DNA from: Pyxidicoccus parkwaysis
GTDB lineage: Bacteria; Myxococcota; Myxococcia; Myxococcales; Myxococcaceae
Assembly: GCF_017301735.1 (NCBI RefSeq)
Contig: NZ_CP071090.1
Span: 7,678,001-7,742,000 of the forward strand
Reading direction: 5' to 3'
Length of the DNA: 64,000 bases
The notes under the pieces: model-generated
Seen by the model: the letters and a program-made list of their open reading frames with translations, nothing else
Databases searched by the model: none
What the model was told of the DNA's origin: nothing
Position numbers and translations under genes: made by a program
Shown here: piece after piece, positions 1 to 64,000 of the stretch
Numbering within the stretch: position 1 is the first letter of the stretch
Layout of the letters: the number at the start of each line of letters is the position of its first letter

Positions 1-1357
1 CGGACTTCCCGGTGCTGACGGACGTCTTGTAGACGAGCCGCGGCGTGGTGAAGGACGTGAAGACGTAATAGGCCTCGTCCAGGTCCTCCAGACCCACCAG
101 GTTGGACGCGGCGCCCACCCCGGGGAGCTGCACGGTGCGCACCGGCTTGCCGTCCAGCGTGGCCACGCGCACCTCGGTGGCGGCGTCCTTGAGGTACTCC
201 AGCGCCAGGTGCCCGCCGATGACCTTGGTGCTCTGCAGGGCGGCGACCGGGTCCTCGGGGACGATTTCCTTCCACTGGGCGCGCTCGGGCTTCGCCGGGT
301 CCACCACGAAGACGCGCTGGCGCGAGGCGCCCTCGTCCGTGGTGACGTAGAAGCGGTCCTTCCACGCGGTCAGCTCGTACTTCGCGCCGTTGCCCTTCAC
401 GAGCAGGCGGAAGTCCTTCTCGCCCGGCCGCTTCCAGTAGATGTCGTTCTCGCTCCAGCCGCGGATGACGTAGACGAAGAGGTACTTGCCGTCCCGGCTC
501 AAGTCGGACTGGAGGAAGGTGGTGGGGTCACCCGTGCGCGGGTACACCAGCGCGTCCGTCTTCGGGTCCGTGCCCAGCTTGTGGTAGCGGATGGTGGTGT
601 AGCCGGGCCGCGCGTCCACGGGGATGCTCGGGTCCGTGGGCAGCCACTCGTAGTAGAAGCCCTGGTTGTCCGGCGTCCACTTGGGCGAGGCGTACTTGCC
701 GCCCTCAATCACGTCGACCTTGGACCACTCGCCGGTGTCCACGTCCATGACGTGCAGCACGGCCTCGTCCGCGGCGTTGGGCTTCTGCGAGAAGACGACC
801 TTCTTGCCGTCCCACGAGGGCGCCCACATGCCCATGGAGATGGTGCCGTCCTTGCTCCACGTGTTCGGGTCCAGCAGCACCTTCTCCGTGCCGTGCTCGC
901 TGGGCCGCCAGTAGACGATGGACTTCTCCTTGTCCTTGTGGGTGCGGACGAAGAAGAAGCGACCGTTGCGGCGCGACGGCGGGGAGATGGAGTCCGCGTA
1001 GAACAGCTCCTTGAAGCGGCGGGCGAGCGCGTCGCGGCCCGGCATCTTCGCGAGCTCTCCGCGCGCCAGCGCGTCCTGCGCCTTCATCCACGCCTGCACC
1101 TCGGGGGCCTTCTCGTCCTCCAGCCACCGGTACGGGTCCGCCACCTGCACGCCATGCAGCGTGTCCACCTGGGCTTCCGCCCGGGACGCGGGGTAACTCA
1201 TTCGCGAGGACTCCTCCTGGGCCGACGCGGGGATGGCCGGCCTTGTCATTCCCCCGGGTGCCGCGGACGCGGACGCCGGAAGCTCCTCTCGCGCCGCCTC
1301 CTTCTGGCTGGCACACGCGACGAGGGACAGCAACGCGGGGACGAGCAGCTTTCTCAT
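1..1357 (-). CDS. S9A prolyl oligopeptidase-family lipoprotein, N-terminal part (3' end outside window)
   Basis: The product should be a secreted serine peptidase of the prolyl oligopeptidase family that cuts peptides after proline. It starts MRKLLVPALLSLVAC, a lipoprotein signal with the lipobox cysteine at residue 15. A low-complexity linker follows, and from about residue 60 the typical N-terminal segment HGVQVADPYRWLEDE, then beta-propeller blades. The catalytic Ser/Asp/His domain lies beyond the left edge, so activity cannot be judged. The ATG at 1357 was chosen because it begins the signal peptide. Downstream ATGs near MSYP would lose that signal. It is transcribed in the same direction as clpX but separated from it by about 180 bp and a hairpin, so it is probably a separate unit. 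Confidence 0.85.
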   Translation of the reverse strand, partial: MRKLLVPALLSLVACASQKEAAREELPASASAAPGGMTRPAIPASAQEESSRMSYPASRAEAQVDTLHGVQVADPYRWLEDEKAPEVQAWMKAQDALARGELAKMPGRDALARRFKELFYADSISPPSRRNGRFFFVRTHKDKEKSIVYWRPSEHGTEKVLLDPNTWSKDGTISMGMWAPSWDGKKVVFSQKPNAADEAVLHVMDVDTGEWSKVDVIEGGKYASPKWTPDNQGFYYEWLPTDPSIPVDARPGYTTIRYHKLGTDPKTDALVYPRTGDPTTFLQSDLSRDGKYLFVYVIRGWSENDIYWKRPGEKDFRLLVKGNGAKYELTAWKDRFYVTTDEGASRQRVFVVDPAKPERAQWKEIVPEDPVAALQSTKVIGGHLALEYLKDAATEVRVATLDGKPVRTVQLPGVGAASNLVGLEDLDEAYYVFTSFTTPRLVYKTSVSTGKS

Positions 1358-1509
1358 GGGGCTCCAGCACATACAGAAAGGCCCCCGGCCGTCCCACAAA
1401 AAGTGTGGCTGTGCCGTAACCGCACGGCCCCTCTCCAGACACGCGGGGCGCGTCCGAGGGGCCATTCATGGCCGCCCTGACGCGCCCCGTCATGTTTCAT
1501 TCAAACACC

Positions 1510-1529
1510 GGCCCCCAGAGGAGGGGCCC
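1510..1529 (-). terminator. Candidate terminator downstream of clpX
   Basis: On the minus strand GGCCCC pairs with GGGGCC across a short loop, about 11 bases after the clpX stop, followed by GGTGTTTGAA. The T tract is weak, so factor-independent termination is plausible but not certain. Confidence 0.45.
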
Positions 1530-1540
1530 GAAGGTCCGCG

Positions 1541-2821
<1,281 letters not shown>

Positions 2822-2969
2822 GTCATCCCTCGCTGCGCCTGTAAGGCCCCACTCCTGAAGACCGTCCCTACCCCTGCCTCCAGCCCAATCTAGTCAGCCC
2901 CTGTCCGGAACGTCCACGCGCCTTCCAGGTACTTAACAAGGTGAGGCCCATGACGCAGAAAGCAGAAAG

Positions 2970-3004
2970 CCGGAATCGCGGGGATGCATTCCCCACGACT
3001 CCGG
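2970..3004 (-). terminator. Intrinsic terminator after clpP
   Basis: On the minus strand a 15-bp stem (two G-U pairs, one of them in place of A-T) closes a 5-nt loop and is followed by CTTTCTGCTTTCTGC. It stands 35 bp after the clpP stop and should attenuate read-through from tig-clpP into clpX. Confidence 0.75.
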
Positions 3005-3038
3005 CCGCACTCCGAGGCCCGGGGCCTCGGGCACCCGC

Positions 3039-3659
3039 CTACTTCTTCTCTTCCTTGCCCAGCCCCACGACCTTCCGGGGGCTCTGAATCTCGTCGATGA
3101 TGCCGTAGGCCTTCGCCTCGGTGGCGCCCATGAAGTAGTCGCGGTCCGTGTCCTTCTCCACACGTTCAATCGACTGGCCGGTGTGCTTGACGATGAGCTC
3201 GTTGAGCTTGGCCTTCATGCGGAGGATTTCCTTGGCCTGGATTTCGATGTCCGTGGCCTGGCCCCGCACGCCGCCGAGCGGCTGGTGAATCATGATGCGA
3301 CTGGAGGGCAGCGAGTAGCGCTTGCCCTTGGCGCCGGCGAGCAGGAGGACGGCCCCCATGGAGGCCGCCTGCCCCACGCAGATGGTGGACACCGGACACT
3401 TCAGGTACTGCATGGTGTCGTAGATGGCGAGGCCCGCCGTCACGGAGCCACCGGGCGAGTTGACGTAGAGGTTGATGTCCTTGTCCGGGTCCTCGGACTC
3501 GAGGAAGAGCAGCTGGGCGACGATGACGTTGGCCACGTCATCGTCGATTTCAGTGCCCAACATGACGATGCGGTCCTTCAGGAGCCGGCTGTAGATGTCG
3601 TACGAGCGCTCACCGCGGTGAGTCTGCTCGATGACGTAGGGAACGGGCATGAAGGGCAT
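3039..3659 (-). CDS. clpP: ATP-dependent Clp protease proteolytic subunit ClpP
   Basis: Serine peptidase that forms the barrel of the Clp protease and works with ClpX. The 206 residues match the family length. Catalytic Ser100 lies in GQAASMGA and His125 in [10 protein letters not shown], with the acidic partner in the EKDTDRD segment. The NSPGG oxyanion loop is at about residues 67-71. The start [13 protein letters not shown] is the usual N terminus before processing. The gene follows tig with a 41-bp gap in the same direction, the standard bacterial order, so co-transcription with tig is likely. Confidence 0.98.
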
Positions 3660-3700
3660 GTCGACCTCGGTGAGGACCTGCGAAGCTCAGGAGTTGAACC

Positions 3701-4978
3701 TCACGAATACTTCGCCCGACCCCTCAGGAATTCAATCGTCTTTTCCTCACGGAGTCGGAGAGACAACCCGAGCCGCTCGTCCGGGCCCTTGAAGTACTTC
3801 TTCACCGCGGCCACCGGCTGACCCGCCTCGGTGGCGAGCTGCTCGATGCGGGCGTCCACGTCCGCGTCGGAGGCCTGGATGCCCTCCTTCTGGGCGATGG
3901 CCTCGAACAGCAGCGTGCCCTTCACCTCCTGGACGGCCTTCTCGCGCATCTCCTCGCGCAGGCGGTTGAAGTCCAGGTTGAGGCGGCTGGGGTCCACGCC
4001 CGAGCGCTGCAACTGCTGCAGCGCCCCGCGCAGCATGGAGTCCATGGCGCGCTCCACCATGGCGCGCGGCACCTCGAACGCGTTGCGTTCGATGAGGGCC
4101 TTCATGAGGGCCTCGCGCTCCTCGCCCTCCACCTGCTGCTTGCGCGCCTTCCCCATGTCCTCGCGCATCTTGGTCTTCAGCTCGTCGAGCGACTGGGCGA
4201 TGCCGGTGCTCTTGGCGAAGTCGTCGTTGAGCTCGGGGACGATTTCCTTCTGGAGCGACTTCACGGTGATGTGGAAGCGCGCCGTCTTCCCGCGCACCGA
4301 CTCCTCGCGGTAGTCCGCCGGGAAGGCGTAGTCGATGTCCTTGGACTCGCCCACCTTCACGCCCTCCAGGGCGGCAATCTTCGACTCCACCAGCTCACCC
4401 GGCGCCACCTGCACGCCGATGCCGTCCGCCTTGCTGCCGGGGAAGGGCTGGCCGTCCACCGTGGCCTCGAAGTCGATGGTGGCGTTGTCGCCGGCGGCCG
4501 TGGTGTCGCGGTCCGTGACGGGCTCCAGGCGGCCCATGGACTGGCGCATGCGCTCGAGCTGCTCGTTGAGCTGCTCGTCGGTGACGTTGGTGTCGGCCTT
4601 GGCCAGCGGCAGCTCGACGTAGTCCTTCGCCTCGACCTTGGGCTTCACCTCCACCCGCGCCTCGAAGGTGAAGGGGGCGTCCGCCTTGAGGCCGGAGTTG
4701 GTGACCTGGGGATTGGCGACGACGTCGACCTTGTGCTCGCGAATGGCCTCCACGTACGCGGCCTGGACGACGCGCTGGATGACCTCGTCCTCGACCTGAT
4801 CCTTGAAACGCTGCTCGAGGATGCGGCGGGGGACCTTGCCCTGCCGGAAGCCAGGCAGGCGCACCTGCTGGCCGAGCCTGGAGTACGCGCGGTTGAGCTC
4901 TTCCGCCACGCGGGCGTTCTCGACCTCGATGGAGAGCTTCTTCTCGATGGGAGAGAGCTCCTCGACCTGGACCTTCAT
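3701..4978 (-). CDS. tig: Trigger factor, ribosome-associated chaperone
   Basis: Folding helper that binds nascent chains at the ribosome exit tunnel and has FKBP-type prolyl isomerase activity. The N-terminal ribosome-binding loop carries the signature [12 protein letters not shown] at about residues 43-54. The central FKBP-like domain (about 160-245) holds the [18 protein letters not shown] segment. The C-terminal helical chaperone arms run to the end. The 425 residues are typical. It is the first gene of the tig-clpP-clpX group. A promoter-like sequence lies about 70-95 bp upstream. Confidence 0.97.
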
Positions 4979-5044
4979 GGGGGGCCTCGCTCGCCGCCGC
5001 CTCGGACATCCGTCCCGAGCGGCGCCGGAAAAGTGGGACGTGCG

Positions 5045-5073
5045 CCTTTAGGGGATAGGCACGAGCGGGTCAA
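5045..5073 (-). promoter_or_regulatory. Candidate sigma70-type promoter for tig
   Basis: Minus-strand TTGACC (5073-5068), 17-bp spacer, then TAAAGG (5050-5045). Position and spacing fit a housekeeping promoter for tig. The -10 box is a poor match. Confidence 0.4.
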
Positions 5074-5080
5074 CGCGAAA

Positions 5081-5162
5081 TGGGCGAGGAGGGACTCGAA
5101 CCCTCACACCTTGCGGTACCAGATCCTAAGTCTGGCGCGTCTACCAGTTTCGCCACCCGCCC
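5081..5162 (-). tRNA. tRNA-Leu (anticodon TAG)
   Basis: The minus strand folds as a type II tRNA: acceptor GGGCGGG/CTCGCCC, anticodon stem CCAGA/TCTGG with loop CTTAGGA (TAG, reads CUA), a variable arm, and T-arm GAGGG-TTCGAGT-CCCTC. The discriminator is A. CCA is not encoded. Confidence 0.95.
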
Positions 5163-5218
5163 AGGGTGCGTCGCGCGCCCGGCCGTCTTACCGCGAAACG
5201 TCGGCTGGACGGCAGAGG

Positions 5219-5258
5219 CCAAAAAGAAACGGGGCCCCTTCATTTCTGAAGGGGCCCC
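5219..5258 (-). terminator. Intrinsic terminator after tRNA-Lys
   Basis: On the minus strand GGGGCCCCTTCA and TGAAGGGGCCCC form a perfect 12-bp stem around GAAA, followed by GTTTCTTTTTGG. It ends the tRNA-Lys transcript 5 bp past the gene and separates it from tRNA-Leu. Confidence 0.9.
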
Positions 5259-5262
5259 GGAG

Positions 5263-5335
5263 TGAGAGCGGAGGGAATCGAACCCACAACCTATGGATTA
5301 AGAGTCCATTGCTCTGCCAATTGAGCTACGCTCCC
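5263..5335 (-). tRNA. tRNA-Lys (anticodon CTT)
   Basis: The minus strand folds as a 73-nt tRNA: acceptor GGGAGCG/CGCTCTC, anticodon stem ATGGA/TCCAT with loop CTCTTAA (CTT, reads AAG), T-arm GTGGG-TTCGATT-CCCTC, discriminator A, no encoded CCA. Confidence 0.95.
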
Positions 5336-5381
5336 GGCACTCCCCCGGTCCGTCGCCAGCGCGACGTCCAGGTGGCGGCGG

Positions 5382-5410
5382 TAACTACAGAAGCCCGACC
5401 GTGCTGTCAA
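5382..5410 (-). promoter_or_regulatory. Candidate promoter for tRNA-Lys
   Basis: Minus-strand TTGACA (5410-5405) is a perfect -35 box. It is followed after 17 bp by TAGTTA (5387-5382) and lies about 47 bp upstream of the tRNA 5' end. Confidence 0.6.
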
Positions 5411-5731
5411 AAAGTATTTTCGGGCCCCCCTTCATTCCCGCACTGCTGATCAGCCGACGCCCGGTGCGGTGAGCGCCTGACGCCGGTCCGCACGCCCGGC
5501 GGCCAGCCCTCGGGACGGCTCGCGGCGCACGTGAAGCAGGTGTCTTCCGCGGATGTTCAACAGGGCCGCGGCACGCTTTTCGTCCCGGCCGCACGAGCAG
5601 TCGTGCGTGAGCCGCACTCCGGGACACGAGGCGCACGAGAAGACTCGTGGGCACTCATGCAGCTCGAAGGCGCGCCGCCGCGGCAACCAGGCGGGCGGAC
5701 GGAGGTCGTCCGCCCTTTTCGCGAAGGACGT
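5411..5731. other. Intergenic stretch, no gene seen
   Basis: Region between the tRNA-Lys promoter and the stand-alone bet gene. Reading frames here lack start/ribosome-site support and look like shadows. It presumably holds the bet promoter, but I see no clear boxes. A GAAGGA ribosome site sits just before the bet ATG. Confidence 0.5.
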
Positions 5732-6850
5732 ATGCAGGAGACGACAGTGACGGAAGCCAACACCAAGGCCGAGGTGGCGCAGGGCACGTGGAGCCGGGAG
5801 CGCGCGGAGCTCGTGCGGCGCACCATCTGCCCCAAGGGCATCAGCGAGGACGAGTTCGCCCTCTTCATCGAGCAGTGCAAGCGCAGTGGCCTGGATCCGC
5901 TGCTCAAGGAAGCCTTCTGCGTGGCGCGCCGGCAGAACGTGGGCAACCGCGAGCGGCCCAACTGGGTGACGAAGTACGAGTTCCAACCGTCCGAGGCCGG
6001 CATGCTCGCCCGCGCGGAGCGCTTCCCGGACTTCAGGGGCATCCAGGCGTCCGCCGTATTCGCCGAGGACGAAATCATCGTGGACCAGGGTAAGGGCGAG
6101 GTGGTGCACCGCTTCAACCCGGCCAAGCGCAAGGGCGCGCTGGTGGGCGCCTGGTCTCGCGTGGTGCGCGACGGGAAGCTGCCCGTCGTCGTATGGCTGG
6201 ACTTCAGCGGCTACGTCCAGCAGACGCCGCTGTGGGCCAAGATTCCCACGACGATGATTGAGAAGTGCGCGCGTGTGGCGGCCCTGCGCAAGGCATACCC
6301 GGAGGCCTTCGGCGGCCTGTACGTGCGCGAGGAGATGCCGGCCGACGACTACGAGCAGCCGCACACGCCCGAGGAGCCCGCCGGCCCCTACGAGGTATTG
6401 GGCGCGAAGCCCGGCCCGGTGAAGGCGTCCTTCCCCACCCTGGCCCCCGCGCCGGTGAAGGAGGACAAGGCGCAGGCGCTCAACGTGGACGTGCCGGTGC
6501 CGCCCGCTCCCGCGGTGGAGGCCGAGCCCGCCGCGAAGAAGAACGGCAGGGTGGCGGCGACGCCCGTCGACGAGCCGGTGGTGAAGGAGCCCGCGGTGGA
6601 GGCGGCCCCGCGTCCCAAGCCGAGCTCCATCGTGGTGGCGTTCGGCCCGTACAAGGGCAAGACGGCCTCCGAGCTCTCCGACGAGGAGCTGAGTGAGACC
6701 ATCGACATGGCCAACGAGAAGCTGATGGAGCAGCCGAAGGCGCGCTGGGCCAAGGCGATGCGGGAGAACCTGGCGGCGCTGGAGGCGGAGACGGAATTGC
6801 GCTGCCGCGTGCCCGGCTCCGAGAAGAACGGCGCGGCCCACGAGGCCTGA
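5732..6850 (+). CDS. bet: Bet/RecT-family single-strand annealing recombinase (chromosomal copy outside the prophage)
   Basis: Predicted ssDNA-annealing protein of the phage Bet/RecT family, 372 residues. The family block runs from about residue 30 (TICPKGISEDEFALFIEQC) through SGLDPLLKEAFCVAR and the RKGALVGAWSRVVRDGK segment to GGLYVREE. A Pro/Ala-rich linker follows. The C-terminal module has VAFGPYKGKTASELSDEE, resembling small FGxxKG domains found on exonuclease-type proteins. The ATG at 5732 was chosen because GAAGGA precedes it. The frame stays open further upstream. The gene lies between host tRNAs, outside the att repeats, yet it is nearly identical in its core to the prophage gene at 12456. 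It is either a remnant of another phage or a domesticated copy. Confidence 0.85.
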   Translation: MQETTVTEANTKAEVAQGTWSRERAELVRRTICPKGISEDEFALFIEQCKRSGLDPLLKEAFCVARRQNVGNRERPNWVTKYEFQPSEAGMLARAERFPDFRGIQASAVFAEDEIIVDQGKGEVVHRFNPAKRKGALVGAWSRVVRDGKLPVVVWLDFSGYVQQTPLWAKIPTTMIEKCARVAALRKAYPEAFGGLYVREEMPADDYEQPHTPEEPAGPYEVLGAKPGPVKASFPTLAPAPVKEDKAQALNVDVPVPPAPAVEAEPAAKKNGRVAATPVDEPVVKEPAVEAAPRPKPSSIVVAFGPYKGKTASELSDEELSETIDMANEKLMEQPKARWAKAMRENLAALEAETELRCRVPGSEKNGAAHEA

Positions 6851-6880
6851 AGTCCGGGCTGCGAGGCCAACGAACAGAAA

Positions 6881-6914
6881 CGCCCCCGTCGCGACTGAGC
6901 GGCGGGGGCGTTTT
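6881..6914 (+). terminator. Intrinsic terminator after bet
   Basis: CGCCCCCGTCGC pairs with GCGGCGGGGGCG (one G-U pair) around GACTGA and is followed by TTTT. It lies 30 bp past the bet stop. Confidence 0.85.
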
Positions 6915-6925
6915 CGCGTGAGGAG

Positions 6926-6999
6926 CGCGCTCGGAGGGACTTGAACCCCCAACCCCTGGGTTCGAAGCCCAGTGCTCTATCCGGTTGAGCTACGAGCGC
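6926..6999 (-). tRNA. tRNA-Arg (anticodon TCG)
   Basis: Minus strand: acceptor GCGCTCG/CGAGCGC, anticodon stem CTGGG/CCCAG with loop CTTCGAA (TCG, reads CGA), T-arm TTGGGGG-TTCAAGT-CCCTCC, discriminator G. It belongs to the minus-strand tRNA group that the prophage has split. Confidence 0.94.
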
Positions 7000-7021
7000 A
7001 ACACAAGCGGGGGTGAAGGAG

Positions 7022-7096
7022 GGCGGCCAACCGGGATCGAACCGGTAACCTCAGGAGTCACAGTCCTGCGCTCTAACCAGTTGAGCTATGGCCGCC
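7022..7096 (-). tRNA. tRNA-His (anticodon GTG)
   Basis: Minus strand: G-1 pairs with C73 as expected for tRNA-His, acceptor GCGGCCA/TGGCCGC, anticodon stem CAGGA/TCCTG with loop CTGTGAC (GTG), T-arm ACCGG-TTCGATC-CCGGT. Before integration it stood about 85 bp downstream of the tRNA-Arg(TCT) used as attB. Confidence 0.94.
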
Positions 7097-7153
7097 GTGA
7101 CAGCGAAACGGCGTTTGAAGCGGCGGCTTCCCTATCGTGGAACCCGTGGCCAT

Positions 7154-8788
7154 TCAAGGCCCAAATGTGACGGCAGGCAGAACGGCGAGCGCCCCAGGCA
7201 GGGCTCGAACCTGCGACCCCCGGCTTAGAAGACCCACGCGTAAGCCGGCAGAATCTGACGCCTTTTCGTAACCATTGGCACTTGTTGGCATATTCGCTTG
7301 TTCTCCGTTTCGACGTTCCCTGTTGTTGGCAGCCGCTGGCACGTTTTCGCCGCTTCCGACTGGAAACTGGCTGGAAGAGGACTCGACCGGTTCGAAGCCC
7401 GCGAAGGCCTCGTCCACCTTGGCTGTCAGGTGCTGGCGACGGACCGCCGTGTAGTGCCGGCGCGTGGTGCGGTCCGTGGTGTGTCCGCCCAAGTCCTGCG
7501 CCGCCTTGAGGTCGCCTGTGCGCTCCACCACGTGGGTGAGGTAACTGGCGCGGAGGTCCTTGAAGAGGTGGAGAGTAGGCACCGGTTCAGCCTTCATCTC
7601 CACGCCGCAGCCAGGGCATGTCCGGGGTGCGGCATCAGGATGCCGAGCCGAGTGTCCGCATCCCCCCTCGCCTCGTGCGGCCCCTCCCCACCGCTCTCCC
7701 CGGACAATCATCCCCACCGTGCGAGGCGACACCCCGAAGCTGCGGGCGAGCTCCGCCTGGGTGGTGCCCTTCGCGGCACGCTTCCGCAGGTCCCGCACTT
7801 GGAGTGCGGTCAGCTTGGACCGGCCGTTGCGCTCACCCGGCGCCCGCGTCTTCCGCGCGACACAGGTGAACTCGTACCCGTCCACGATGCCCGCCCGCAT
7901 GAGGGCGGTCCGGAAGCGGCTGTTGATGTCGTAGTCGGGGCGGCGCTGGCGTCCGTGCTTGTCCGGGAAGGCCCACTCGCTGGTGGCTGATGCCCGGCGG
8001 CGCTCAAGGACGGGCAGCAGGGCCCGCGGAATGGGCACCTCGCGAGCCCGCCCAGTTTTCGTCGTCCGCCGCTTCCCGGAGCGTCGGACGACGAGGTACC
8101 GGTCCTCCAGGAAGACGCTCTCCCACCGAAGAGCGAGCAGCTCTCCCCGCCGGAGCCCGGTGTGGGCCGCAGTGAGAATCATGTCCGCGATGTCCTCGTG
8201 CGAGGCGTGCGACGCCACCGTTTCGGCTTCGGCTAGGTCCAGGACACGGGGCTCGGGCTCCGGCACGTCCGGGTCCCACGCCAGCGACGCCGGATTCTCC
8301 CCGGTGAAGATGCGCGCCTCCTTCTTCGCCCACGTAAAGAAGGCCTGGAGGTGAACACGGAGATGGCGGACCGTCTGGGGCCCGAGCCCGCCGTCCGTCT
8401 TCCCCGGCGCGTCGCGCTCCTCCTCGTCCTCTTCCTCGTTGCGCAGCTTGGAGCGCAACAGGACGCTGATGTCCTCCGGCCGAATCTTGTGGATGGGCCT
8501 GTCTCCCAGGGCGGGAAGGATGTGGTTCCGCCACCGGCCGTCGATGGTGTCGTACGAGGCCAAGCCCTGGATGACGGGGCGGAACTGCTCGAAGGCGTCG
8601 CGCAGCTTGATTTCGACGGGAGGCACCTCCAGCCCCTGGCGAACTCGCCACGCACGCAGCTCCATCTCATTGGCGAGGAGCTCGGCCTGCGCCTTGGTGC
8701 GCGCGGGCGTCACCACCTCACGCTGTGTCCCCTCCTCGTCCTTGTAGATTGCGTACCACTTCTCTCCGTGCCGCCGGGTGAAGGCCAC
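7154..8788 (-). CDS. int: Phage tyrosine integrase, prophage form with host-derived C-terminal end
   Basis: Tyrosine recombinase for integration and excision, 544 residues in this state. The GTG at 8788 was chosen: AAGGAG stands 7-8 bp upstream and overlaps the xis stop. An arm-binding N terminus (about 1-50) and a core-binding domain (about 60-170) come first. In the catalytic part I see Arg213 in HTGLRRGEL, Arg413 in KDLRASYLTH (Lys replaces the usual His), His436 in GGHTT and Tyr446 in RHYTAV. An insert of roughly 95 residues (about 308-404) carries a helix-turn-helix and Cys pairs. Residues 520-535 are encoded by attL and the last nine (VLPAVTFGP) by host DNA. In the circular phage the frame instead continues for 92 other residues. 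Confidence 0.93.
   Translation of the reverse strand: MAFTRRHGEKWYAIYKDEEGTQREVVTPARTKAQAELLANEMELRAWRVRQGLEVPPVEIKLRDAFEQFRPVIQGLASYDTIDGRWRNHILPALGDRPIHKIRPEDISVLLRSKLRNEEEDEEERDAPGKTDGGLGPQTVRHLRVHLQAFFTWAKKEARIFTGENPASLAWDPDVPEPEPRVLDLAEAETVASHASHEDIADMILTAAHTGLRRGELLALRWESVFLEDRYLVVRRSGKRRTTKTGRAREVPIPRALLPVLERRRASATSEWAFPDKHGRQRRPDYDINSRFRTALMRAGIVDGYEFTCVARKTRAPGERNGRSKLTALQVRDLRKRAAKGTTQAELARSFGVSPRTVGMIVRGERWGGAARGEGGCGHSARHPDAAPRTCPGCGVEMKAEPVPTLHLFKDLRASYLTHVVERTGDLKAAQDLGGHTTDRTTRRHYTAVRRQHLTAKVDEAFAGFEPVESSSSQFPVGSGENVPAAANNRERRNGEQANMPTSANGYEKASDSAGLRVGLLSRGSQVRALPGALAVLPAVTFGP
7183..7231 (-). repeat. attL core, displaced 3' half of tRNA-Arg(TCT) inside int
   Basis: This 49-bp block is identical to 59606-59654. 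On the minus strand it begins at the first base of the anticodon loop (CTTCTAA) and runs past the 3' end of the tRNA. Flanking bases differ immediately (7181-7182 AA against 59604-59605 TT, and 7232 A against 59655 G). The block also encodes integrase residues 520-535. Confidence 0.95.
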
Positions 8789-8792
8789 GACG

Positions 8793-9155
8793 TCACTCCT
8801 TCGCCAGCGCGGCAGCGAGAACGGATGCGGACGCGCGCCGACGAGCACGCTTCGGCTTCGTGGGCGTCGCGTCCTGTGCCGTCGCCCACGCCATGACCTG
8901 GGACGGAACGAACATCAGCCCGCCGACGCGCTTCGAGTGCGGCAGCAAGCCGGCCTCGGCCTTCTTGTAGACCCACGACACCGAGCGCCCGAGCGCCGCG
9001 GCAACGTGCTCCTTCAACCACAGGTCCTTCGGGAGCTGGTCCAGCGGTACAGGCGCGCGGCGAGGCTTCTTCCTCGCCGCCGGCCTCGACTCTTCGGCCG
9101 CGCCCAGACTCGACTCCGCATTGTGCTGCCCGTCACCGCGAATGCAGCCGTTCAT
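8793..9155 (-). CDS. xis: Excisionase-like MerR-type helix-turn-helix protein
   Basis: 120-residue protein with a MerR/HTH_17-type domain at about residues 42-92: WLKEHVAAALGRSVSWVYKK, then GGLMFVPSQVMAWA. Such proteins bend DNA and direct the integrase towards excision. The N and C termini are basic and low in complexity. GGAAAG precedes the ATG. The stop lies 4 bp upstream of the int GTG, so the two are translated together. The name excisionase is inferred from fold and position next to int. Confidence 0.75.
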   Translation of the reverse strand: MNGCIRGDGQHNAESSLGAAEESRPAARKKPRRAPVPLDQLPKDLWLKEHVAAALGRSVSWVYKKAEAGLLPHSKRVGGLMFVPSQVMAWATAQDATPTKPKRARRRASASVLAAALAKE

Positions 9156-9301
9156 CTACTTTCCCCACTCGGACGCGTCGCTGAACAAATAACTAGGTTT
9201 GAAATGAGGCACCAACTCTACAGGTCGCCTCAACGTCCGCACGTATCCTGGCCGGAAGCACCAGGCACACCCACGCGCGCATTAGCAACCGGCGCGCCAA
9301 C

Positions 9302-9523
9302 TCAGGGCGGGCGCTCGTCGCAGCCGGCCTGCACGAGCGCGCCGAGGGAGCCGCGACGACATGCGCCCACTGGCACGCGCGTGAGCGTGCGCGGCGAGTG
9401 CGTGGACAGTGCAGGCCGTGGACGCACCGTCCAACTCCAGAGAGCGCGAAACACCGGAGTAGCACTCAACGCCGCATACGCGGGCGAGTTGCTCAGCGGG
9501 ACGACGATGCGCGACGTACCCAT
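9302..9523 (-). CDS. Small hypothetical protein in the leftward early region
   Basis: 73 residues starting MGTSRIVVPLSNSPAYAALS, preceded by a good ribosome site (TTGGAGG, 4 bp before ATG) and rich in G/C at third codon positions. I recognise no domain. It may be a real small leftward gene between the promoter at about 9.8 kb and xis, but other frames are also open here. The 146 bp between it and xis hold nothing I can name. Confidence 0.35.
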   Translation of the reverse strand: MGTSRIVVPLSNSPAYAALSATPVFRALWSWTVRPRPALSTHSPRTLTRVPVGACRRGSLGALVQAGCDERPP

Positions 9524-9778
9524 GGCGCCTCCAACGGCAGGCTGCGGACTGCGGGCGCAGTGCTCTGCGTCTCGGCTCTGTGCTGGGTGAAGCTGGGCGA
9601 GCACGGCGCACCCCGGAAAGACGGCCCCGCGACGGCGACGGGTAGTGCACCGTCGAGGGCCGGAACGTGACGAACGTGGGTTCACCGAAGTGCCACGCCG
9701 CCACGCTCTGAATTCTGTGAGGTGTCCTGGCCGCTACCCGTTGACTGCCGGCTCAGGTACTGCGTGTTTCACTGCGGA

Positions 9779-9807
9779 AAGTGCGCCCGAAGGCTGGGCG
9801 CTGTCAA
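9779..9807 (-). promoter_or_regulatory. Candidate leftward promoter upstream of xis-int
   Basis: A perfect TTGACA at 9807-9802 on the minus strand with a weak -10 (GCACTT, 9784-9779) after 17 bp, placed just after the stop of the gene ending at 9822. It could drive the xis-int leader. The 9524-9778 stretch that follows holds no gene I can support. Confidence 0.35.
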
Positions 9808-9821
9808 GCCCTCGCGTGTCG

Positions 9822-10007
9822 CTACTCGTCCGCGCACTCGGCGAGGTGTGTCTCACCGTGAGACTCGCACGCGTGCGCGCGCCCGCAGTTGCACACCACT
9901 GGCTCGGCGGACGCGCAGCATGCGCCGACGGTGGCGAGCACGCGCCGCGCAGCCGTGACCTGGACGGTCCGTGGCTGGCGACGGTGGCGAGTTGCACGGG
10001 GCGTCAT
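9822..10007 (-). CDS. Small Cys/His-rich protein
   Basis: 61 residues beginning MTPRATRHRRQPRTVQV and ending with a Cys/His cluster (VVCNCGRAHACESHGETH), possibly zinc-binding. The ATG overlaps the stop of the upstream gene (TGATG) and GGAGG stands 8 bp before it, so it is probably translated by coupling. Function unknown. It is the last of three leftward genes from the divergent switch. Confidence 0.55.
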   Translation of the reverse strand: MTPRATRHRRQPRTVQVTAARRVLATVGACCASAEPVVCNCGRAHACESHGETHLAECADE

Positions 10008-10873
10008 CACGGCCGCCTCCGGTCGAAGGACATCGGCATGGCCTTCTCGCCACGCACCGGCACCCAACAGGCCCCGGCGTGCTCAGCGGAGTTCCTCGGG
10101 CAGGGCGGCTTGTCATCGAGCTTCAGCCAGCACCCGCCATTCACCGGGCGCGACGGCGAGGTGCACGGGGGCGTGTCCTGCCCCTTGAGCGGGGCGTCGG
10201 GAACGACGACGCGCCGCTGCACCGTCATCGGCTCCTTCGAGGAGCTGAACTGGAGAATGTCGGCCAGTTCCACATCATCTGCGGTGGCCTGCACCTGCAC
10301 TACCGCCTCAACGGGACTCGGCGGCGGGGTCGTGTCCTGAATGGTTCGCGGCCAGAGAAGCAGCGCCGCGCCCCCTGCGAGCGCGACACTGGGCAGCGCC
10401 CATCGCCACCAGGCTGGGTGAATGGTCGCCCTCGGAGCTTCGGCCTCGACCGAGGGCCTCGGCTCCGGCGAGGGCAACGCGGACTTGGACGGAGGTGTGC
10501 GCTGCAGGTGCGCCACCACACCTACCAGCGGCACCACCGAGCGCAGCAGGTTGGCGGCGTCCTCAAGCGCAGGCTGGGCGTCTACGGCCTCGCCGCGGCG
10601 AACCTCCACCGTCAGGTGGCGCGGCTGATCTCCAGTGCTCACGAGCACCTCCAGGCCGGCGGGGAGCGGCGTCGCCTCCCCGCGCGTAGACGTCTGCACG
10701 ACGGCAGGCGTTCCCACGATGCGCCGCACCGCGAGATACACCTTGGCGTACCCAGGTACGTCCCGCAGGCGCGAGACGTAATGGTGCGTCGAGGTGCCGT
10801 CCGTCCTTCGTACACGTCCCAACGTCGTGCTGTGTGGCGTATTCACAGCGCCCTCTCTCGCTCGGCTGCCCAC
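10007..10873 (-). CDS. Single-pass membrane protein with myxobacterial GGCW-type Cys-rich tail
   Basis: 288 residues from GTG 10873. An alternative GTG at 10846 has a better ribosome site (GAGAGAGG). The N-terminal half has a mixed alpha/beta pattern. One transmembrane segment lies at about 153-168 (WALPSVALAGGAALLLW). After a linker, a C-terminal module contains QDTPPC, GGCWLKLDDKPPCP and GACWVPV. From memory this Cys/Trp module occurs at the ends of myxobacterial Ser/Thr kinases, but no kinase domain is present. The same module recurs in the gene at 27216. It follows the repressor candidate with no gap. Confidence 0.65.
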   Translation of the reverse strand: MGSRAREGAVNTPHSTTLGRVRRTDGTSTHHYVSRLRDVPGYAKVYLAVRRIVGTPAVVQTSTRGEATPLPAGLEVLVSTGDQPRHLTVEVRRGEAVDAQPALEDAANLLRSVVPLVGVVAHLQRTPPSKSALPSPEPRPSVEAEAPRATIHPAWWRWALPSVALAGGAALLLWPRTIQDTTPPPSPVEAVVQVQATADDVELADILQFSSSKEPMTVQRRVVVPDAPLKGQDTPPCTSPSRPVNGGCWLKLDDKPPCPRNSAEHAGACWVPVRGEKAMPMSFDRRRP

Positions 10874-11224
10874 CTACTTTCCGCCTTTCTTCGCGGGCTT
10901 TCCCTGCTCAGCTTCCAGCCCGCGCACCATGAGTCGCGCCATCGCCTCGCGTAGCCACAGCGTGTCGCCCTCACTGCGCGGCTCCAGTCCCTCTTTCTTC
11001 GCGAAGGCGCGCACCGCGTCCATGTGCGGCTCCATGGCGCGGTCGAGGTAGAGGTGCATCCCCACCACCTCCGTCATTAGGTCCGCCTGCTTCCAGCCTG
11101 ACTGCAGGCGTCCCTCAATCCAGTCGGCTTGGTCGTCCGGAGGTCGGAACGCAATGGTCGCGTTCGGCGGCCTCTTCTTCGGGGGCTTGTGGGGCAACAA
11201 AGTCATGGCGTCGGAACTTCGCAC
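10874..11224 (-). CDS. Ribbon-helix-helix-like DNA-binding protein, candidate phage repressor
   Basis: 116 residues from GTG 11224, chosen because AGGAGGT stands five bases upstream. An ATG at 11206 is in the same frame. After a basic N terminus, NATIAFRPPDDQADWIEGRL and the following helices (to about residue 65) have the strand-helix-helix pattern of RHH regulators. It is the first leftward gene from a divergent promoter pair that flanks a perfect 11-bp inverted repeat at 11293-11319. That placement makes it the best candidate for the lysogeny repressor or an early switch protein. I cannot exclude a different role. Confidence 0.6.
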   Translation of the reverse strand: MRSSDAMTLLPHKPPKKRPPNATIAFRPPDDQADWIEGRLQSGWKQADLMTEVVGMHLYLDRAMEPHMDAVRAFAKKEGLEPRSEGDTLWLREAMARLMVRGLEAEQGKPAKKGGK

Positions 11225-11274
11225 ATTGACCTCCTGAGGCGCACTGCTCGCGAGCGCCAGATGTCGAGGTCGGG

Positions 11275-11303
11275 AGGGTAGTGACGGTCGGAGTTGTTTG
11301 CAA
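11275..11303 (-). promoter_or_regulatory. Leftward promoter of the divergent switch
   Basis: Minus-strand TTGCAA (11303-11298), 17-bp spacer, TACCCT (11280-11275). The -35 box lies inside the left arm of the inverted repeat, so an operator-bound protein would cover it. Confidence 0.5.
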
Positions 11304-11319
11304 TCTGCTTGCAAACAAC
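11293..11319. promoter_or_regulatory. Operator: perfect 11-bp inverted repeat
   Basis: GTTGTTTGCAA and TTGCAAACAAC are exact reverse complements separated by TCTGC. The repeat sits between two divergent -35 boxes and is AT-rich in very GC-rich surroundings. It is probably the binding site for the regulator that decides between leftward and rightward transcription. Confidence 0.8.
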
Positions 11320-11348
11320 TTGAAAACACTTGCCGCGCTCGCTACTTT
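11320..11348 (+). promoter_or_regulatory. Rightward early promoter
   Basis: TTGAAA (11320-11325), 17-bp spacer, TACTTT (11343-11348). It abuts the right arm of the operator and points into the recombination genes. Confidence 0.6.
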
Positions 11349-11459
11349 GCGAACCACGGCGGACGGACGGGGCTCCGGGGACGGAGAGGGGCGACGGGCG
11401 GGCGCGAGCGGCACGGGCCGCGAGGACGCCGAGACGCGCAACACACTCAGGGGGTTGTC

Positions 11460-11666
11460 ATGGCGAATGGTGATGCACTCGGTCTGGATGTGATGGACGC
11501 CACCCTCTCCGAGAAGCGGAGCAAGCCGCGCCCAGCGAAGTGGCCCCGCGCCGCGCTTCGGGACCTGTTGGAGTCGGTGGAGTACTACGGCGAGCCGGAG
11601 GGCTGGCCGCCGGGCCTCTACGAGCAGCTCCAGTTCGCGGCGCTGAGCGAGCCGAAGCCTCAGTAG
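11460..11666 (+). CDS. Small early phage protein
   Basis: 68 residues, MANGDALGLDVMDATLSEKR to SEPKPQ, first gene after the rightward early promoter. The middle part (PRAALRDLLESVEYYGEPEG) is probably helical. No family recognised. The ribosome site is weak (GGGGG six bases upstream), so an earlier start is possible, but the frame then reads through the promoter leader. Confidence 0.5.
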   Translation: MANGDALGLDVMDATLSEKRSKPRPAKWPRAALRDLLESVEYYGEPEGWPPGLYEQLQFAALSEPKPQ

Positions 11667-11737
11667 CCCTACCTGCCCAGAGGGCCGCCGCCGGGAGCGC
11701 ATCCCGGCCTCTTCCCCACCACCTGAAGGAGGGCGTC

Positions 11738-11800
11738 GTGACGACGCTGCTGGCGGAGCTTTGTCTCATCGTCGAAGTGCGCCCGGAGGCTCGGCGATGA
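11738..11800 (+). CDS. 20-residue peptide, possible coupling or leader ORF
   Basis: GTG after a strong ribosome site (AAGGAGG) encodes MTTLLAELCLIVEVRPEARR. Its stop overlaps the next ATG (ATGA). It probably serves translation of the gene at 11797 or is a tiny phage protein. Confidence 0.45.
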   Translation: MTTLLAELCLIVEVRPEARR

Positions 11801-12195
11801 GCTGCGCGGGGTCAGAGTCAGTGGGCGAGCTGGGCGATGCGTGCCGCCGTCTCCGGGCGCTGGAGCCGTGGTGGCGCGAGGAGCAGGTGGACGCCATCCG
11901 CGAGGCCATGGCCGATGCTGCGGCCCTCCCCGAGCGCCAGGCGCGCGCCATGGAGGCGCTGCGCGCAGCGGAGGACGCGAGGACCCTCCTCGTGCCGGAC
12001 GGAATCGGGGCCACGCAGGACGTGTGGCGACACGCGCAGGGCTCGGTGGCGCAGTGCCGAGTCGAGCTGGTGTCCCTCCGGCAGGTGGAGGTGGCGCTTC
12101 TGTCGCTGCTCGACTGCGAGGCGTGGTGGGCACTCGTGCGCAGGTGGAAGGCGAGCGTCGCCGCGCTCAACGCGCAGGAGCGCGATGTGAAGTGA
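11797..12195 (+). CDS. Hypothetical helical early protein
   Basis: 132 residues, starting MSCAGSESVGELGDACRRLR, almost entirely alpha-helical with many Ala, Glu and Arg. No family recognised. GGAGG stands upstream and the start overlaps the stop of the 20-residue ORF. It is part of the rightward early group ahead of bet. Confidence 0.65.
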   Translation: MSCAGSESVGELGDACRRLRALEPWWREEQVDAIREAMADAAALPERQARAMEALRAAEDARTLLVPDGIGATQDVWRHAQGSVAQCRVELVSLRQVEVALLSLLDCEAWWALVRRWKASVAALNAQERDVK

Positions 12196-12238
12196 ATGTC
12201 AGACGTAGGGTTTACAGCATGGGACTCAAGAGGTCCCA

Positions 12239-12442
12239 ATGCCTTCCAACTTCCTTTACATCTGTCACGCATTCGCTGAGCACCCAGAGCGCAGTTGGGT
12301 GCTGTGCGAGCGCGAGGACAGGCACGAGGGGGCTCACCGGTGGCGGGACTTCGAGTGGCTGGACGAAGTGGACGACATCACCGCTGAGGAGCGGGAGCTG
12401 CTGCGCCGTGCTGAGCAGGAAGCCGGCGAGCGCTACGAGTGA
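12239..12442 (+). CDS. Small acidic early protein
   Basis: 67 residues, MPSNFLYICHAFAEHPERSW with two Cys early and an acidic helical end (DITAEERELLRRAEQEAGERYE). Function unknown. It ends 13 bp before the bet ATG in the same direction. Confidence 0.55.
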   Translation: MPSNFLYICHAFAEHPERSWVLCEREDRHEGAHRWRDFEWLDEVDDITAEERELLRRAEQEAGERYE

Positions 12443-12455
12443 GGAGACGACACCC

Positions 12456-13475
12456 ATGGCTGACGGCAACGTGCACAACAACAGCGGCTGGACTCCGGAG
12501 CGCATTGAGCTGGTGAAGCGCACCATCTGTCCCAAGGGCATCAGCAACGACGAGTTCGCGCTCTTCATCGAGCAGTGCCGGCGCAGTGGTCTGGACCCGC
12601 TGCTGAAGGAGGCCTTCTGCGTCGCGCGCCGGCTCAACATCGGCAACCGCGAGCGGCCCCAGTGGGTGACGAAGCACGAGTTCCAGCCTAGCGAGGCTGG
12701 CATGCTCGCTCGTGCCGAGCGATTCCCGGACTTCCAAGGGCTCCAGGCGTCCGCCGTCTTCGCGGAGGACGAAATCAGCCTGGACCAGGGCAAGGGCGAG
12801 GTGGTGCACCGCTTCAACCCGGCGAAGCGGAAGGGCGCACTCGTCGGCGCGTGGGCCCGGGTGGTGCGCGACGGGAAGCTGCCCGTCGTGGTGTGGCTGG
12901 ACTTCAGCGGCTACGTCCAGACGACGCCCCTATGGGCGAAGATTCCGGCGACGATGATTGAAAAGTGCGCCCGGGTGGCCGCGCTGCGCAAGGCGTACCC
13001 GGAAGCCTTCGGCGGCCTGTACGTGCGAGAGGAGTTGCCGGCCGACGAAGCAGGTGAAGTGCCCGAGGCTCCAGCGCAGACCCCGGCCGCCGCGCTTCCC
13101 GCAAAGACGGCCACCCGCGAGGCACTGGAGCTGGCGCAGCCTGCGGCCACGAAAGCACCGGAGGCCGCGCCGACGCTGAAGCGTGTCGAGGAGGCGACTC
13201 CGGCGGCGCAGGTGGCGACCGCGAAGTCCCGCCCCTCCGGTGTCGTCGCCTTCGGTCAGTACAAGGGCAAGACGCCCTCGGAGCTGTCGGACCAGGAGCT
13301 GTCCGAGACCATCGACATGGCGAACGTGAAGCTCATGGAGCAGCCGAAGGCGCGCTGGGCTGAAGCGATGCGGCAGAACCTCGCGCTGCTGGAGGCGGAG
13401 GTGGAGTTCCGCTGCCGCGTGCCGGCGCAGACACCGGCCGAGCCCAAGGTCCGCGAGCCGGGCCAGGAAGGCTGA
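12456..13475 (+). CDS. bet: Phage Bet/RecT-family single-strand annealing recombinase
   Basis: 339-residue ssDNA-annealing protein, the phage's own recombinase. It has the same order as the chromosomal copy at 5732: family block from about residue 25 (TICPKGISNDEFALFIEQC) to GGLYVREE, a Pro/Ala linker, and the C-terminal VAFGQYKGKTPSELSDQE module ending in a Glu-rich helix. GAGGAGACG precedes the ATG. No lambda-type exonuclease partner is visible in the window, so the helper nuclease is missing or unrecognised. The two bet proteins are nearly identical in the core while codons differ, showing old common origin rather than a recent copy. Confidence 0.88.
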   Translation: MADGNVHNNSGWTPERIELVKRTICPKGISNDEFALFIEQCRRSGLDPLLKEAFCVARRLNIGNRERPQWVTKHEFQPSEAGMLARAERFPDFQGLQASAVFAEDEISLDQGKGEVVHRFNPAKRKGALVGAWARVVRDGKLPVVVWLDFSGYVQTTPLWAKIPATMIEKCARVAALRKAYPEAFGGLYVREELPADEAGEVPEAPAQTPAAALPAKTATREALELAQPAATKAPEAAPTLKRVEEATPAAQVATAKSRPSGVVAFGQYKGKTPSELSDQELSETIDMANVKLMEQPKARWAEAMRQNLALLEAEVEFRCRVPAQTPAEPKVREPGQEG

Positions 13476-13851
13476 GCCTCACGCACGGCGCGGAGCTGCG
13501 GCCCCAGCTCCGCGTCGTGCCCCGCCGCTTCTTCAGGAGGCGGCCCCCCGCGCCCGCATGGGCGGTGCCTTCTCGTGGTGGTGGGCGAACCACGCAGCAG
13601 CCAGAGGCTGCGGCCTGGGCCGGTCAGCACGGCCCATCACCACACCCGCCGGGTGGTCCGGCGGGGCAGTTCTTCACGGCGCGCGACGCGCGCCACCGCG
13701 GGCCCGGCTCGGGACTCCCCCTCGCCCGAGCCGGTGCCCGCACCTTTTCCCAGTACCGCGACAGCGCCAGGCGCCCGCTCACCACGCACCCGCCGGTTCG
13801 ACTCCGGCGTCGCGGATTCGGCCCAGCCCGCAGTCCTCGCCAGGAGAAGTC
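13476..13851. other. Stretch without a supported gene; hairpin after bet
   Basis: A perfect stem GCGGAGCTG/CAGCTCCGC lies about 22-45 bp after the bet stop, with no T tract. The rest is GC-rich. Long frames run through it but lack ribosome sites and have unnatural compositions, so I call none. Confidence 0.45.
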
Positions 13852-14439
13852 ATGCGCAAAGCCTTATCGCTGTTCCTGCTGTCCCTGCTGGTCTGGCCGC
13901 CCGTGGCGGCGGCAGCGCTCCCCCCGCTTACCGATACGACACCCATCCCCGGGCTCCGGCAGGTGTTCGCGCGTGTCGTGTTCCAGAACTCCTCGCGTCT
14001 TCTGGGCACGTTGCAGAACGCCTTTCGAAACCATGTGGACGTGGGACCGAAGAACCCGCTCAAGCGCGAGGACATCGAGTGCGCCCTGGCACAGTTAGGA
14101 GCGGGGTTCATTCAAGACATGATGCTCAACCCGCCGTCCGTCATGACAGCGGACGACCTCAAGGGCCTGCCCGACGCGCTCGCCCACTACCGCGCGCGTG
14201 AAGCAGAGTGGTGCCGTCCCCCACCAGGAGCTCCGTCCAACCGCGGCGCGGAACTGGTGAAGCTGTGGGTGAAACGGAACACGGAGGGCATGCCCCAGGC
14301 GCGGGCCGTGACGGAGAAGTACGCCGAGCGCGCGGAGAAGGTGAAGGGAACGGAGATGACGGTGGGTGACATCGCGCTCGCCGTGGCCATCGCGCTCGCC
14401 ATCATCGCGAAGGAGACCATTCCCCTGCCCGCGCCATAG
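13852..14439 (+). CDS. Exported hypothetical protein
   Basis: 195 residues with a clear signal peptide (MRKALSLFLLSLLVWPPVAA, cleavage near AAA) and a hydrophobic segment near the C terminus (GDIALAVAIALAIIA). AGGAGAAG stands 4 bp before the ATG. The middle region is mixed helical with two Cys. It might be an envelope-associated lysogenic-conversion protein. No family recognised. Confidence 0.7.
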   Translation: MRKALSLFLLSLLVWPPVAAAALPPLTDTTPIPGLRQVFARVVFQNSSRLLGTLQNAFRNHVDVGPKNPLKREDIECALAQLGAGFIQDMMLNPPSVMTADDLKGLPDALAHYRAREAEWCRPPPGAPSNRGAELVKLWVKRNTEGMPQARAVTEKYAERAEKVKGTEMTVGDIALAVAIALAIIAKETIPLPAP

Positions 14440-14513
14440 CCCTCTCGTGCCTTCCTCGCGGGCGGTGCTGCACGGGCCGCCCGCGCATCCTTCCGCCGTC
14501 CCCAAGGTTCCGT

Positions 14514-14672
14514 ATGGCGTCGTGTTCCGAGCAGGCGAAGTGCGAGCACCGCTCCGGGGCGAAGTTCGGCTGCCCCGTCTGCGTGAGTCGCGTCCGAGGC
14601 AGGCTCTCCGAGTTCCCCCGCCAGGTGGCGGAGGACAGGCGCACGAAGCCGGGCCCCGTCAGCGTGCCCTGA
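14514..14672 (+). CDS. Small Cys-rich phage protein, possibly the 5' part of the next gene
   Basis: 52 residues, MASCSEQAKCEHRSGAKFGC then PVC, a zinc-ribbon-like Cys pattern, with AAGG upstream. It ends at TGA 14670-14672, and the same frame continues open into the gene annotated at 14772. Convincing coding sequence (AERAWAAYSQAYGREQS and following) lies before the first usable start codon there. The two may be one gene broken by a nonsense change, or the stop may be a sequencing error. Confidence 0.5.
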   Translation: MASCSEQAKCEHRSGAKFGCPVCVSRVRGRLSEFPRQVAEDRRTKPGPVSVP

Positions 14673-14771
14673 GGGGTTGCCGAGCGCGCGTGGGCGGCCT
14701 ACTCGCAGGCGTACGGGCGAGAGCAGAGCGTCGAGCGCCTGGCCGAGCGCGGAGGCTTCTCGTGGGGGGAG

Positions 14772-15503
14772 ATGGACATGTTCTTCCCCGGCTGGCGCGA
14801 GGCGACCGACATGTGGAAGCGGCTGGAGGCCGAGCGCGACGCACTCCAGGCCCGGCTGGACGCGGTGGGCACTGCCGTACAGCTCGCGGCCGAAGAGGAG
14901 AAGTTGGCGCGGAACAGCCTTCGCGAGCAGGTACGGCACTTGGACGAGGAGAACGCGCGGCTCCAGTCCAAGGTGCTGGAACTGGAGGCCGCTCTCGAGC
15001 TGGCCCACGCGGGGCTCTGCGACGCGCAGCCCCGTGAGCAGGTGGTCACGTTAGAGAAGGCCCGGGTGGTGGAGGCGCTGCGCCGTCATGTGCTCCCTGG
15101 GGAGGATGAGAACGCGTTGGAGGTGGGCGCGGACGTCGCCGCCCGTGACATTGCCGAGCGCCTCGGCCTCACCCTGGACACGCCAATGCCCGAGAGGCAG
15201 GAGGTGGAAGACGCGGAGCGACCGGTGATGGGCTGCGGCCACGTCAACCGCGAGGATGGCCTCTGCGCCCACCCGGACAACCTGACGCCGGAGTGCCACA
15301 AGGACACGTGCCCTCTGGTGCCGGCCCAGCCTGAGCCGGCCGCGTCGCCACTGGCCCTGGCGCCGCCGTCCACCGAAGGACAGGGCGTGGACTGGCAGGC
15401 AATGGAGCTCGCGCTCAGGGCGGATGCGCCGGCCGATATCCCGTCACGCGAGCCTCTCTCTCCCCGGAACATCACGGACGACGACGGAGGCACAGTCTCG
15501 TGA
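14772..15503 (+). CDS. Hypothetical phage protein with coiled coil and Cys cluster
   Basis: 243 residues from ATG 14772. Residues 15-80 form a coiled coil (MWKRLEAERDALQARL and following). A Cys/His group (GCGHVNREDGLCAHPDN, then CHKDTCPL) in the middle suggests metal binding. The tail is acidic and disordered. Coding character extends about 90 bp upstream of the ATG to an in-frame TGA, so the true protein may be longer (see the entry at 14514). The stop overlaps the next GTG (GTGA). Confidence 0.6.
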   Translation: MDMFFPGWREATDMWKRLEAERDALQARLDAVGTAVQLAAEEEKLARNSLREQVRHLDEENARLQSKVLELEAALELAHAGLCDAQPREQVVTLEKARVVEALRRHVLPGEDENALEVGADVAARDIAERLGLTLDTPMPERQEVEDAERPVMGCGHVNREDGLCAHPDNLTPECHKDTCPLVPAQPEPAASPLALAPPSTEGQGVDWQAMELALRADAPADIPSREPLSPRNITDDDGGTVS

Positions 15504-15823
15504 GCAGGGCTCGGCTCGGCGGCCCTGTCCGCTACGCGCGCGAGGGGCGCGGGGTCTTCCACCTGCCGGTGGCCCGGCCCTGGACATGGGCCGTCACCCA
15601 CCACGGCGCCGACATCCTCTGCTTCAGCGAGGTGGACAACGACGGGCGCCCGCACGCCGTCCACCCGCCGAAGACCCTCCTCGGGTGCGGAGTGAGTCGT
15701 GCTCCGTGGCGGAATGTTATCGGACTGAAAGGCCGAAGCAATTGGTCAAAGCATCCCATCCAGACATTTGGTCCGCGTACGCGAGTCGCAGTAGGCTTAC
15801 CCAAGAAAGAGGCTACCGCTTAG
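15500..15823 (+). CDS. Small phage protein, C terminus probably altered by cargo insertion
   Basis: 107 residues from GTG 15500, translationally coupled to the preceding gene. The first 65 or so residues (ending AVHPPKTLLG) have phage-like GC-rich codons. The rest lies in AT-richer DNA and reads unnaturally, so the 3' end was probably replaced when the FRG/DUF262 insert arrived. Function unknown. Confidence 0.5.
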   Translation: MSRARLGGPVRYAREGRGVFHLPVARPWTWAVTHHGADILCFSEVDNDGRPHAVHPPKTLLGCGVSRAPWRNVIGLKGRSNWSKHPIQTFGPRTRVAVGLPKKEATA

Positions 15824-15846
15824 TTACGCACCACAACGGACGAGTC

Positions 15847-16605
15847 ATGATCCATGAGGCAACAGTAAAAAGCATATCCGAACTCATCACAGCGCTTGCG
15901 GACCTCTCGAAGAAGCTCGACCCCGGCGAGGTAGTTTGGTTCCGAGGGCACGCTAACGAGATCTTCAAGCTACAGCCATCTCTCGCGCGGCACCCCAAAG
16001 GCCTTGAGCGAGAGGCGCTCTTGATAAAGCGGTTCAAGCAAAACGCCTACTCGTTCCGAACGCTCCCACCCCAAAGCGAGTGGGAATGGCTATTCCTAAT
16101 GCAGCACTTTGGAGTTCCAACGCGCCTCTTGGACTGGACGGAGAGTCCCCTCGTGGGTCTCTATTTCGCCGTAAACGATAAGCCCGAGCACGACAGCGCA
16201 GATGGCCATCTATGGGCAATGCTGCCGGCAAAATTCAACTTCGACATCCCTCGCATCCGTCCAATTGTCCCAATCGACATACCAAGCTTTGGGGTTGAAA
16301 AAACCCTGGACGACTATCGACCAGATGTCATGGTGCTCGACACCCATAGCAACAAGCTTCCTGTTGCAGCGATCGCCCACAGACAAAACGAACGAATCAT
16401 GGCACAACTCGGTGTCTTCACAATCATGCACCGAGACACTGCTCCTTTGGAGACACTGGCCGATAAACATCTAGCCAAGTTCACGATTCCGGCCGCCTCC
16501 AAGCCACAAATTAAAACAGAGCTTCTCAATCTTCGAATTACTCGGATGTCGCTATTCCCCGAACTCTCAAGCGTGGCGGCGGTCGCCAATGAGGTCTTGA
16601 CATGA
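15847..16605 (+). CDS. FRG-domain protein
   Basis: 252 residues. The FRG domain is plain: EVVWFRGHANEIFKLQPSLA, then WEWLFLMQHFGVPTRLLDWT and SPLVGLYFAV. FRG proteins (named for the Phe-Arg-Gly motif) are of unknown biochemistry and are often found in mobile, defence-like neighbourhoods. The ATG at 15847 has a poor ribosome site, but the domain begins soon after. The stop overlaps the ATG of the DUF262 gene (ATGA), so they form one translation unit. Codon use is markedly AT-richer than the phage genes on either side, indicating separate acquisition. Confidence 0.8.
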   Translation: MIHEATVKSISELITALADLSKKLDPGEVVWFRGHANEIFKLQPSLARHPKGLEREALLIKRFKQNAYSFRTLPPQSEWEWLFLMQHFGVPTRLLDWTESPLVGLYFAVNDKPEHDSADGHLWAMLPAKFNFDIPRIRPIVPIDIPSFGVEKTLDDYRPDVMVLDTHSNKLPVAAIAHRQNERIMAQLGVFTIMHRDTAPLETLADKHLAKFTIPAASKPQIKTELLNLRITRMSLFPELSSVAAVANEVLT

Positions 16606-17687
16606 GCGCCTTCAAGGTGGGCTCTATCACCAATAGCGCCATTCTCTATATTTACGCAATGAGGGACTCCATTTGGATGGACCCCCCTTATCAGCGGCAG
16701 GGCGACATTTGGCCTCTGCCCAAGAGAAGGCTGCTCATCGACTCCATCATAAATGGATATGATCTCCCTAAGCTCTATTTCCATGAATTCACGAAGCCGA
16801 AGCTTGTGGATGGGAAGCGCTATGACTACGCGGTAATCGACGGCAAACAACGCCTCCAGAGTATTTTCCAGTTTATAAAAGGCGAGTTCACGCTCGACAA
16901 GGAAACCGAGTATATCCACGACACATCGATTGACCTTAGCGGCCTGAGCTATCAGGAACTAGCCAGAGAACAGCCAACACTAAAGATCAAATTTGACAGC
17001 TTCACGCTTCCAATATCAACCATACAGACTGACGACATTCAATACATCGAGGAGATGTTTTCTCGACTCAATGAGGCCGTTCCGCTGAATGCAGCCGAAA
17101 AGCGGAATGCGCTGCAGGGTCCGATACCGCCTGCGTCTCGGGAACTCGCTTCTCTTTCATTCTTCAAGAAGAAGCTTCCGTTCGACAATGCGCGATACAG
17201 ACACTACGAGCTTGCAACGAAGTTCCTGTATATTCAAAACAGAGAGCGACTGGTTGACACGAAGAAGGCATATCTTGACGAGTTTGTTCATGAATTCACG
17301 GATGTTGAACAGAAAGAGGTGGATGCGCTCAGCAAGAAGTCAGTGAAGGTTCTTCGCTCCATGTCATCCGTATTCACTGACGAAGATTCCCTCCTGAAGT
17401 CGGTCGGTATGGTTGTCATCTACTACTATCTCTTCTTTATTGCATTGAGGGATGGGTGGGCCGGCAAATTGCGCAGGGAATCGCTAGTTAACTTCGAGTC
17501 CCTCAGAAAGAAGAACCGCGACCTTGCGGAGCAGAGCGAAATAAAGGCGGACTACAACCTTTTGGAGTTCGACCGTCTCACACAAAGTCCCAATGATGCA
17601 GTGGCCCTGCAATACAGATTCGCCGTGCTGCGGCGTCACGTCGGCCCTAAGGATGGGCGTCCGCCAATACCGGGTGAAGAGAAGTAA
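16602..17687 (+). CDS. DUF262 (GmrS/ParB-Srx-like) protein
   Basis: 361 residues. The N-terminal DUF262 fold is shown by PPYQRQGDIWPLPKRRLLID and the family motif VIDGKQRLQSIF at about residues 79-90. Further conserved-looking positions include RLNEAVPLNAAEKRNA. DUF262 is the N-terminal half of GmrSD-type modification-dependent restriction enzymes. The usual DUF1524 HNH half is absent and the C terminus is helical. It is translationally coupled to the FRG gene and followed by an HNH gene 130 bp later, which may supply nuclease activity. AT-rich codon use marks it as cargo. Confidence 0.8.
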   Translation: MSAFKVGSITNSAILYIYAMRDSIWMDPPYQRQGDIWPLPKRRLLIDSIINGYDLPKLYFHEFTKPKLVDGKRYDYAVIDGKQRLQSIFQFIKGEFTLDKETEYIHDTSIDLSGLSYQELAREQPTLKIKFDSFTLPISTIQTDDIQYIEEMFSRLNEAVPLNAAEKRNALQGPIPPASRELASLSFFKKKLPFDNARYRHYELATKFLYIQNRERLVDTKKAYLDEFVHEFTDVEQKEVDALSKKSVKVLRSMSSVFTDEDSLLKSVGMVVIYYYLFFIALRDGWAGKLRRESLVNFESLRKKNRDLAEQSEIKADYNLLEFDRLTQSPNDAVALQYRFAVLRRHVGPKDGRPPIPGEEK

Positions 17688-17816
17688 TTAATTTTTTGGA
17701 GCCATATCGCATGCAGTGAAAGACTCCACGCAACCTATTTCAGCGGACCGCTGGCGCGACGGCGGGGAGTGTGTTCGATAGGCGGCCTTCGTGTGTCTTC
17801 TCAAGGCGGTGCAGAC

Positions 17817-18824
17817 ATGCCCGAAGTAGTTAATGATGACAATGGCTCGCTTTTCACAGGGGAGACTCTGCTGCGGCGAGGTAACCGGGTCCGCATCGAA
17901 ACTGGCGACGGCAGGGCCTGGAGTCTCTTCGTCACCAATGCACTCAAGTATCCGGCTGGCTGCCGCGCATACTTCGAAGGGCAAGGTCAAATCCCAGAGG
18001 GCCCTATTCATTGGGCAAAGGTCGCCGACCATCCTTTTGACATTGGCGCTCGATACTCTCGGAGCGACGTTCGCCGCCTCCTTGGCGACAAGCAGTGGCA
18101 GGATCAAGGCGGGAAGTGGGCGACTGGATACGTTAGGTCCGACGGTCGATACATCATCTTCGCGAACATCGAGACGGCCGGGCGAACTGGACACGACTAC
18201 AGCAATCGTTGGGACGAGCAGGCCCAGGAGCTTGAGTGGAGCGGCAAGCCCGGTGCCCGGGTTGGTCAACCTCTTATTGATGGGATGCTGGCAGCCAGCG
18301 GTCAGGTCCTTCTCTTCACGAGGCACGATTCTCGGGAGCTCTTCGTCTTCCGAGGTTGCGGAGTTGCAAAGTCCATTCAGAACACGGCTTCCGTTCGTGT
18401 AACGTGGGCGATCGCGAAGGCGCGCACCACAAATGTCCCTGAATTGGAACAACTCTCGAAGGAGGCGCAGCGTCGAGGTCAAGCCGTTCCGCCGACCGGC
18501 AATATGACTCCTCAAAGACGGACCACAACCACTGACGCCTTCGAACGCGACTCCGAAGTTCACGCCTCGGTCATGATGCGTGCGAAAGGCACGTGCGAAG
18601 CATGTCTAAAGCCGGCTCCTTTTCATAGGGACGATGGTACTCCGTATCTTGAGATGCATCATCTCAAGCGGCTTGCAGATGGAGGGCCGGACACAACAGA
18701 CAACGCGGTTGCAGTGTGTGCAAACTGCCATCGCGAGCTTCATTGCGGCGTCAGGAGAGAGCAGCTTCTTTCGGACATCTACCGCTCCCACAGCTTTCTC
18801 CGTCGCCCCGCCGCAACTGGGTGA
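17817..18824 (+). CDS. HNH endonuclease with N-terminal recognition region (McrA-like)
   Basis: 335 residues. The C-terminal 80 residues form an HNH nuclease: GTCEACLKPAPF, then LEMHHLKRLADGG, DNAVAVCANCHRELH, with metal-binding Cys pairs and catalytic His. The N-terminal 220 residues include RYSRSDVRRLLGD, KWATGYVRSDGRYIIFANI and LFTRHDSRELFVFRGCG, which resemble the DUF3427-type modules fused to restriction nucleases; this assignment is weak. It could cut modified DNA of incoming phages. It lies in the same direction as the FRG-DUF262 pair with a 130-bp gap, and may belong to that system or be separate. Confidence 0.7.
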   Translation: MPEVVNDDNGSLFTGETLLRRGNRVRIETGDGRAWSLFVTNALKYPAGCRAYFEGQGQIPEGPIHWAKVADHPFDIGARYSRSDVRRLLGDKQWQDQGGKWATGYVRSDGRYIIFANIETAGRTGHDYSNRWDEQAQELEWSGKPGARVGQPLIDGMLAASGQVLLFTRHDSRELFVFRGCGVAKSIQNTASVRVTWAIAKARTTNVPELEQLSKEAQRRGQAVPPTGNMTPQRRTTTTDAFERDSEVHASVMMRAKGTCEACLKPAPFHRDDGTPYLEMHHLKRLADGGPDTTDNAVAVCANCHRELHCGVRREQLLSDIYRSHSFLRRPAATG

Positions 18825-18963
18825 ACCGAGAGGCTGGTACCAACGGGCGGTGTGGCCCACAAGCAACTCAGTGTGTCGTTCAGCCGGTGGTCTGGCATTC
18901 ACGAAGAGGTCATCGAGCGTTGGGGGTTGCTGGCACGGCAGGCGGCCCGTACTTGGTCATGCC

Positions 18964-19911
18964 TCAGCGCGTCTCGTACGCCGCGAGTCCGAGTACCGGC
19001 ACAGCACCTGGCGCTTTGATGAACGTGAGAAGCCGGCGCGCGAGTGCCCCACCGTCCTCCTCCTGCTCCAGTTTGTTCATCCAAGCGCGCGCCGCCTTCG
19101 CATCCCCCTGCTTCACCCGACACACGCCCTGGCTGTACCAGCCCAGCAGATACTCTGCGGCGTCCACCCGTGCGAAGGCCGCCTCGGCTTCCTTCCAGCG
19201 CCCGAGCTTCGCGAGAAGCGAGCCGTGCGCGAGGGGCGCGGTGTCGATGCCCTCATCGAGCGCGGTAGAGCGCTCGAATTCGGCAATCGCCTCCTCCACC
19301 TGACCGAGCGCCTCCAGGCGAAGTCCGAGCCCGAGGTGAGCCTCCCAGTCCTCCGGTTGCGCTGCCACCCACTCCCGCGCGGCAGCGAGGGCCTCCTCGA
19401 GCTTTCCGGCCTTCACGAGCAGGCGCACACGCGCGCCGCGGGCAAAGGTGTGCTTCGGCTGCACCCACGCCAGCGCGTTGTAGGTGCCCGCCCCCTCCAG
19501 ATAGAGCCCGAGGTCTTCCTCGGCCTGTGCCTTGAGCTCCCACGCACGCGCGTCGTTTGGGTTCTTCTGGACGGCCGTTTCCAACTGGAAGATGGCGATG
19601 CGGCGCAGTCCCCTCCGGGCGGCCTCCGGCACGCCATCCACGTCCGCCCGCCACGCGAGAGAGAAGGCCATGAGCCGATGGCACTCAGCGGACGCATCGT
19701 CCCCCACAGCCTTGTCGAGGAGGGCCAGCGCCTTGTCGAGCTCGGCGGCGACGTCCTTCTGCGACGCTCCATTCGCGCGTGCGAGCGCCTGGTCCACCTC
19801 GGCGTTGCAGCGCACCGGTTGCGCGACGGCGCGCGCAGTCACCAGCAAGCACACCGCCGCCGCGAGCGCTGCCCATTGACGCGTCAGGAGTTGCATGGCC
19901 GTGGACTTCAC
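18964..19911 (-). CDS. Exported tetratricopeptide-repeat protein
   Basis: 315 residues from a GTG that overlaps the stop of the upstream C39 gene (GTGA). An ATG six codons in (19896) is an alternative. A signal peptide (WAALAAAVCLLVTARAVA) is followed by TPR-like helical repeats from about residue 80 to 290, with classic positions such as ALAAAREWVAAQPEDWEAHL and LGQVEEAIAEFERSTAL. TPRs mediate protein binding. Being translationally coupled to a papain-like peptidase gene, it may present substrate to it or hold it in check. Confidence 0.75.
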   Translation of the reverse strand: MKSTAMQLLTRQWAALAAAVCLLVTARAVAQPVRCNAEVDQALARANGASQKDVAAELDKALALLDKAVGDDASAECHRLMAFSLAWRADVDGVPEAARRGLRRIAIFQLETAVQKNPNDARAWELKAQAEEDLGLYLEGAGTYNALAWVQPKHTFARGARVRLLVKAGKLEEALAAAREWVAAQPEDWEAHLGLGLRLEALGQVEEAIAEFERSTALDEGIDTAPLAHGSLLAKLGRWKEAEAAFARVDAAEYLLGWYSQGVCRVKQGDAKAARAWMNKLEQEEDGGALARRLLTFIKAPGAVPVLGLAAYETR

Positions 19912-20720
19912 GACGCCCCCAGAGGTTGGAACGTCGTGAACTCGCCCGACGACTTGTAGCCCTGAATCGACTCCGTCGACTTCGGCACCTGCTTGAGGAC
20001 TCCGTCCTCCACCTTGAAGCGCACCTCGTTACCGCTGGCCGGGTCATTCGCGAAGAAGAGGTTGCCCTCCTTGCGGGTCAGGCACACCCAGTGGTCAGTG
20101 CCGAGGGTGCCGCCGCTGCCACCCGGCTTGTAGTCCACACCGAGCACCACGGGCCGGCCTGCCTCCAGTTCCTTCGTCACGGTGTCCACGCTCCACGCCG
20201 TCGTCTTCGACACCGCGAAGTCCTTCTCCGTGGCGCTGCCGGCCGCGCCCCACACCAGCAGGTTGCCGACGTAGCCGCCGTGGGTGTCGAGGTGCTCGTC
20301 CAGCGCGCCTGGCGTGAGCGTTTCACCAGAGAGCTTGGAGATGGCCATCGCCATGGAGCTCACCGCGCAACCGCGCTCCTTCAGCGTATGGGCTCCTTCC
20401 CCGGCCCCCATCAACCTGCTGCCCCACTCCGCGTCCCCCTGCCTGTACATGGGCGTCCCGTCCGTGGACGTCGGGAAGGGCGTGCCGTCCGCCCGCGCGA
20501 AGCTGGCAGAGGGCGTGGGCGTCGGCGGGACACCGCCCATGAGGGCCAGCGTCGCCGCGGAGTAGCTCGGCCCGGAGGGCGCGCCCTGCGGCGGCGGGGC
20601 ATACGACGCCGGGTAGCGGCAGACGTACTCTTCCACCTGGTTGCCACTGCCCGTCTCGGTGCGGCTGGTGGTGGCAGAGCTGGAGGGCGTCACCGACGAT
20701 GTGGCCGTCGAGCTCTCCAT
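19908..20720 (-). CDS. Papain-like C39-family peptidase domain protein
   Basis: 270 residues from ATG 20720 (GAAGG upstream; the frame is open further up but looks non-coding). The first 90 residues are Ser/Thr/Pro-rich. The peptidase domain shows the Cys box KERGCAVSSMAMA, a His box GTDHWVCLTR and a following Asn/Asp (FFANDPASGN), the pattern of C39_2 cysteine peptidases. No signal peptide is evident. It is coupled to the TPR gene and divergent from the DUF4157 gene at 20994, suggesting a three-gene accessory cassette. Confidence 0.75.
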   Translation of the reverse strand: MESSTATSSVTPSSSATTSRTETGSGNQVEEYVCRYPASYAPPPQGAPSGPSYSAATLALMGGVPPTPTPSASFARADGTPFPTSTDGTPMYRQGDAEWGSRLMGAGEGAHTLKERGCAVSSMAMAISKLSGETLTPGALDEHLDTHGGYVGNLLVWGAAGSATEKDFAVSKTTAWSVDTVTKELEAGRPVVLGVDYKPGGSGGTLGTDHWVCLTRKEGNLFFANDPASGNEVRFKVEDGVLKQVPKSTESIQGYKSSGEFTTFQPLGAS

Positions 20721-20993
20721 GGAGGTGGTGCCTTCGGGGAAGCAGGCCGGTGCCTGCGAGCTGCGAATGGGGTCCACGGGGTGCTCCGGGTTGAGGTTTC
20801 CGGGAAGCGCTGCAGGCTGGCCGCCAACGCCAGGGCGAGTCCCCTCCGTGGGTTGCACCGTCGGCGCCGTCCAGGTGCGGCACGTCCGTCTCGGGGCGCG
20901 GACGGCACCCCGCCGGCGGCTCACGTGTAGACGGGTGTCGCGTCCGGGCACGTGCGCTGCACTCGCGCGCGGGCACCTCTTCTGGGAGTCACC

Positions 20994-21995
20994 ATGGAAA
21001 GACTGACGCGCACCGGCCGCCCCGAAATCGACACGCACACCGAGCCCTCCTCACCTGCAGGAGGTGCTTCCGGGCCATCCTTCCGCCTCGTGCGCGGCGC
21101 GGCCCCGCCATCCACCAACTCCGTCGAGGCGTTCGGCTCGCCAACGCCGACAGCGGCGCCACCCGCTGCGACGAGGTCAGGCCTCGCGCAGGCCGAGCCC
21201 GAACAGGTGACACGCAAGAGCAGCGGCACCGCGCAGAAGGGCTTCTGGAGTTCGGTCACTTCCGGCGCAGGCGATGCACTCCGCGACCTGGCGCGGGGTG
21301 CTGCGGACGCTGCCGTGGGCCTCGTGCGCAACGGCGCCGAGGCCGCGAGGACGCTGGCGGGAGGCGTCGGGAAGCTCGTCACCGGGCGCGTCGGCGAAGG
21401 GCTCGCCCAGCTCGGCCGGGGGCTCGTGAAGGTGGTGCAGACGCCCGTGGACGCGCTGATGATGGTGGGCGGGCGCACCATCGGCGCCGTGCAGACGCTG
21501 CTGGGCGTGGAACCAGTAGGCCGGAAGCTGACGGGGGCGGAGTTAGCCGCTTTGCGGAGCGTGTATGGCGACTCCATCGACTACTCCCGCATCCGCATCA
21601 AGGAAGGCAACGCGGGCCTGCTCACGCTGTCCGGCCGGCCCTTCACCCTTGGGGACACCATCTACGTGCCCCGCAAGCACCTGCCCCTCACCGAGGCGTT
21701 GCTCGTCCACGAGTCCGCGCACGTGTGGCAGCACCAGAACGGCGGCACCGACTACATGAGCGAGTCGCTCGCCGGGCAGTACCTGGGCTACGGGTACGAC
21801 TTCGCCAAGGCCCTGCGGGAGGGCACGCCCTGGGCGGAGATGAACCCGGAACAGCAGGCGGAGCTGCTCGAGCAGGCCTTCCGCCAGGGCTGCTTCGCAA
21901 CGCCCCCGAAGCCCTTCATCGTCAACGGGAAGGACTACTCCGCGCAGCTCGTGGCCATCCGGGAGGACGTCCGCGCGGGCCGCGGGGCGCCATAG
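20994..21995 (+). CDS. DUF4157-type protein with HExxH-like metal motif
   Basis: 333 residues. The C-terminal part has the DUF4157 pattern: a strand-rich start (SIDYSRIRIKEGNAGL), GDTIYVPRKH, then LLVHESAHVWQHQNGG, where HESAH matches the zinc-peptidase HExxH. The middle (about 95-180) is a glycine-rich amphipathic helical stretch with membrane-active look. DUF4157 domains occur in polymorphic toxins and contractile-injection cargo. GGGAG precedes the ATG. Together with the divergent C39 peptidase/TPR pair it could be a toxin-processing unit; this is inference. Confidence 0.7.
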   Translation: MERLTRTGRPEIDTHTEPSSPAGGASGPSFRLVRGAAPPSTNSVEAFGSPTPTAAPPAATRSGLAQAEPEQVTRKSSGTAQKGFWSSVTSGAGDALRDLARGAADAAVGLVRNGAEAARTLAGGVGKLVTGRVGEGLAQLGRGLVKVVQTPVDALMMVGGRTIGAVQTLLGVEPVGRKLTGAELAALRSVYGDSIDYSRIRIKEGNAGLLTLSGRPFTLGDTIYVPRKHLPLTEALLVHESAHVWQHQNGGTDYMSESLAGQYLGYGYDFAKALREGTPWAEMNPEQQAELLEQAFRQGCFATPPKPFIVNGKDYSAQLVAIREDVRAGRGAP

Positions 21996-22152
21996 GCACG
22001 GGCTTCAGGAATGCGCGTGCGGTCCTTCCCTGATCTGACGGTTGTGACACCTGTGGGCCGTCCAAATAACGCCGTCTGTCCCTGCTGTTGTCGCCCGTGC
22101 GTTGTCGAAAGTTTCGTGGCAACCAAAACACAAATCTCTCGCCTTTTGTGAC

Positions 22153-23556
22153 CTAGCGTCCTGTGTCGAATGCCTTCACGTTTCTGATGGAGATGATTCC
22201 AGGCCCTGGCTTTGCGCAGCCCTCATTTATGCGAATGCCAAGAATGCTAAAGGATGCGCCTGGAATCCCCTTGAAGTCAAAATCAATTGACGCCGCGTGC
22301 CACTTCCCATCTCCAACGTGCTCGCTCGGCACGACGAGTCGCTTCCGGTACGGCGAGAATGCATTATCTGGATCTTCTTCACTGTCGGCGCCAACCTCAA
22401 GGGTCCGGCCGCCGGCTGTTCTCTGCATGGGTATTGCATAAACGAACAAGTTGGAATGCTTTGCGCGAGAATAATTCGCAAGATATTCAAACTCAAATCG
22501 ACCGGCCAGCACTGAGAGCGCCTTGTTCGCCCCAACGAGTTCTGTCCCTTTGGCAAAGATCTCCAACTGAGGCGCCCCGTCTGGCGCCTGCGAATGGACG
22601 TTAATTCGCTCTGAGAACCCTTGCGCTGTCGAGTACAGCTCCCAGTCGACATATCGATTGGGGGTCTCATTTGCATCATACGCAAGTAGCCGGTCATTAC
22701 CCGCATGCGGAGTCTCCGGCATGACCGGCAGGAGCGTTCGCAGAAAGGGCGCCAGATCACTGTAGTTCTCGCCATAACTAACTACTCGGATGCGGTCGCT
22801 CGAATGTTGCTGCGCCAGCGCGGCGTAGTCTCGCTGAAGACACAGTCGATAATGGGTGCGTTCAGATTCTGCAAATACAGCGCGGGCCCAATCCAGGAGC
22901 GCGCCAAAGTTTGGATCAGCCAACCCCTCTCCACAGCCAATAAAAACAACCGTGCTTCTGAGTAATATGCTTCTTAGCACCAGTTGTGCATGCCGGTCTG
23001 AGGTTATTTTCTCATAGTCGCGGACACCTAGGATGACCGACTCTGGATCTCTCCAGAACCCATGGAGATGAATGACGCCCGTTTCCGTCTTGTTTAATAC
23101 GTGTTCAATGTCGCCGACCTGTCGCCATGTGACCGCCGGCAACTTCGTTGCTTCCTCGATAAGTCCGTCGTAATTTGTTGTTGCCAGCTGTCCGGGCAGT
23201 GAGCTGATCGCTTCGAGCACTTCCTTGTACTCGATGGACAGTCCCGAGAAGGAGTTGCGAAGCCAGCTGCGGTAGTCTCCTCCTTTGGGTGCTTTCAGCT
23301 TTCGGGTTACGAACTCTGCTGCGGCAAGTAGCGAATCAAGATCCCCAGAGCGAATTAGGGTTTGAAATGCCCCGACAACCGCCTCGCCGATGCTTGCTAC
23401 CTTCTTGGCCTCATTGATTCCACTTTCGATAAGGCCTGTCCATGATGCACATGGGTTGCCCTTTGTTGCTCCAACGGAAACTCCAGAGCCAACAACGAAG
23501 AGCGCATCACCGTCTCGAACACGCAGGCGCAGGTCATCAACAGGTGTGGTCGACAT
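22153..23556 (-). CDS. SIR2-like domain protein with C-terminal beta-sandwich region, candidate defence gene
   Basis: 467 residues. The N-terminal half is SIR2-like: DALFVVGSGVSVGATKG, PGQLATTNYDGLIEEATK, TGVIHLHGFW and a VFIGCG strand, the pattern of NAD-binding defence SIR2 proteins that deplete NAD+. From about residue 290 a second region (NRYVDWELYSTAQG to ISIRNVKAFDTGR) looks like a beta-sandwich of carbohydrate-binding type, which may sense the trigger. It is a stand-alone leftward gene in visibly AT-richer DNA than its neighbours. Thoeris ThsA is related in its first domain only; no TIR partner is adjacent. Confidence 0.78.
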   Translation of the reverse strand: MSTTPVDDLRLRVRDGDALFVVGSGVSVGATKGNPCASWTGLIESGINEAKKVASIGEAVVGAFQTLIRSGDLDSLLAAAEFVTRKLKAPKGGDYRSWLRNSFSGLSIEYKEVLEAISSLPGQLATTNYDGLIEEATKLPAVTWRQVGDIEHVLNKTETGVIHLHGFWRDPESVILGVRDYEKITSDRHAQLVLRSILLRSTVVFIGCGEGLADPNFGALLDWARAVFAESERTHYRLCLQRDYAALAQQHSSDRIRVVSYGENYSDLAPFLRTLLPVMPETPHAGNDRLLAYDANETPNRYVDWELYSTAQGFSERINVHSQAPDGAPQLEIFAKGTELVGANKALSVLAGRFEFEYLANYSRAKHSNLFVYAIPMQRTAGGRTLEVGADSEEDPDNAFSPYRKRLVVPSEHVGDGKWHAASIDFDFKGIPGASFSILGIRINEGCAKPGPGIISIRNVKAFDTGR

Positions 23557-23612
23557 GTCGTCCTCTCAGCTATGACGGGCCTTGAGTCTATCTGGGCTGC
23601 TCGAAGCGCACC

Positions 23613-24260
23613 TCACTCGGCCCATGTCTCTTCGCGACGCGCGGCATCGGCGAGCTCGGCCACGTCCTCCGCGCTGAGCTTCACCGGCTGCCCTAGGAGA
23701 CCCGGCACCAGCTCGGTGTGGTGGATGACGGCCACGTTCTGTGGCTGCTGGTTCACGACAGGCTTCTGGTGGGCCATGACGAGAAGCCCCTGCACCCAGA
23801 GCCGGTGACGGCGCGTCGCAGCCAGCAGGCACCGGCGAACACGCTGGGCCTCGTACTCGAGCTTCTCCACGTAGTCCCTGGGGCGCCCGTTCACCATGAC
23901 GTTGTCGCCGCCCACCCACACCTTGCCGCTCAACGCCTTGGTGTTGATGACGAAGACGCCGGGCGGACCGATGACGAGATGGTCCAGGTTTGCGCCACGG
24001 CTCCCCACGCGCACGTCGTGCTCGACGTGCCAGCCGTGAGGCCGGATCTGCTCCAGCAGCGCCCCCACACGCTCTTCGCCGTCCGCGCCGAGCCGCCACG
24101 CACGCTCGTCGGTGTGGAGGTCGAAGAGGCGCGTGAAGAACGTCTTGATGGGCGCGGCGTCTGCCAGCTCCTGTTGCTTGTCCCTCGCACTCTGTCCAGG
24201 ACGGCGCCCGGTGCGAGTGGCCACTGGCTCGGGTCGCGGCTCACGCTTCCTGAAGAACAT
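23613..24260 (-). CDS. NERD-domain protein
   Basis: 215 residues from ATG 24260, chosen because GGAGGGGGG precedes it. The NERD (nuclease-related) domain runs from about residue 60: GADGEERVGALLEQIRPHGW, then GANLDHLVIGPPGVFVINTK and GKVWVGGDNVMVNG. The acidic and Lys residues around NLDHLVIG...VINTK are those of the nuclease-like fold. NERD proteins occur in DNA-processing and defence settings. Codon use is GC-rich like the phage, unlike the adjacent SIR2 gene. Confidence 0.75.
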   Translation of the reverse strand: MFFRKREPRPEPVATRTGRRPGQSARDKQQELADAAPIKTFFTRLFDLHTDERAWRLGADGEERVGALLEQIRPHGWHVEHDVRVGSRGANLDHLVIGPPGVFVINTKALSGKVWVGGDNVMVNGRPRDYVEKLEYEAQRVRRCLLAATRRHRLWVQGLLVMAHQKPVVNQQPQNVAVIHHTELVPGLLGQPVKLSAEDVAELADAARREETWAE

Positions 24261-24401
24261 GCCCCCCTCCACGTGCGGCATTCAGATACAGCAGGAGCAG
24301 ACGGTAGCGCGTGAGGCCTGGTGCCGTGCAGCGGGTCCGGTCGGCCCCGGAGTGCCGCCGGCATGCGCGGCGCGCCCCTTCTCTCGCGTGGAGGTGCCTA
24401 C

Positions 24402-24620
24402 GTGCGGAGAACCCGTCCCCCAGCCCAGACGCCGGAGCAACTGCGCCGGAAGCGCGTCCGCGAGGATTACGCGCTGGCGCTGCGTCGGCTCCAGGGTGTG
24501 CCCGAGGAACAGCCGCCACCGCCGAGCCAGCTCGCTGCCGATGAGCGCTGCAGGTGCGGCGCGGAGCTGCTGCTCGTGGGCGGCCGGCGCATCTGCGCGG
24601 ACGGCACCCACGACGATTGA
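24402..24620 (+). CDS. Small zinc-ribbon-like phage protein
   Basis: 72 residues from GTG 24402 (GGAGG eight bases upstream). A basic helical N-terminal part (PEQLRRKRVREDYALALRRL) precedes CRCGAELLLVGGRRICADG, a half zinc ribbon. An exact copy of the recurrent GCGCCCCTTCT element lies at 24372-24382. Function unknown. Confidence 0.5.
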   Translation: MRRTRPPAQTPEQLRRKRVREDYALALRRLQGVPEEQPPPPSQLAADERCRCGAELLLVGGRRICADGTHDD

Positions 24621-24809
24621 GCCTGTCGTGGTGGCGGCAGGCTCCAGGCGCGGCCGTCTTCCGCCTGCCAAGCCCACCACACCCGCCGGAGCATGGGGCT
24701 CACGGCGGGCCTTTCAAGCGGCTCCGGACGACGGAGCCCGCCCGGGCAGGGACGGTCCTCCCCCGCCTTCCCTGCCCGGGCTCTTTCTCGCACCGCTCCG
24801 GAGGTCGCC

Positions 24810-25028
24810 GTGTCACGAGCAGCTCAGGACCGGGCAGACAGCTCCGTGGTGCGGTGGCAGTCGGGGCGACTCCGCGTAGTGCAGGATGACGCGCTGCCGC
24901 CCCGGTTGGAGGTGTTCGACGGACCCGACGGTGAGTCGCCTGCGTGGTACGAGCCGGCGCTCCCTTGGGCCACCGAGTCCGCGGTGAGCGCCCTCGTGCA
25001 GGAACTCGTCGCCGAGCTGGCGCGATAG
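24810..25028 (+). CDS. Small hypothetical phage protein
   Basis: 72 residues from GTG 24810 (CGGAGG upstream). The sequence VVRWQSGRLRVVQDDALPPR suggests beta strands, then a helix ALVQELVAELAR. Function unknown. The 189 bp before it hold no other supported gene. Confidence 0.45.
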   Translation: MSRAAQDRADSSVVRWQSGRLRVVQDDALPPRLEVFDGPDGESPAWYEPALPWATESAVSALVQELVAELAR

Positions 25029-25127
25029 CGCAACGTGCCCGTGCGCCTCAGCCTACGGTGAATTCCCGCAGTAAATGACATGCGTGAATAGCTTGAATTG
25101 CGCGAGTTGCGGCGTTATCCCTTGGGC

Positions 25128-25763
25128 ATGCCGAAGCTGACATTCACGGTGCTCGCGGTGCTGCTGGTGGGCGCGGCGGGCTGTGGTTCGGCCACGATGA
25201 GCAGTTCTGGGAAGCCCGCCTCAGCAAAGTGGGTTGGGCCCACGTTGCCCTCGCCTGCTGGTGGCACGGTTCAGACGACCATCTACTACGGCCCCTGGCA
25301 GTGCAGTGCTGCGTGGATGACTCGCTGCGAGCGGCAGTGCGCATCGCAGGGCCATGCGTTACTGGGGTGCATCTGGGTGGCGGATATCAAAGGCGACTGG
25401 CACGGGCGCTTCGCCTTCTTTTTCCCGGCAGAGGCTGGTGGACGGGTAGCCATCACCCACTGCTGTTGCGACTACCCGAAGGTCTCCGACTTGGAGCAGC
25501 GGCGGGAAACCTGGGAGAACGCGCGCACCGGATTCAGGAACCAGTGGGGCCGCGAGTTTGGGGCGTGGCCGCAGACCGCAGGCCGCAACTGGCCCGGACA
25601 CCACATCCTCGACTTGCTGCACGGTGGCGACCCTACAGCGCCTGCCAACGTGCTGCCCGTCGAGCCAGAGGTGCACAAGGCCATCAATAACGCCTACCCA
25701 GCGTGCTACACGCGCGGGGCTCAGTGGAGCGCGGTGGGGCCTGACCGGCCTTACGTCGACTAG
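25128..25763 (+). CDS. Lipoprotein with C-terminal GHH/HNH-like module, candidate SitA-like toxin
   Basis: 211 residues from ATG 25128. MPKLTFTVLAVLLVGAAGC is a lipoprotein signal with Gly at +2. The Cys-rich middle leads to a C-terminal module with GHHILDLLHGG, then ANVLPVEPEVHKAIN and a final CY. The spacing of His-His, Asn and His resembles HNH/treble-clef nuclease toxins. A SUKH-type immunity gene starts 2 bp after the stop. Myxobacteria exchange lipoprotein toxins (SitA) by outer-membrane exchange, and their genes are known from phage-like elements. The match here is by architecture only. Confidence 0.6.
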   Translation: MPKLTFTVLAVLLVGAAGCGSATMSSSGKPASAKWVGPTLPSPAGGTVQTTIYYGPWQCSAAWMTRCERQCASQGHALLGCIWVADIKGDWHGRFAFFFPAEAGGRVAITHCCCDYPKVSDLEQRRETWENARTGFRNQWGREFGAWPQTAGRNWPGHHILDLLHGGDPTAPANVLPVEPEVHKAINNAYPACYTRGAQWSAVGPDRPYVD

Positions 25764-25765
25764 CC

Positions 25766-26224
25766 ATGACGATGGAAGAGATGTTGGCCGAAATCTCCCG
25801 CGCGCACTTTCCGCACCCACCAGCCACGATAGAGCAGATTGCCGCGTTTGAGTCGCAGGTCGGTTGGCGACTCGATGCGGACCTGCGCGCGTTCTACCTT
25901 CACTGCGATGGAGCGGAGCTCTTCAATCCTCTGCCCGATGCGAACTACAGCATCCTCTCGCTCGCCGAAATACTCCGAGCGCGAGTTGCTATCTGGGGCA
26001 GGGACGAGGACTCCGCCGGGCCGGCGTCCTGGTATGCCATCGTGGACTGCCAGGACACCGATTTCGTCCTCGTTGATGTGGCGCAACAGGAAACCGGTCG
26101 GTACCCGCTACTCGACGCCTATCATGGGACGTACCCACAGGTTCGGCAGATTGCCGCCTCGTTCAGCGAGTTCCTGGAGCGGGCGCTGACCAGCGGGGAC
26201 CAGTTCTTCTGGCTGAAGAAGTAG
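25766..26224 (+). CDS. SMI1/KNR4 (SUKH) family protein, probable immunity protein
   Basis: 152 residues. The SUKH signature is visible: PATIEQIAAFESQVGWRLDA, LRAFYLHCDGAELFNP, then SLAEILRARV and the C-terminal ASFSEFLERAL. SUKH proteins are broad immunity proteins of polymorphic toxin systems. The gene begins 2 bp after the candidate toxin in the same direction, so the pair is co-translated and this product should neutralise it in the lysogen. Confidence 0.8.
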   Translation: MTMEEMLAEISRAHFPHPPATIEQIAAFESQVGWRLDADLRAFYLHCDGAELFNPLPDANYSILSLAEILRARVAIWGRDEDSAGPASWYAIVDCQDTDFVLVDVAQQETGRYPLLDAYHGTYPQVRQIAASFSEFLERALTSGDQFFWLKK

Positions 26225-26261
26225 AGCGCCAGCACGGAGCTGGCGCCCTTCCCTTCACGCG

Positions 26262-26972
26262 TCAGGCCGCGAGGCCCGGCCCCTCACGCAGCGTCTGCTC
26301 CAGCCGGCGGGCCGCCGCCTCGCAGTAGCGCTCCTCGAGCTCGATGCCCACCGCGCGGCGGCCGAGCTGCACGGCGGCCACCAGCGTCGCTCCCGTGCCG
26401 GCGAAGGGGTCCAGCACCGTGCCGCCCTCGGGGCAGGACTTCGCCACCAGGTGCGCCAGCAGAGACACCGGCTTCTCCGTCGGGTGCGTGCGCTGTTGGG
26501 CGGGCACCGGCGGGAAGCCCGCGAGCACGGCGCCTTGGCGCTTCCCCGCCAGCGACCGGCGCTTCGCTCCAGAGGCGTGCAGCACCACCTCGTAGTCGGG
26601 CGCGAAGGAGCCGGCGCAGTCGCCGGAGCCGCCCCTGTCCTTCCACCACACCAGGGCACCCTTGAGCCGCAGGTGCGCGGCCACCGCGTCGTAGAAGTCT
26701 GGCCACGAGGCCCAGTGGCAGAAGAGGAACGCGTGCGCGTCCAGCTTCAGCGCTGGCCCGGCGGCGGTAAGCGCTTGGCGCAGCACGCGCACGCCCTGGC
26801 GCGCACCGTCCGCACGGATGGGGGCGGAGTGCTCACCCTTCCCCTCGAAGGCCATTCCGTAGGGCGGGTCCGAGAGCAAAAGGTCCACGGACTGAGACGG
26901 GAGGTCCAGCAGCTGGTCTCGGCAATCCGCGTGGAACAGGGTGACGGTGTCGGACTCGAAGTAGGGCTTCAT
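26262..26972 (-). CDS. DNA adenine/cytosine-N4 methyltransferase (beta-class order)
   Basis: 236 residues from ATG 26972 (MKPYFESDTVTLFHADCRDQ). The frame is open for 19 more codons upstream. Motif IV LLSDPPYGM at about residues 33-41 precedes motif I TVLDPFAGTGATLVAA near residue 185, the order of beta-class amino-methyltransferases. HPTEKP just before motif I is typical of these phage enzymes. It may protect phage DNA from restriction, as the Mox methylase does in Mx8. Its base target cannot be told from sequence. Confidence 0.88.
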   Translation of the reverse strand: MKPYFESDTVTLFHADCRDQLLDLPSQSVDLLLSDPPYGMAFEGKGEHSAPIRADGARQGVRVLRQALTAAGPALKLDAHAFLFCHWASWPDFYDAVAAHLRLKGALVWWKDRGGSGDCAGSFAPDYEVVLHASGAKRRSLAGKRQGAVLAGFPPVPAQQRTHPTEKPVSLLAHLVAKSCPEGGTVLDPFAGTGATLVAAVQLGRRAVGIELEERYCEAAARRLEQTLREGPGLAA

Positions 26973-27047
26973 GTGCGTGTGCTCGTTTTGCGCGTTGGGT
27001 AGGACTGCGACTTCAAGCGCAGTGCACATGCGATGCCGAACGCACAG

Positions 27048-27077
27048 CGGCCCGCCCCGGGAGTCCAGAGCGGGCCG
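27048..27077. repeat. Hairpin repeat, copy 1 (flanks the gene at 27216)
   Basis: CGGCCCGC and GCGGGCCG pair around CCCGGGAGTCCAGA. Nearly the same sequence recurs at 27546-27575, with similarity extending about 30 bp further (TCACCAGCC against TCACCAACC). The hairpins may be terminators or relics of a duplication made when the gene between them was inserted. Confidence 0.6.
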
Positions 27078-27116
27078 CGTCGCTGCGTCGCCGACATCTC
27101 ACCAGCCATGACCTAG

Positions 27117-27144
27117 TAAACAAACTCCGAGCCGGTAAACAAAC
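27117..27144. repeat. Two TAAACAAAC direct repeats upstream of the gene at 27216
   Basis: TAAACAAAC at 27117-27125 and 27136-27144, 19 bp apart (about two helical turns), in otherwise GC-rich DNA. Possible regulator-binding sites. Confidence 0.4.
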
Positions 27145-27215
27145 GGGCCCGAGATTCCGACCGACCACCCGAGACGAGGGGCGCGCTATGGTCGCCAAAC
27201 TCGTCTGGGGGGCTG

Positions 27216-27545
27216 ATGGAAAACCTAGTGAGGCTGTTGGTCTTTGTCAGGAACGCAACTGTTGTGCTTGCCGCCACCATGGTCATTCTGCGCGCATGCG
27301 GACTCGACGAGGGCTCACGGCTCAATGCCAAGAACCAGGAGCTTGCGCTCCCCAACAAGCCTCTGCCGTGGCAAGACACGCCACCGTGCAGGCTCGTCAG
27401 CAACATGTCCGTCGTGACGATTCGCGGCGGCTGTTGGGTGAAGGTGGAACTTCCAAACCCTCTGAAGTGCGAGCCCCGCATTGGCTTTGTCCATGAGGGC
27501 GGATGCTACGTGCCCATCGACGAAGACTCCGGCGCTGAGAAGTAA
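27216..27545 (+). CDS. Small membrane-anchored protein with GGCW-type Cys-rich module
   Basis: 109 residues. An N-terminal membrane segment (LVRLLVFVRNATVVLAATMV) is followed by a linker and the Cys/Trp module WQDTPPCRLVSNM, GGCWVKVELPNPLKC, GGCYVPI, the same module as the C terminus of the gene at 10007. Orientation is opposite to its neighbours and it is framed by the duplicated hairpins, so it looks like an inserted single gene, possibly expressed in the lysogen. Function unknown. Confidence 0.65.
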   Translation: MENLVRLLVFVRNATVVLAATMVILRACGLDEGSRLNAKNQELALPNKPLPWQDTPPCRLVSNMSVVTIRGGCWVKVELPNPLKCEPRIGFVHEGGCYVPIDEDSGAEK

Positions 27546-27575
27546 CGGCCCGCCCTGGGAGTCCAGAGCGGACCG
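27546..27575. repeat. Hairpin repeat, copy 2
   Basis: CGGCCCGC and GCGGACCG around CCTGGGAGTCCAGA, one mismatch in the stem. It matches 27048-27077 at an offset of 498 bp and lies 1 bp past the stop of the gene at 27216, so it may end that transcript. Confidence 0.6.
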
Positions 27576-27596
27576 CTTCACTTCGTCACTGACGCC

Positions 27597-27776
27597 TCAC
27601 CAACCAAACGTCCACCGCATGCCCGCGCCCGCCATGCGCTCGCGCCGGTTGGCCTCGGCGAACGCGAAGAGCCCCAGGTCCTGCCGGAGCCTCGCCCCGC
27701 CCTCCAGGCGCGCGTAGGCGCCGGAGAGCGAGGACACGCCGGCCTGGGCCTCCACGTACCCGCTGCGCACGGGCAC
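27597..27776 (-). CDS. Small protein ending like an outer-membrane strand
   Basis: 59 residues from GTG 27776: MPVRSGYVEAQAGVSSLSGA then YARLEGGARLRQDLGLFAFA and a terminal MRWTFGW. Alternating residues and the final aromatic pattern resemble a beta-hairpin of an outer-membrane barrel. It follows the holin candidate by 35 bp in the same direction and has full GC-rich codon bias. Possibly an envelope protein of the lysis cassette. Confidence 0.5.
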   Translation of the reverse strand: MPVRSGYVEAQAGVSSLSGAYARLEGGARLRQDLGLFAFAEANRRERMAGAGMRWTFGW

Positions 27777-27811
27777 TTCAGTCAGAACTCGGGAGAGCCC
27801 CGCGGCGACGG

Positions 27812-28429
27812 CTACCCGCGGGGCGTCTGAGGGACCGCCGCCACCGGGGCCAGCGCAGCTTGGCTGCCGATGGCGCCCAGGGACAGCGCCGCGTTGATGA
27901 CCTCGTCCGCCGTCGCGGGCGCGCGGCTCGCCTTCATCCTGTCCAGGGCCGCCTCGATGAGGCCGGAGAGGAAGGTGCCCACGCTGCCGGCGGTGAGCTT
28001 CAGCACGTCCTGCAGCTCCGCGAGGCCGCGCTCGCCCAGGCTGCGCTTCAGCTCCGCGAGGGCCTCGTCCTTGAGCTTCTTCAGCTCGTCCGGGGTGAGG
28101 ACGCCGTCGGACGCGGCGGCCTCAAGCTTCGGCTTCAGCGTCACCTCGACGTCCCGAACGATGGCCTCCGCCACCATGCTGGCGCGAGCGCCCACCTGCG
28201 CGAGCTTCGACTCCCCGGCCTGGGCCTGGAGCTTCCGCGTCAGGGCGAGGAGCGCGGCGGCCACGAGGCCCGCGAGCGCGGTGGCCACGACGGGCGTGGC
28301 CGTGACGATGGCGGACAGGATGATGGACTTCAGCGACGGCTCCGGCTGTGAGCCGATGGCCTGGGCGAAGGCCACCGGCGCGGCGAGGACGGCCGCGAGC
28401 ACGGCGGCGATGGTGATGCGCTTCTTCAT
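27812..28429 (-). CDS. Membrane protein of the lysis region, holin candidate
   Basis: 205 residues from ATG 28429 (GGAGAAG upstream). MKKRITIAAVLAAVLAAPVA is signal-like or a first membrane helix. A second hydrophobic stretch (SAIVTATPVVATALAGLVAA) follows at about residues 38-66. A long charged helical region then resembles the soluble part of LLH-type holins (KLAQVGARASMVAEAIVRDV, LTPDELKKLKDEAL). It lies directly downstream of the endolysin gene. Holin function is inferred. Confidence 0.55.
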   Translation of the reverse strand: MKKRITIAAVLAAVLAAPVAFAQAIGSQPEPSLKSIILSAIVTATPVVATALAGLVAAALLALTRKLQAQAGESKLAQVGARASMVAEAIVRDVEVTLKPKLEAAASDGVLTPDELKKLKDEALAELKRSLGERGLAELQDVLKLTAGSVGTFLSGLIEAALDRMKASRAPATADEVINAALSLGAIGSQAALAPVAAVPQTPRG

Positions 28430-28478
28430 GGACTTCTCCAGTGGACTGCGAGGGAACAGCCCCCAGGAGAAGAGGCGC

Positions 28479-28934
28479 TCAGGCCATGAAGGGCAGCCGG
28501 CGGAAGCCCATGACGTCGGCACGGTAGGCGAAGTGCGGGAAGGCCTTCACCTTCGCGTCATGCAGCTGCGCGTCGGCGAGCGTCTGCGTGGCGCGGCCAC
28601 CACCGGAGGCCCCCACCACCACGCCCCCGCCCACGTGCACCATGACGTGCTCCGCGTCCTCGGGCGCGCCCGCGCGGTGGTACAGCACCAGGTCGCCGGG
28701 CAGCAGCTCGGCGAAGTCCACCGGCCGGCACTCCGCCCAGAGCCTGTCGGTGTTGTGGGTGGCGCGCCAGTCCGGCCCGCCCACCTCACGCAGGGCCCAG
28801 GTGACGAGGCCGGAGCAGTCGAAGAGGCGCTGCCCGGTGGTGGCGTCCCGCGTCCCCTTCGCGTTCCACCGGTAGGGGGCGTGCATCTGCTGCAGGACGA
28901 GGGCGAGGAAGGCGGCGCGCTGCGAAGTCGGCAT
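28479..28934 (-). CDS. NlpC/P60 cysteine peptidase, probable endolysin
   Basis: 151 residues. The catalytic Cys sits in LFDCSGLVTWALREVG, with the first His in AEHVMVHVGGGVVVG; the third polar residue is less clear. The fold cuts peptide cross-links in peptidoglycan, and the place between phage membrane proteins suggests host lysis. There is no signal peptide, so export would need a holin. An inverted repeat (CCCGAGGG/CCCTCGGG) stands just upstream of the ATG. Confidence 0.85.
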   Translation of the reverse strand: MPTSQRAAFLALVLQQMHAPYRWNAKGTRDATTGQRLFDCSGLVTWALREVGGPDWRATHNTDRLWAECRPVDFAELLPGDLVLYHRAGAPEDAEHVMVHVGGGVVVGASGGGRATQTLADAQLHDAKVKAFPHFAYRADVMGFRRLPFMA

Positions 28935-28979
28935 GGAAGCTCCCGAGGGTGAGGGTTGCCCTCGGGAGAATCGGCGGGC

Positions 28980-29516
28980 TCAGGAGGAGATGGGCTCCAC
29001 GAGGTACGTTCGCGGCGCGCGGGCGGCGGCCAGCCAACCGGCACGCACCAGCACGGGGCACGCGTCGAAGGCGGGCAGTTCGGCGCCCGTCACCGCGGAG
29101 CGCCCATCCGTCACCCCGCAGTAGGCCGCGTAGCAGCGCGCCGCGTGGTCGAGCTCCTCCCGGGTGGCGCCCGCCAGCTCCTGCTCGGCCTTCGCCACCA
29201 GCTCGGCCGGGGGCGCATACGCGGGCGCGGGCGACTTCGCGGGCACGTGCGGCGGCCAGAACCACGTGCCGGGCTGGTCCGGCCCACCCAGGGGCACCGA
29301 GCCCCGCCACAGCGTGCCGCCGTCCGCGTGGTGGCCGAGGGCCGCGGGCCCAGTGTCGTTCGGCCCGTCGCAGAAGACGGACAGGTTCACCGCGTCGTGC
29401 GGCCGCGTGGCGACGATGATGGCGGGACGGACCAGCCCCTTGCGAAGGCCGGCCTCGTCTCCGAGGACGTAGTGGACGACGCGGCCAACGGTGGGCACCT
29501 GCTCGGGCTTGCTCAT
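28980..29516 (-). CDS. Hypothetical protein of the lysis region
   Basis: 178 residues. The N-terminal half is strand-rich (VGRVVHYVLGDEAG, RPAIIVATRPHDAVNLSVFC, GTLWRGSVPLG, GTWFWPPHVP). The C-terminal half is helical with two Cys. CAGGAGAAC precedes the ATG. No family recognised. A GCGCCCCTTCT element lies 37 bp upstream on the same strand. Confidence 0.65.
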   Translation of the reverse strand: MSKPEQVPTVGRVVHYVLGDEAGLRKGLVRPAIIVATRPHDAVNLSVFCDGPNDTGPAALGHHADGGTLWRGSVPLGGPDQPGTWFWPPHVPAKSPAPAYAPPAELVAKAEQELAGATREELDHAARCYAAYCGVTDGRSAVTGAELPAFDACPVLVRAGWLAAARAPRTYLVEPISS

Positions 29517-29564
29517 GGGGTTCTCCTGGGCAGCGAGTGGACTGCGCCCGGGAGAAGGGGCGCG

Positions 29565-30011
29565 TCACTGGCCGGAGCGGCCCGCATCCTTCGAGGCCAC
29601 CACATTGGCGGCATGCTGAAGGCGCCGGGCGTTGTGCTCGCCCATGAGGAGCTGCACGTGGTTGCTCACCTGGTGCAGCTGCGCGCGCGCCGAGCTCACC
29701 CAGCTTTCCAGGGCCTTGAGGCGCTGCTCCTGAAGCTGCAGCTTGGAGTCGTGCTCCACCACCATGCGCAGGTCCGTCTTGATTTCGCGCACGTCGGCGG
29801 CCACCGCCTCCATGCGCTGGACGAGCAGCGGCACCTTGTCGGCGGCGCTCTCGCGCTGCTCGACGGCCCGGAGGCGCTGGTCCAGCAGGGGCACCTGGTC
29901 CGCAGCGGCCTCGTGCTTCGTGGCCCGTCGCTCGAAGAGCCCCCGCACGAGCGGTGCGAGGACGTGGCTTACCGCCAGCGCGAGGACGGCAGTCTCAAGG
30001 GTGGGCGTCAT
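29565..30011 (-). CDS. Membrane-anchored coiled-coil protein
   Basis: 148 residues. One N-terminal membrane segment (LETAVLALAVSHVLAPLVRG) is followed by a long coiled coil with internal repeats (QVPLLDQRLRAVEQRESAAD and KVPLLVQRMEAVAADV). This shape fits haemolysin XhlA-like or spanin-like proteins in phage lysis modules. A GCGCCCCTTCT element ends 8 bp before the ATG in place of a normal ribosome site. Confidence 0.65.
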   Translation of the reverse strand: MTPTLETAVLALAVSHVLAPLVRGLFERRATKHEAAADQVPLLDQRLRAVEQRESAADKVPLLVQRMEAVAADVREIKTDLRMVVEHDSKLQLQEQRLKALESWVSSARAQLHQVSNHVQLLMGEHNARRLQHAANVVASKDAGRSGQ

Positions 30012-30047
30012 GCCCAGGCAGAAGGGGCGCTGCCCAGCAACTTGGAG

Positions 30048-30728
30048 CTACGCCGGGTATTCGCCCATGAAGCGCGCGACGTAATTGCGCTCGTCCACGA
30101 CGGCTGCAGCCACGATTGAGGCTCCCTGCCCATGAGCTGCTTGGTTGCGCAGTTGGCCGACGCCCTGGACGCGGTTCATCGTGTGCACCGGATACAAGCC
30201 CGCCCTATAGAGCGCACCATTGTACGTATTGATGCTTCCGTTCCCCGTCCACGAAATGCCTCTTGCGTTGCAGAGCACTCGTAGGTGGTCCTCCAAGACC
30301 CCACCAATGAGGACCATTGCAGCAACGTGATAGCCCGCGTCGAGGAGTTGCTCTGCCTGAAGCATGAAGTCGTTGTGGACGTTGGCACGTAGGCGCTCTT
30401 CGAGCGAGGTAAGCCAGCCGCTCTCGACCGCCCGCCGAAGTGCTAGGAGTACGCCCAACGTCGCCTCGACACTCGCTTGCTCTCTGTGACTCCACGCCTC
30501 GGAGGCTCCGCGAGCATACGAGCGGTAGAACTCGCTTTCGCGGCCAGCGATGCGGGCAATCATTGCCCCGGCCCCAGTCATAAGGGCAGAAGTTTCGTGC
30601 TCGGGCAACGACGACGATTGACTAAGGCTGTCCGCATTGGCGTAGCGAAACGTTCCACAGACGCGCCGAGCATCGGCGATGAGTACATCCAACTCCTGGA
30701 TGATCTGCTGCTGTAGGGGTGATGGCAT
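30048..30728 (-). CDS. HEPN-like protein, candidate defence or toxin gene
   Basis: 226 residues, largely helical. The C-terminal part has LDAGYHVAAMVLIGGVLEDH and then GQLRNQAAHG, matching the R(N)x3-4H signature of HEPN domains, many of which are RNases. GMIARIAGRESEF-like helical segments precede it. No MNT antitoxin gene is adjacent, so it might be a stand-alone HEPN or DUF4145-like protein. It closes the leftward lysis block and is divergent from the late genes. The codons are slightly AT-richer than the neighbours. Confidence 0.6.
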   Translation of the reverse strand: MPSPLQQQIIQELDVLIADARRVCGTFRYANADSLSQSSSLPEHETSALMTGAGAMIARIAGRESEFYRSYARGASEAWSHREQASVEATLGVLLALRRAVESGWLTSLEERLRANVHNDFMLQAEQLLDAGYHVAAMVLIGGVLEDHLRVLCNARGISWTGNGSINTYNGALYRAGLYPVHTMNRVQGVGQLRNQAAHGQGASIVAAAVVDERNYVARFMGEYPA

Positions 30729-31139
30729 TCGGACATCCTACGGTCGTCGCCATGCATGTCACGGAGGAGCCTCGCACGAGCACGCGCCCAGCGGCGGACA
30801 AGCGCCGTGCCAGGGCCGGGCAAGAGCCATGTGCGACAAGGTGGTTTTGCAGTCAGACTGAATGTAGGTACGGGGCCCCGGGGGTGGGAAACCGGATAGG
30901 TGGCGCCAATTCTTGATTGCTCGGCGCGTGGCAATCCGGGCGCGCGAATTCCCCAGGAATCTCCCGGGAAACTGTTAGGCGACCCCCCATTTTTCTGGGC
31001 CCCTCGCGTTCCCAGCGGGCCGTAGGCGCGTCCTGCGCTCGCGCCCGCGAAAGTGGGTGCTCCTCAGCGGCGCTCGCAACGGCGGGCCGCTGGCGCCCGT
31101 CATCGCTGCCGGAGAGTCCGTGTGATTAAGTCGCCAGCT
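30729..31139. other. Divergent intergenic region ahead of the late genes
   Basis: No supported gene. It lies between leftward lysis genes and the rightward packaging genes, so it should contain the late promoter and possibly the packaging (pac/cos) signal near the small terminase. There are palindromic stretches such as GGGGCCCCGGGGG near 30876. I can assign none of them. Confidence 0.45.
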
Positions 31140-31532
31140 ATGGCAGTGAAGATGGTGGGCTTCTTCCGCGAGGGGATCAACGGAGCGCCCGGCGACCCGT
31201 CGGCCCCTTCGATTCACGACTGGCTCGGCAAGCTTTCTCCTGACGAACGTCGCAGGGTTGCGGAGTACCTTGACCAGGGCAAAGTCATTGTCACCAGCTG
31301 CGGCCCGCTCGGCGACATCCTGAACCCTGCGAGGGGGAAGGTCACGCTGGCGGAACTGCGCACCGATGGCGTCTTCATGTGGCCTACTCCCCTGGCCTAC
31401 TACGTCCGTGAGTACGGGGTGGGCCTTCCGTCCGAATTCCTGTCGCACATGGAGGCCGCAGGCTGGTCCCCACCGAGACTGTCCGACGAGGCATGGGCGT
31501 TATTGGCGAAGGACGACTCTCCGGGGAGTTAA
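31140..31532 (+). CDS. Hypothetical protein upstream of the terminase genes
   Basis: 130 residues, MAVKMVGFFREGINGAPGDP to AWALLAKDDSPGS. IHDWLGKLSPDERRRVAEYL is a helical pair, followed by GKVIVTSCGPLGDIL and a segment FMWPTPLAYYVREYG. No family recognised. It is the first rightward gene and may be an accessory gene sitting before the terminase small subunit. Confidence 0.6.
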   Translation: MAVKMVGFFREGINGAPGDPSAPSIHDWLGKLSPDERRRVAEYLDQGKVIVTSCGPLGDILNPARGKVTLAELRTDGVFMWPTPLAYYVREYGVGLPSEFLSHMEAAGWSPPRLSDEAWALLAKDDSPGS

Positions 31533-31574
31533 ACCTGGTCAGCTCTCTGGCGTCTGGCGCCCCTTCTCCAGGGC

Positions 31575-32150
31575 GTGGCCCGGCACCGAGACCATGACCC
31601 CGACGCAGAGCCCGCCGAGGTGCTGGGCCTGGACCCGCTCGCCACGTACCGGCCGCTGAAGCAGCGCGGGCCGGCCACCACCCTCACCGAGCCGCTGGGA
31701 CTCAACCTCTGCCGCTACATCGCCGCCGGCCGCTTCCTCCGCGACGCGGCCGTCCTCGCGGGCACGAGTGACTCGGTGGTGCAGGGCTGGCTGCGCCGGG
31801 GGCGTGAAGACATCGAGGCCGGAGAGCAGAGCCTCTACACCTGGTTCGTCATGGAGTACGAGGCCGCCGCCGCTCACTTCCGGCGCGCCCTCGAAGAGCT
31901 GGTGCTCGCCAACATCGGCAACCGCCAGTTGCTGGAGAAGTACATCCGCTGGCGCCTGTCGCTGTCGGACCCGAAGCACTACACCCTGCCCCGGGACGCC
32001 AACCCGGCCGCCGCTGCCCAGGGGCCCTTCGAGCTGGTGAAGCCGGAGGATGCGGAGAAGTCGCTGGTGGAGAAGCTGCAGCGCTTCCTCGCGGACGAGG
32101 ACAAGCGCGCCGCCACGGTGGCCGCTGCCGAGGGCGACGATGAGCCGTAA
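31575..32150 (+). CDS. Phage terminase small subunit (probable)
   Basis: 191 residues from GTG 31575. CRYIAAGRFLRDAAVLAGTS then DSVVQGWLRRG is a helix-turn-helix of terminase small subunits, which recognise the packaging site. The middle helical pair and acidic C terminus fit. It overlaps the large-subunit start by 11 bp. A GCGCCCCTTCT element ends 7 bp before the GTG. The start is the least certain part of this call. Confidence 0.75.
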   Translation: MARHRDHDPDAEPAEVLGLDPLATYRPLKQRGPATTLTEPLGLNLCRYIAAGRFLRDAAVLAGTSDSVVQGWLRRGREDIEAGEQSLYTWFVMEYEAAAAHFRRALEELVLANIGNRQLLEKYIRWRLSLSDPKHYTLPRDANPAAAAQGPFELVKPEDAEKSLVEKLQRFLADEDKRAATVAAAEGDDEP

Positions 32151-33663
32151 GGCACAAGCCGTCACCTCGAAGGAGGACCCGCTCGCGGGGCTGCCCATCA
32201 TCCGCCCCGAGACGCACGGCCGCTACTCGCTGGTGGACCGGGTGGCGCTAGCGCTGCGCGCACGCTACGGCGCGCTGGGCGGAGTGGCCGCGCCGCTGGG
32301 CCTGACGCAGCAGGAGCTGCTGGCGCTCTACTACAACCCGGAGCTGAGCCTCCGGCCGGCGCAGCAGCCGCCGGACATGCTCGACGAGGCGCTGGCCCGC
32401 TGGCGCGTCTGGTTCCTGCTGGGTGGGCGCGGCGCGGGGAAGACGCACGCGGGGGCCACCTCCGTCATCCGCGAGGCGCGCGCGGACGCGGAGGCACGCA
32501 TCCTCATCGTCGGCCCGACGTACACGGAGATTCAGAAGAACCAGCTCGAGGGGCCCAGCGGCATCATCACCCTCGCCCCGCCCTGGTTCAAACCGGAACA
32601 CCGCAAGTCGAAGAAGCAGCTCATCTTCCCCAACGGCGTGGTCGCCGACTACCTGCCGGCGGCGGACGCGGACAAGTTCCGCGGCTACGGCTACACCTTC
32701 GAGTGGCTGGATGAGGTGGTGGCCTGGAAGAAGGACCCGGTGGGCGTCTTCAAGGAGTGCGGCCGCGTGGGACGTGGCACTTCCAGCCGCATGCGCCGCC
32801 TGGGACTCTCCAGCCGGAAGGTCATCACCACCACGCCCGCGCCCACGGAGCTCTTCCGGGAGATTCTGCGCGACAGGGAAGGCCTCGTCCTCTCTCGCTC
32901 TAGCACGCTGGACAACTCCACCAACCTGGACCCGGCGTACATCCGCCAGGCGCGCGCGGCCGCGCACACCACGGAGGGGCGGCGCGAGTATCTGGGCGAA
33001 CTCGTCTTCGACCTGGACCCGGCCCTCTTCCGGAAGGTGGACTGGAACCGCACGCGCCTCCACCCGAAGAAGCGGCCGGAGGTGTTCGACTTTATCGTCA
33101 TCAGCGTGGACCCGGCCACGGGCGAGAAGAAGTCGGCGGACATGCACGGCATCGTCGCGGTGGGTGTGCGCCAGGAGGAGGACGGGCTCGACCACGCGTA
33201 CGTCCTCGCGGACCTCTCGTTGCGCAGCCCCGAGCCGAGCGCATGGGCGAAGAAGGCGGTGGAGGCGCTGCGCGCCTGGGAGCCCTTCGCGAAGAAGGAC
33301 GCGCGCGGCCGGCTGCAGGCGTGGATTTTCGCCGAGACGAACACGGGCGGCAGCATGGTGAAGCACACCATCCGCGGCATCGCGAAGGTGAAGGTGAAGA
33401 CGGAGCGGGCCCGGCAGTCGAAGGCCGAGCGCGCGGCGCCCGTGTCTATGTGGGCGGAGGCGGGCTACGTCCACCTGGTGGGCAAGCACGAGAAGCTCGA
33501 GGAGCAGCTCGCGAGCTTCACCGGCCAGGAGGGTGGCCACGCACGAGACGACCGCGTGGACGCCATGGTGTGGCCCATTTTCAAGTACGTGGTGAAGAAG
33601 CGGAAGAACGAGGGCGCGGCCGAGCATGCCAATGCGAGCGAGTTCGAAGAAGAGATTGAGTGA
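32140..33663 (+). CDS. Phage terminase large subunit
   Basis: 507-residue packaging motor and nuclease. Walker A GGRGAGKT at about 95-102, Walker B YTFEWLDEV near 190, and the nuclease centre starting IVISVDPATGEKKSAD at about 327, with the closing acidic group RDDRVDAMVWP near 474. The ATG at 32140 overlaps the small-subunit stop. The 3' end of this gene is the place where the TIR-like cargo was inserted. A degenerate copy of its last 25 codons lies at about 35060. Confidence 0.93.
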   Translation: MSRKAQAVTSKEDPLAGLPIIRPETHGRYSLVDRVALALRARYGALGGVAAPLGLTQQELLALYYNPELSLRPAQQPPDMLDEALARWRVWFLLGGRGAGKTHAGATSVIREARADAEARILIVGPTYTEIQKNQLEGPSGIITLAPPWFKPEHRKSKKQLIFPNGVVADYLPAADADKFRGYGYTFEWLDEVVAWKKDPVGVFKECGRVGRGTSSRMRRLGLSSRKVITTTPAPTELFREILRDREGLVLSRSSTLDNSTNLDPAYIRQARAAAHTTEGRREYLGELVFDLDPALFRKVDWNRTRLHPKKRPEVFDFIVISVDPATGEKKSADMHGIVAVGVRQEEDGLDHAYVLADLSLRSPEPSAWAKKAVEALRAWEPFAKKDARGRLQAWIFAETNTGGSMVKHTIRGIAKVKVKTERARQSKAERAAPVSMWAEAGYVHLVGKHEKLEEQLASFTGQEGGHARDDRVDAMVWPIFKYVVKKRKNEGAAEHANASEFEEEIE

Positions 33664-33803
33664 CGCTCTACGCATCCGCAACCGTATCCACCCACCCTCG
33701 AACCTATCGCAGGTAGTTACGTACTACCCCATCAGCAAAATTCCTCCTATGTTCGCGTGCATTAGGCATCTTGCGCTGACAGGTGGCCGGTGGGGTAAAT
33801 GTA

Positions 33804-34940
33804 ATGAACAAAATAGTTGATGACCTTCTCGCGGTCGAGCATCGCTGCAGTCAAGGCGCGGCGCTAATTGAGGCCCCCCATATCGCAGACGGCATCGTAG
33901 CCATAAGAGAGGCGGCAGACGACGTCGGGCGTTCGTGGTCAGGCTCTTGGTTGGGGTACCGAGCCCGAGTCTATTACGCCGAGCTACAGCCTCCACCGCC
34001 AGGGGCAAATTTCAGTCCGGCGCACGGGCTCGACAAAAACTCGCTCGGGAGCAAAACTCGCGGAGACTGGCGGGAATATGAACACGCCCACGTCTCAACT
34101 GAGGTTCTCAGGCGCGCCGGCAATCCAGACCTTGATGCGATAAAAGACGCAAGCGATCAGGCGAAGGCGACATTTGAGACATGCAAAGAGGAACTCCAAT
34201 CAATACTCGATGCATATATCTCGATCGAAAAGGACGAGAGGCTGCAGACGATACGCGGCGATCTGGCAAAACTGGAGTCTTCGATTCCGGCGAAGACTTT
34301 CAAGGATGCCCACATGCCAAAGGGCGAGTTTCCCATCAGCGACATGCGTTTGCTGGACGACCTGAGAATTATCGTTCCTCCCCATCTATCCGTTAAGTTC
34401 TCGATCATGTCGCTTGAGTCGCCCCGCTCATCATTGTTGCAGGTGGCAAAACTTGCGCGACAAGCACGACTTTACATGGAAAGGCGGATAGGCATGAAGG
34501 GGAAGAGTCGTGCACAAGTGGAGGGAACTATCTTTATCGGTCACGGGCGCTCGTCCGACTGGCGTGACCTCAAAGACCTCGTTCGAGAGAATCTTGGGCT
34601 AGTGCCCGATGAGTTCAACTTGCAGTCTGCCGCAGGTCTGACGACGGCCCAAAGATTGGAGGAGATGCTTGACTCTGCTGTCTTTGCGTTCTTGGTGATG
34701 ACGGCCGAAGACGAACATGCGGACAATATCCTGCATGCTCGTGAAAATGTCATACACGAAGTGGGCTTATTCCAAGGCCGCCTTGGGTTTCGCCGTGCCA
34801 TTGTTCTCCTGGAGGAGGGGTGTAAGGAGTTCTCGAATATCCAAGGGCTTGGACAGATTCGTTTTACAAAGGGGAGTCTCAAGGCCAAGAGTGAAGAAAT
34901 TCGTCAAGTGCTTAAGCGGGAAGGGGTATTGAAGTCGTAG
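33804..34940 (+). CDS. TIR-like (predicted nucleotide-binding) domain protein, copy 1
   Basis: 378 residues. The C-terminal domain is of the TIR-like nucleotide-binding type (Pfam PF10137): TIFIGHGRSSDWRDLKDLV, AGLTTAQRLEEMLDSAVFAF, VMTAEDEHADN, ARENVIHEVGLFQGRLGF then RAIVLLEEGC. In defence systems such domains bind or hydrolyse NAD-type substrates. The N-terminal 230 residues are unassigned but conserved between both copies (IGRSWSG-type segment, RVYYAEL). AT-rich codon use marks it as cargo between terL and the portal gene. Confidence 0.82.
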   Translation: MNKIVDDLLAVEHRCSQGAALIEAPHIADGIVAIREAADDVGRSWSGSWLGYRARVYYAELQPPPPGANFSPAHGLDKNSLGSKTRGDWREYEHAHVSTEVLRRAGNPDLDAIKDASDQAKATFETCKEELQSILDAYISIEKDERLQTIRGDLAKLESSIPAKTFKDAHMPKGEFPISDMRLLDDLRIIVPPHLSVKFSIMSLESPRSSLLQVAKLARQARLYMERRIGMKGKSRAQVEGTIFIGHGRSSDWRDLKDLVRENLGLVPDEFNLQSAAGLTTAQRLEEMLDSAVFAFLVMTAEDEHADNILHARENVIHEVGLFQGRLGFRRAIVLLEEGCKEFSNIQGLGQIRFTKGSLKAKSEEIRQVLKREGVLKS

Positions 34941-35058
34941 GCAAGAATGGGGTGTTAGATTGACGTCTCGTCTATCGGTACAGAGCCGGCCATGCCTGCG
35001 GCGCCTTCGGCCCTGGGCCCTCCGTCCACCAATTGAGACTCAATCGAGCGCAGCATTC

Positions 35059-35127
35059 TTATGGCCCATCTTCAAGCATGTCGTGAGGAAGTTGCAGAGT
35101 GCAGGCGCTGCCGAGCGGACTGACTCC
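35059..35127 (+). pseudogene. Degenerate copy of the terL 3' end
   Basis: The frame reads LWPIFKHVVRKLQSAGAAER, against VWPIFKYVVKKRKNEGAAEH at the true terL end, with matching DNA over about 60 bp. It lies between the two TIR-like genes. The rest of 34941-35279 shows no gene. It suggests a second insertion event, or a duplication of a terL-tail plus cargo unit. Confidence 0.7.
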
Positions 35128-35279
35128 ACTCGCAATCAGGGTAGAACAGGACGGATTACGTCAAGGGGTGCAGTCACGCATCGCAAGGCTCTGCCACGTC
35201 CAGCAATCCGACGCCCCCACAAGCATCTGCCCTCCTGGTAGACTTCCTGGCATCAGAATTCCAAGCGCAGGGAGGGCAT

Positions 35280-36413
35280 CTGGATACCATCGTTGATGAA
35301 TTACTTCGCATTGAGCGCCGCAGTAATCGAGGCGCTGCTCTGCTTGATGCGGACGAGTTCAAGAGCAGCATCGACGCCATCAAACGCGCGGCACATGAAA
35401 TCGGGCGTTCCTGGTCTGGCGCATGGATTGGCTATCATTCTCGCGTCTACTACGCCGACTTTACGCCCCCGCCCGAAGAGGCTCATTTTAGCCCTGAATT
35501 TGGATTCCGCGACAGCTTTCACGGCGGCGGGACCGTCGGCGCATGGAAGGAATATCAAGCCATAAGTGTGGTCCAGGAAGTACGGAAGCGCGCCGGAGAC
35601 CCAGACTTTCCAGCGCTCAGCGAGACGAGTGACAAGGCGAAGAAAGTTTTTGCTGACTGCAAAGAGCGCCTACAGGTTGTGTTTGACGCACTCCTTTCGG
35701 GGAGTCAGGATAGGCCTCTAGAAGAGCTGCGCACCGAGCTAATGGGCTTGGAGGCGTGCATTCCGTTTCCCAAGCTTGTGCATGACGCCATGCCCAAAGG
35801 CATGTTTGCATCACGCGACACACGCGCACTCCAGGAGGGCGTTCAAGCACCACCGCATCTCCAGATGAATTTCAATGCGATTGCACTGGAATCTCCAAGA
35901 AGTTCCCTGGAGGAAGTCGCGCGGATTGCTCGGCAAGCTCGCCGATATCTTGAAATGAGGATGAACTTGAAAGGAAAGACAGTGGCACGTGCGGATGGCA
36001 CCATCTTCATCGGACACGGCCACTCATCTGCATGGCGTGATCTGAAGGATTTCATCAAGGATAGGCTTGAGTTGGTTCCAGACGAATTCAACCTTGAGTC
36101 CGCCGCAGGACTGACTACCGCCCAGCGACTGGAGGAAATGCTCGACTCCGCCAGCTTCGCCTTCTTGGTGATGACCGCCGAAGACGAGCATGCCGACAAC
36201 ACCCTGCATGCTCGTGAAAATGTGATTCATGAAGTGGGGCTGTTTCAAGGACGCCTTGGATTTCGCCGTGCAATCGTCATGCTGGAGGAAGGATGTAAAG
36301 AATTCTCAAATATCCAGGGGCTCGGCCAGATTCGTTTTCCTCGGGGGAACATCAAAGCCAAGAGCGAGGAGATCCGCCAAGTCCTTGAACGAGAGGGGCT
36401 CCTGAAAAAGTAG
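35280..36413 (+). CDS. TIR-like (predicted nucleotide-binding) domain protein, copy 2, apparent CTG start
   Basis: 377 residues, a paralogue of the gene at 33804 over its whole length. The N-terminal parts align as LDTIVDELLRIERR against MNKIVDDLLAVEHR, and the C-terminal TIR-like domain keeps TIFIGHGHSSAWRDLKD, AGLTTAQRLEEMLDSASFAF and NVIHEVGLFQGRLGF. No ATG, GTG or TTG occurs in the frame upstream back to the stop at 35142. CTG 35280 aligns exactly with the ATG of copy 1 and has GGGAGG five bases upstream. It may start at CTG, or the start was lost. A start at GTG 35568 would drop 96 residues. Confidence 0.78.
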   Translation: MDTIVDELLRIERRSNRGAALLDADEFKSSIDAIKRAAHEIGRSWSGAWIGYHSRVYYADFTPPPEEAHFSPEFGFRDSFHGGGTVGAWKEYQAISVVQEVRKRAGDPDFPALSETSDKAKKVFADCKERLQVVFDALLSGSQDRPLEELRTELMGLEACIPFPKLVHDAMPKGMFASRDTRALQEGVQAPPHLQMNFNAIALESPRSSLEEVARIARQARRYLEMRMNLKGKTVARADGTIFIGHGHSSAWRDLKDFIKDRLELVPDEFNLESAAGLTTAQRLEEMLDSASFAFLVMTAEDEHADNTLHARENVIHEVGLFQGRLGFRRAIVMLEEGCKEFSNIQGLGQIRFPRGNIKAKSEEIRQVLEREGLLKK

Positions 36414-36453
36414 CTGGATGAGTTCGCACCACGCGGCGCCCCTTCTCGGGACC

Positions 36454-37809
36454 ATGGCCTCTCTCTCCCGCCGCATCCTGAAAGCCTTGGGGCTGTTGCC
36501 CACCACTCGGGGCCCGCTCGTCCACGCGCTACCCGTCGCGTCCTTCTCTCCTCGACGAGGCACACGTGAGGTACTCGCCGCGTACCGGGAGAACGGCTGG
36601 CTCCGGGCAGTGGTGGACACGGTGGCCGACGCGGTAGCCACGCCCCGGTGGAAGGCCTACAAGCGCGTGGGCGGCAGAGCGAAGCGGTGGACGGACCCGC
36701 GCTGGAAGGCCCTCGACAGGCGCGAGCGGCGCAAAGCGCTGGAGGACGCCACGAAGGCGGGCGAGCTGGTGGAGCTGCCGGCGCACGAGGTGCTGCGCCT
36801 GCTGGAGTCCCCGCACCCTGAGTTCCCCGGCCGCGAGGTCCGCAAGCTGGCGCAGTTGCACCTGGACCTCGCGGGCGAGACGTTCCTCTGGCTGCGCTTG
36901 GGCCAGGACGGGCGGCCGGTGGGTTGGGAGGTGGTGCCGCCTCACTGCGTACACCAGACGCCGCAGCCGGGCCGCCCGTACTTCACCCTCACCTACAACC
37001 AGGTCCACACCGAGGTGCCCGCCCGGCACATGCTGTGGCTGAAGCACCTGGACCCGGAGAACCCGCTGGGGCGCGGTGCCGGGCGCGGCATGGCCCTGGG
37101 CGACCAGCTCGACACGTTGGAGGCGATTGACCGCGCCGCGAAGAGCACCTTCGACCGCGGCGGCCTGCCGACTGCCGTCGTGGGCCTCGACTCGAAGCGC
37201 GAGGACTTCGAGGCCGACGAGGCAGCGGACGACCTGGAGAAGAAGTTCAAGGAGGAGTTCTCCGGCCCCGCCAATGCCGGCAAGGTGTGGTTCGCCCCCG
37301 CAGGAGTCTCGCTCGCCCAGCTCGCCGTGAACTACCGCGAACTGCAGGCGGATGAGCTGGCGACGAGCCTGCGCGCGTACGTGCGGCACACGTACAACGT
37401 GCCGCCGGAGCTGGTGGGCGACACGTCGTCGTCCAACCGCAGCACCTCCGAGGCCGCGAAGTACCACCTCGCCGAGTACGCGGTGGCGCCGCGCCTGGAG
37501 TTTCTCCTCGCGTGGTTCCAGCACCGGCTGGTGCCGCTCGTCGACGCAGACGTCATCCTCGACTACGAGGACCCGCGCCCGCAGGAGTTCGAGAGGGTGT
37601 TCAGGGCGATGACGACGCCCATCACCGAGGCCTTCACCTTCAACGAGGCGCGCACCTTCGCGGGCTTCCAGCCGCTGCCGGAGCTTGGCGACAAGCGCCC
37701 CGCGCCGCTGCCGGGCCAGGGCGCGGGCGGCAACAACACGGAGAGCGCCGCCGCCAACGCCACGCCGGAGCCGCCACGCGACAGGGCCGGCGAAGAGGGC
37801 CGCGTCTGA
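36454..37809 (+). CDS. Phage portal protein (HK97 type)
   Basis: 451 residues from ATG 36454. It forms the dodecameric ring at the capsid vertex through which DNA passes. Family features include the helical N-terminal part with AVVDTVADAVATPRWKAYKR, HEVLRLLESPHPEFPG, GETFLWLRLGQDGRPVGWEV, and the late segment RHTYNVPPELVGDTSSSNRS leading into LEFLLAWFQHRLVPLVD. The C-terminal tail is disordered. A GCGCCCCTTCT element ends 7 bp before the ATG and no normal ribosome site is seen. Confidence 0.9.
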   Translation: MASLSRRILKALGLLPTTRGPLVHALPVASFSPRRGTREVLAAYRENGWLRAVVDTVADAVATPRWKAYKRVGGRAKRWTDPRWKALDRRERRKALEDATKAGELVELPAHEVLRLLESPHPEFPGREVRKLAQLHLDLAGETFLWLRLGQDGRPVGWEVVPPHCVHQTPQPGRPYFTLTYNQVHTEVPARHMLWLKHLDPENPLGRGAGRGMALGDQLDTLEAIDRAAKSTFDRGGLPTAVVGLDSKREDFEADEAADDLEKKFKEEFSGPANAGKVWFAPAGVSLAQLAVNYRELQADELATSLRAYVRHTYNVPPELVGDTSSSNRSTSEAAKYHLAEYAVAPRLEFLLAWFQHRLVPLVDADVILDYEDPRPQEFERVFRAMTTPITEAFTFNEARTFAGFQPLPELGDKRPAPLPGQGAGGNNTESAAANATPEPPRDRAGEEGRV

Positions 37810-38201
37810 TGGTGCGCCGGCCGCGCTCCGCAGCAGACGACCTCCGCTCCTTCATCGCCGCAGCCGTCGCGCAGGGCATGCCCCGGGTGGAGGGCATGCG
37901 AGCGCTGCTCGCCGTGCGGGACCTCGTACTGGAGCGCGCGGCGCCACCTCCACCCGGCACGCCCGCCACCGTCTGCCGGTGGGTGCGCACGGCCACGCAG
38001 CTCGCGGCGGCCGTAGACGCGGGCGCCGTCGCCGAGCCCAACCGGAACCAGGCGCGCAACCTCCTGGCGAAGTGGAAGGAAGTCCTCGCCGCGGTGGAGG
38101 CGTGGACGGACGGGGGACGGCGGGCGCCGTTGCCGCCCCTTCTCCCGGTGCATGAGGACCTTCCGCAAGCTGTTGGAGTCGAGGCCTGCCGGGAGCGGTA
38201 G
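37809..38201 (+). CDS. Hypothetical protein between portal and protease
   Basis: 130 residues. The ATG overlaps the portal stop (TGATG). Sequence MVRRPRSAADDLRSFIAAAV and later helices, ending beyond the protease start, which it overlaps by 50 bp. No family recognised. The far 3' part overlapping the protease is less sure. Confidence 0.6.
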   Translation: MVRRPRSAADDLRSFIAAAVAQGMPRVEGMRALLAVRDLVLERAAPPPPGTPATVCRWVRTATQLAAAVDAGAVAEPNRNQARNLLAKWKEVLAAVEAWTDGGRRAPLPPLLPVHEDLPQAVGVEACRER

Positions 38202-39204
38202 CTCGCTCCCGGTGTTCCGCATCACCTCCACGAAGTTGGACCGGCACCAGGACCGCGTGCTCGGGCTCGACGCCGTGGGCACCGAGTTCCGCGTCCCCCT
38301 CCTGTGGAACCACGACAGCTGGGGCCCGCCGATTGGCTACGCGCGGTGCTTCAAAGAAGGAGACGAGTGGCTGGCGGAGTTGCACTTCGACCGTGCGGAC
38401 GACCGGTCCCGCGTCATCGCGGACAAGGTGGACGCCGGCTCCATCACCACGTGCTCCATCGGCTTCGTGCCGAGCGCCGAGGCAGAGCCTGTGCCGAACC
38501 AGGAAGGGGGCTACGACTTCCCGCTGGTGCGCGTCGTGGAGCTGTCGCCGTGCAACGTGCCGGCGAATGAGGACGCGGTGCGCGTGCGCGCGGTGGGCAC
38601 GGAGGACGCGCCCCTTCCCGCCGCCGAGATGCTGAAGGCGTACCGGGAGGCGCATGCGGCCTTCCTCTCGCTGGCCTCAGAGATGAAGTCCCTCGTGCAG
38701 GCGCTCACGCGGAAGGCGAAGAGCGCCAAGGCCACCGAGGCGGACGAAGAGGACGAGGAGCCCGCCGACGAGCATCCCGAGGAGGCGGCCGACGAGTCCG
38801 AGCACGGCGAGGAGGAAGAGGACGCCCAGGAGGCCGCGCTGGGCGACGAGGACGAGGAGCCCGCGGAGCCGGAGGATAAGGAAGCCGCGTCCGTGGATGC
38901 GGGTGAGGAGGAGGAGGACGAGGACGAGCCGCCCGAGGAGGCCGCCCTCGAGGAGGAGCCCGCCGAGGAAGAGGACGCGGAGGAGCCGGGCACCGAGGAG
39001 GCCTCGGCCGATGCCGAGCCCACCGAAGCGGCCGCCGACGGCGAGCTGGGGGACGAGGAGGAGGAGGACGAGGAAGACGAGGAGGAACTCAAGGCCCTGC
39101 GCAGGCGCGTCGCCAAGGGACTCGGCTTCTCCCTCGCCCACGTCGAGGCGCTGCCCTCGGCGGACGTGCGCGCGTACGCCGCGCTCCTGCCGTCCGCCCC
39201 GTGA
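38152..39204 (+). CDS. Prohead protease fused to an acidic scaffold-like tail
   Basis: 350 residues. The first 150 are an HK97-type prohead protease: VFRITSTKLDRHQDRVLG, catalytic His in LLWNHDSWGPPIG and Ser in SITTCSIGFVP. From about residue 195 a long tract of Glu, Asp, Ala and Pro (EEDEE-type runs) leads to a short helical end (LKALRRRVAKGLGFSLAHVE). The acidic region is in the place of the scaffold (delta) domain that is normally a separate gene or part of the capsid protein. It should process the head before packaging. Confidence 0.88.
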   Translation: MRTFRKLLESRPAGSGSSLPVFRITSTKLDRHQDRVLGLDAVGTEFRVPLLWNHDSWGPPIGYARCFKEGDEWLAELHFDRADDRSRVIADKVDAGSITTCSIGFVPSAEAEPVPNQEGGYDFPLVRVVELSPCNVPANEDAVRVRAVGTEDAPLPAAEMLKAYREAHAAFLSLASEMKSLVQALTRKAKSAKATEADEEDEEPADEHPEEAADESEHGEEEEDAQEAALGDEDEEPAEPEDKEAASVDAGEEEEDEDEPPEEAALEEEPAEEEDAEEPGTEEASADAEPTEAAADGELGDEEEEDEEDEEELKALRRRVAKGLGFSLAHVEALPSADVRAYAALLPSAP

Positions 39205-39252
39205 AGGGCCGCCGCCCCTTCTGACCTGCGAAGCGCTCCCACAGGAGATTCC

Positions 39253-40467
39253 ATGAAGAAGATCAAGAAGAAGACCACGGCGGCCCCCGGCACCGGCGCC
39301 GCTGCCGCCCCTGCTGGCACCCCGCCCCTGCCCACGCATCTGCAGCGCGCCGTCGACCAGGCGGCCACCGTTGCCGTGGAGGCGGCCCTGGCCAGCCGGC
39401 CCAACCCGCCCGCCGCCGCCCCCATCACCGGCAAGGACCTGCAGCTCGACCTTTCCGAGGACACGCCCCAGAAGAAGCGCTACGCCTCGCTGGGCCTGCG
39501 CATGAAGAATGCGTACCTCGCCCGCGCCCGGCGCTTCGACGTCGCGGGCAAGGGCGAGTTCAAGAGGCTCGTCGCCTTCATGGAGCGCACGAAGTCCGCC
39601 GGCCAGTTCCTTGGCGTCTTCGAGCAAGGCGGCTCCTTCGCGCGCGAGACGGTGTCCACGGAATTGGTGGCCCTCACGCGCCCCAACTCCATCCTGCTCT
39701 CCGCCGGTGTACGCACCGTCTCGGACTACGGGGCGCAGCTCTCCATGGGCGTCATGGACGAGGGCGTGAAGGTGTACTGGATTGCCGAGGGCGAACCGCC
39801 GCCGCCGTCCGACGTGACGGCCGGGCGCCTCGTTCTCACGGCGCACAAGCTGGGTGCCCTGGCCCGCCTCTCCAACGACCTGATGCGGTTGGGCACCATG
39901 GACGCGGCGGCGCTGGTGGGCGAGGACATGGCTGCTGCCTTCGCCCAGGAAATCGACACCGTGGGCCTCAAGGGTGTCGGTCCGAAGAAGCCCAACGGCG
40001 TCCGCACGCAGATGGAGGAGGGGCACCGCACGAAGTCCGCCGGCAACACGGTGACGCAAATGATTGCGGATACCCGCTCGGTGAAGACGACTGTCGCGAA
40101 GGCCAACATCGCCGGCGGCCTGAAGGCCAACGGCGGCTTTTACTACATGTCCACGGACACCCATGACTCGCTGGCGCAGCTGCGCGACAACGGCAACTGG
40201 GTGTTCCCCTCCCTATTGGACGAGGAGAACCCGACGCTCTACAGCTACCCCGTCAAGGTGTCAGAGACGCTGGCGGGCGACAAGGTGCTGGGCTTCGGGC
40301 TGGCCAAGCAGCTCATCATGGGCGAGGCCACGCCGTTGGAAGTCGCCATGGGCGAGAGCGGCAATGACTTCGCTGCGGACATGGTGACGATGCGGGGAAT
40401 CGCGTCCGTGGACTTCCTCCTGCGCTACTCGCGCGCCTTCGCTGAGAAGAAGGACGTCGCCTACTGA
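39253..40467 (+). CDS. Major capsid protein (HK97 fold)
   Basis: 404 residues. After a basic and Pro/Ala-rich arm of about 55 residues, the HK97-type core shows FLGVFEQGGSFARETVSTEL, SVSDYG-like TVSDYGAQLSMGVMDEGVKV, LARLSNDLMRLGTMDAAALV (E-loop to spine helix) and the P-domain end IASVDFLLRYSRAF. CAGGAG precedes the ATG. It follows the protease as in all HK97-like head modules. The N-terminal arm is a likely target of the protease. Confidence 0.9.
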   Translation: MKKIKKKTTAAPGTGAAAAPAGTPPLPTHLQRAVDQAATVAVEAALASRPNPPAAAPITGKDLQLDLSEDTPQKKRYASLGLRMKNAYLARARRFDVAGKGEFKRLVAFMERTKSAGQFLGVFEQGGSFARETVSTELVALTRPNSILLSAGVRTVSDYGAQLSMGVMDEGVKVYWIAEGEPPPPSDVTAGRLVLTAHKLGALARLSNDLMRLGTMDAAALVGEDMAAAFAQEIDTVGLKGVGPKKPNGVRTQMEEGHRTKSAGNTVTQMIADTRSVKTTVAKANIAGGLKANGGFYYMSTDTHDSLAQLRDNGNWVFPSLLDEENPTLYSYPVKVSETLAGDKVLGFGLAKQLIMGEATPLEVAMGESGNDFAADMVTMRGIASVDFLLRYSRAFAEKKDVAY

Positions 40468-40533
40468 CGTGCCGGGCCGGTGCCTGCTCGCGGCCGGCCG
40501 CCTTCCTCCCCCTACAACCGGAGTCGTACCCGC

Positions 40534-40968
40534 ATGCACCCTCTCAGGACGCAGATTGGCCACCTCTACAAGGCCGACCACCAGGCCCTCGCCCCCGCGC
40601 AGCAGGCGGAGGGTAGCCGCAACGGCGCCGCCTTCGACGTGAGCAAGTACGGCAGCGGCACACTCGTCGTGAATGTCGGTACCGTCGCCGGCACGCCCTC
40701 GGCGACGAGTCTGACGTACACGCTGGAGGCGAGCCCCGACGGGACCAACGGCTGGGCGCCGCTGAAGAACGCGGACGGCGCCAATGTCGCACTGACTTTC
40801 ACCGCAGGCGGCGCGTGCAAGGAGCTCGACTTCGACCTCCAGTACGCGAACGCCGAGCACCACTTCCTGCGCGTGGTGGAGACGGTGGACTTCACGGGCG
40901 GCACCACGCCGTCCGTGGTGGCCGGCGCGACGCTGGTGCTGGGCGGCGGCCAGCGCCTGCCGCTGTGA
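40534..40968 (+). CDS. Probable capsid decoration or head-stabilising protein
   Basis: 144 residues from ATG 40534. Strand-rich, with KYGSGTLVVNVGTVAGTPSA, LTYTLEASPDGTNGWAPLKN and a Gly-rich end VVAGATLVLGGGQRLPL. Small beta-rich proteins next to the major capsid gene are usually decoration proteins or tail-connector subunits. No exact family recognised. Confidence 0.65.
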   Translation: MHPLRTQIGHLYKADHQALAPAQQAEGSRNGAAFDVSKYGSGTLVVNVGTVAGTPSATSLTYTLEASPDGTNGWAPLKNADGANVALTFTAGGACKELDFDLQYANAEHHFLRVVETVDFTGGTTPSVVAGATLVLGGGQRLPL

Positions 40969-40977
40969 GGTGACGCC

Positions 40978-41625
40978 ATGGCCTCGCCCGTGGACCTCGT
41001 GACGGCCGAGCAGCTCCCCGCTTCCGTGCGCGGTGCGGTGGAGGCGGTGCGGCTGCCGCTGCTCATCACCGCCGCGAGCGAGGCCGTCGCGGCGCACGTG
41101 GGCTACCCGCTGCACCAGCGGCTGGGCGTGGTGGAGTCGGCCGTGGGGCGCGGCAGGCAGTACCTCTGGCTGCGCTCCGGCGGTGTCCGTCAGGTGCACC
41201 GGGTGGAGGTGCGCGGAGAGGTGCGCGCGCCCTCCACGTACGCGCTGGAGTCCGCGGTGCATGGCCGGCTGGTGGCGCGTGGCCAGCCCTGGCCCTTCAC
41301 CGGCACGTGGACGACGGGCATTTCCTCGACGCCTCTAGAGGCGCAGGACACGGGCGAGGTTCTTGTCACCTTCGACGCCGGGTGGGTGACGCCCGGCCAG
41401 CGCGCCCTGGACGCGTCCCTCGTCGTGGGCCTGCCGGCAGCCCTCCAACTCGCCGCCGTGGAAGTGGTGACGGCGGCCGTCAGCAGGGACGGGCGGCCCG
41501 GCGACATGGCGGGCGAGTCCATCGGCGACACGTCCGCCTCGTACGCAGTGGGCGAGGACGGTGGGCGCTTGGCACTGCCCGCCTCCGCGCGCCAGTTCGC
41601 CGCGCCCTACCGGAGACGACGATGA
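40978..41625 (+). CDS. Head-tail connector (gp6-like)
   Basis: 215 residues. The N-terminal helical part (VEAVRLPLLITAASEAVAAH, VGYPLHQR) and following strand-rich middle are those of phage adaptor proteins that bind the portal ring. It precedes three further completion proteins with overlapping start and stop codons (next gene ATGA). Confidence 0.7.
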   Translation: MASPVDLVTAEQLPASVRGAVEAVRLPLLITAASEAVAAHVGYPLHQRLGVVESAVGRGRQYLWLRSGGVRQVHRVEVRGEVRAPSTYALESAVHGRLVARGQPWPFTGTWTTGISSTPLEAQDTGEVLVTFDAGWVTPGQRALDASLVVGLPAALQLAAVEVVTAAVSRDGRPGDMAGESIGDTSASYAVGEDGGRLALPASARQFAAPYRRRR

Positions 41626-41945
41626 GCCTCATGGGGCACCGCTTCGTCCACACCTTCCACGTCGCACGGTGGCTGTCCACCAACGCGCGAGGCGAGCACG
41701 AGTACTCCGCGCCCGAGCCGCACGCCTGCCGCTACCAGGGCAGCGTGAAGCGCCTCGTCGCGGCGGACGGCACAGACGCCACCAGCGAGGCCGTCCTCTT
41801 CACTCACGTGAAGGTGGAGCTGCGCGACACGGTGTACCCGCCCGGCGCGGATGTGAAGGACGTCGGCGCCGGCAAGCAGCCCCTGCGCGTGACGCCACTG
41901 AACAACCTCGACGGGCAGCTCGACCACTACGAGGTGTACCTGTGA
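41622..41945 (+). CDS. Head-tail joining protein
   Basis: 107 residues, MSLMGHRFVHTFHVARWLST to LDHYEVYL, strand-rich with a TLYPPGADVKDVG-like loop (RDTVYPPGADVKDV). Small SPP1 gp16-like head closure proteins have this size and place. Both ends overlap neighbours by four bases (ATGA and GTGA). Confidence 0.65.
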   Translation: MSLMGHRFVHTFHVARWLSTNARGEHEYSAPEPHACRYQGSVKRLVAADGTDATSEAVLFTHVKVELRDTVYPPGADVKDVGAGKQPLRVTPLNNLDGQLDHYEVYL

Positions 41946-42346
41946 CGCCCAGGGACGTGGAGATGGAGCTGGCGGCGTACCTCAACGCGGCCGGTCTGGG
42001 CGTCAGCACCAGCGGCAACCCACCCTCTCTCTACGCCGGCCCCTTCCCTGTAGACGGACCTGACCGACTGGTGTGCGTGCGCTTCACCGGAGGCGACGGC
42101 GGCGTGTACCTGGGCGGCGGCGGCGTCCTCGAGCCCGAGTGCCAGGTGGTGGTGCGCGGGCACCGCGGCGCCGTCACCGCAGCGCGCGAGCTCGCCGTGG
42201 GGTGCTGGGCGGCGCTGCACCTGGCGCGCGTGCCCGGCTACGTCTCCGTGCAGTGCGAGGGCGCCGGCCCCGTGGAGCAGCCGCCGGACGACAAGCAGCG
42301 CCCGCGCTTCAGCTTCAACGTCCTGGCCCGCTACGTCGCGCCGTAG
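41942..42346 (+). CDS. Minor capsid / tail-terminator-like protein
   Basis: 134 residues from GTG 41942. MTPRDVEMELAAYLNAAGLG, CVRFTGGDGGVYLGG, QVVVRGHRGAVTAARELAVG and the end RPRFSFNVLARYVAP match the alpha/beta pattern of phage minor capsid or tail terminator proteins. Position before the tail tube gene supports it. Confidence 0.65.
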   Translation: MTPRDVEMELAAYLNAAGLGVSTSGNPPSLYAGPFPVDGPDRLVCVRFTGGDGGVYLGGGGVLEPECQVVVRGHRGAVTAARELAVGCWAALHLARVPGYVSVQCEGAGPVEQPPDDKQRPRFSFNVLARYVAP

Positions 42347-42369
42347 CGGCGCCGCCCCTTCTTCCCGCC

Positions 42370-42819
42370 ATGCCGGTGAAGGTGAAAGTCGACGTCATGG
42401 CGCTCGTGCGGCTGCGCCAGCGCCCGCACGAGGTGTTGCGCGCGTTGGACATGCCGCTGCACGCCGCCGTCCGCCGGGCGCTCGACTTCAGCCAGTTTCT
42501 CGTCCCCCGGCAGTCCGCCGAGGAGCGCACCGAGTTCCGCCAGTCTGGTGACGGGCCGCCGCAGCCGCCGCTGGCGGATACCGGCTTCATCGACGGCCCT
42601 CTCTACAACCTCACGGACGGAATCTCCGCGACGTGGACGGCCGGCTACGAGCACCCGGCCGCCGGGGCCGTTCACGAGGGCTTCCACTGGGGGCCGCAAA
42701 TCTTCAACCCGCCGCCCCAATTCTTGAAGAAGGCCTTCCGGAAGACGCGCGGGGCCACGCGCAAGGACGTGGCGCAGACACTCGCCCGCTTCCTCGCGCA
42801 GCACTTCCCCTCTCGCTGA
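42370..42819 (+). CDS. Head-tail completion protein (HK97 gp10-like)
   Basis: 149 residues from ATG 42370. The sequence VRRALDFSQFLVPRQSAEER, GYEHPAAGAVHEGFHWGPQI and the helical end RKDVAQTLARFLAQHF resemble phage proteins of the HK97 gp10 group, in which a conserved strand reads AxxxExG. A CCGCCCCTTCT element ends 7 bp before the ATG. Confidence 0.65.
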   Translation: MPVKVKVDVMALVRLRQRPHEVLRALDMPLHAAVRRALDFSQFLVPRQSAEERTEFRQSGDGPPQPPLADTGFIDGPLYNLTDGISATWTAGYEHPAAGAVHEGFHWGPQIFNPPPQFLKKAFRKTRGATRKDVAQTLARFLAQHFPSR

Positions 42820-42836
42820 AAGGAGCGCAGTCCCCC

Positions 42837-43262
42837 ATGTCCGCATCCGTCGCCTACGTCCAGTCGCTGCACCTGGTGGCCACCGAGTCCGCCACGGCGG
42901 CTCCCACCAACAAGCTCGACGGAATCTCGGAGGCGCCCGTCCAATTCGCCGAGGACTCCGTCGATACCAACTACCTCGGCAGCGACGGGTGGAAGCGCAA
43001 CGCGCAGACGCTGAAGTCCTTCACCATTCCTCTCTCCGGACACGTCATGAAGGGCAGCGCGCCGCACGCGCTGCTGAAGAGCAGCTTCATGACGGGGGCC
43101 ACGGTGTACCTGCTCGTCGTCGAGGACGCGGCAGCGCCCACCGGCAGCCAGGGCTGGCGCTTCCCGGTGCGCGCCACCTCCTTCGATGAGGGCAAGTCCG
43201 CCGGGGACCTCGTCACCCTCTCCTGCTCTCTCTCGGGCCAGGGCGCGCCCGTCGCCATCTGA
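42837..43262 (+). CDS. Major tail (tube) protein
   Basis: 141 residues, all-beta pattern: NKLDGISEAPVQFAEDSVDT, LKSFTIPLSGHVMKGSAP, VYLLVVEDAAAP, GDLVTLSCSLSGQGAP. The size and position directly before the tail chaperone and tape measure are those of the siphovirus tube subunit. GAAAGGAG is present upstream. Confidence 0.75.
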   Translation: MSASVAYVQSLHLVATESATAAPTNKLDGISEAPVQFAEDSVDTNYLGSDGWKRNAQTLKSFTIPLSGHVMKGSAPHALLKSSFMTGATVYLLVVEDAAAPTGSQGWRFPVRATSFDEGKSAGDLVTLSCSLSGQGAPVAI

Positions 43263-43297
43263 CGCCCGTTTCACCCCACCACGAAAGGAAACGTTCC

Positions 43298-43684
43298 GTG
43301 AGCCACGACACCCCCACCTACCGCAAGCCCATCGGCACCCCGCGCCAGGTCCATTCGAAGCTCCGCATCGGGGACGATGCCTACGACGTCTGCTACCCCT
43401 CGAATGGGGACCGCATCAACGTCCTGGACGCGTGCCGGAAGGCCGGCGACCTCAACGCCAAGAACGAATCGGTGGACGAAATCGCCGGCATGCGCTTCCT
43501 CGCACGCGTCGCCATTTGCTGCCTATACCACCCGGGTGGCGTGCGGCGCGTCTTCTCCGAGGACGACCTCGAGGCAGTGAAGGCGGAGCCCTGGCTGGAC
43601 GAGCACGGCAAGACGCTGTCGGCGGCCTTCGCGGGCAAGACGCTGGAGGAGGCCCGGGGAAACTCCTCGACCACCCCGAGCTGA
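43298..43684 (+). CDS. Tail assembly chaperone, short form (gpG-like)
   Basis: 128 residues from GTG 43298 (AAGGAAACG upstream). It lies between tube and tape measure, where siphoviruses encode the chaperone pair. The frame ends 21 bp after a GGGAAAC slippery heptamer, and a minus-1 frame continues to 43890. The short and the extended product should coat the tape measure during tail assembly, as lambda gpG and gpGT do. Confidence 0.8.
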   Translation: MSHDTPTYRKPIGTPRQVHSKLRIGDDAYDVCYPSNGDRINVLDACRKAGDLNAKNESVDEIAGMRFLARVAICCLYHPGGVRRVFSEDDLEAVKAEPWLDEHGKTLSAAFAGKTLEEARGNSSTTPS

Positions 43685-43890
43685 TGGTCCTCTTCGGGGT
43701 GGTGCGCGCGACGGGGCTGTCGCCTGACGAGGTGCGCGCGTGGGCATGGCCCGACACGCTGCACTACCTCGCCTACTGCGAGCTGGAGGCGGAGCGCGCA
43801 CGACTGCCCTCCTCCAGGGGCACGTCGCCTCGCTCGGGGGCCAACACGAGAACCCTCATCTACCGGGTGCATCCGCGCCCAGGGGAGTAG
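43298..43890 (+). CDS. Tail assembly chaperone, minus-1 frameshifted form (gpGT-like)
   Basis: Predicted 197-residue fusion. Translation to the AAC codon (43661-43663), slip back one base at GGGAAAC, then CTCCTCGACCACCCCGAG onward. The added 75 residues include LDHPELMVLFGVVRATGLSP and TLHYLAYCELEAERARLP, helical and typical for the T part. The coordinates cover both frames; the shift is at 43663. Confidence 0.75.
43657..43663 (+). other. Programmed minus-1 frameshift site GGGAAAC
   Basis: In the zero frame the codons are CGG GGA AAC, so the heptamer G-GGA-AAC fits X-XXY-YYZ exactly. Lambda uses GGGAAAG at the same place. Confidence 0.8.
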
Positions 43891-43893
43891 CCC

Positions 43894-46470
43894 ATGTCCG
43901 GCGGTCTGCGCGTAGGTGACTTGTACCTGGCCGTCACGGCCAGCATCGCTCCCGCGCTCAAGTCACTGGGCGAGCTCGTGGAGTCCGTGGAGAAGGCTGC
44001 GCGGCAAGTAAAGGCAGCGGCCAACGACATCGGCGAAATCGGCGCGGTGGTGGCGGCCGGAATTGCCGGCGCCGTGGCCGCCGCCGCCCAGTCCAATGCG
44101 GACATGAAAGAGGAGGTGGAGCACCTCACCGACTTGCTCTACACGCTCGCCGCCGAGTTGGGCGACCTCTTCGCGCCCGTGGTGAAGCAACTCACCGAGT
44201 TCGTAGAGCGGCTGGTCGCCACCTTCCAGCACCTCTCACCGGAGACAAAGCAGGCCGGGGCAGACATGGCCACGTGGGTGGCCGGCACAGGCCTCGCCAT
44301 CGGCGCCTTGGGCAAGCTGGCCGGTGTCGTGGAAGCCCTCAGCGGCGGCATGGGCCTGCTCATCAAGGGCTTGGGCGCGCTGTCGAAGTCCACGAGCCTC
44401 GCCTCCCTCGGTGCCACGCTGGCGGGCCTCGCCGCGCCCGTGGCCGCCGTGGCCGCGGCGGTGGCTGCCCTGACGCTGCTGGCCGGTGCCGTCTACGGCG
44501 CGTGGACGGACTCCTCCACCGGACTGCGTGAGTCCGTGCTCTCCATTCTCGCCAGCGTGGGCCAGGTGGCCGCCCGGGTGTGGGAGGTGCTGAAGAGCAC
44601 CTTCGAGGCGCTCGGCGCCGTCATCCACGCCATCGTCCTCGACTCGCTCAACACCATGGCGTGGTTGGTGAGGGAAACGGCCAAGAAGCTGATGCCGCTG
44701 GCGGACGTGCTGGGCATGACGCGCCTCCAGGCGGGGTTGAAGGCGGCGGCGGGGCTGACGGGTGAGGACCTGATGAAGGCCCTGGAAGCCGGCGGCAGCT
44801 ACGTGAAGGACCAGGTGGCGGCCGGCGCCAAGGCGCTCGGCAACGCGGTCTCCTCGCTCGGCAGCACCATCTACGACGCGGGAAAGGCTGTGGGACAGGG
44901 CGTGGCGGACGGCTTCTCCTCGGCCCTCGCGGGCACGAAGAAGATGTTCGCGGACATGGGGCTGTCGGGCCTCATCGAGTCCCTCATGGCGATGATGCCG
45001 AGCCTGCCCACCCTCGCCGACGCGAAGGCCAGCGTCCGGGAGAAGGACGAGGACAAGGGCATCGACGTCTCGGGCCCGGCGCATCGTGAGCTGGACGCCA
45101 TGGTGAAGGATGTCCAGGCGCTCGCCGCGCATGGCGGCACGGCCACGCGCGCCCTCACCCACGCCATGGAGGACAAGGCCCAGGCGCTCGCGCGCGCAAT
45201 GGCGGAGGCCGCCGAGGCCGCGCGACAGGCCATTGCCCAGGCACGCGAGGCGCTGAAGCAGCGCTTCACCAGCGCCTTCGGCCAGCTCACGGACATGGTG
45301 GACATGTTCAGCCAGGGCACCCTTGCGGCCGGCGGCAACCCGCTGGGCGGCGTGGCCGCCGTCGTGGGCGAGTTGCTCACGCAGTCCGAGGGCTTCCGGA
45401 CGCTGATGGAGATGGTCTCCTCCATCATCCAGCGGGTGGCGGACGCGCTGGGAAAGATTCTGGAGCCGCTCCAGCCGCTGCTCGGCGCCGTCTCACTCAT
45501 CGTCGATGCACTGATGAGCGCCATCACCCCCGTCTTCGAGCTGCTGGGCGAGGCGCTCAAGCCCCTCGTCCCGCCACTCGTCATCGTCGGTCAGCTCCTC
45601 CAGGGCCTCGCGCCGCTGCTGGAAGTCCTGATGAAAGCCTTCTCCGTCGTCATGATGCCGCTGCAGCTCCTCGGCGGGCCGGTGCTGAAGGGCCTCTTCG
45701 AGGTGCTGAAGTTCGTCTCCACCGTCGTGCTGTACGTGGCGATGGCCATTGGTTCGGTGTGGAACGCGGTCATCTCCGCCATCCAGGCGGTGATTCGGGC
45801 AATCAGCAGCGTCATCGACTGGACGGGTTTCGACGGCCTCAACCGGCTCGCGCGCAGCATCGGCCGGATGAAGGTGGACACGGACTCCATGTCCGACGCC
45901 CTGCGCGAGCTCGCCGACACCACCTGGGACAGCGCGGACGCCACCGCGGAGAACGCGGCGGAGAATTTGAAGAACGCGGACGCACTGCGCCGGGCAAACG
46001 AGGCCCTCACCAACGTGCCTGCCGCATGGAAGGTAGCGCTGCGTCGCTTCCAGGTGCAGGACTCGCAGGAAGGTCCAATCGTGGAGCCGACACCGACGCC
46101 CGGCACCGGCGGCGGCACTGGCATCCCTGACGTCGGCGTGGGTGGCGGCAGCGGCGGCAACCCGGTGGAGTCCCGCTTCCGCGAGACGTTGCACGAGCTC
46201 CGGGACATGTACCCGGAGCGCAACGGAGTCCAAGCCATGCTGGACCCGCTCCGAAACGCGCTGGATTCCATCCTCCACCGTCGCGCTCCGGAGCCGCCGA
46301 CGACTCCGGAGGACGAGAAGACCGTCGCCACGTCCTTCAACATCACCATCAACGGCACGGACATCTCCGAGGCCATGACCGAGGCGCAGCGCTTCGCGGA
46401 GCGGCAGCGCAGCCTCCTCGGCCTGCGCAGTTCCGGCCGCACCGCCCGCCTCACGCCGAAGTTCGGCTGA
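43894..46470 (+). CDS. Tape measure protein
   Basis: 858 residues. Long helical protein that sets tail length. It is Ala/Leu/Val-rich with several hydrophobic segments (for example VAAVAAAVAALTLLAGAVYG near 195 and the 540-640 region) and coiled-coil stretches (ARAMAEAAEAARQAIAQARE). The C terminus has a Gly/Pro linker and a charged end. It follows the chaperone frameshift gene by 3 bp. The length suggests a tail of ordinary siphovirus size. Confidence 0.92.
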   Translation: MSGGLRVGDLYLAVTASIAPALKSLGELVESVEKAARQVKAAANDIGEIGAVVAAGIAGAVAAAAQSNADMKEEVEHLTDLLYTLAAELGDLFAPVVKQLTEFVERLVATFQHLSPETKQAGADMATWVAGTGLAIGALGKLAGVVEALSGGMGLLIKGLGALSKSTSLASLGATLAGLAAPVAAVAAAVAALTLLAGAVYGAWTDSSTGLRESVLSILASVGQVAARVWEVLKSTFEALGAVIHAIVLDSLNTMAWLVRETAKKLMPLADVLGMTRLQAGLKAAAGLTGEDLMKALEAGGSYVKDQVAAGAKALGNAVSSLGSTIYDAGKAVGQGVADGFSSALAGTKKMFADMGLSGLIESLMAMMPSLPTLADAKASVREKDEDKGIDVSGPAHRELDAMVKDVQALAAHGGTATRALTHAMEDKAQALARAMAEAAEAARQAIAQAREALKQRFTSAFGQLTDMVDMFSQGTLAAGGNPLGGVAAVVGELLTQSEGFRTLMEMVSSIIQRVADALGKILEPLQPLLGAVSLIVDALMSAITPVFELLGEALKPLVPPLVIVGQLLQGLAPLLEVLMKAFSVVMMPLQLLGGPVLKGLFEVLKFVSTVVLYVAMAIGSVWNAVISAIQAVIRAISSVIDWTGFDGLNRLARSIGRMKVDTDSMSDALRELADTTWDSADATAENAAENLKNADALRRANEALTNVPAAWKVALRRFQVQDSQEGPIVEPTPTPGTGGGTGIPDVGVGGGSGGNPVESRFRETLHELRDMYPERNGVQAMLDPLRNALDSILHRRAPEPPTTPEDEKTVATSFNITINGTDISEAMTEAQRFAERQRSLLGLRSSGRTARLTPKFG

Positions 46471-46478
46471 TACCCGCC

Positions 46479-47306
46479 ATGGCCTTCCTCGCGCTCTCCG
46501 GCATTCCGCTGATGTGCCTCAAGTCGTGGCGCTACCAGCCCACCCTCATGGGCACGAAGGCGCGCGCCTTCTCCGGCTTCCCCTACTCGTCCGTCCGGAA
46601 GACGCTGATGACGTACTCTGCGGAGACAGCGCCGCTGAAGCTCGCGGACGCGGCGCTCCTGCGCGCGCTCATCAACGGGGACGGGGATTCGTGGAGCTTC
46701 GACACCAGCACGGTGTCCAGCCGCGGCCTCATCGCCACCATGACGGGCACCGTCGCAGTGGAGGCAGGTGGCGCTCGGTTCGGCACGGGCCAGCTGAAGA
46801 TGCAGCCCGGAGCGGCCGTCTCCTGGGCCACGGGGCTGGGGGCGGAGTGGACGGTGGCGTACTGGGCCAAACTCACGACGGCCAGCGCGTGGACGCACTA
46901 CATCCACCGGCCCGGACGCTTCATCGCTAGAAGCGGCGTGCTCAACGCCGCCACGCCGAACTCGGGCTTCATCGTCGCTTCGGACGGTACGTATGCCGCC
47001 TTCACAGGTGGCGCCGTGAAGCTCCAGGCGCCGAGCGGCTTCCCCAACAACCCCAGCAACGTGCCCCTGCTGGTGGATGACCTGGTGGCCTTGCCGTACG
47101 TGATTCCAGACGTGTGGGTGGCGCCCTGGTACGCGTCGACGGCGGCATTCGGCCCGTTGCCCCACCACCGCGCTACGGGCGACGGACTGCACAAGCCAGC
47201 TCGAGTGCTGGGAACCGCGAAGGACGGGGACGCGTTGGAACTCTGGGATGGCGGCGTGCGCGTCGTCGCGGAGTCCTTCGCCTTCGAGCTGATGGAGGCA
47301 CCGTGA
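46479..47306 (+). CDS. Tail protein with laminin-G/jelly-roll-like fold (probable distal tail region)
   Basis: 275 residues. It begins with a tail-like strand segment (SGIPLMCLKSWRYQPT, KARAFSGFPYSSVRKT) and continues with a lectin-like part (FDTSTVSSRGLIATMTG, WTVAYWAKLTTASAWTHYIH). Such folds bind sugars at tail tips. Its stop overlaps the GTG of the next gene. Confidence 0.65.
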   Translation: MAFLALSGIPLMCLKSWRYQPTLMGTKARAFSGFPYSSVRKTLMTYSAETAPLKLADAALLRALINGDGDSWSFDTSTVSSRGLIATMTGTVAVEAGGARFGTGQLKMQPGAAVSWATGLGAEWTVAYWAKLTTASAWTHYIHRPGRFIARSGVLNAATPNSGFIVASDGTYAAFTGGAVKLQAPSGFPNNPSNVPLLVDDLVALPYVIPDVWVAPWYASTAAFGPLPHHRATGDGLHKPARVLGTAKDGDALELWDGGVRVVAESFAFELMEAP

Positions 47307-49723
47307 GGACGCTGACTGCACAAGAGGCAGCCACCCTCTCCACGCGCACCTACGTGACGCACCTGCGCGTACGCGTGCGCCGGCCTGACCTGACGGACGT
47401 GGACCTGGGCGCGCTACTTGGCCAGGACTGGCTTCTGGGCGTCACCTGGAATGAGTCGACGGACACGCCCGTGGCGCAGGCCACGGTGTCTGCGCGGCGC
47501 AACGGGCCGGGCGGTGTGACGTCCCTCTCGCCCATGGTGGGTGGCAGCGTCGTCAACTACACGGGCAGCGGCAGCTTCGCGCCGCTGTTGAAGGAGGGCC
47601 GGCAGTTCCTCATCGACGTGGCCAGCCTCCCTGCGGGCCAGCTGCCTTCCCCCTCCGACTGGCGGGAAGTCTTCTGGGGACGCGTCGATTCCGTAGACTT
47701 CGGGCCCGAGGAGTTGCGCTTCGACGGCCGCGACTACTACGGCGGGCTCCTCCAGGACACCTTCATTGAGGCCGAGCACAATTACGGCAACGACTCGGTG
47801 GGCGTGGCCGTTCAGGACGTCATGGCCTCCATCCTCGCGGAGAATGGCGGAGTGGCCACTCTCTACACGCCGGTGGACCCGATGTGGCAGTTGGGCCGCT
47901 TCACGCAGAAGCGCGTGCCTGTCTACGAGGCCCTGCAGCAGCTCGCCGCACAGCTCGGCTGGGAAGTGCGGCAGGTGTGGTTGGACGGCTTCGGCTTCCT
48001 CCTCATGCTGCGCAGCCCGGACCGCCTGGCGTCCACGCCCGTGTGGACCTTTGGGCCGGACGACTACGTCGAGCTGCCGGTGGTGCGCCGCAGCCTCGCC
48101 GAGATTCGCAACGTGGTGGAGGTCGTCTACAGCGACTACGCGGACCGTGATGCTACCAACCTCCCGAAGCGCAAGACGGTGACGAGCACCAGCCCCTCCA
48201 GCGTCACCGAGTACAACCGCCGCTACATGCAGGTGACGGAGGCCTCGAATAGCAACATCAACTCGACCGCGGAGGCGCGGCGCCTGGCGGACGCGGCCAT
48301 CGCCGACCTGTCCGACTCCGCGCTGGAGGTGGAGGTGTCCCTACGCGCCTCCTTCTGGCCGCTCCAGGTGGGCGACATGCTGTCGCTGCTTCCGGACGGC
48401 ATGTCCCTGGACACGCCGCAGATGCTCGCCGTCGTCTCCGTCAACCACGCCTTCACCTCGGACGGGTTGGAGAAGACGTCATTGAAGCTGCGCGGGCGGC
48501 CGAGCATCTCGCGCACGAGCTGGATGGAACGCGACGCCGCCCCCGGTGTGGCCGCGCTCTCGAAGCTGTCCGGGCCCGACGCGCCCGGCAACGTCGCGGT
48601 GGCGAGCAAGCCGGGCGGCGCCATCGTCACCTTCACGCCGGCGGCCTCCGGCCCTGCGTGGGACTCGTACGAACTGCACGTCTCTTCGACACCGGGCTTC
48701 ACGCCATCCAACGCGACGCTGAAGGCGGCGCAGTCCACCACGCGCTTCGAGGTGGCCGACCTAGTGCCCACCGTTACGTATTACGCCAAGGTGCGCGGGC
48801 GAACCGCCGAGGGCAACGTGGGCACGCCGTCCTCCGAAGTGACGCTCACTCCGCGGTACGTGGCACCGGTGGACTGGCAGCCGCTCGTCTCCACCGCCTC
48901 CATCATCAGCAACCCGGACTTCGAGGCCGCCAACACACCGGGGGCCCCGCCCGACGCGTGGACCATGGCGAACGGCACCTGGGGCGTAGACGCCAATCTG
49001 GAGACCGGGACGGTGTTCAGCGGCACCAAGGCGGTCCGCCTCGAAGCGACGGCCCGCCTCTCGCGCATTCAGGCGCAGCGCTTCGTCGTGCGTGGCGGGG
49101 AGCGCTTCTTCATCAGCGCCGTCGTGCTCATCCAGCCCCCGTCCTCGGGAAGGGACATTGCCATCTACGTGAATTGGTTCGACAGGTGGGGCGCCTTCAT
49201 CTCAACGACGGTAGCGGCAACCGTGGGAGCGCTTTCGCTGGCGTCCTTTCAGGAGCTCGGCACGGACGCCGCTGTTATCGCTCCCTCCACTGCCTCCTTC
49301 GCCGACGTCATCATTGGCAAGGTCTCCGCCACCGACGCCGGGGGCTTGCCGTACTACGTCATCATCGACAGCGTCCGCGCCTCGCTGCTTCCGAGGGTGC
49401 CAGGATTCACCCCGCCGACGTTCGGCGACGGCTACACGTCGGACCTGTCCAACGGCAGGCGGTACGTGGGCTCCCGCATCGAGAACGGGTGCCGCCTATT
49501 CCTTCGGGGCGCCGTCGTGCTCAGTGGCAGCGGCGCGCCCGGCACGCACCTCTTTACCGTAGCCGATGCCCACCGGCCGTCGGTGCCGGAGACGTTCGAA
49601 GTGCGGACGAGCACCGGCTCGGGGCGGCTCACCATCTTCGCCAACGGCCAGGCCCACCTGGAGGCTGGAGGGAATGCCTTTGTGAGCCTCTCAGGGATTT
49701 CGTACCCGGCGCTCGGCGCATAG
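47303..49723 (+). CDS. Tail tip / host-specificity protein with fibronectin type III domain
   Basis: 806 residues from GTG 47303. The N-terminal 400 residues resemble baseplate hub proteins (YGGLLQDTFIEAEHNYGN, RFTQKRVPVYEALQQLAAQL). At about 405-500 a fibronectin III domain (DSYELHVSSTPGFTP, VTYYAKVRGRTAEGNVG). From 510 a carbohydrate-binding type jelly roll (NPDFEAANTPGAPPDAWTM). The last 120 residues probably form the receptor-binding end. It is the largest adhesin-like gene of the tail region. Confidence 0.75.
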   Translation: MRTLTAQEAATLSTRTYVTHLRVRVRRPDLTDVDLGALLGQDWLLGVTWNESTDTPVAQATVSARRNGPGGVTSLSPMVGGSVVNYTGSGSFAPLLKEGRQFLIDVASLPAGQLPSPSDWREVFWGRVDSVDFGPEELRFDGRDYYGGLLQDTFIEAEHNYGNDSVGVAVQDVMASILAENGGVATLYTPVDPMWQLGRFTQKRVPVYEALQQLAAQLGWEVRQVWLDGFGFLLMLRSPDRLASTPVWTFGPDDYVELPVVRRSLAEIRNVVEVVYSDYADRDATNLPKRKTVTSTSPSSVTEYNRRYMQVTEASNSNINSTAEARRLADAAIADLSDSALEVEVSLRASFWPLQVGDMLSLLPDGMSLDTPQMLAVVSVNHAFTSDGLEKTSLKLRGRPSISRTSWMERDAAPGVAALSKLSGPDAPGNVAVASKPGGAIVTFTPAASGPAWDSYELHVSSTPGFTPSNATLKAAQSTTRFEVADLVPTVTYYAKVRGRTAEGNVGTPSSEVTLTPRYVAPVDWQPLVSTASIISNPDFEAANTPGAPPDAWTMANGTWGVDANLETGTVFSGTKAVRLEATARLSRIQAQRFVVRGGERFFISAVVLIQPPSSGRDIAIYVNWFDRWGAFISTTVAATVGALSLASFQELGTDAAVIAPSTASFADVIIGKVSATDAGGLPYYVIIDSVRASLLPRVPGFTPPTFGDGYTSDLSNGRRYVGSRIENGCRLFLRGAVVLSGSGAPGTHLFTVADAHRPSVPETFEVRTSTGSGRLTIFANGQAHLEAGGNAFVSLSGISYPALGA

Positions 49724-49766
49724 GCCCCTGTTCCGAGGGTTGCTGGCGCTGTGGTACGAGCGCCGC

Positions 49767-50099
49767 ATGGCGACTCTCGAGTGGCTTGGCAACCTCCTCT
49801 CTCGCATCGAGACGTACCCGGAGCGCGCGCACGCGCTCTACCTGGAGGGAATCGCCCCCTTCGAGGTGAAGACTCGCGCCGTCATCCTGGAGCGGGACGT
49901 GTATTCGGGTGAGTTGCCCGAGTTTGCCAAGGCGCACGGCCTCCGGAAGTCGCTATCCGTCGCGGTTGTGCGCGGCATTGTCGAGAACGCCCGGCAACAG
50001 AGGCCCGACGTCAGTCCTTCCAATCTGGTTCGGGCCTTCAATCACTACTGGAAGCGCGACGCCTTCATCGACTTCGACGCGCTTCCAGAAGACCCCTGA
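49767..50099 (+). CDS. Hypothetical protein at the end of the late operon
   Basis: 110 residues from ATG 49767. A TTG at 49740 is an alternative. MATLEWLGNLLSRIETYPER then IAPFEVKTRAVILERDVYSG and the end NLVRAFNHYWKRDAFIDFDA. Mixed helical, no family recognised. Last rightward gene before a run of opposite genes. Confidence 0.55.
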   Translation: MATLEWLGNLLSRIETYPERAHALYLEGIAPFEVKTRAVILERDVYSGELPEFAKAHGLRKSLSVAVVRGIVENARQQRPDVSPSNLVRAFNHYWKRDAFIDFDALPEDP

Positions 50100-50111
50100 T
50101 GGGGTTGGCCT

Positions 50112-50432
50112 TCAAGGCATTGTCCTCGTCTCCGTGACGACTCCGTCGTCCGAAAACGAGACGTGGTAACGAGTGCCGCAGTCCCCCTTGCACGTGTTGG
50201 AGCAGTACACCCAGCGCTCCACGTCGGAGCTGTCCGTCATGACGGCGCCGCAGGGCAGGCCCGCGCAGGCCAGGACGTCGTCCGTCGAGTGCCCGACGAG
50301 CTCGTCCGAAAGGCACGGTGGCAGTCCACCGTCGGGCGACACCGCGGACTGCGTGTCCTCCGCAGCGGGAGCAGACGCGCCACTGCCACAGGCGGCGACG
50401 AGGACAGCAACAGCAACAAGACGACGCTGCAT
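50112..50432 (-). CDS. Small Cys-rich lipoprotein
   Basis: 106 residues. Lipobox LVAAC at residues 11-15, then an acidic linker and a Cys-rich domain (CLSDELVGHSTDDVLACAGL, CSNTCKGDCGTRYHVSF) of six or more Cys, probably disulfide-bonded. Envelope lipoproteins made by prophages can exclude related phages; this role is inference. It is divergent from the secreted protein at 50506. Confidence 0.7.
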   Translation of the reverse strand: MQRRLVAVAVLVAACGSGASAPAAEDTQSAVSPDGGLPPCLSDELVGHSTDDVLACAGLPCGAVMTDSSDVERWVYCSNTCKGDCGTRYHVSFSDDGVVTETRTMP

Positions 50433-50505
50433 GACAACCTTCTCCTCTCCTATGTACGCGCTACCCCATTGCCTACGCTGGCCATCTCGGCGGTAACGTC
50501 AGGCC

Positions 50506-50964
50506 ATGCGCCAATCCTGCTTCGCAGTCCTCGTCGTCCTTCTTTCCACGCAAGCCCTGGCTCAGTCGGCGCCCTCCTTCAAGCCGGCCGAGGTCCGTAA
50601 GCAATGCAAGCAGTTCCGAGAGACGGTGAAGATTGCAGACGAAGTCGCTCGATTCGGGCAGCTCGTGGACGGCGCTAACGCGGAGACCCAGAAAGCCATC
50701 GAGGCGGGGGACTTCGTTACGGCGCGCGAGTCCAAGAAGAAGCTCCTCGATTCCATGCAAAAGCTCTCCAGGGCTTACGACCGCGCTATTGAGGCTCAGA
50801 TCTACTTCGCCCAGTTCACCGCCCACCTGAAGGCGCTGCCGAAAGCAGAGATGGAGAAGATGGTCCCGCACATGACTGACTGCCTATTCGCGCTGAAGGA
50901 GTTGGACGAAGCGAAGTCAACCCCGTCTGAAGAAGGTGCGACGGCCGATACAGCCACGAAGTAA
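50506..50964 (+). CDS. Exported helical protein
   Basis: 152 residues. Signal peptide MRQSCFAVLVVLLSTQALAQ followed by a helical, Lys/Glu-rich body with two Cys (KQCKQFRETVK and MTDCLFALKEL) that could pair. Unknown function; divergent from the lipoprotein at 50112. The pair may be a lysogenic-conversion unit. Confidence 0.65.
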   Translation: MRQSCFAVLVVLLSTQALAQSAPSFKPAEVRKQCKQFRETVKIADEVARFGQLVDGANAETQKAIEAGDFVTARESKKKLLDSMQKLSRAYDRAIEAQIYFAQFTAHLKALPKAEMEKMVPHMTDCLFALKELDEAKSTPSEEGATADTATK

Positions 50965-51273
50965 CTCGCGTCCCGGGCGCCCATCGCTTCGCTGCCCTGG
51001 ACACGCAGGCGCGCACGTCACCGCGTACGTCTTCCGGGTGCCTTTCTCCGTCACGGCAAGGTGGCCCTCGCCGGACTTCACCCACCGCCCGCACCGGCCA
51101 CATGCCGCCGCGCGGCGGTTGGGGCGGATGCCAGCAGGCGCGTCACGGCAGGCCCTCTCCAGGTGGCGAGTGCCGGTGGAGGACTCGAACCAGCACAGCT
51201 CTCCCTTGCGGATGCGCCCGCCGCACGCAGCGGCGGTGCAGGTGCCGTCCCGGGTGGCTTCGAGGACGGGCAC
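50917..51273 (-). CDS. Small zinc-finger-like protein of the right arm
   Basis: 118 residues from GTG 51273, starting right after the sigma gene stop. Cys pairs CTAAACGG, CGRCGRWVKSG and a CAPACPG end suggest one or two zinc ribbons. PARP-type or Com-like fold not decidable. It overlaps the end of the rightward gene at 50506 by 48 bp. Last gene of the leftward right-arm operon. Confidence 0.55.
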   Translation of the reverse strand: MPVLEATRDGTCTAAACGGRIRKGELCWFESSTGTRHLERACRDAPAGIRPNRRAAACGRCGRWVKSGEGHLAVTEKGTRKTYAVTCAPACPGQRSDGRPGRELLRGCIGRRTFFRRG

Positions 51274-51275
51274 GG

Positions 51276-52199
51276 CTACGCCCCTGCCCCGGCGCCGAGC
51301 CCCAGCTCGAGCTGGGGGAGTGCCGGGGACACGGGGCGGACCTGCCGGGCCGCCGCGGTACCCGTACGGCGCACGCTCCCCGCGCGGGCAGGTGCAGCGT
51401 CGTTGACGGCGAGCAGCTCGCGCAGGCGGCGCAAGCCCTTGGCGCGCAGCTCGCGGACGCGAGCCTGGGAGAGGTGGAGCTGCACGGCCAGCGTCCTCTC
51501 CGTGGTAGCCCTGCCTTCGGGCTGGCCCACGCCGACCGTGGCGGCGACTGCCAGCCGCTGCAGGCGCGGCAGCGCGTGGAGGGCGGCCATGGCGCGGGCC
51601 TGGAGGGCGGCTCGCTCCGGCCCCTCCGAGGCGGCAGCGAGGCCGAGCAGCTCCTCTACCGGAAGGGTGGCCTGGACAGTGCCGTCGCCCAGCGCGTGCG
51701 CCGTAGCCGCCTCAACGCCCTGGGCGGCGAGCGCGTCCGCCACCGACGTCTGGGCCTGCCGGGCCTCACGCTTCGCGCGGCGCAGGGCCTTGCGCGCATG
51801 GTCGGTAAGGTAGACGGGGCAGCGCTCGCGGGTGGCGGCAAGCACCATGGCCTGCCGCCCCAACGTCATGGCGTAAGCCGGAAATGCGCTGCGGCCCGTG
51901 CCCGCCCGTCCCGGGACGAAGGGCCTCTCGCGCTGGCGCTCCAGCACAGCCACCAGCCCCTCGTGGACGAGGTCCTCGCGCGAGACGGCCCACTCCCGGG
52001 CGACGGCGCGGGCGACGCGCACCAAGTACGGGCGCACCAGGGCGGCGACGCGGGCCTCGGTGCGCCCGTACTCCGGGCTGTTCCGGGGCAGCTCGCGCAG
52101 CAGATGGAGCAACTCCTCCAGCTCCACTTCGGGCGGCACCTGCGCGGTGGCCTTCGGGCGCAGGGCGGGGCGGCTGGGCTTCGGGGCGGCGCACGTCAT
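51276..52199 (-). CDS. Sigma-70-like factor
   Basis: 307 residues. Region 2-like part: YLVRVARAVAREWAVSREDL then VHEGLVAVLERQRERPF and FPAYAMTLGRQAMV. Regions 3-4-like part: LPRLQRLAVAATVGVGQPEG, TLAVQLHLSQARVRELRAKG (helix-turn-helix), LRRLREL. The protein may direct host RNA polymerase to late promoters. It is one of two such genes in the right arm. The start overlaps the RusA stop (ATGA). Confidence 0.75.
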   Translation of the reverse strand: MTCAAPKPSRPALRPKATAQVPPEVELEELLHLLRELPRNSPEYGRTEARVAALVRPYLVRVARAVAREWAVSREDLVHEGLVAVLERQRERPFVPGRAGTGRSAFPAYAMTLGRQAMVLAATRERCPVYLTDHARKALRRAKREARQAQTSVADALAAQGVEAATAHALGDGTVQATLPVEELLGLAAASEGPERAALQARAMAALHALPRLQRLAVAATVGVGQPEGRATTERTLAVQLHLSQARVRELRAKGLRRLRELLAVNDAAPARAGSVRRTGTAAARQVRPVSPALPQLELGLGAGAGA

Positions 52200-52762
52200 G
52201 GGGTGTCCCTCCGCGTGGGCAGACGCAGGCCCGGGGTGACTCGGACATGGCTGCGCCGCCTCTCTGCCCGGTTTCTGTTTCTCGTCAACCGGGCCTTCCG
52301 GGCGCGCTCGGCCCTCGCCTCGCGGTGGGCGTCCGCCTCCTCTCTGGTGGCGAAGCGCTCCGCAGTGGCGTGGAGCTCCACGCGGGGGTGGTCCGCGTCG
52401 TCGTCCCGGTCCGCGTGGATGCGCACCACCTGGTCGTCATCCAGCCAGGCCACGCCGTTGAGGGCGTCGTTGAGCACCTTGAGGGAGTTGTCGAGGTCCC
52501 CCACCCTGCGAGGGCGGTACACGGTGAGGGTGAGGTGGACGCGGCCGAAAAGAGGCTGCACGCGGGCGACGGCGGCGACGCGGGCCACCTGGGACTTGTA
52601 CGCCTTGGCGTCATCCGAGGGCACCAACCCGCGGCCTCGCGCGGGCTTCCAGTACGTGTTGGCGCTGGGGGGGTATGGCAGGACGAGGCGCACCTCGACG
52701 GGAGACGCGGTGCCTCCGGGGGAGGTGGATGCGGGGGCGGGATGAGGGGGCGGGCAGGGCAT
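52196..52762 (-). CDS. rusA: RusA-family Holliday junction resolvase
   Basis: 188 residues. RusA motifs: LPYPPSANTYWKPARGRG, VHLTLTVYRPRRVGDLDNSL with catalytic Asp pair, then KVLNDALNGVAWLDDDQVVR with further Asp. The C-terminal Arg-rich end is longer than usual. The enzyme resolves recombination intermediates, alongside Bet. The 52774-52797 hairpin stands just before its ATG. Confidence 0.9.
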   Translation of the reverse strand: MPCPPPHPAPASTSPGGTASPVEVRLVLPYPPSANTYWKPARGRGLVPSDDAKAYKSQVARVAAVARVQPLFGRVHLTLTVYRPRRVGDLDNSLKVLNDALNGVAWLDDDQVVRIHADRDDDADHPRVELHATAERFATREEADAHREARAERARKARLTRNRNRAERRRSHVRVTPGLRLPTRRDTP

Positions 52763-53183
52763 CGGGGCTCCATGCCCCTGCGCGTGGACGCAGGGGCGCT
52801 ATACTGGCGCTGCCCAGCGGTACTCCCCGTTCCCTGGCCTATACGGGCTCGGCCGTCATCCCCGGCCGGGCCCGTCGTCTATGAAGAGAAGGGGCGCCAG
52901 TACGCCGAAGTGCCGGACGAAGACGCTCGGGCATAGGGCTTTGACTGATTAGGTGCCCGGTCCTCCTAAGACCTTCGCCAACTGCGCGCCCGGTACCGAG
53001 CGCATACTGCGCCGGATTCGCCCGGTTGCTGCAATCAAGACGCACACGTGTCGACCTGAACAGGCATGCAGATTGCGGATCGGCCGAAAATGATAGTTTA
53101 ACAGAGCTACAATCTGCTACCGCCATTAGTTCACGACATCCTCAGAGGCAGATCGCATTCCAGCGCACCCCCTTGAGGGCTCA
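52763..53183. other. Intergenic region between rusA and the cargo genes
   Basis: No gene supported. It contains a hairpin (GCCCCTGCG/CGCAGGGGC, 52774-52797) upstream of rusA, a GCGCCCCTTCT element at 52887-52897 (minus strand), and from about 53000 AT-rich DNA leading into the membrane-protein gene, with a possible -10 TACAAT near 53107. Confidence 0.45.
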
Positions 53184-54167
53184 ATGGCAGAATATGACAC
53201 AGAGACAATTAGGCTGCTAATCTGGATTGCCTCTTTTGCTTTGCTGGTGTTGACCGCGCTGTATTTCTTCATTGGTCGATACTACAAGCCGTCAAACGCA
53301 TATGATATTTCGAATCTACTCATGGGGATATGCGCAAGCCTAATCCCCGTTCCGCTCCTATATCTCCTGACAATCTTCTTCTCAGCAACAATCGGGAGTG
53401 CGCCAGATCCGGTTGATGCCGACTACAGGAGTTGCATTTCATACGCACGAAAGAAGGGGCGCCCATATGTGATTCAATCCGCAACCATGCTGGTTCGGGT
53501 TTCAAATAAAGACGAATCAACAAGGCTGGCTTCTTATCGAATTACCTATGCCCTCCGAGCGCTTCGAACAATCCACGACAATGAAGATACGTTCTGGGAG
53601 GAGTACACTCCGCAAGCTCCGCATGCGAAGGCGACTGCCTGGAGTGGCCCGCTTGATGAACAGCGCTCGGAGGAGAGTTGGGACACATTCAATAGTTATT
53701 CTGTTAGGTTCAAGGCCAACGAAGGCGAGATCAAGACGGTAACCACGGGCATTGAGCAGGAGTATGCACTCCCCAGTGGAACGCGAACTGCTGGAAACGG
53801 GAAAGTTCAACTGCAAGCAGGGGAGGATTACTTTGGATACTTCAACAAAGATGGCGTCGAGGCAGATGCTATATGCGACCTCACCATGGTAATCGAATCA
53901 TCAACACTGCCCATTTCGCCAGCAACGCCAGAGTTGGTTGAAGTGGGCAGGGATAACGACTCTTCGCAGGTAACAAGTCTTAGCGAAAAAACAGGCGCAA
54001 CACCCGGCTCGCAGTATCGACTGGCGTCCGGATCTGTATCCAGAACAAGAGGCGGCTATAGGACAATCTCCGGGCGATGGAAGAATGTCTTCGGGGGACA
54101 GCGGGTTGGATTGATCTACAAATTGGAGCCATCGCAAGACAATGCTAAGAATACTGTGGGTTACTAG
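53184..54167 (+). CDS. Two-helix membrane protein with beta-rich soluble domain, cargo gene 1
   Basis: 327 residues. Two membrane helices at about 8-30 (LLIWIASFALLVLTALYFFI) and 45-70 (LLMGICASLIPVPLLYLLTI) precede a soluble region of about 250 residues with strand pattern (VIQSATMLVRVSNKDESTRL, DYFGYFNKDGVEADAICDLT). No family recognised. GAGGG stands 4 bp before the ATG. It overlaps the ATP-grasp gene by 26 bp. Both are plus-strand inside an otherwise minus-strand arm and clearly AT-richer, so they were acquired together. Confidence 0.75.
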   Translation: MAEYDTETIRLLIWIASFALLVLTALYFFIGRYYKPSNAYDISNLLMGICASLIPVPLLYLLTIFFSATIGSAPDPVDADYRSCISYARKKGRPYVIQSATMLVRVSNKDESTRLASYRITYALRALRTIHDNEDTFWEEYTPQAPHAKATAWSGPLDEQRSEESWDTFNSYSVRFKANEGEIKTVTTGIEQEYALPSGTRTAGNGKVQLQAGEDYFGYFNKDGVEADAICDLTMVIESSTLPISPATPELVEVGRDNDSSQVTSLSEKTGATPGSQYRLASGSVSRTRGGYRTISGRWKNVFGGQRVGLIYKLEPSQDNAKNTVGY

Positions 54168-55116
54168 CGACTGGGGGGTGTTGGAGCATGCCGACGACAC
54201 CTCGCTAAGGCTGATGCAGGCCTCGCTTCCACTCTGCGAGAATTACTGGTGTGAAGCCAAGTCAATCGGATTTATCAGCAACGAAATATCGATCAAGGCG
54301 CATCGTGTTCTCGAAATAAAATCAAGACGCATGGTCGATGATTTCGCATTTGGACCTGCGGCGACGTTCCGCCCGAGAGACTTCACGCACGTCCTGTATC
54401 GCGATGATCCTCCTGTAGATCTGCCCTACATTCAACGACTTCAATTGTTCAACGCGGCGACTGGACACGGTGACCAGCGCGGCACCGAATTCATCAATCC
54501 GGCGGAAATTATTCTTACCTCGACGTCGAAATTGGAAGTGTCACTCATTCCAGGAAATCGCCTTCGCAATGTTGTCTCCTGCGATTGGCGAGAAATCAAA
54601 GATTTCGGCATGGCAATGGGGTCCACCGTCATAAAGCCCATGCATGGCCTTAGAGGCCTTGGTGTTGTACGTATCCACTGGAGGCTGGACCTATTGGACG
54701 TTGTTGAATCTCAAGTTCGAGCGGCGACCCATGATTTCTGCCAACCCATAATTGTCCAAGAGCTTGCTGATGCCCCCTGTGAAGAACTCCGCGTATGGTT
54801 TGTTGACGGCCTGCCTGTCGCGGCAGCCATCAAAAAGCGGAGCGGGAATGGTGCTGCCTTAGAACCGCCCACTCCGAGAGCATTGCTTGAATGCAACGCG
54901 AGTGTGGTGGGCCAACATCTGCGTTCGCGCGGAATTCGCTTTGTTGCCGTTGATTTTATCGGAGACGCCATTGTTGATGTCAACTTTGTGAGCCCTGGCT
55001 TGATTGTTGAGGCCGAGCTGGCTCTTGGTAGGGACATCGCTACGGGGGTGATGGCTGCCTTGATTGGACAGGGCCGCGAGGCCACTGCAAGCCGTCTGTC
55101 CTGCGCTAAAGCCTGA
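54142..55116 (+). CDS. GshB/RimK-like ATP-grasp ligase, cargo gene 2
   Basis: 324 residues. Close to the glutathione synthetase GshB plan: YRDDPPVDLPYIQRLQLFNA, TSTSKLEVSLIPGNRL, GSTVIKPMHGLRGLGVVRIH (ATP-binding loop), VQELADAPCEELRVWFVDGL, and RFVAVDFIGDAIVDVNFVSP (metal site Asp/Asn). The enzyme should join a carboxylate to an amine with ATP. There is no gshA-like partner; instead it is fused by overlap to a membrane protein gene. A role in modifying a peptide, lipid or metabolite for defence is possible but unproven. Confidence 0.85.
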   Translation: MLRILWVTSDWGVLEHADDTSLRLMQASLPLCENYWCEAKSIGFISNEISIKAHRVLEIKSRRMVDDFAFGPAATFRPRDFTHVLYRDDPPVDLPYIQRLQLFNAATGHGDQRGTEFINPAEIILTSTSKLEVSLIPGNRLRNVVSCDWREIKDFGMAMGSTVIKPMHGLRGLGVVRIHWRLDLLDVVESQVRAATHDFCQPIIVQELADAPCEELRVWFVDGLPVAAAIKKRSGNGAALEPPTPRALLECNASVVGQHLRSRGIRFVAVDFIGDAIVDVNFVSPGLIVEAELALGRDIATGVMAALIGQGREATASRLSCAKA

Positions 55117-55239
55117 TTTGCAATGCGGCGACGGCGCAAGCCAATGTAGCAATGGCAGCCGTCACCCCATCGTCTGCAAGCCCGTATTCTGATTGGCCCG
55201 GGGGCACGTCGTTCGGGCCCCTTCGAGTGACGCAGGCGT

Positions 55240-56517
55240 TCATGTGGAGGCTTCCTCGTCTTCAGGGACGGCGAGGCGGATGCCGGCGTGGCCGAGTTGC
55301 GCGGCGTAAGCGTCGAGAAGCGCGCGGCAGGTTTCCTCCACCCAGTCTCTCGCAAATCTGTCACGCAGGGCCACCACCACACACCCGTCCTCCACGGCTA
55401 CAGGTCGCGCGTGCTGAAGTTGCTCGGCGACGTAGCGCCTTCCGTCGCTTCGTAGGGCGGCCAGCACCTGCGCCCACGCGCGTGCAGCCTCTGTCCCCTC
55501 GGGCACTCCCTCCAGGCACATGGCCGCGCCCGGCTCCTCGGGCGAAGGTGCCGCTTCGGGCTCAGGGTCCAGGCTCCACGCACCGCTGAGTAGTTTCTCG
55601 GCCACCTCGTACCCGTCCGACGTCCGGCCGCGCAGCACACGCACGACGTTGGCGCGCACGCGACTCTTCAGCTCGCCGCGGCACACCGGGGAGCGCGGCA
55701 CCAGGGAGAAAATGCGGCGCCACTCCTCGAGCGGACGAGCTTCCAGCGCGGCGAGGGCGTCCGCCAGCAGTTCCTTCGAGGTGCGTTCTCCCCATGCCGG
55801 GAAGTCGTGCGCGGCCACCAGCTCATTCCACGCCTCGCGGAGTGCGCGCACGTCGGGCGGGAGGGTGGCCGGAGTGCGGTGCTCGCGCAGCCCGTCACGC
55901 TGGACGTCACGCACACCGCGCGCGGCCACCGTGACAACCGCCAGCGCGCCCCTCTTCTCCGAGGCAGAGGGAGGGGGAGGAGGGGGAGAAAATGGCTTCG
56001 GTGTCACGCTGGTCTGCGCGACGTCACGCTGAGCGTCACGCAGGCGCTGCACCTGCTTGCGCAGCCTCGCAGCCTCGCGCTTTCGCTTCGCTTTTTCCTC
56101 CTCTCCTTTCCTCTCCTCCTCCTGTGTCACGCTGGACGTCACACTGCCGGGCCGCGCGTCACGCTGGACCTGCCCGACGGGGGGCGCCTGGGTGACGGCC
56201 TGGGCAAGAGCTGCCAGTGCCTGAGCCTGGAGGTGGGCCAACTCCTCTGCGCGCTGGGCCCGGGCTTCGGCACGCGCCAGGGCTTCGAGAAGCTCCTCCA
56301 CCTGAGCGCGCGAGCACGTGCAGGGCTGGGCAGGGGCAGTCCATCCCGAGCGCGCCTCGCGCAGGCGTTGAGAGGCCTCGACGCCCTGGGGAGAGGGCAG
56401 CACCTGGGCGGCCAGCGCCTCGGGCACCACCTGTCCGGAGCGCAGGCGCACATACCCGGGCGGCACGTCGTCAGGGCTCTCGGTGGGTGCCGCGTCCTCG
56501 CGGCGCGCGCACGTCAT
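55240..56517 (-). CDS. Phage replication protein with DnaA-N-like C-terminal domain
   Basis: 425 residues from ATG 56517, overlapping the upstream stop (ATGA). The N-terminal part has a coiled coil rich in Ala/Arg/Glu (EELLEALARAEARAQRAEEL). The middle is basic and contains the iteron-coded residues. A helical winged-helix-like part follows (LREAWNELVAAHDFPAWGER, RPLEEWRRIFSLVPRSP). The last 85 residues (WAQVLAALRSDGRRYVAEQL, DGCVVVALRDRFARDWVEET) resemble DnaA domain I. Probable origin-binding initiator; eight copies of a CAGCGTGAC-like repeat lie within the gene. Confidence 0.7.
   Translation of the reverse strand: MTCARREDAAPTESPDDVPPGYVRLRSGQVVPEALAAQVLPSPQGVEASQRLREARSGWTAPAQPCTCSRAQVEELLEALARAEARAQRAEELAHLQAQALAALAQAVTQAPPVGQVQRDARPGSVTSSVTQEEERKGEEEKAKRKREAARLRKQVQRLRDAQRDVAQTSVTPKPFSPPPPPPSASEKRGALAVVTVAARGVRDVQRDGLREHRTPATLPPDVRALREAWNELVAAHDFPAWGERTSKELLADALAALEARPLEEWRRIFSLVPRSPVCRGELKSRVRANVVRVLRGRTSDGYEVAEKLLSGAWSLDPEPEAAPSPEEPGAAMCLEGVPEGTEAARAWAQVLAALRSDGRRYVAEQLQHARPVAVEDGCVVVALRDRFARDWVEETCRALLDAYAAQLGHAGIRLAVPEDEEAST
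55894..56166 (-). repeat. Iteron cluster, candidate replication origin inside the initiator gene
   Basis: Eight copies of a 9-bp element, consensus CAGCGTGAC on the minus strand, at 55894, 55906, 56003, 56023, 56035, 56126, 56138 and 56158 (lowest base). Five are exact. They are read in two protein frames (QRD-like and SVT-like), so the DNA rather than the protein is conserved. A purine-rich, A-rich tract lies between the repeats on the minus strand (56083-56123). Confidence 0.7.
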
Positions 56518-56750
56518 GGTGCATCCTCTCGAGTGTCGGACTCGGTGGTTTCGGGCTCGCGCTCGTAGATTCCCCCGGGCAGGCGGCGCCACGTGGCCCG
56601 GTACCCGGGGATGGCCACTTCCACGCGCAGCGGCCGGCTGGCGGTGCCGTCCAGCACGCGGAAGCCAAACCGGCACATCAGGTGGTGCAGCTCGCACGTG
56701 GCACGGCCCGGGCCGCCTCTCTCCTGCTGCTTGTCCTCGGGGCAGCTCAC
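56514..56750 (-). CDS. Small right-arm phage protein
   Basis: 78 residues from GTG 56750, overlapping the previous stop (GTGA). MSCPEDKQQERGGPGRATCE then CRFGFRVLDGTASRPLRVEV and an acidic end. Possible small metal-binding protein. Coupled to the replication gene after it. Confidence 0.55.
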   Translation of the reverse strand: MSCPEDKQQERGGPGRATCELHHLMCRFGFRVLDGTASRPLRVEVAIPGYRATWRRLPGGIYEREPETTESDTREDAP

Positions 56751-57397
56751 GGGCGGACCTCCTGCACGCAGGTGTGCGGCGGGCATGCCGGGTTGAGGCA
56801 CCGCCACGCGCGGCACGCTGGGCACGGCGTCATCGCGCGCCCGCAGTTGCACTTGCGCAGCACGCGCTCACGGAGCCCCGGGGGCGCTGCTGCGCGGAGG
56901 GCGCGCGCCGCGCGCTCCTCGTAGTCCTGCAAGCGCGCGGCGTCGGCCTGGCGCTCCGCGGAGTAGGCCGCGCGCACCGCGGCGAGCACGTCCTCCGGCA
57001 GCGTCCAATACGTGGACGCGGAGTCCAATGGGCAGGCCACCGGCTCCGGCAGCGGCACCACGTCCGCCAGCCACAGCCCCACTGGGCCCGCGTACCAGGG
57101 CGAGGCGCGCGGGCTGTCCGGGTACGTGGACACCACCTCCAGCCGCCCCACTGCCACCACGGCGCACGTGGGCAGCTCGGCGGCCGGCGGCACGCCAACG
57201 CCGCACCAGTCCTCCATCCACTCGGCGATGGCTGACTCGTGCTCGGCGCCCGCGCACACGGCCACGTAGCCGCCCCGAGCCGCGTCAGGCGGAGGCGCCG
57301 CCACGTTGAGGACGGCGGTATTGCGCACCGCCACTGCCCACGCCCACTCCGGCGGCACGGCGACGGCGAGGAGGGGCGCTCGGCCAGAGCACGTCAT
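56747..57397 (-). CDS. ASCH/PUA-like protein with Cys-rich end
   Basis: 216 residues. The first 120 residues resemble an ASCH domain: VPPEWAWAVAVRNTAVLNVA, GGYVAVCAGAEH, VGLWLADVVPLPEPV. ASCH domains are RNA- or modified-base-binding. The C-terminal part has helices and a zinc-ribbon-like cluster (CNCGRAMTPCPACRAWRCLN). ATG overlaps the preceding stop (ATGA). Assignment is tentative. Confidence 0.5.
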   Translation of the reverse strand: MTCSGRAPLLAVAVPPEWAWAVAVRNTAVLNVAAPPPDAARGGYVAVCAGAEHESAIAEWMEDWCGVGVPPAAELPTCAVVAVGRLEVVSTYPDSPRASPWYAGPVGLWLADVVPLPEPVACPLDSASTYWTLPEDVLAAVRAAYSAERQADAARLQDYEERAARALRAAAPPGLRERVLRKCNCGRAMTPCPACRAWRCLNPACPPHTCVQEVRP

Positions 57398-57585
57398 GGG
57401 CGGCGGCTCCGGCCTGGGGTGAGGAAGGCCACGGCAGCGAGCACCGCGGCGATGAAGGTGACGACGGCGCCGGCCGCGAGCGCGGCGGCATGAGGCATGT
57501 GAGGCTCGACGCGGGCGGCGCGAATGCCGGTGTACGTGCAGAGCATGGCCACCACGACGAAGCGTGCTGGGGTGTCACGCGGCAT
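57394..57585 (-). CDS. Small membrane protein
   Basis: 63 residues with two hydrophobic segments (ARFVVVAMLCTYTG and AAALAAGAVVTFIAAVLAAV), the second clearly membrane-spanning. It overlaps both neighbours (11 and 4 bp). Unknown role. Confidence 0.55.
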   Translation of the reverse strand: MPRDTPARFVVVAMLCTYTGIRAARVEPHMPHAAALAAGAVVTFIAAVLAAVAFLTPGRSRRP

Positions 57586-57904
57586 GGGCGCCCTCCTCCA
57601 CCGCAGCGAGCAGCCCGGCCTTCGCGTGCTGGTGCAGCTCCGCCTCGCGGTCGCGCAGCGCCTGCATCAGGTCCACGCAGCGCGGGTCCTCGCACGTCTC
57701 CACGGGAAGCCCACGCACCTCCTTCGTCTGCTGGCCCTTGGTGCGCGGCGCCCAGCACACGGCACAGCCGCCGGGCTCCATCAGCTCGGCTTCGCGGCGC
57801 AGTCGCACCCGCAGCAGGCCCACCTGCTTCAGCGGCGTGGTGCTCACTAGGTGGGCCACGGCCGTCCTGCGCATGGACGGCGTGGTCAGAAAGGAGAAGC
57901 TCAC
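57575..57904 (-). CDS. Small right-arm protein with Cys pairs
   Basis: 109 residues from GTG 57904, coupled to the winged-helix gene (GTGA). GGCAVCWAPRTKGQQTKEV then CEDPRCVDLMQALRDREAEL: two CxxC-like pairs (CAVC, CEDPRC) suggest zinc binding. Function unknown. Confidence 0.55.
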   Translation of the reverse strand: MSFSFLTTPSMRRTAVAHLVSTTPLKQVGLLRVRLRREAELMEPGGCAVCWAPRTKGQQTKEVRGLPVETCEDPRCVDLMQALRDREAELHQHAKAGLLAAVEEGAHAA

Positions 57905-58212
57905 GGCGAGCCTCCTTCTGGGGCCGTGGACGGCGTGGTGATGCCCAGCCACCGCAGGCCCTCCGCCGTAGCGCGTGCGGTGCGAGCCTTGCCCCGCTCG
58001 CGCTCCAGCAGGCCTCGTGCCTCCAGCCCCTGGTAGAACTCCTGCACGGCCTGGAGGCTGTTGGGGCTGAGCCCGAGCTGGCTGAGGAGCTCGCGCGCGG
58101 TGGGCGCACAGCCACGATTGGTGCGGTGCCGCTCGATGAGCCGCAGCACCTGGAGCTGCCTGTCGGTGGGAGGCAGCGTCGTCTTCCGCTGCCGGGGCTC
58201 GGGGCAGCTCAT
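57901..58212 (-). CDS. LexA-like winged-helix DNA-binding protein
   Basis: 103 residues from ATG 58212 (overlap ATGA). PPTDRQLQVLRLIERHRTNR then GCAPTARELLSQLGLSPNSL and QEFYQGLEARGLLERERGKA follow the LexA DNA-binding domain pattern. The LexA peptidase domain is absent, so it is a free DNA-binding module. It could regulate the right arm. Confidence 0.7.
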   Translation of the reverse strand: MSCPEPRQRKTTLPPTDRQLQVLRLIERHRTNRGCAPTARELLSQLGLSPNSLQAVQEFYQGLEARGLLERERGKARTARATAEGLRWLGITTPSTAPEGGSP

Positions 58213-58823
58213 GACGCGCTCCTTTCCCAAGCGGGATTCAGGGCCGCGCGCCAGCGGAGGACTGCCTCATCGGCCTTCACGAGGATTTGACGCACGTTCT
58301 CCCGCGTGCAGCCAAATTGCTGGCCGATGTTCTCCAGCGTCTCCCCGTCGAGGTGCATCAAGTAGGCACGCACCGCGCGCTCTCGTGTGTGCGGCTTCGT
58401 GTCGGGCCGCATGTGCGCGCAGAGCCACTCGCCGATGGAGGCGCGCAGCCGATGGGCCTCCACCATCCGCTCTTGCGTGGGCGGGACAGCGACGTTGAGC
58501 GCGTCGTCGAGCGGCACCTCCTGACGCGGGACGGGCCTGCCGTCCTCGGCACTGGCGACGCCCGTCAGAATCAGCCAGCCCCTCGCGACGTCGCGCCGGA
58601 CGGGCCTACTCGCGTACGTCTTGAACGACGCGCCACCGTCCGGACGCCAGTGCTGAGCCGCGTAGAGGGCACCCAACCAGCCGTAGCTGGCGAGGTCATC
58701 CTCGAAGCCGCGCGCGGCGGGGTTCCGCCGGACGAAGCGATGCACGGCCCACCACACGAGCCGGTGGGCCTGGGGAACGAGCTGCTGCTCGGCAGCGGTG
58801 AGCGGGCGCTGGAGGCTTCTCAT
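58209..58823 (-). CDS. Phage sigma-70-like factor
   Basis: 204 residues from ATG 58823 (overlap ATGA). Region 2: QAHRLVWWAVHRFVRRNPAA, FEDDLASYGWLGALYAAQHW, GASFKTYASRPVRRDV. Region 4 helix-turn-helix: RERAVRAYLMHLDGETLENI then GQQFGCTRENVRQILVKADE. Region 3 is short. Probably recruits host RNA polymerase to phage promoters. Second sigma-like gene besides that at 51276. Confidence 0.85.
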   Translation of the reverse strand: MRSLQRPLTAAEQQLVPQAHRLVWWAVHRFVRRNPAARGFEDDLASYGWLGALYAAQHWRPDGGASFKTYASRPVRRDVARGWLILTGVASAEDGRPVPRQEVPLDDALNVAVPPTQERMVEAHRLRASIGEWLCAHMRPDTKPHTRERAVRAYLMHLDGETLENIGQQFGCTRENVRQILVKADEAVLRWRAALNPAWERSAS

Positions 58824-59044
58824 GGCGCGCGCCTCCGCACGGACGCACGGCCCACGCTGCGCGGGTAGCGCGCGGCGCGCTCGCGACGGAGCATCTCCTG
58901 GGTGAGCGCCAGCGCCGCGTCCTCCTCCGCCTCCTGCCAGGTGGCCGCGTGCGACTCCACCTCCAGACCCACCGCGCGCAGCGTGCACATATGCCCGAGG
59001 GGACCGCGCTCGCTGATGCTCGAGAAGTTGCCCCGGCAGCTCAC
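58820..59044 (-). CDS. Small right-arm protein
   Basis: 74 residues from GTG 59044 (GTGA overlap). MSCRGNFSSISERGPLGHMC, then an amphipathic helix EEAEEDAALALTQEMLRRER-like region. No family recognised. Start and end both coupled to neighbours. Confidence 0.55.
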   Translation of the reverse strand: MSCRGNFSSISERGPLGHMCTLRAVGLEVESHAATWQEAEEDAALALTQEMLRRERAARYPRSVGRASVRRRAP

Positions 59045-59331
59045 AGGGCACCTCCCGGGCGGCGCAGTGCCCGGCTCAGCCGCGCAGTCCCCAAGAGGGC
59101 GGACCGGCAGTCAGCGGCAGAGAAGCGGACCATCCCCACGCCGCCAAGCCCCGCCGTGAGGCGCAAGCGCAGAATCTGTGGGAGGCGCTTCGTTGTCGCG
59201 GCGAGCACGTCCCGGCAGTCGGCCGGGTCGAGGAGCACGGCACGGCGCTCGGAGGCCCCAATCAGAAGGGTGGCATGGAGCACCGGGCCCAAGCAGCGGC
59301 CCGACTTCACCGCGTGAGGAGCCCGATTCAC
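59041..59331 (-). CDS. First right-arm gene, coupled to intP in the circular phage
   Basis: 96 residues from GTG 59331. MNRAPHAVKSGRCLGPVLHA then LLIGASERRAVLLDPADCRD and LPQILRLRLTAGLGGVGMVR. Alpha/beta pattern, no family recognised. The GTG overlaps the intP stop (GTGA at 59328-59331), and GGGGAGGTG precedes it. In the prophage nothing upstream but host tRNA genes lies on this strand. Confidence 0.6.
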   Translation of the reverse strand: MNRAPHAVKSGRCLGPVLHATLLIGASERRAVLLDPADCRDVLAATTKRLPQILRLRLTAGLGGVGMVRFSAADCRSALLGTARLSRALRRPGGAL

Positions 59332-59605
59332 TGGGCACCTCCCCGGCGAGAGGCACTCAGCGAGGCCAGCGCGGAAGCGGCGGCGTCCAGCGGGCAATGG
59401 GCGGACGCGCTGCCCTGGCCGAAGTCAGCCTCCCAGCCGTCAGTGAGGCGACGGAAGCGCAACTCGAACGAGTCTGGGAGCCCGTCGTCGGTTGCCTGCC
59501 GGTCATGCGGCGGGACGCCAACTGGAAGGGGACTGGAAAGGGACTCGGCGGGGGTTCTCTCGCCCAGTGGGGCGGAGTCAAAATCCCCAATGAAAACAGG
59601 CAGTT
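59328..59605 (-). other. 3' end of intP, separated from int by integration
   Basis: This frame has no stop from the att core to TGA 59330-59328 and no start codon of its own. Joined through the core to the gene at 7232-8788, it gives a 627-residue IntP whose last 92 residues begin ELPVFIGDFDSAPLGER and end SLSASRRGGAQ. In the prophage it is a silent fragment. A similar change of C terminus was described for the Mx8 integrase (IntP to IntR), recalled from memory. Confidence 0.85.
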
Positions 59606-59654
59606 CGGCGAGCGCCCCAGGCAGGGCTCGAACCTGCGACCCCCGGCTTAGAAG
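59606..59654 (-). repeat. attR core within tRNA-Arg(TCT)
   Basis: Identical to attL (7183-7231). It supplies the anticodon-loop-to-3'-end half of the tRNA so the gene stays whole after integration. The crossover is within these 49 bp. Confidence 0.95.
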
Positions 59655-59686
59655 GCCGGTGCTCTATCCAGCTGAGCTACTGGAGC
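59613..59686 (-). tRNA. tRNA-Arg (anticodon TCT), prophage attachment site
   Basis: Minus strand: acceptor GCTCCAG/CTGGGGC (one G-U), anticodon stem CCGGC/GCCGG with loop CTTCTAA (TCT, reads AGA), T-arm GCAGG-TTCGAGC-CCTGC, discriminator G. The 5' half is host DNA and the 3' half is phage att DNA. Confidence 0.95.
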
Positions 59687-59734
59687 TGGCCGAGCTCCCT
59701 GCGTGTGTCCAACTGCTTGCTGCTCTACTTCAAA

Positions 59735-59808
59735 TCGGGGCGAGAGGATTTGAACCTCCGACCCCCTGCGCCCAAGGCAGGTGCGCTACCAGGCTGCGCT
59801 ACGCCCCG
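59735..59808 (-). tRNA. tRNA-Pro (anticodon TGG)
   Basis: Minus strand: acceptor CGGGGCG/CGCCCCG, anticodon stem CCTGC/GCAGG with loop CTTGGGC (TGG, reads CCA), T-arm TCGGAGG-TTCAAAT-CCTCT, discriminator A. It is upstream of tRNA-Arg(TCT) on the same strand. Confidence 0.95.
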
Positions 59809-59880
59809 TGAAGTTGAGTCCGGCATTGTTGAACCATCGCGAACGGACGCGCAAGGCCGACGTGACTGACGCCCTTCTCT

Positions 59881-60483
59881 TCAGCCCGCTACCAGGCCGA
59901 GCAGGTGCGGCTTCATCAACCGGAAGGCCGCGCCCCGATGGGACACCGCAGCCTTCTCGTCCGCCGTCAGCTCCGCCATCGTCCGGCCGCCTTTGTCCGA
60001 AACGATGAAGACCGGGTCGTACCCGAAGCCGTGGCTGCCGCGCGGCGCATGGCCGATGCGGCCCTCGCACCGCCCCACCTCCACCTTCGACGCGCCCCCG
60101 GGCATCACCAGCGCCAGCGCGCACCGGAAGGACGCCGTGCGCTTGTCGTCGGGCACGCCGGACAGCTCGGTCAGCAGCTTCTCGTAGCGGGCCTTGTCGT
60201 CACCCGGCGCATAGCGCGCGGAGTAAACGCCGGGACGGCCGTCCAGTGCGTCCACGAACAGGCCGGAGTCGTCCGCCAGCGCGGGCAGCCCCGTGGCCTG
60301 GGAGTACTCGCGGGCCTTCTTCAGCGCGTTGCCCTCGAGGGTGGGCTCGTCCTCGACGACGTCCGGCAGGGGCGGCAGGTCCGCCAGCGACACCACCTCC
60401 ACCGCGTCCCCCACCAGCCCGCGCAGCTCGCGCAGCTTGCCGGCGTTGGTGGTGGCGAAGAGCAGCTTCGGCTTCACCGTCAT
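59881..60483 (-). CDS. rdgB: XTP/dITP diphosphatase (RdgB/HAM1)
   Basis: 200 residues. Removes non-canonical purine triphosphates (ITP, XTP) from nucleotide pools. N-terminal [18 protein letters not shown], the [20 protein letters not shown] core and [20 protein letters not shown] with SHRGAAFR near the C terminus are family motifs. The ATG overlaps the rph stop (ATGA), a common bacterial arrangement. Confidence 0.97.
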
Positions 60484-61193
60484 CCCAGCACCTTCGCCTG
60501 TGCGGCGACGAGCTGCTGAATCGCGGCGAGGCCGCCGTCCACCATGGCGTCCAGCGTCTTGCGGTCGAAGAGCTGGTGCTCGGCGGTGCCCTGCAGCTCC
60601 ACCATGCGGCCGTCCGCGGTGGCCACGAGGTTGAGGTCCACGTCCGCGTTGGAGTCCTCGTCGTAGTCCAGGTCCACCCGCACCTCGCCCTTCACCACGC
60701 CCACGGACACGGCGGCCAGCGGCGTCAGCTTGGGCGGCTTCGTGAGGGTGCCCGCCTTCTGGAGCGAGCGGATGGCGAGCACCAGCGCCACGTAGGCCCC
60801 GGTGATGGAGGCGGTGCGCGTGCCGCCGTCCGCCTGGAGCACGTCGCAGTCCAGCGTGAAGGTGCGGGGCCCGAGGGAGGCCAGGTCCACCGCCGCGCGC
60901 AGGGAGCGGCCGATGAGGCGCTGGATTTCCATGGTGCGGCCCGTCTGCTTGCCCTTGGCGGACTCGCGCTGGTTTCGCGAGTGCGTGGCGCGGGGGAGCA
61001 TGCCGTACTCGGCCGTCACCCAGCCGGTGCCCTTGCCCACGAGGTGCGGCGGCACGCGCTCCTCGGTGGAGCAGGTGACGAGCACCTTGGTGTGGCCGAA
61101 CTCCACCTGTACGGAGCCCTCCGCGTAGCGGGAGACACCGGGGGTCAGGGTGACGGGGCGAAGGTCCAGCGCACCACGGTTGAAGGAACGCAC
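60480..61193 (-). CDS. rph: Ribonuclease PH
   Basis: 237 residues from GTG 61193 (AGGAGCC upstream; the usual N terminus [14 protein letters not shown]). Phosphorolytic 3'-exoribonuclease that trims tRNA precursors. Motifs: [60 protein letters not shown]. Full family length, so active. In operon with rdgB. Confidence 0.97.
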
Positions 61194-61286
61194 GGCAGGC
61201 TCCTGGGAAATGGAGTGGGGAGTGGGCAACCCCTCTCTAGCAGAGCCGCGCCGCGCGGGTGGAGTCTCCGCGTGGCCCGCCTGCCC

Positions 61287-62096
61287 TCACGGCAACACGG
61301 GGCCGGCCACCTGGGGCTCGCGGGTGGCGTCGCGACGGCGCGTCTCCTTGAGGAAGGCCAGCACGCCGTCGGCGATGGCCTCGGCCAGCTTCTCCTGGTA
61401 CTCGGCGCGGCCCAGCTTCGCGCCCTCCTGCGGATGGGAGATGTAGCCCACCTCGACGAGGACGGCGGGGCACTCCACGCCGGAGAGGACGAAGAAGGGC
61501 GCCTGCTGCACGCCCCGGTCCGCCGCGCGCGTGCCGCGGATGAGGCGTGGGTGGATGGAGTAGGCCAGCCGCGAGGAGTCCGCGTGCGCCTCGGTGCGCA
61601 CCAGGTCCTGGAGGATGAAGGCCAGCGTGGAGTCTCCGCGCGCGGCGCGGGACACAGGGGCCTCGGCATTCTCGCGGTCGGCCACGGCGCGCGCGTCGTC
61701 GCCGGAGGCGTTGGCGGAGAGGAAGTAGGTCTCGATGCCCTCGGTGCGCTCGCGCATCCGCTTCGTGGGCATGGAGTTGGCGTGGATGGAGATGAACAGG
61801 TCCGCGCCGTGGTCGTTGGTCAGCGACACGCGCTCGGTGAGGGACACCTGCGCGTCGCGCTCTCGCGTGAGGTACACGTCGCCGCCGGCCGCCTCCAGGC
61901 GCGAGCGCACGCGCTGGGCAATCTGGAGGGCGACTTCCTTCTCGCGCAATTCGCCGGGGCCCTTCGCGCCCTCCTTCACGCCGCCGTGTCCCGGGTCGAT
62001 GACGATGCGCGCGGGACGCTCCCCTGCCCTCGCGCTGAAGGGCAGCAGCAGGAGCATCGACAGGACGGCCACGAGGGGGCGGTGCGACGACGGCAT
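61287..62096 (-). CDS. N-acetylmuramoyl-L-alanine amidase (Amidase_3)
   Basis: 269 residues. Signal peptide (HRPLVAVLSMLLLLPFSARA) and a zinc amidase domain: IVIDPGHGGVKEGAKG (His), EKEVALQIAQRVRSRLE (Glu), ADLFISIHANS (His) and VLVEVGYISHPQEG (Glu). Cleaves the amide bond between MurNAc and the stem peptide in the periplasm during cell separation or remodelling. AmiC-like without AMIN domain. Confidence 0.92.
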   Translation of the reverse strand: MPSSHRPLVAVLSMLLLLPFSARAGERPARIVIDPGHGGVKEGAKGPGELREKEVALQIAQRVRSRLEAAGGDVYLTRERDAQVSLTERVSLTNDHGADLFISIHANSMPTKRMRERTEGIETYFLSANASGDDARAVADRENAEAPVSRAARGDSTLAFILQDLVRTEAHADSSRLAYSIHPRLIRGTRAADRGVQQAPFFVLSGVECPAVLVEVGYISHPQEGAKLGRAEYQEKLAEAIADGVLAFLKETRRRDATREPQVAGPVLP

Positions 62097-62166
62097 ACCG
62101 GAGACAGATGCTAGCGGAGGGGGGCCACCAGAGCGAAATCCGGGCCGGCGCCAGAGGCGGGACGTT

Positions 62167-62290
62167 CAGCCGAGGACGTCGGTGCAGGGGCGGTCCACTG
62201 GAGACTGTGCGACGAAGCAGCAGGCGCTCAACCGATGACGTCGGTGCAGGGGCGGTCCACTGGAGGCTGTGCGACGAAGCAGCAGGCGCT
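62167..62290. repeat. Two tandem 62-bp units next to the selD 3' end
   Basis: Units start at 62167 and 62229. A third partial unit at 62291 is the last codons of selD. The two units differ by a few bases. They look like duplications of the selD 3' end and adjacent trailer by slippage. Confidence 0.8.
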
Positions 62291-63348
62291 CAGCCGATGA
62301 CGTCGATGCCGGGGCGCCCCGCCCGCACTTCACCGATGAGCGCGGCGTCCACGCCCGCCGCCTCCAGCGCCTTGAGCGCCTTCAGCGCATGGCGGGCAGG
62401 CACGCTGGCCAGGAGGCCGCCGTTGGTCTGCGCATCCGCGAGCACCCACTGGATGTGCTCGGGCAGCCCGTCCGGGAAGCGCACCTTCTTCTTCACGTGC
62501 GTGAGGTTCGACTTGGTGCCACCGGGCACCACACCCTGCTCGGCCAGCGCGGCCACCTCGGTGATGAGCGGGATGCGCTCCAAATCCAGCGCCGCGCGCG
62601 TCTTCGCGCCCTGCATCATCTCCAGCAGGTGGCCCAGCAGCCCGTAGCCCGTCACGTCCGTGAGGGCGTTCACCTTGAACTTCCCCGACGCGAACACCTC
62701 GCCCGCGGCGCGGTTGAGCGCGGACATCACCGCCACCACGCGCTTGGAGAGCTGCTTCGACGCCACGCCCCGCTTGATGGCGGTGGTGGCGATGCCCGAG
62801 CCCAGGGGCTTGGTGAGGAAGAGAACGTCCCCCGGCTTCGCGCCCGCGTTGGTGAGGACCTTCTTCGGGTTCACCACACCGGTGACGGCCATGCCGTACT
62901 TCGGCTCCGGGTCCCTCACGCTGTGGCCGCCGAGGATGGGGATGCCCGCCTCGTCCGCCTTAGACTGGCCGCCGGCCAGAATCCTCGACAGCACCTTCAG
63001 CGGCTGACCGTCCGGGAAGCCCACCAGGTTGAGCGCGAAGAGCGGGCGCGCGCCCATGGCGTAGATGTCCGACAGGGCATTCGCCGCGGCGATGGCCCCG
63101 AACTGGAACGGGTCGTCCACCACGGGCGGGAAGAAGTCCACCGTCTCCACCACGGCCAGGCCGGGCGTGAGGCGATAGACGGCCGCATCGTCGTTGGTGG
63201 CGAAGCCGACCAAGGCGTGGGGACTGTGAGCAGTCTTCAGGTGGCGCAGGACCTGCGCCAGATCCGCGGGCCGCAGTTTCGCCGCTCAGCCCGCGCAGTG
63301 ACTCAATTCGGTGAGGCGCTTCGGCTTCACCGGCTGCTCGTCCGCCAT
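62290..63348 (-). CDS. selD: Selenide, water dikinase (selenophosphate synthetase), selenoprotein with in-frame TGA
   Basis: 352 residues counting selenocysteine 21. Makes selenophosphate from selenide and ATP. ATG 63348 gives MADEQPVKPKRLTELSHCAG, then TGA (63288-63286), then AAKLRPADLAQVL, the SelD active-site pattern GUxxK. The downstream part keeps ATNDDAAVYRLTPG, FPPVVDDPFQFGAIAAANAL, ILGGHSVRDPEPKYG and DVTGYGLLGHLLEM. A SECIS-like hairpin (CTGCG/CGCAG stem) follows the TGA by about 11 nt. Read without recoding it would be taken as a shorter protein from 63213. Confidence 0.93.
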
Positions 63349-63372
63349 GGTGCTCCCCTTCCCCGTCATGAA

Positions 63373-63429
63373 GCGGCCCTGCGAGAGGGCCGCGAGTGTC
63401 CGTTAGATGCGGCCCCGCGAGAGGGCCGC
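63373..63429. repeat. Two tandem hairpins upstream of selD
   Basis: GCGGCCC/GGGCCGC stems at 63373-63393 and 63409-63429, unit spacing 36 bp, with nearly identical flanks (GAGTGTCCGT against GAGTGTCTGT). They lie after the stop of the DUF4388 gene and may terminate it. There is no T tract. Confidence 0.6.
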
Positions 63430-63438
63430 GAGTGTCTG

Positions 63439-64000
63439 TCAGACCTTGCGCACGTAGTCGCGCTTCAGGAGCTGCGCGACCGCTTCCGCCGTCACCACGT
63501 CGTCCGCGTCCGCGCGGTCCAGCACCGCGCCGAAGGTGCCGTAGTTGTGCACCAGTTGGAGCACGTCGAGCATCTCCGGCGACAGCTCCTTGAGCGGCGG
63601 CGTCAGCGGCATGGCCAGCGCCAGCGGCGCGTCGAGCGCCGGCAGGCTCGGCTGCAGGCGCTTCATCTCGTCCAGCTGGCGGAGCGAGTCCATCAGGAGC
63701 GCCTCGGTGGACGAGTCCAGCTCCACCATGAACTCCTGGTTGTCCGCCGGGCGCAGCTCGAAGTCGCCCTGCTCCCAGGTGATGATGCGGTTGAAGCTCT
63801 TCTGCGGGCCCAGGTTGTGGTTCTCGTTGATGACCGCGTAGTACACGCGGCCCTGGCGCAGGTAGATGCGGCCTTCCTGGTCGCTGTTGACCACCAGCAC
63901 GCCGTTCTTCTTGGACGTGTGGAAGAGCTGGAGCAGGTCCGGGAGGGGAATCTCTTCAATCTTCCCCGTCATGGAGCTGGCCTTGTTGGTGGTGCGCGCG
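63439..64000 (-). CDS. DUF4388 (PATAN-type) domain protein, 5' end outside window
   Basis: The N-terminal domain is of the DUF4388 type: GKIEEIPLPDLLQLFHTSKK, GVLVVNSDQEGRIYLRQGRV, YYAVINENHNLGPQKSFNRI then EQGDFELRPADNQ. Such domains are common in myxobacterial signalling proteins, alone or with response-regulator parts. A helical C-terminal part ends YGTFGAVLDRADADDVVTAE-type sequence and LLKRDYVRKV. ATG 63972 is possible, but the frame is open to the edge (RTTNKASS before it), so the gene probably starts outside. Confidence 0.8.
   Translation of the reverse strand, partial: ARTTNKASSMTGKIEEIPLPDLLQLFHTSKKNGVLVVNSDQEGRIYLRQGRVYYAVINENHNLGPQKSFNRIITWEQGDFELRPADNQEFMVELDSSTEALLMDSLRQLDEMKRLQPSLPALDAPLALAMPLTPPLKELSPEMLDVLQLVHNYGTFGAVLDRADADDVVTAEAVAQLLKRDYVRKV

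Follow-up and report, generated by a model that had tools for sequence, protein, structure and literature searches.

An integrase gene with attP in its reading frame and a C-terminal tail encoded by the circular form of a Pyxidicoccus prophage

The integrase gene and the prophage ends

The window (the whole stretch of 64,000 nucleotides that was analysed) contains a prophage with an integrase gene, int, at its left end. The prophage ends have, as their longest exact match, 49 bp in common (7183-7231 and 59606-59654), and both copies are tRNA-Arg sequence. Tape measure, portal and head genes were found, in keeping with the long-tailed phage type that had been proposed. An ARAGORN call of tRNA-Arg(CCG) inside the tape-measure gene (44413-44507, plus strand) is without Rfam support and was discarded as probably false. 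The features of the two ends are as follows.

7154..7182, minus strand: last codons of the lysogen int, encoded by host DNA (VLPAVTFGP and stop); the same locus in genome G004 is read in another frame
7154..8788, minus strand: int, lysogen form, a tyrosine recombinase with a GTG start, 544 aa (Phage_integrase, 2.9e-18; phrog_1 integrase, 1.8e-51)
7183..7231, minus strand: attL core, 49 bp, in frame with int and consisting of the displaced tRNA-Arg 3′ part (end-to-end repeat comparison)
7688..7837, minus strand: helix-turn-helix (HTH) domain inside the Int catalytic domain, residues ~318-367, within or next to a zinc-ribbon-like insert
8793..9155, minus strand: Uoi/excisionase-like HTH gene directly upstream of int (HTH_17, 6.5e-6; phrog_66 excisionase, 9.2e-7)
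58209..59051, minus strand: sigma-70-like regulator (regions 2 and 4), start uncertain, at the right end of the prophage and downstream of intP in circular order
59041..59331, minus strand: ORF of 96 aa, next after intP in the circular phage, its GTG start sharing bases with the intP stop (GTGA)
59328..59605, minus strand: 3′ end that intP has in the circle alone, 92 codons plus stop (in silico join, frame analysis)
59606..59654, minus strand: attR core, within the intact tRNA-Arg (repeat comparison and tRNA call)
59612..59686, minus strand: tRNA-Arg(TCT), the integration target, intact, its 3′ part restored from phage DNA (tRNA call, genus attB comparison)

The GTG start of int (8788) lies four bases past the stop of the Uoi-like gene. 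From this start the lysogen Int has 544 residues, 535 encoded by the phage and nine by the host, and its C-terminal end is ..GALAVLPAVTFGP. When the two prophage ends are joined through the core, as in the circular phage, the same frame gives an IntP of 627 residues, namely the 535 shared residues and a tail of 92, with the stop ending at 59328. The join is the same from whichever crossover point within the identical core. An end-to-end match to the uninterrupted attB is present in about 15 of the 27 genomes of the genus, which fixes the prophage boundaries.

The original prediction is thus confirmed in its central observation, that attP lies within int and that the protein switches between 544 and 627 residues, and every number it gave proved correct. 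Repeat comparison and translation agree that int crosses the attL core in frame and ends nine host codons later. The joined sequence is likewise free of stops and frame breaks before 59328, and tRNA-Arg is the integration site, as had been stated.

The residues conserved in alignment at the catalytic positions are R213, K244, K410, R413, H436 and Y446, all before the switch residue 535, and the tyrosine lies 89 residues from the switch. Int has the full set of a tyrosine recombinase (R, K, [HK]xxR, H, Y), with K410 replacing the usual His. Because these residues precede residue 535, the lysogen form keeps the full catalytic domain and can probably cut and join DNA. It had been suggested that this form may be unable to excise, which is less likely given the position of the catalytic residues and the lysogen form of phage Mx8, which is reported to be modified and not inactivated. 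The HTH inserted in Int is of a kind found behind HNH homing endonucleases; the zinc-ribbon-like insert is also present in more distant Int relatives, there without the HTH.

The circle-only tail and the attP arms

A frame of 92 codons would be open by chance in DNA of this composition with a probability of ~0.28, and the absence of stops, which the original prediction had correctly noted, is therefore weak evidence by itself. The tail had no match in Pfam or PHROGs, and a single-sequence structure model (beta-beta-beta-alpha, pLDDT 57) is of low confidence and too weak to name or search. The remaining evidence comes from relatives.

The nearest relative of Int (64% identity over 465 residues) is in G004, a genome of the same genus, where the int locus corresponds to that of the window, both being beside tRNA-His and tRNA-Arg(TCG). 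When the 92-residue tail was compared with 119 related genomes a single relative was found, also in G004, beside tRNA-Arg(TCT) and tRNA-Pro; it is the opposite end of the prophage that carries the nearest Int. The rejoined G004 IntP, made from prophage ends on two separate contigs, has 621 aa. Its core is read in a different frame (RPSKSGVAGSSP compared with LLSRGSQVRALPG in the window IntP) and the tails are homologous despite this change: LPARFSLQFEETPDGWAVEV..PLEATAAALEVLAVARPKGGAQ-stop in G004 and LPDSFELRFRRLTDGWEADF..PLDAAASALASLSASRRGGAQ-stop in the window. Among viral contigs no relative was found with the window Int alone as query, and alignments as queries gave only matches that were remote or to the HTH insert. 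The plasmid search gave only remote catalytic-domain matches and the phage-record search only remote matches, Mx4 included.

The homology covers ~50 residues at the end of the tail, corresponding in the window to the following feature.

59331..59480, minus strand: conserved C-terminal domain (LPDSFELRF..RRGGAQ), homologous to the tail in G004

Both tails end in GGAQ-stop (RRGGAQ in the window, PKGGAQ in G004). In the alignment of 50 codons the three codon positions show 18, 20 and 33 differences, and of the frame pairs compared the int frame scores highest (100), the next same-strand pair scoring 54 and the opposite-strand mirror frame 88. In both phages the intP stop and the start codon that follows share bases (GTGA and ATGA). 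The host-encoded ends of the two lysogen forms, by contrast, are in different frames and are not conserved; since the tail is conserved and these ends are not, it is the phage form that is kept. With the conserved tail in G004, the open frame in the window goes beyond chance.

A 15-base motif, CTGGAARRGGACTCG, occurs on both sides of the core. With one mismatch allowed there are 3 copies in 64 kb, all beside the core, where 0.04 are expected, a count that is descriptive, the motif having been derived from these very sites. Distances are in int sense from the core start.

7371..7385, plus strand: arm-type repeat CTGGAAGAGGACTCG, -154 bp
59533..59547, plus strand: arm-type repeat CTGGAAAGGGACTCG, +107 bp
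59522..59536, plus strand: arm-type repeat with 1 mismatch, +118 bp

Degenerate copies are present in G004 at -155 and +108 (2 and 3 mismatches), and 2 of 300 shuffles were equally good; these copies give independent support. The repeats look like arm-type sites, to which Int would bind. As both arms are within the int reading frame, the linker between the catalytic domain and the tail is at the same time attP. GC3 drops past the catalytic domain and is low in the linker, which fits this double role.

Two other readings bear on these data. According to the first, the tail is accidental read-through: Int ends functionally near residue 470, the 3′ extension that holds attP is neutral, and neither C terminus has any relevance. 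The chance of an open frame and the fall in GC3 agree with this, while the retention of tail and stop in G004 despite the frame change through the core argues against it. According to the second, it is the DNA alone that counts: arms are required next to the core, their overlap with the int frame has no meaning of its own, and the tail domain is made as a small protein in its own right. The position of the arm repeats, within the linker and on both sides, is compatible with such an arrangement. Neither the window tail nor that of G004, however, has an ATG, GTG or TTG between the core and the conserved domain.

Integrases of myxobacterial relatives

Homologues from the same phylum were chosen by similarity to the window Int and rejoined through the second copy of the core in the fetched DNA. 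Both copies were located in 27 elements, including those of the window and G004; some are related, so that they are not 27 independent events, and the counts cover homologues with the second copy inside the fetched DNA. Many further homologues showed no second copy there and carry no weight for or against. Two rows (G018_L030 and G067) were left out, the repeats there being neighbouring int paralogues.

The core is inside the int frame in 26 of the 27 elements, the exception being G045, where it lies 107 bp past the stop. In 24 of the 27, int continues in frame into a tail of 90 residues or more that the circle alone encodes, and 18 of those 24 tails end in an excisionase-like HTH_17 domain (six tested by Pfam, E 1e-11 to 1e-14, and all 18 called with a profile built from those six). 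The layout is widespread among mobile elements of myxobacteria, most often with HTH_17 as the removable end. The elements with HTH_17 tails are mostly ~5-13 kb. The cores belong to various tRNA genes, in sense or antisense orientation, with the reading frame varying as well. In nine elements, including those of the window and G004, the intP stop overlaps by 4 bases an ORF behind it that has 88 codons or more. For the closest HTH pair (G015 and G026) dN/dS is ~0.13 both in the Int body and in the HTH, and ~0.7 in the linker; the HTH is under purifying selection, as the Int body is.

The integrase genes of contigs G100:C6 and G109:C199 share 95% DNA identity as far as the core end, beyond which they diverge, the former running in frame into an HTH tail and the latter into different DNA; this pair appears to be a natural instance of the switch. 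The open reading frame of G100:C6 (L155 1340-2980, minus strand) has 549 residues and takes in, without a change of frame, the integrase, a tRNA-Gly-like core and an HTH_17 tail; upstream of it is a Uoi-like HTH gene. The contig was checked as a circle and its ends do not overlap. At another locus (L148 6855-8654, on G100:C52) an integrated int continues into a second HTH tail, apparently from a neighbouring element, and tandem accretion could give the tail of one element to the integrase of another. Open-access literature searches found no report of HTH_17 tails cut off by integration, although earlier reports are possible.

The survey also bears on both readings introduced above. The int genes of G001 (52% identical) and G045 stop before the core, so that such a tail is dispensable for integrases of this kind, as read-through would have it. 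An in-frame HTH_17 after different tRNA cores in 18 relatives, together with the low dN/dS of the one pair, speaks against read-through, which we consider distinctly improbable. Possible internal TTG or GTG starts in some HTH tails would suit a separate small protein, but the tail frame agrees with that of int in all 24 tailed elements, and a role for the DNA alone is very improbable.

A third possibility is that the tail is a negative element (an autoinhibitory, directionality-blocking or degradation signal), the short lysogen form being the more active or stable one, as is the repressor of mycobacteriophage BPs. There is precedent in BPs, where integration removes a C-terminal tag (PMC4557955). 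The conserved GGAQ terminus and the resemblance of the HTH_17 tails to excisionases point in the same direction; excisionases oppose integration. Inspection of the lost C terminus, however, revealed no ssrA-like tag in the window or in G004, and the tail domains are of several kinds and of the size of folded domains. The Mx8 integrase, which is said to switch from IntP to IntR/IntX, is also reportedly less active in its lysogen form. A negative element is on balance unlikely, and a tail that helps integration is preferred over one that restrains the enzyme.

Proposed mechanism and comparison with known systems

The best explanation, to which we give a probability of about 0.7, is a recombination-gated composite integrase that would have its C-terminal accessory domain only before integration. 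It draws on four things that the sequence shows: how the ends join, the conservation of the tail, that of the arms, and a switch located precisely at the core. Weighing against it are the single relative of the tail (G004, with its two ends on different contigs), the int genes of G001 and G045 that stop ahead of the core, and the low GC3 and weak constraint of the linker. The int gene would consist of a catalytic domain, a linker that is also attP (the core with arms on both sides) and a small C-terminal domain, the full 627-residue IntP being encoded by the circular phage alone. Integration into tRNA-Arg(TCT) replaces the last 92 residues with 9 encoded by the host. Judging from gene order, uoi, intP, the 96-aa ORF and the sigma-like gene would be co-directional across attP in the circular phage and split in the lysogen; the tail and the genes that follow it would thereby be cut off from the uoi-int promoter on integration and rejoined to it on excision. 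The tail may be an accessory domain that binds DNA or protein and promotes integration and, by analogy with Mx8, its loss may lower or redirect recombination by the prophage enzyme and stabilise lysogeny. Excision would then rest on the truncated, catalytically complete Int together with the Uoi-like factor.

Extended to the family, the reading is tentative and we hold it at slightly under even odds: attP would lie mid-gene in a large bacterial family of integrases with C-terminal domains, so that the product of recombination sets whether the accessory domain is present. For many small elements an excisionase-like HTH would be cut off and rebuilt as a self-resetting directionality latch, the window phage having a different removable domain.

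It is, to our knowledge, rare for an enzyme to rewrite its coding sequence through the reaction it catalyses. Mx8 already exemplifies the principle; what appears to be new is the survey pattern of cores within int, circle-only tails and HTH_17 ends. The comparison suggests that the same principle operates repeatedly, with removable domains of several kinds and at many different tRNA targets, so that it can be tested. A further consequence is that an integrase annotated from an integrated element often has a C terminus other than that of the mobile form.

Archaeal suicidal (SSV-type) integrases also have the recombination site inside int and are cut on integration (PMC8371274). In that case integration severs the catalytic domain, leaving the enzyme inactive, whereas the window Int, with R213 to Y446 all before residue 535, loses the C-terminal domain only. 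Mycobacteriophage BPs is alike in having attP within the gene of a regulatory protein, which loses C-terminal sequence on integration; it differs in that the gene is that of the repressor, with an ssrA-like tag in the part lost, and not that of the integrase (PMC4557955).

The closest parallel in organisation is Mx8 (AF396866; PMC6070905), in which attP is inside int, the core is a tRNA 3′ end, the C terminus is replaced on integration, the phage-encoded C terminus is longer in the circular than in the lysogen form, and an HTH gene, uoi, is directly upstream of int. Integration gives the Mx8 int a new 3′ end, modifying but not inactivating the enzyme (PMC6070905), and this review bears out the likeness to the Mx8 switch named in the original prediction. 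The likeness to Mx8 IntP holds for organisation and not for sequence homology: similarity between the two Int proteins is remote (25% over 68 aa) and the tails are unrelated (z = -0.1). Among the survey tails, that of Mx8 shows weak likeness to those of G024 (z 3.2) and G092 (z 2.8); with the rejoined G024 tail the Mx8 tail (L039) shares a helix followed by W..CPxC. Mx8 is podovirus-like and the window phage long-tailed; the tRNA core is antisense in Mx8 and sense in the window phage, and Pfam reports no HTH insert in Mx8 Int, unlike that of the window. The window system therefore appears to work like Mx8 without being a homologous copy of it.

Follow-up and report, generated by a model that had tools for sequence, protein, structure and literature searches.

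Two overlapping genes, here called ORF A and ORF B, lie within the window that was analysed, a stretch of 64,000 nucleotides from Pyxidicoccus parkwaysis. A sequence-only reading had picked out their products, a membrane protein and an ATP-grasp ligase, as the best candidate for an undescribed system, which raises the question of whether the two genes form one unit and what such a unit might do. As judged from sequence, ORF A and ORF B are probably best regarded as a two-gene accessory (moron) operon of a temperate myxophage that most likely serves as an anti-phage or superinfection-immunity module, a reading to which a probability of about 0.5 is assigned.

The gene pair and its prophage slot

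The pair, the borders of its slot and the ends of the element that carries it are as follows.

53184-54167, plus strand: ORF A, 327 aa, with two membrane helices at the N-terminus followed by a domain whose family is very rare and unnamed
54142-55116, plus strand: ORF B, 324 aa, GshB-like ATP-grasp ligase with an altered substrate loop
54142-54167, plus strand: frame overlap of ORF A and ORF B, 26 bp, touching only the C-terminal tail of ORF A
52199-52762, minus strand: rusA-like Holliday-junction resolvase gene (phrog_34, 3.7e-27), left border of the slot
55240-56697, minus strand: gene at the right border of the slot, replication-like, 485 aa, its only match a weak one to DnaA_N below threshold
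52895-56275, no strand: exchanged block without homology to the sister prophage (L055), comprising ORF A, ORF B and all but the 5' third of the replication-like gene
7174-7234, no strand: candidate attL, 61-bp repeat, 95%
59597-59657, no strand: candidate attR, 61-bp repeat, overlapping a tRNA-Arg gene (59612-59686)

The sequence-only reading described two AT-rich genes that overlap by 26 bp and run in opposite direction inside the right arm, and each part of this description held. The overlap is exact, and the start of ORF B on which it depends is real because homology of ORF B begins at residue 3. The GC content of ORF A and ORF B (0.504 and 0.536, respectively) is far below that of rusA (0.723) and the replication-like gene (0.712), both of which are on the opposite strand. 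Homologues exist for both frames, and the chance of a 324-codon open frame at the local composition is about 5e-7 per start. No sigma-70 promoter was found on the plus strand, and a search of Rfam gave no match. The pair lies between the att-like repeats, which bound a prophage of ~52 kb with terminase and RusA genes inside. ARAGORN also places a tRNA-Arg at 44413-44507 on the plus strand, inside a long structural ORF (43894-46470), which is probably a false call.

A sister prophage in the same genome (C1:1.995-2.046 Mb, positions 1995000-2046000; L055-L057) has a backbone that is mostly 80-95% identical to that of the prophage in the window. DNA identity around the slot is 90% up to position 52894 and 80% from position 56276. 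Between these points the sister prophage has a low-GC ORF of its own (208 aa), and the 3' part of its replication-like gene is of another version. Homology to a related phage in genome G022 (L058) ends at both of these positions too, to within 2 bp, and the slot in that phage is occupied by a gene of 50% GC that is on the same strand as ORF A and ORF B are here and encodes a two-helix coiled-coil protein. The slot in genome G024 is nearly empty, with the stop of the replication-like gene at 7801 and the rusA ORF at 7849, about 47 bp apart. Homologues of the replication-like gene were found at L055, L058, L060, L061 and L078-L082, and the content of the slot differs or is absent in the related phages at L055, L058 and L060. 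The neighbours upstream of other rusA homologues vary as well and include a TIR protein, two PIN-like ORFs (L070, recognized by eye) and genes of unknown function. Two proteins from related phages are as follows.

L058, 14615-15979, minus strand: G022 coiled-coil protein with two membrane helices, only weak ZorA/LeoBC matches
L066, 5009-5863 (G136), minus strand: TIR_2 protein (3.8e-14) upstream of a rusA homologue

Since the site holds other genes or almost nothing in the sister prophage, G022 and G024, the pair is exchangeable cargo, and the comparison supports the conclusion that ORF A and ORF B are one AT-rich, opposite-strand, exchangeable (moron) unit of the prophage.

Properties of the two proteins

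ORF B resembles GshB (PF02951 plus PF02955; 1gsa for the E. coli enzyme) over its full length, and its two-domain plan is apparent from matches to the Pfam families GSH-S_ATP (9.3e-15) and GSH-S_N (3.1e-8) as well as from an alignment with E. coli GshB in which homology extends from residue 3 to beyond residue 290. In a site alignment of ORF B with E. coli GshB and three myxobacterial GshBs, the ATP lysines (K130 and K165) are present, as is a metal site consisting of D271, D279 and N281, where D279 stands for E281 of the E. coli enzyme. The RxDPP motif of GshB is kept (R87, D89-P91), reading RDDPP in ORF B versus RKDPP in GshB. Both domains and these residues agree with the sequence-only reading, in which the gene was taken for an intact ligase of the glutathione-synthetase plan, and ORF B looks catalytically intact. 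Unlike GshB, however, ORF B has the substrate-side loop SGNGAALEPP, with a deletion, where most canonical enzymes have RGNLAAGG, and it has SPG in place of SPT. Its identity to GshB is 24-26%, its scores are 98.6 bits against a cut-off of 272 (NF003573) and 88.8 bits against a cut-off of 299 (TIGR01380), and in a tree with 24 myxobacterial GshBs its branch is very long and falls outside them all. The canonical GshB of the host, which scores 360.7 bits, passes both cut-offs. These features suggest that ORF B, an ATP-grasp ligase of the GshB plan, is probably active and uses a substrate other than that of GshB. Judged by the models tested, it is neither a glutathione synthase nor a graspetide ligase.

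Several more specific identities for ORF B were considered and rejected. A glutathione synthase proper is contradicted by the low equivalog scores, by the changes in the loop and by the host having a GshB of its own, while recent capture of the host gshB is contradicted by the long branch outside the myxobacterial enzymes. ATP-grasp ligases of the R2K clade have a proposed role in phage-host conflict (PMC4431377, PMC7824862), and ORF B is like them in being an ATP-grasp enzyme that forms peptide bonds and is distributed sporadically on mobile DNA. ORF B differs from them in having a full GSH-S_N domain, and its match to R2K_3 (E 0.17; 12.5 bits versus 26.3) is below the cut-off. Nor was a phage-borne relative of gshB found, as the only matches among phages are Acinetobacter records in which the match lies beside murG, murC, ddlB and ftsQ and hence in bacterial DNA. 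One such record, CAKLQH020000013.1 (L090), is named Acinetobacter phage MD-2021a and carries gshB-murG-murC-ddlB-ftsQ, that is, DNA of a bacterial chromosome. ORF B was not found in viral contigs. In a search of 100 relatives, no genome gave more than one GshB-like match, and no second ORF B-like copy turned up.

The two membrane helices proposed for ORF A correspond to two hydrophobic segments, at about residues 8-30 and 44-70, which are followed by a domain of ~250 aa. ORF A matches no family in Pfam, PHROG, NCBIfam or PADLOC, and a profile of its domain has no match in the PDB. Neither ORF A nor its relatives were found in plasmids, and ORF A was likewise not found in phages or viral contigs. 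Among 195 Myxococcota genomes the domain has just two other occurrences, each in AT-rich or mobile-element-flanked DNA of a myxobacterium. One is in a 307-aa protein of Corallococcus praedator (G142; L031/L034) that is 35% identical to ORF A, carries the domain behind what appears to be a single membrane helix and is encoded beside an IS3-type transposase gene. The other, with 28% identity (L004), is the C-terminal part of a 453-aa lipoprotein of genome G037 that has an LSSC lipobox and an M48-like HELGH motif. Its gene is located in an AT-rich island, one gene away from that of a PDC-S59 candidate defence ATPase (5.4e-80).

L033, 5407-9402: G037 AT-rich island encoding the PDC-S59 ATPase, a secreted 249-aa protein and the M48-like lipoprotein with the ORF A domain

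A general link between PDC-S59 and the ORF A domain was not found in six further loci.

The topology of ORF A was assessed from its charge pattern, its cysteines and the lipoprotein relative rather than from a predictor or a model. Basic residues (R32/K35) occupy the loop between the helices, and the stretch that follows helix 2 is acidic. C84 and C231 recur in the C. praedator protein, and the G037 lipoprotein has neither. This weak but consistent pattern suggests that the domain is exported and possibly contains one disulphide bond. Given the charge pattern, the possible disulphide pair and the exported relative, the ORF A domain is probably periplasmic. The membrane would then separate it from the ligase, which argues against ORF A being a cytosolic receptor for the product of ORF B.

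Defence context and proposed mechanism

Elsewhere in the prophage, three other AT-rich stretches (15695-20943, 21996-23610 and 33626-36436) have no homology to the sister prophage at the same positions. Genes in and next to these islands are as follows.

15424-18824, plus strand: island 1 genes encoding FRG (PDC-S15, 1.4e-49), GmrSD_N (NsnA, 1.2e-28) and HNH (mREase_IV, 4.5e-24) proteins
22153-23556, minus strand: SIR2_2 protein, ThsA-like match (1.1e-15), in an island that the sister prophage lacks
23613-24281, minus strand: NERD-domain protein, adjoining the SIR2_2 gene in DNA common to the sister prophage
33783-34940 and 35568-36413, plus strand: two tandem CAP12/Pycsar-type TIR proteins, encoded immediately behind the terminase large subunit in an island missing from the sister prophage

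The tandem TIR genes contain a 300-nt direct repeat of 73% identity. The FRG, GmrSD_N, HNH, SIR2 and two TIR genes all have matches in PADLOC. Because other islands of the same prophage carry defence genes, defence is the leading hypothesis for ORF A and ORF B, an argument by association and context. The slot need not serve defence only, since several of its genes are of unknown function.

P2/P4-type prophage hotspots are cargo slots with anti-phage genes. Defence islands have been described as prophage cargo with anti-phage genes (PMC10121019). The slot in the window resembles such sites in having variable AT-rich genes on the opposite strand between conserved phage genes, an empty site in a relative and known defence genes in other slots. 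It differs from them in belonging to a family of myxophages and in that its cargo, ORF A and ORF B, is in no defence library tested. The latter result accords with the sequence-only reading, to which no defence system with this pair was known, as neither gene is in the PADLOC library of known defence proteins.

ORF A and ORF B are probably co-produced by translational coupling through the overlap. ORF B would function in the cytosol and join an amine to a carboxylate substrate in a reaction other than that of gamma-glutamylcysteine with glycine, and ORF A would be held in the inner membrane by its helices, its domain probably facing the periplasm. ORF A could then be an envelope effector or sensor that blocks genome entry or damages the membrane on infection, and a product or modification made by ORF B might arm or restrain it. 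This part of the scheme is a working model only and is rather unlikely to be right as drawn. The broader proposal of a two-gene anti-phage system with new chemistry, in which a GshB-like amide ligase controls a membrane-anchored envelope effector, is tentative and somewhat doubtful. The pair is a credible candidate, one that rests on a single instance and for which no conserved linkage was found.

Alternative readings

The sequence-only reading had suggested a mechanism akin to CBASS, in which the ligase makes a signal or modifies a peptide that the membrane protein senses. In such CBASS-like or two-component signalling, ORF B would make a small peptide-like signal upon infection, and a cytosolic domain of ORF A would bind the signal and permeabilise the membrane. 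The gene order, the overlap and the two-helix plan are like those of pairs formed by a cyclase and a two-helix effector, and the defence context of the prophage also fits. The likeness to CBASS and Pycsar is in the two-gene layout with an enzyme and a membrane protein, whereas the pair has no cyclase, SAVED-type or nucleotide-signal receptor family (PADLOC, Pfam), its ligase would form amide bonds, and its topology is probably unfavourable, with charge pattern, cysteine pair and lipoprotein relative pointing to a periplasmic ORF A domain. The sequence-only reading had also looked to neighbour pairs of the two families in other genomes, and none emerged: neither the C. praedator nor the G037 relative of ORF A has an ATP-grasp gene beside it, the searched relatives gave no second ligase of the ORF B type, and the pair was seen once, with no co-conservation of both genes in several genomes, among the 195 Myxococcota genomes, viral contigs, phages and plasmids. 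Signalling of this kind is therefore quite unlikely. That the relatives of ORF A occur without a ligase, and that the slot holds single genes in many phages, would fit instead with two independent cargo genes that are adjacent by chance, overlap through compaction and may each act alone. Against such independence, the same-strand overlap with zero intergenic space suggests co-expression and joint transfer, and chance adjacency is accorded a small probability.

Alternatively, the pair could bring about metabolic conversion of the lysogen, with ORF B supplying the host with a compound of the glutathione-like or gamma-glutamyl kind and ORF A, an envelope protein, playing a supporting part or an unrelated one. 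The GshB fold, ATP lysines and metal site kept in ORF B are consistent with this possibility, but the host already possesses a canonical GshB, the RGNLAAGG-type loop is shortened and degenerate in ORF B, the branch of ORF B is very long and falls outside the myxobacterial GshBs, and the remaining variable islands of the prophage carry defence genes; conversion is on balance unlikely. Biosynthesis of a RiPP (graspetide) with ORF B as the peptide ligase has almost no probability. A small ORF with a TTG start (53026-53220) does lie near this ATP-grasp gene, but the N-terminal domain of ORF B is GSH-S_N rather than a pre-ATP-grasp domain of the graspetide (MvdC/MvdD) type, the slot contains no precursor-like ORF with a convincing start, and ORF A is neither a precursor nor a transporter by any library.

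Should the anti-phage reading of ORF A and ORF B prove correct and the pair give protection from phages, bacterial immunity would gain an ATP-grasp amide-ligase chemistry like that of glutathione synthetase, together with a new envelope domain. Comparison of the slot across sister prophages also provides a ready list of low-GC cargo genes from the myxobacteria, a lineage that is poorly sampled for phage defence. The sister prophage has low-GC cargo of its own, consisting of a TIR-like ORF of 168 aa and genes for a two-helix protein (324 aa) and a lipoprotein (263 aa) in addition to the 208-aa ORF in its slot.
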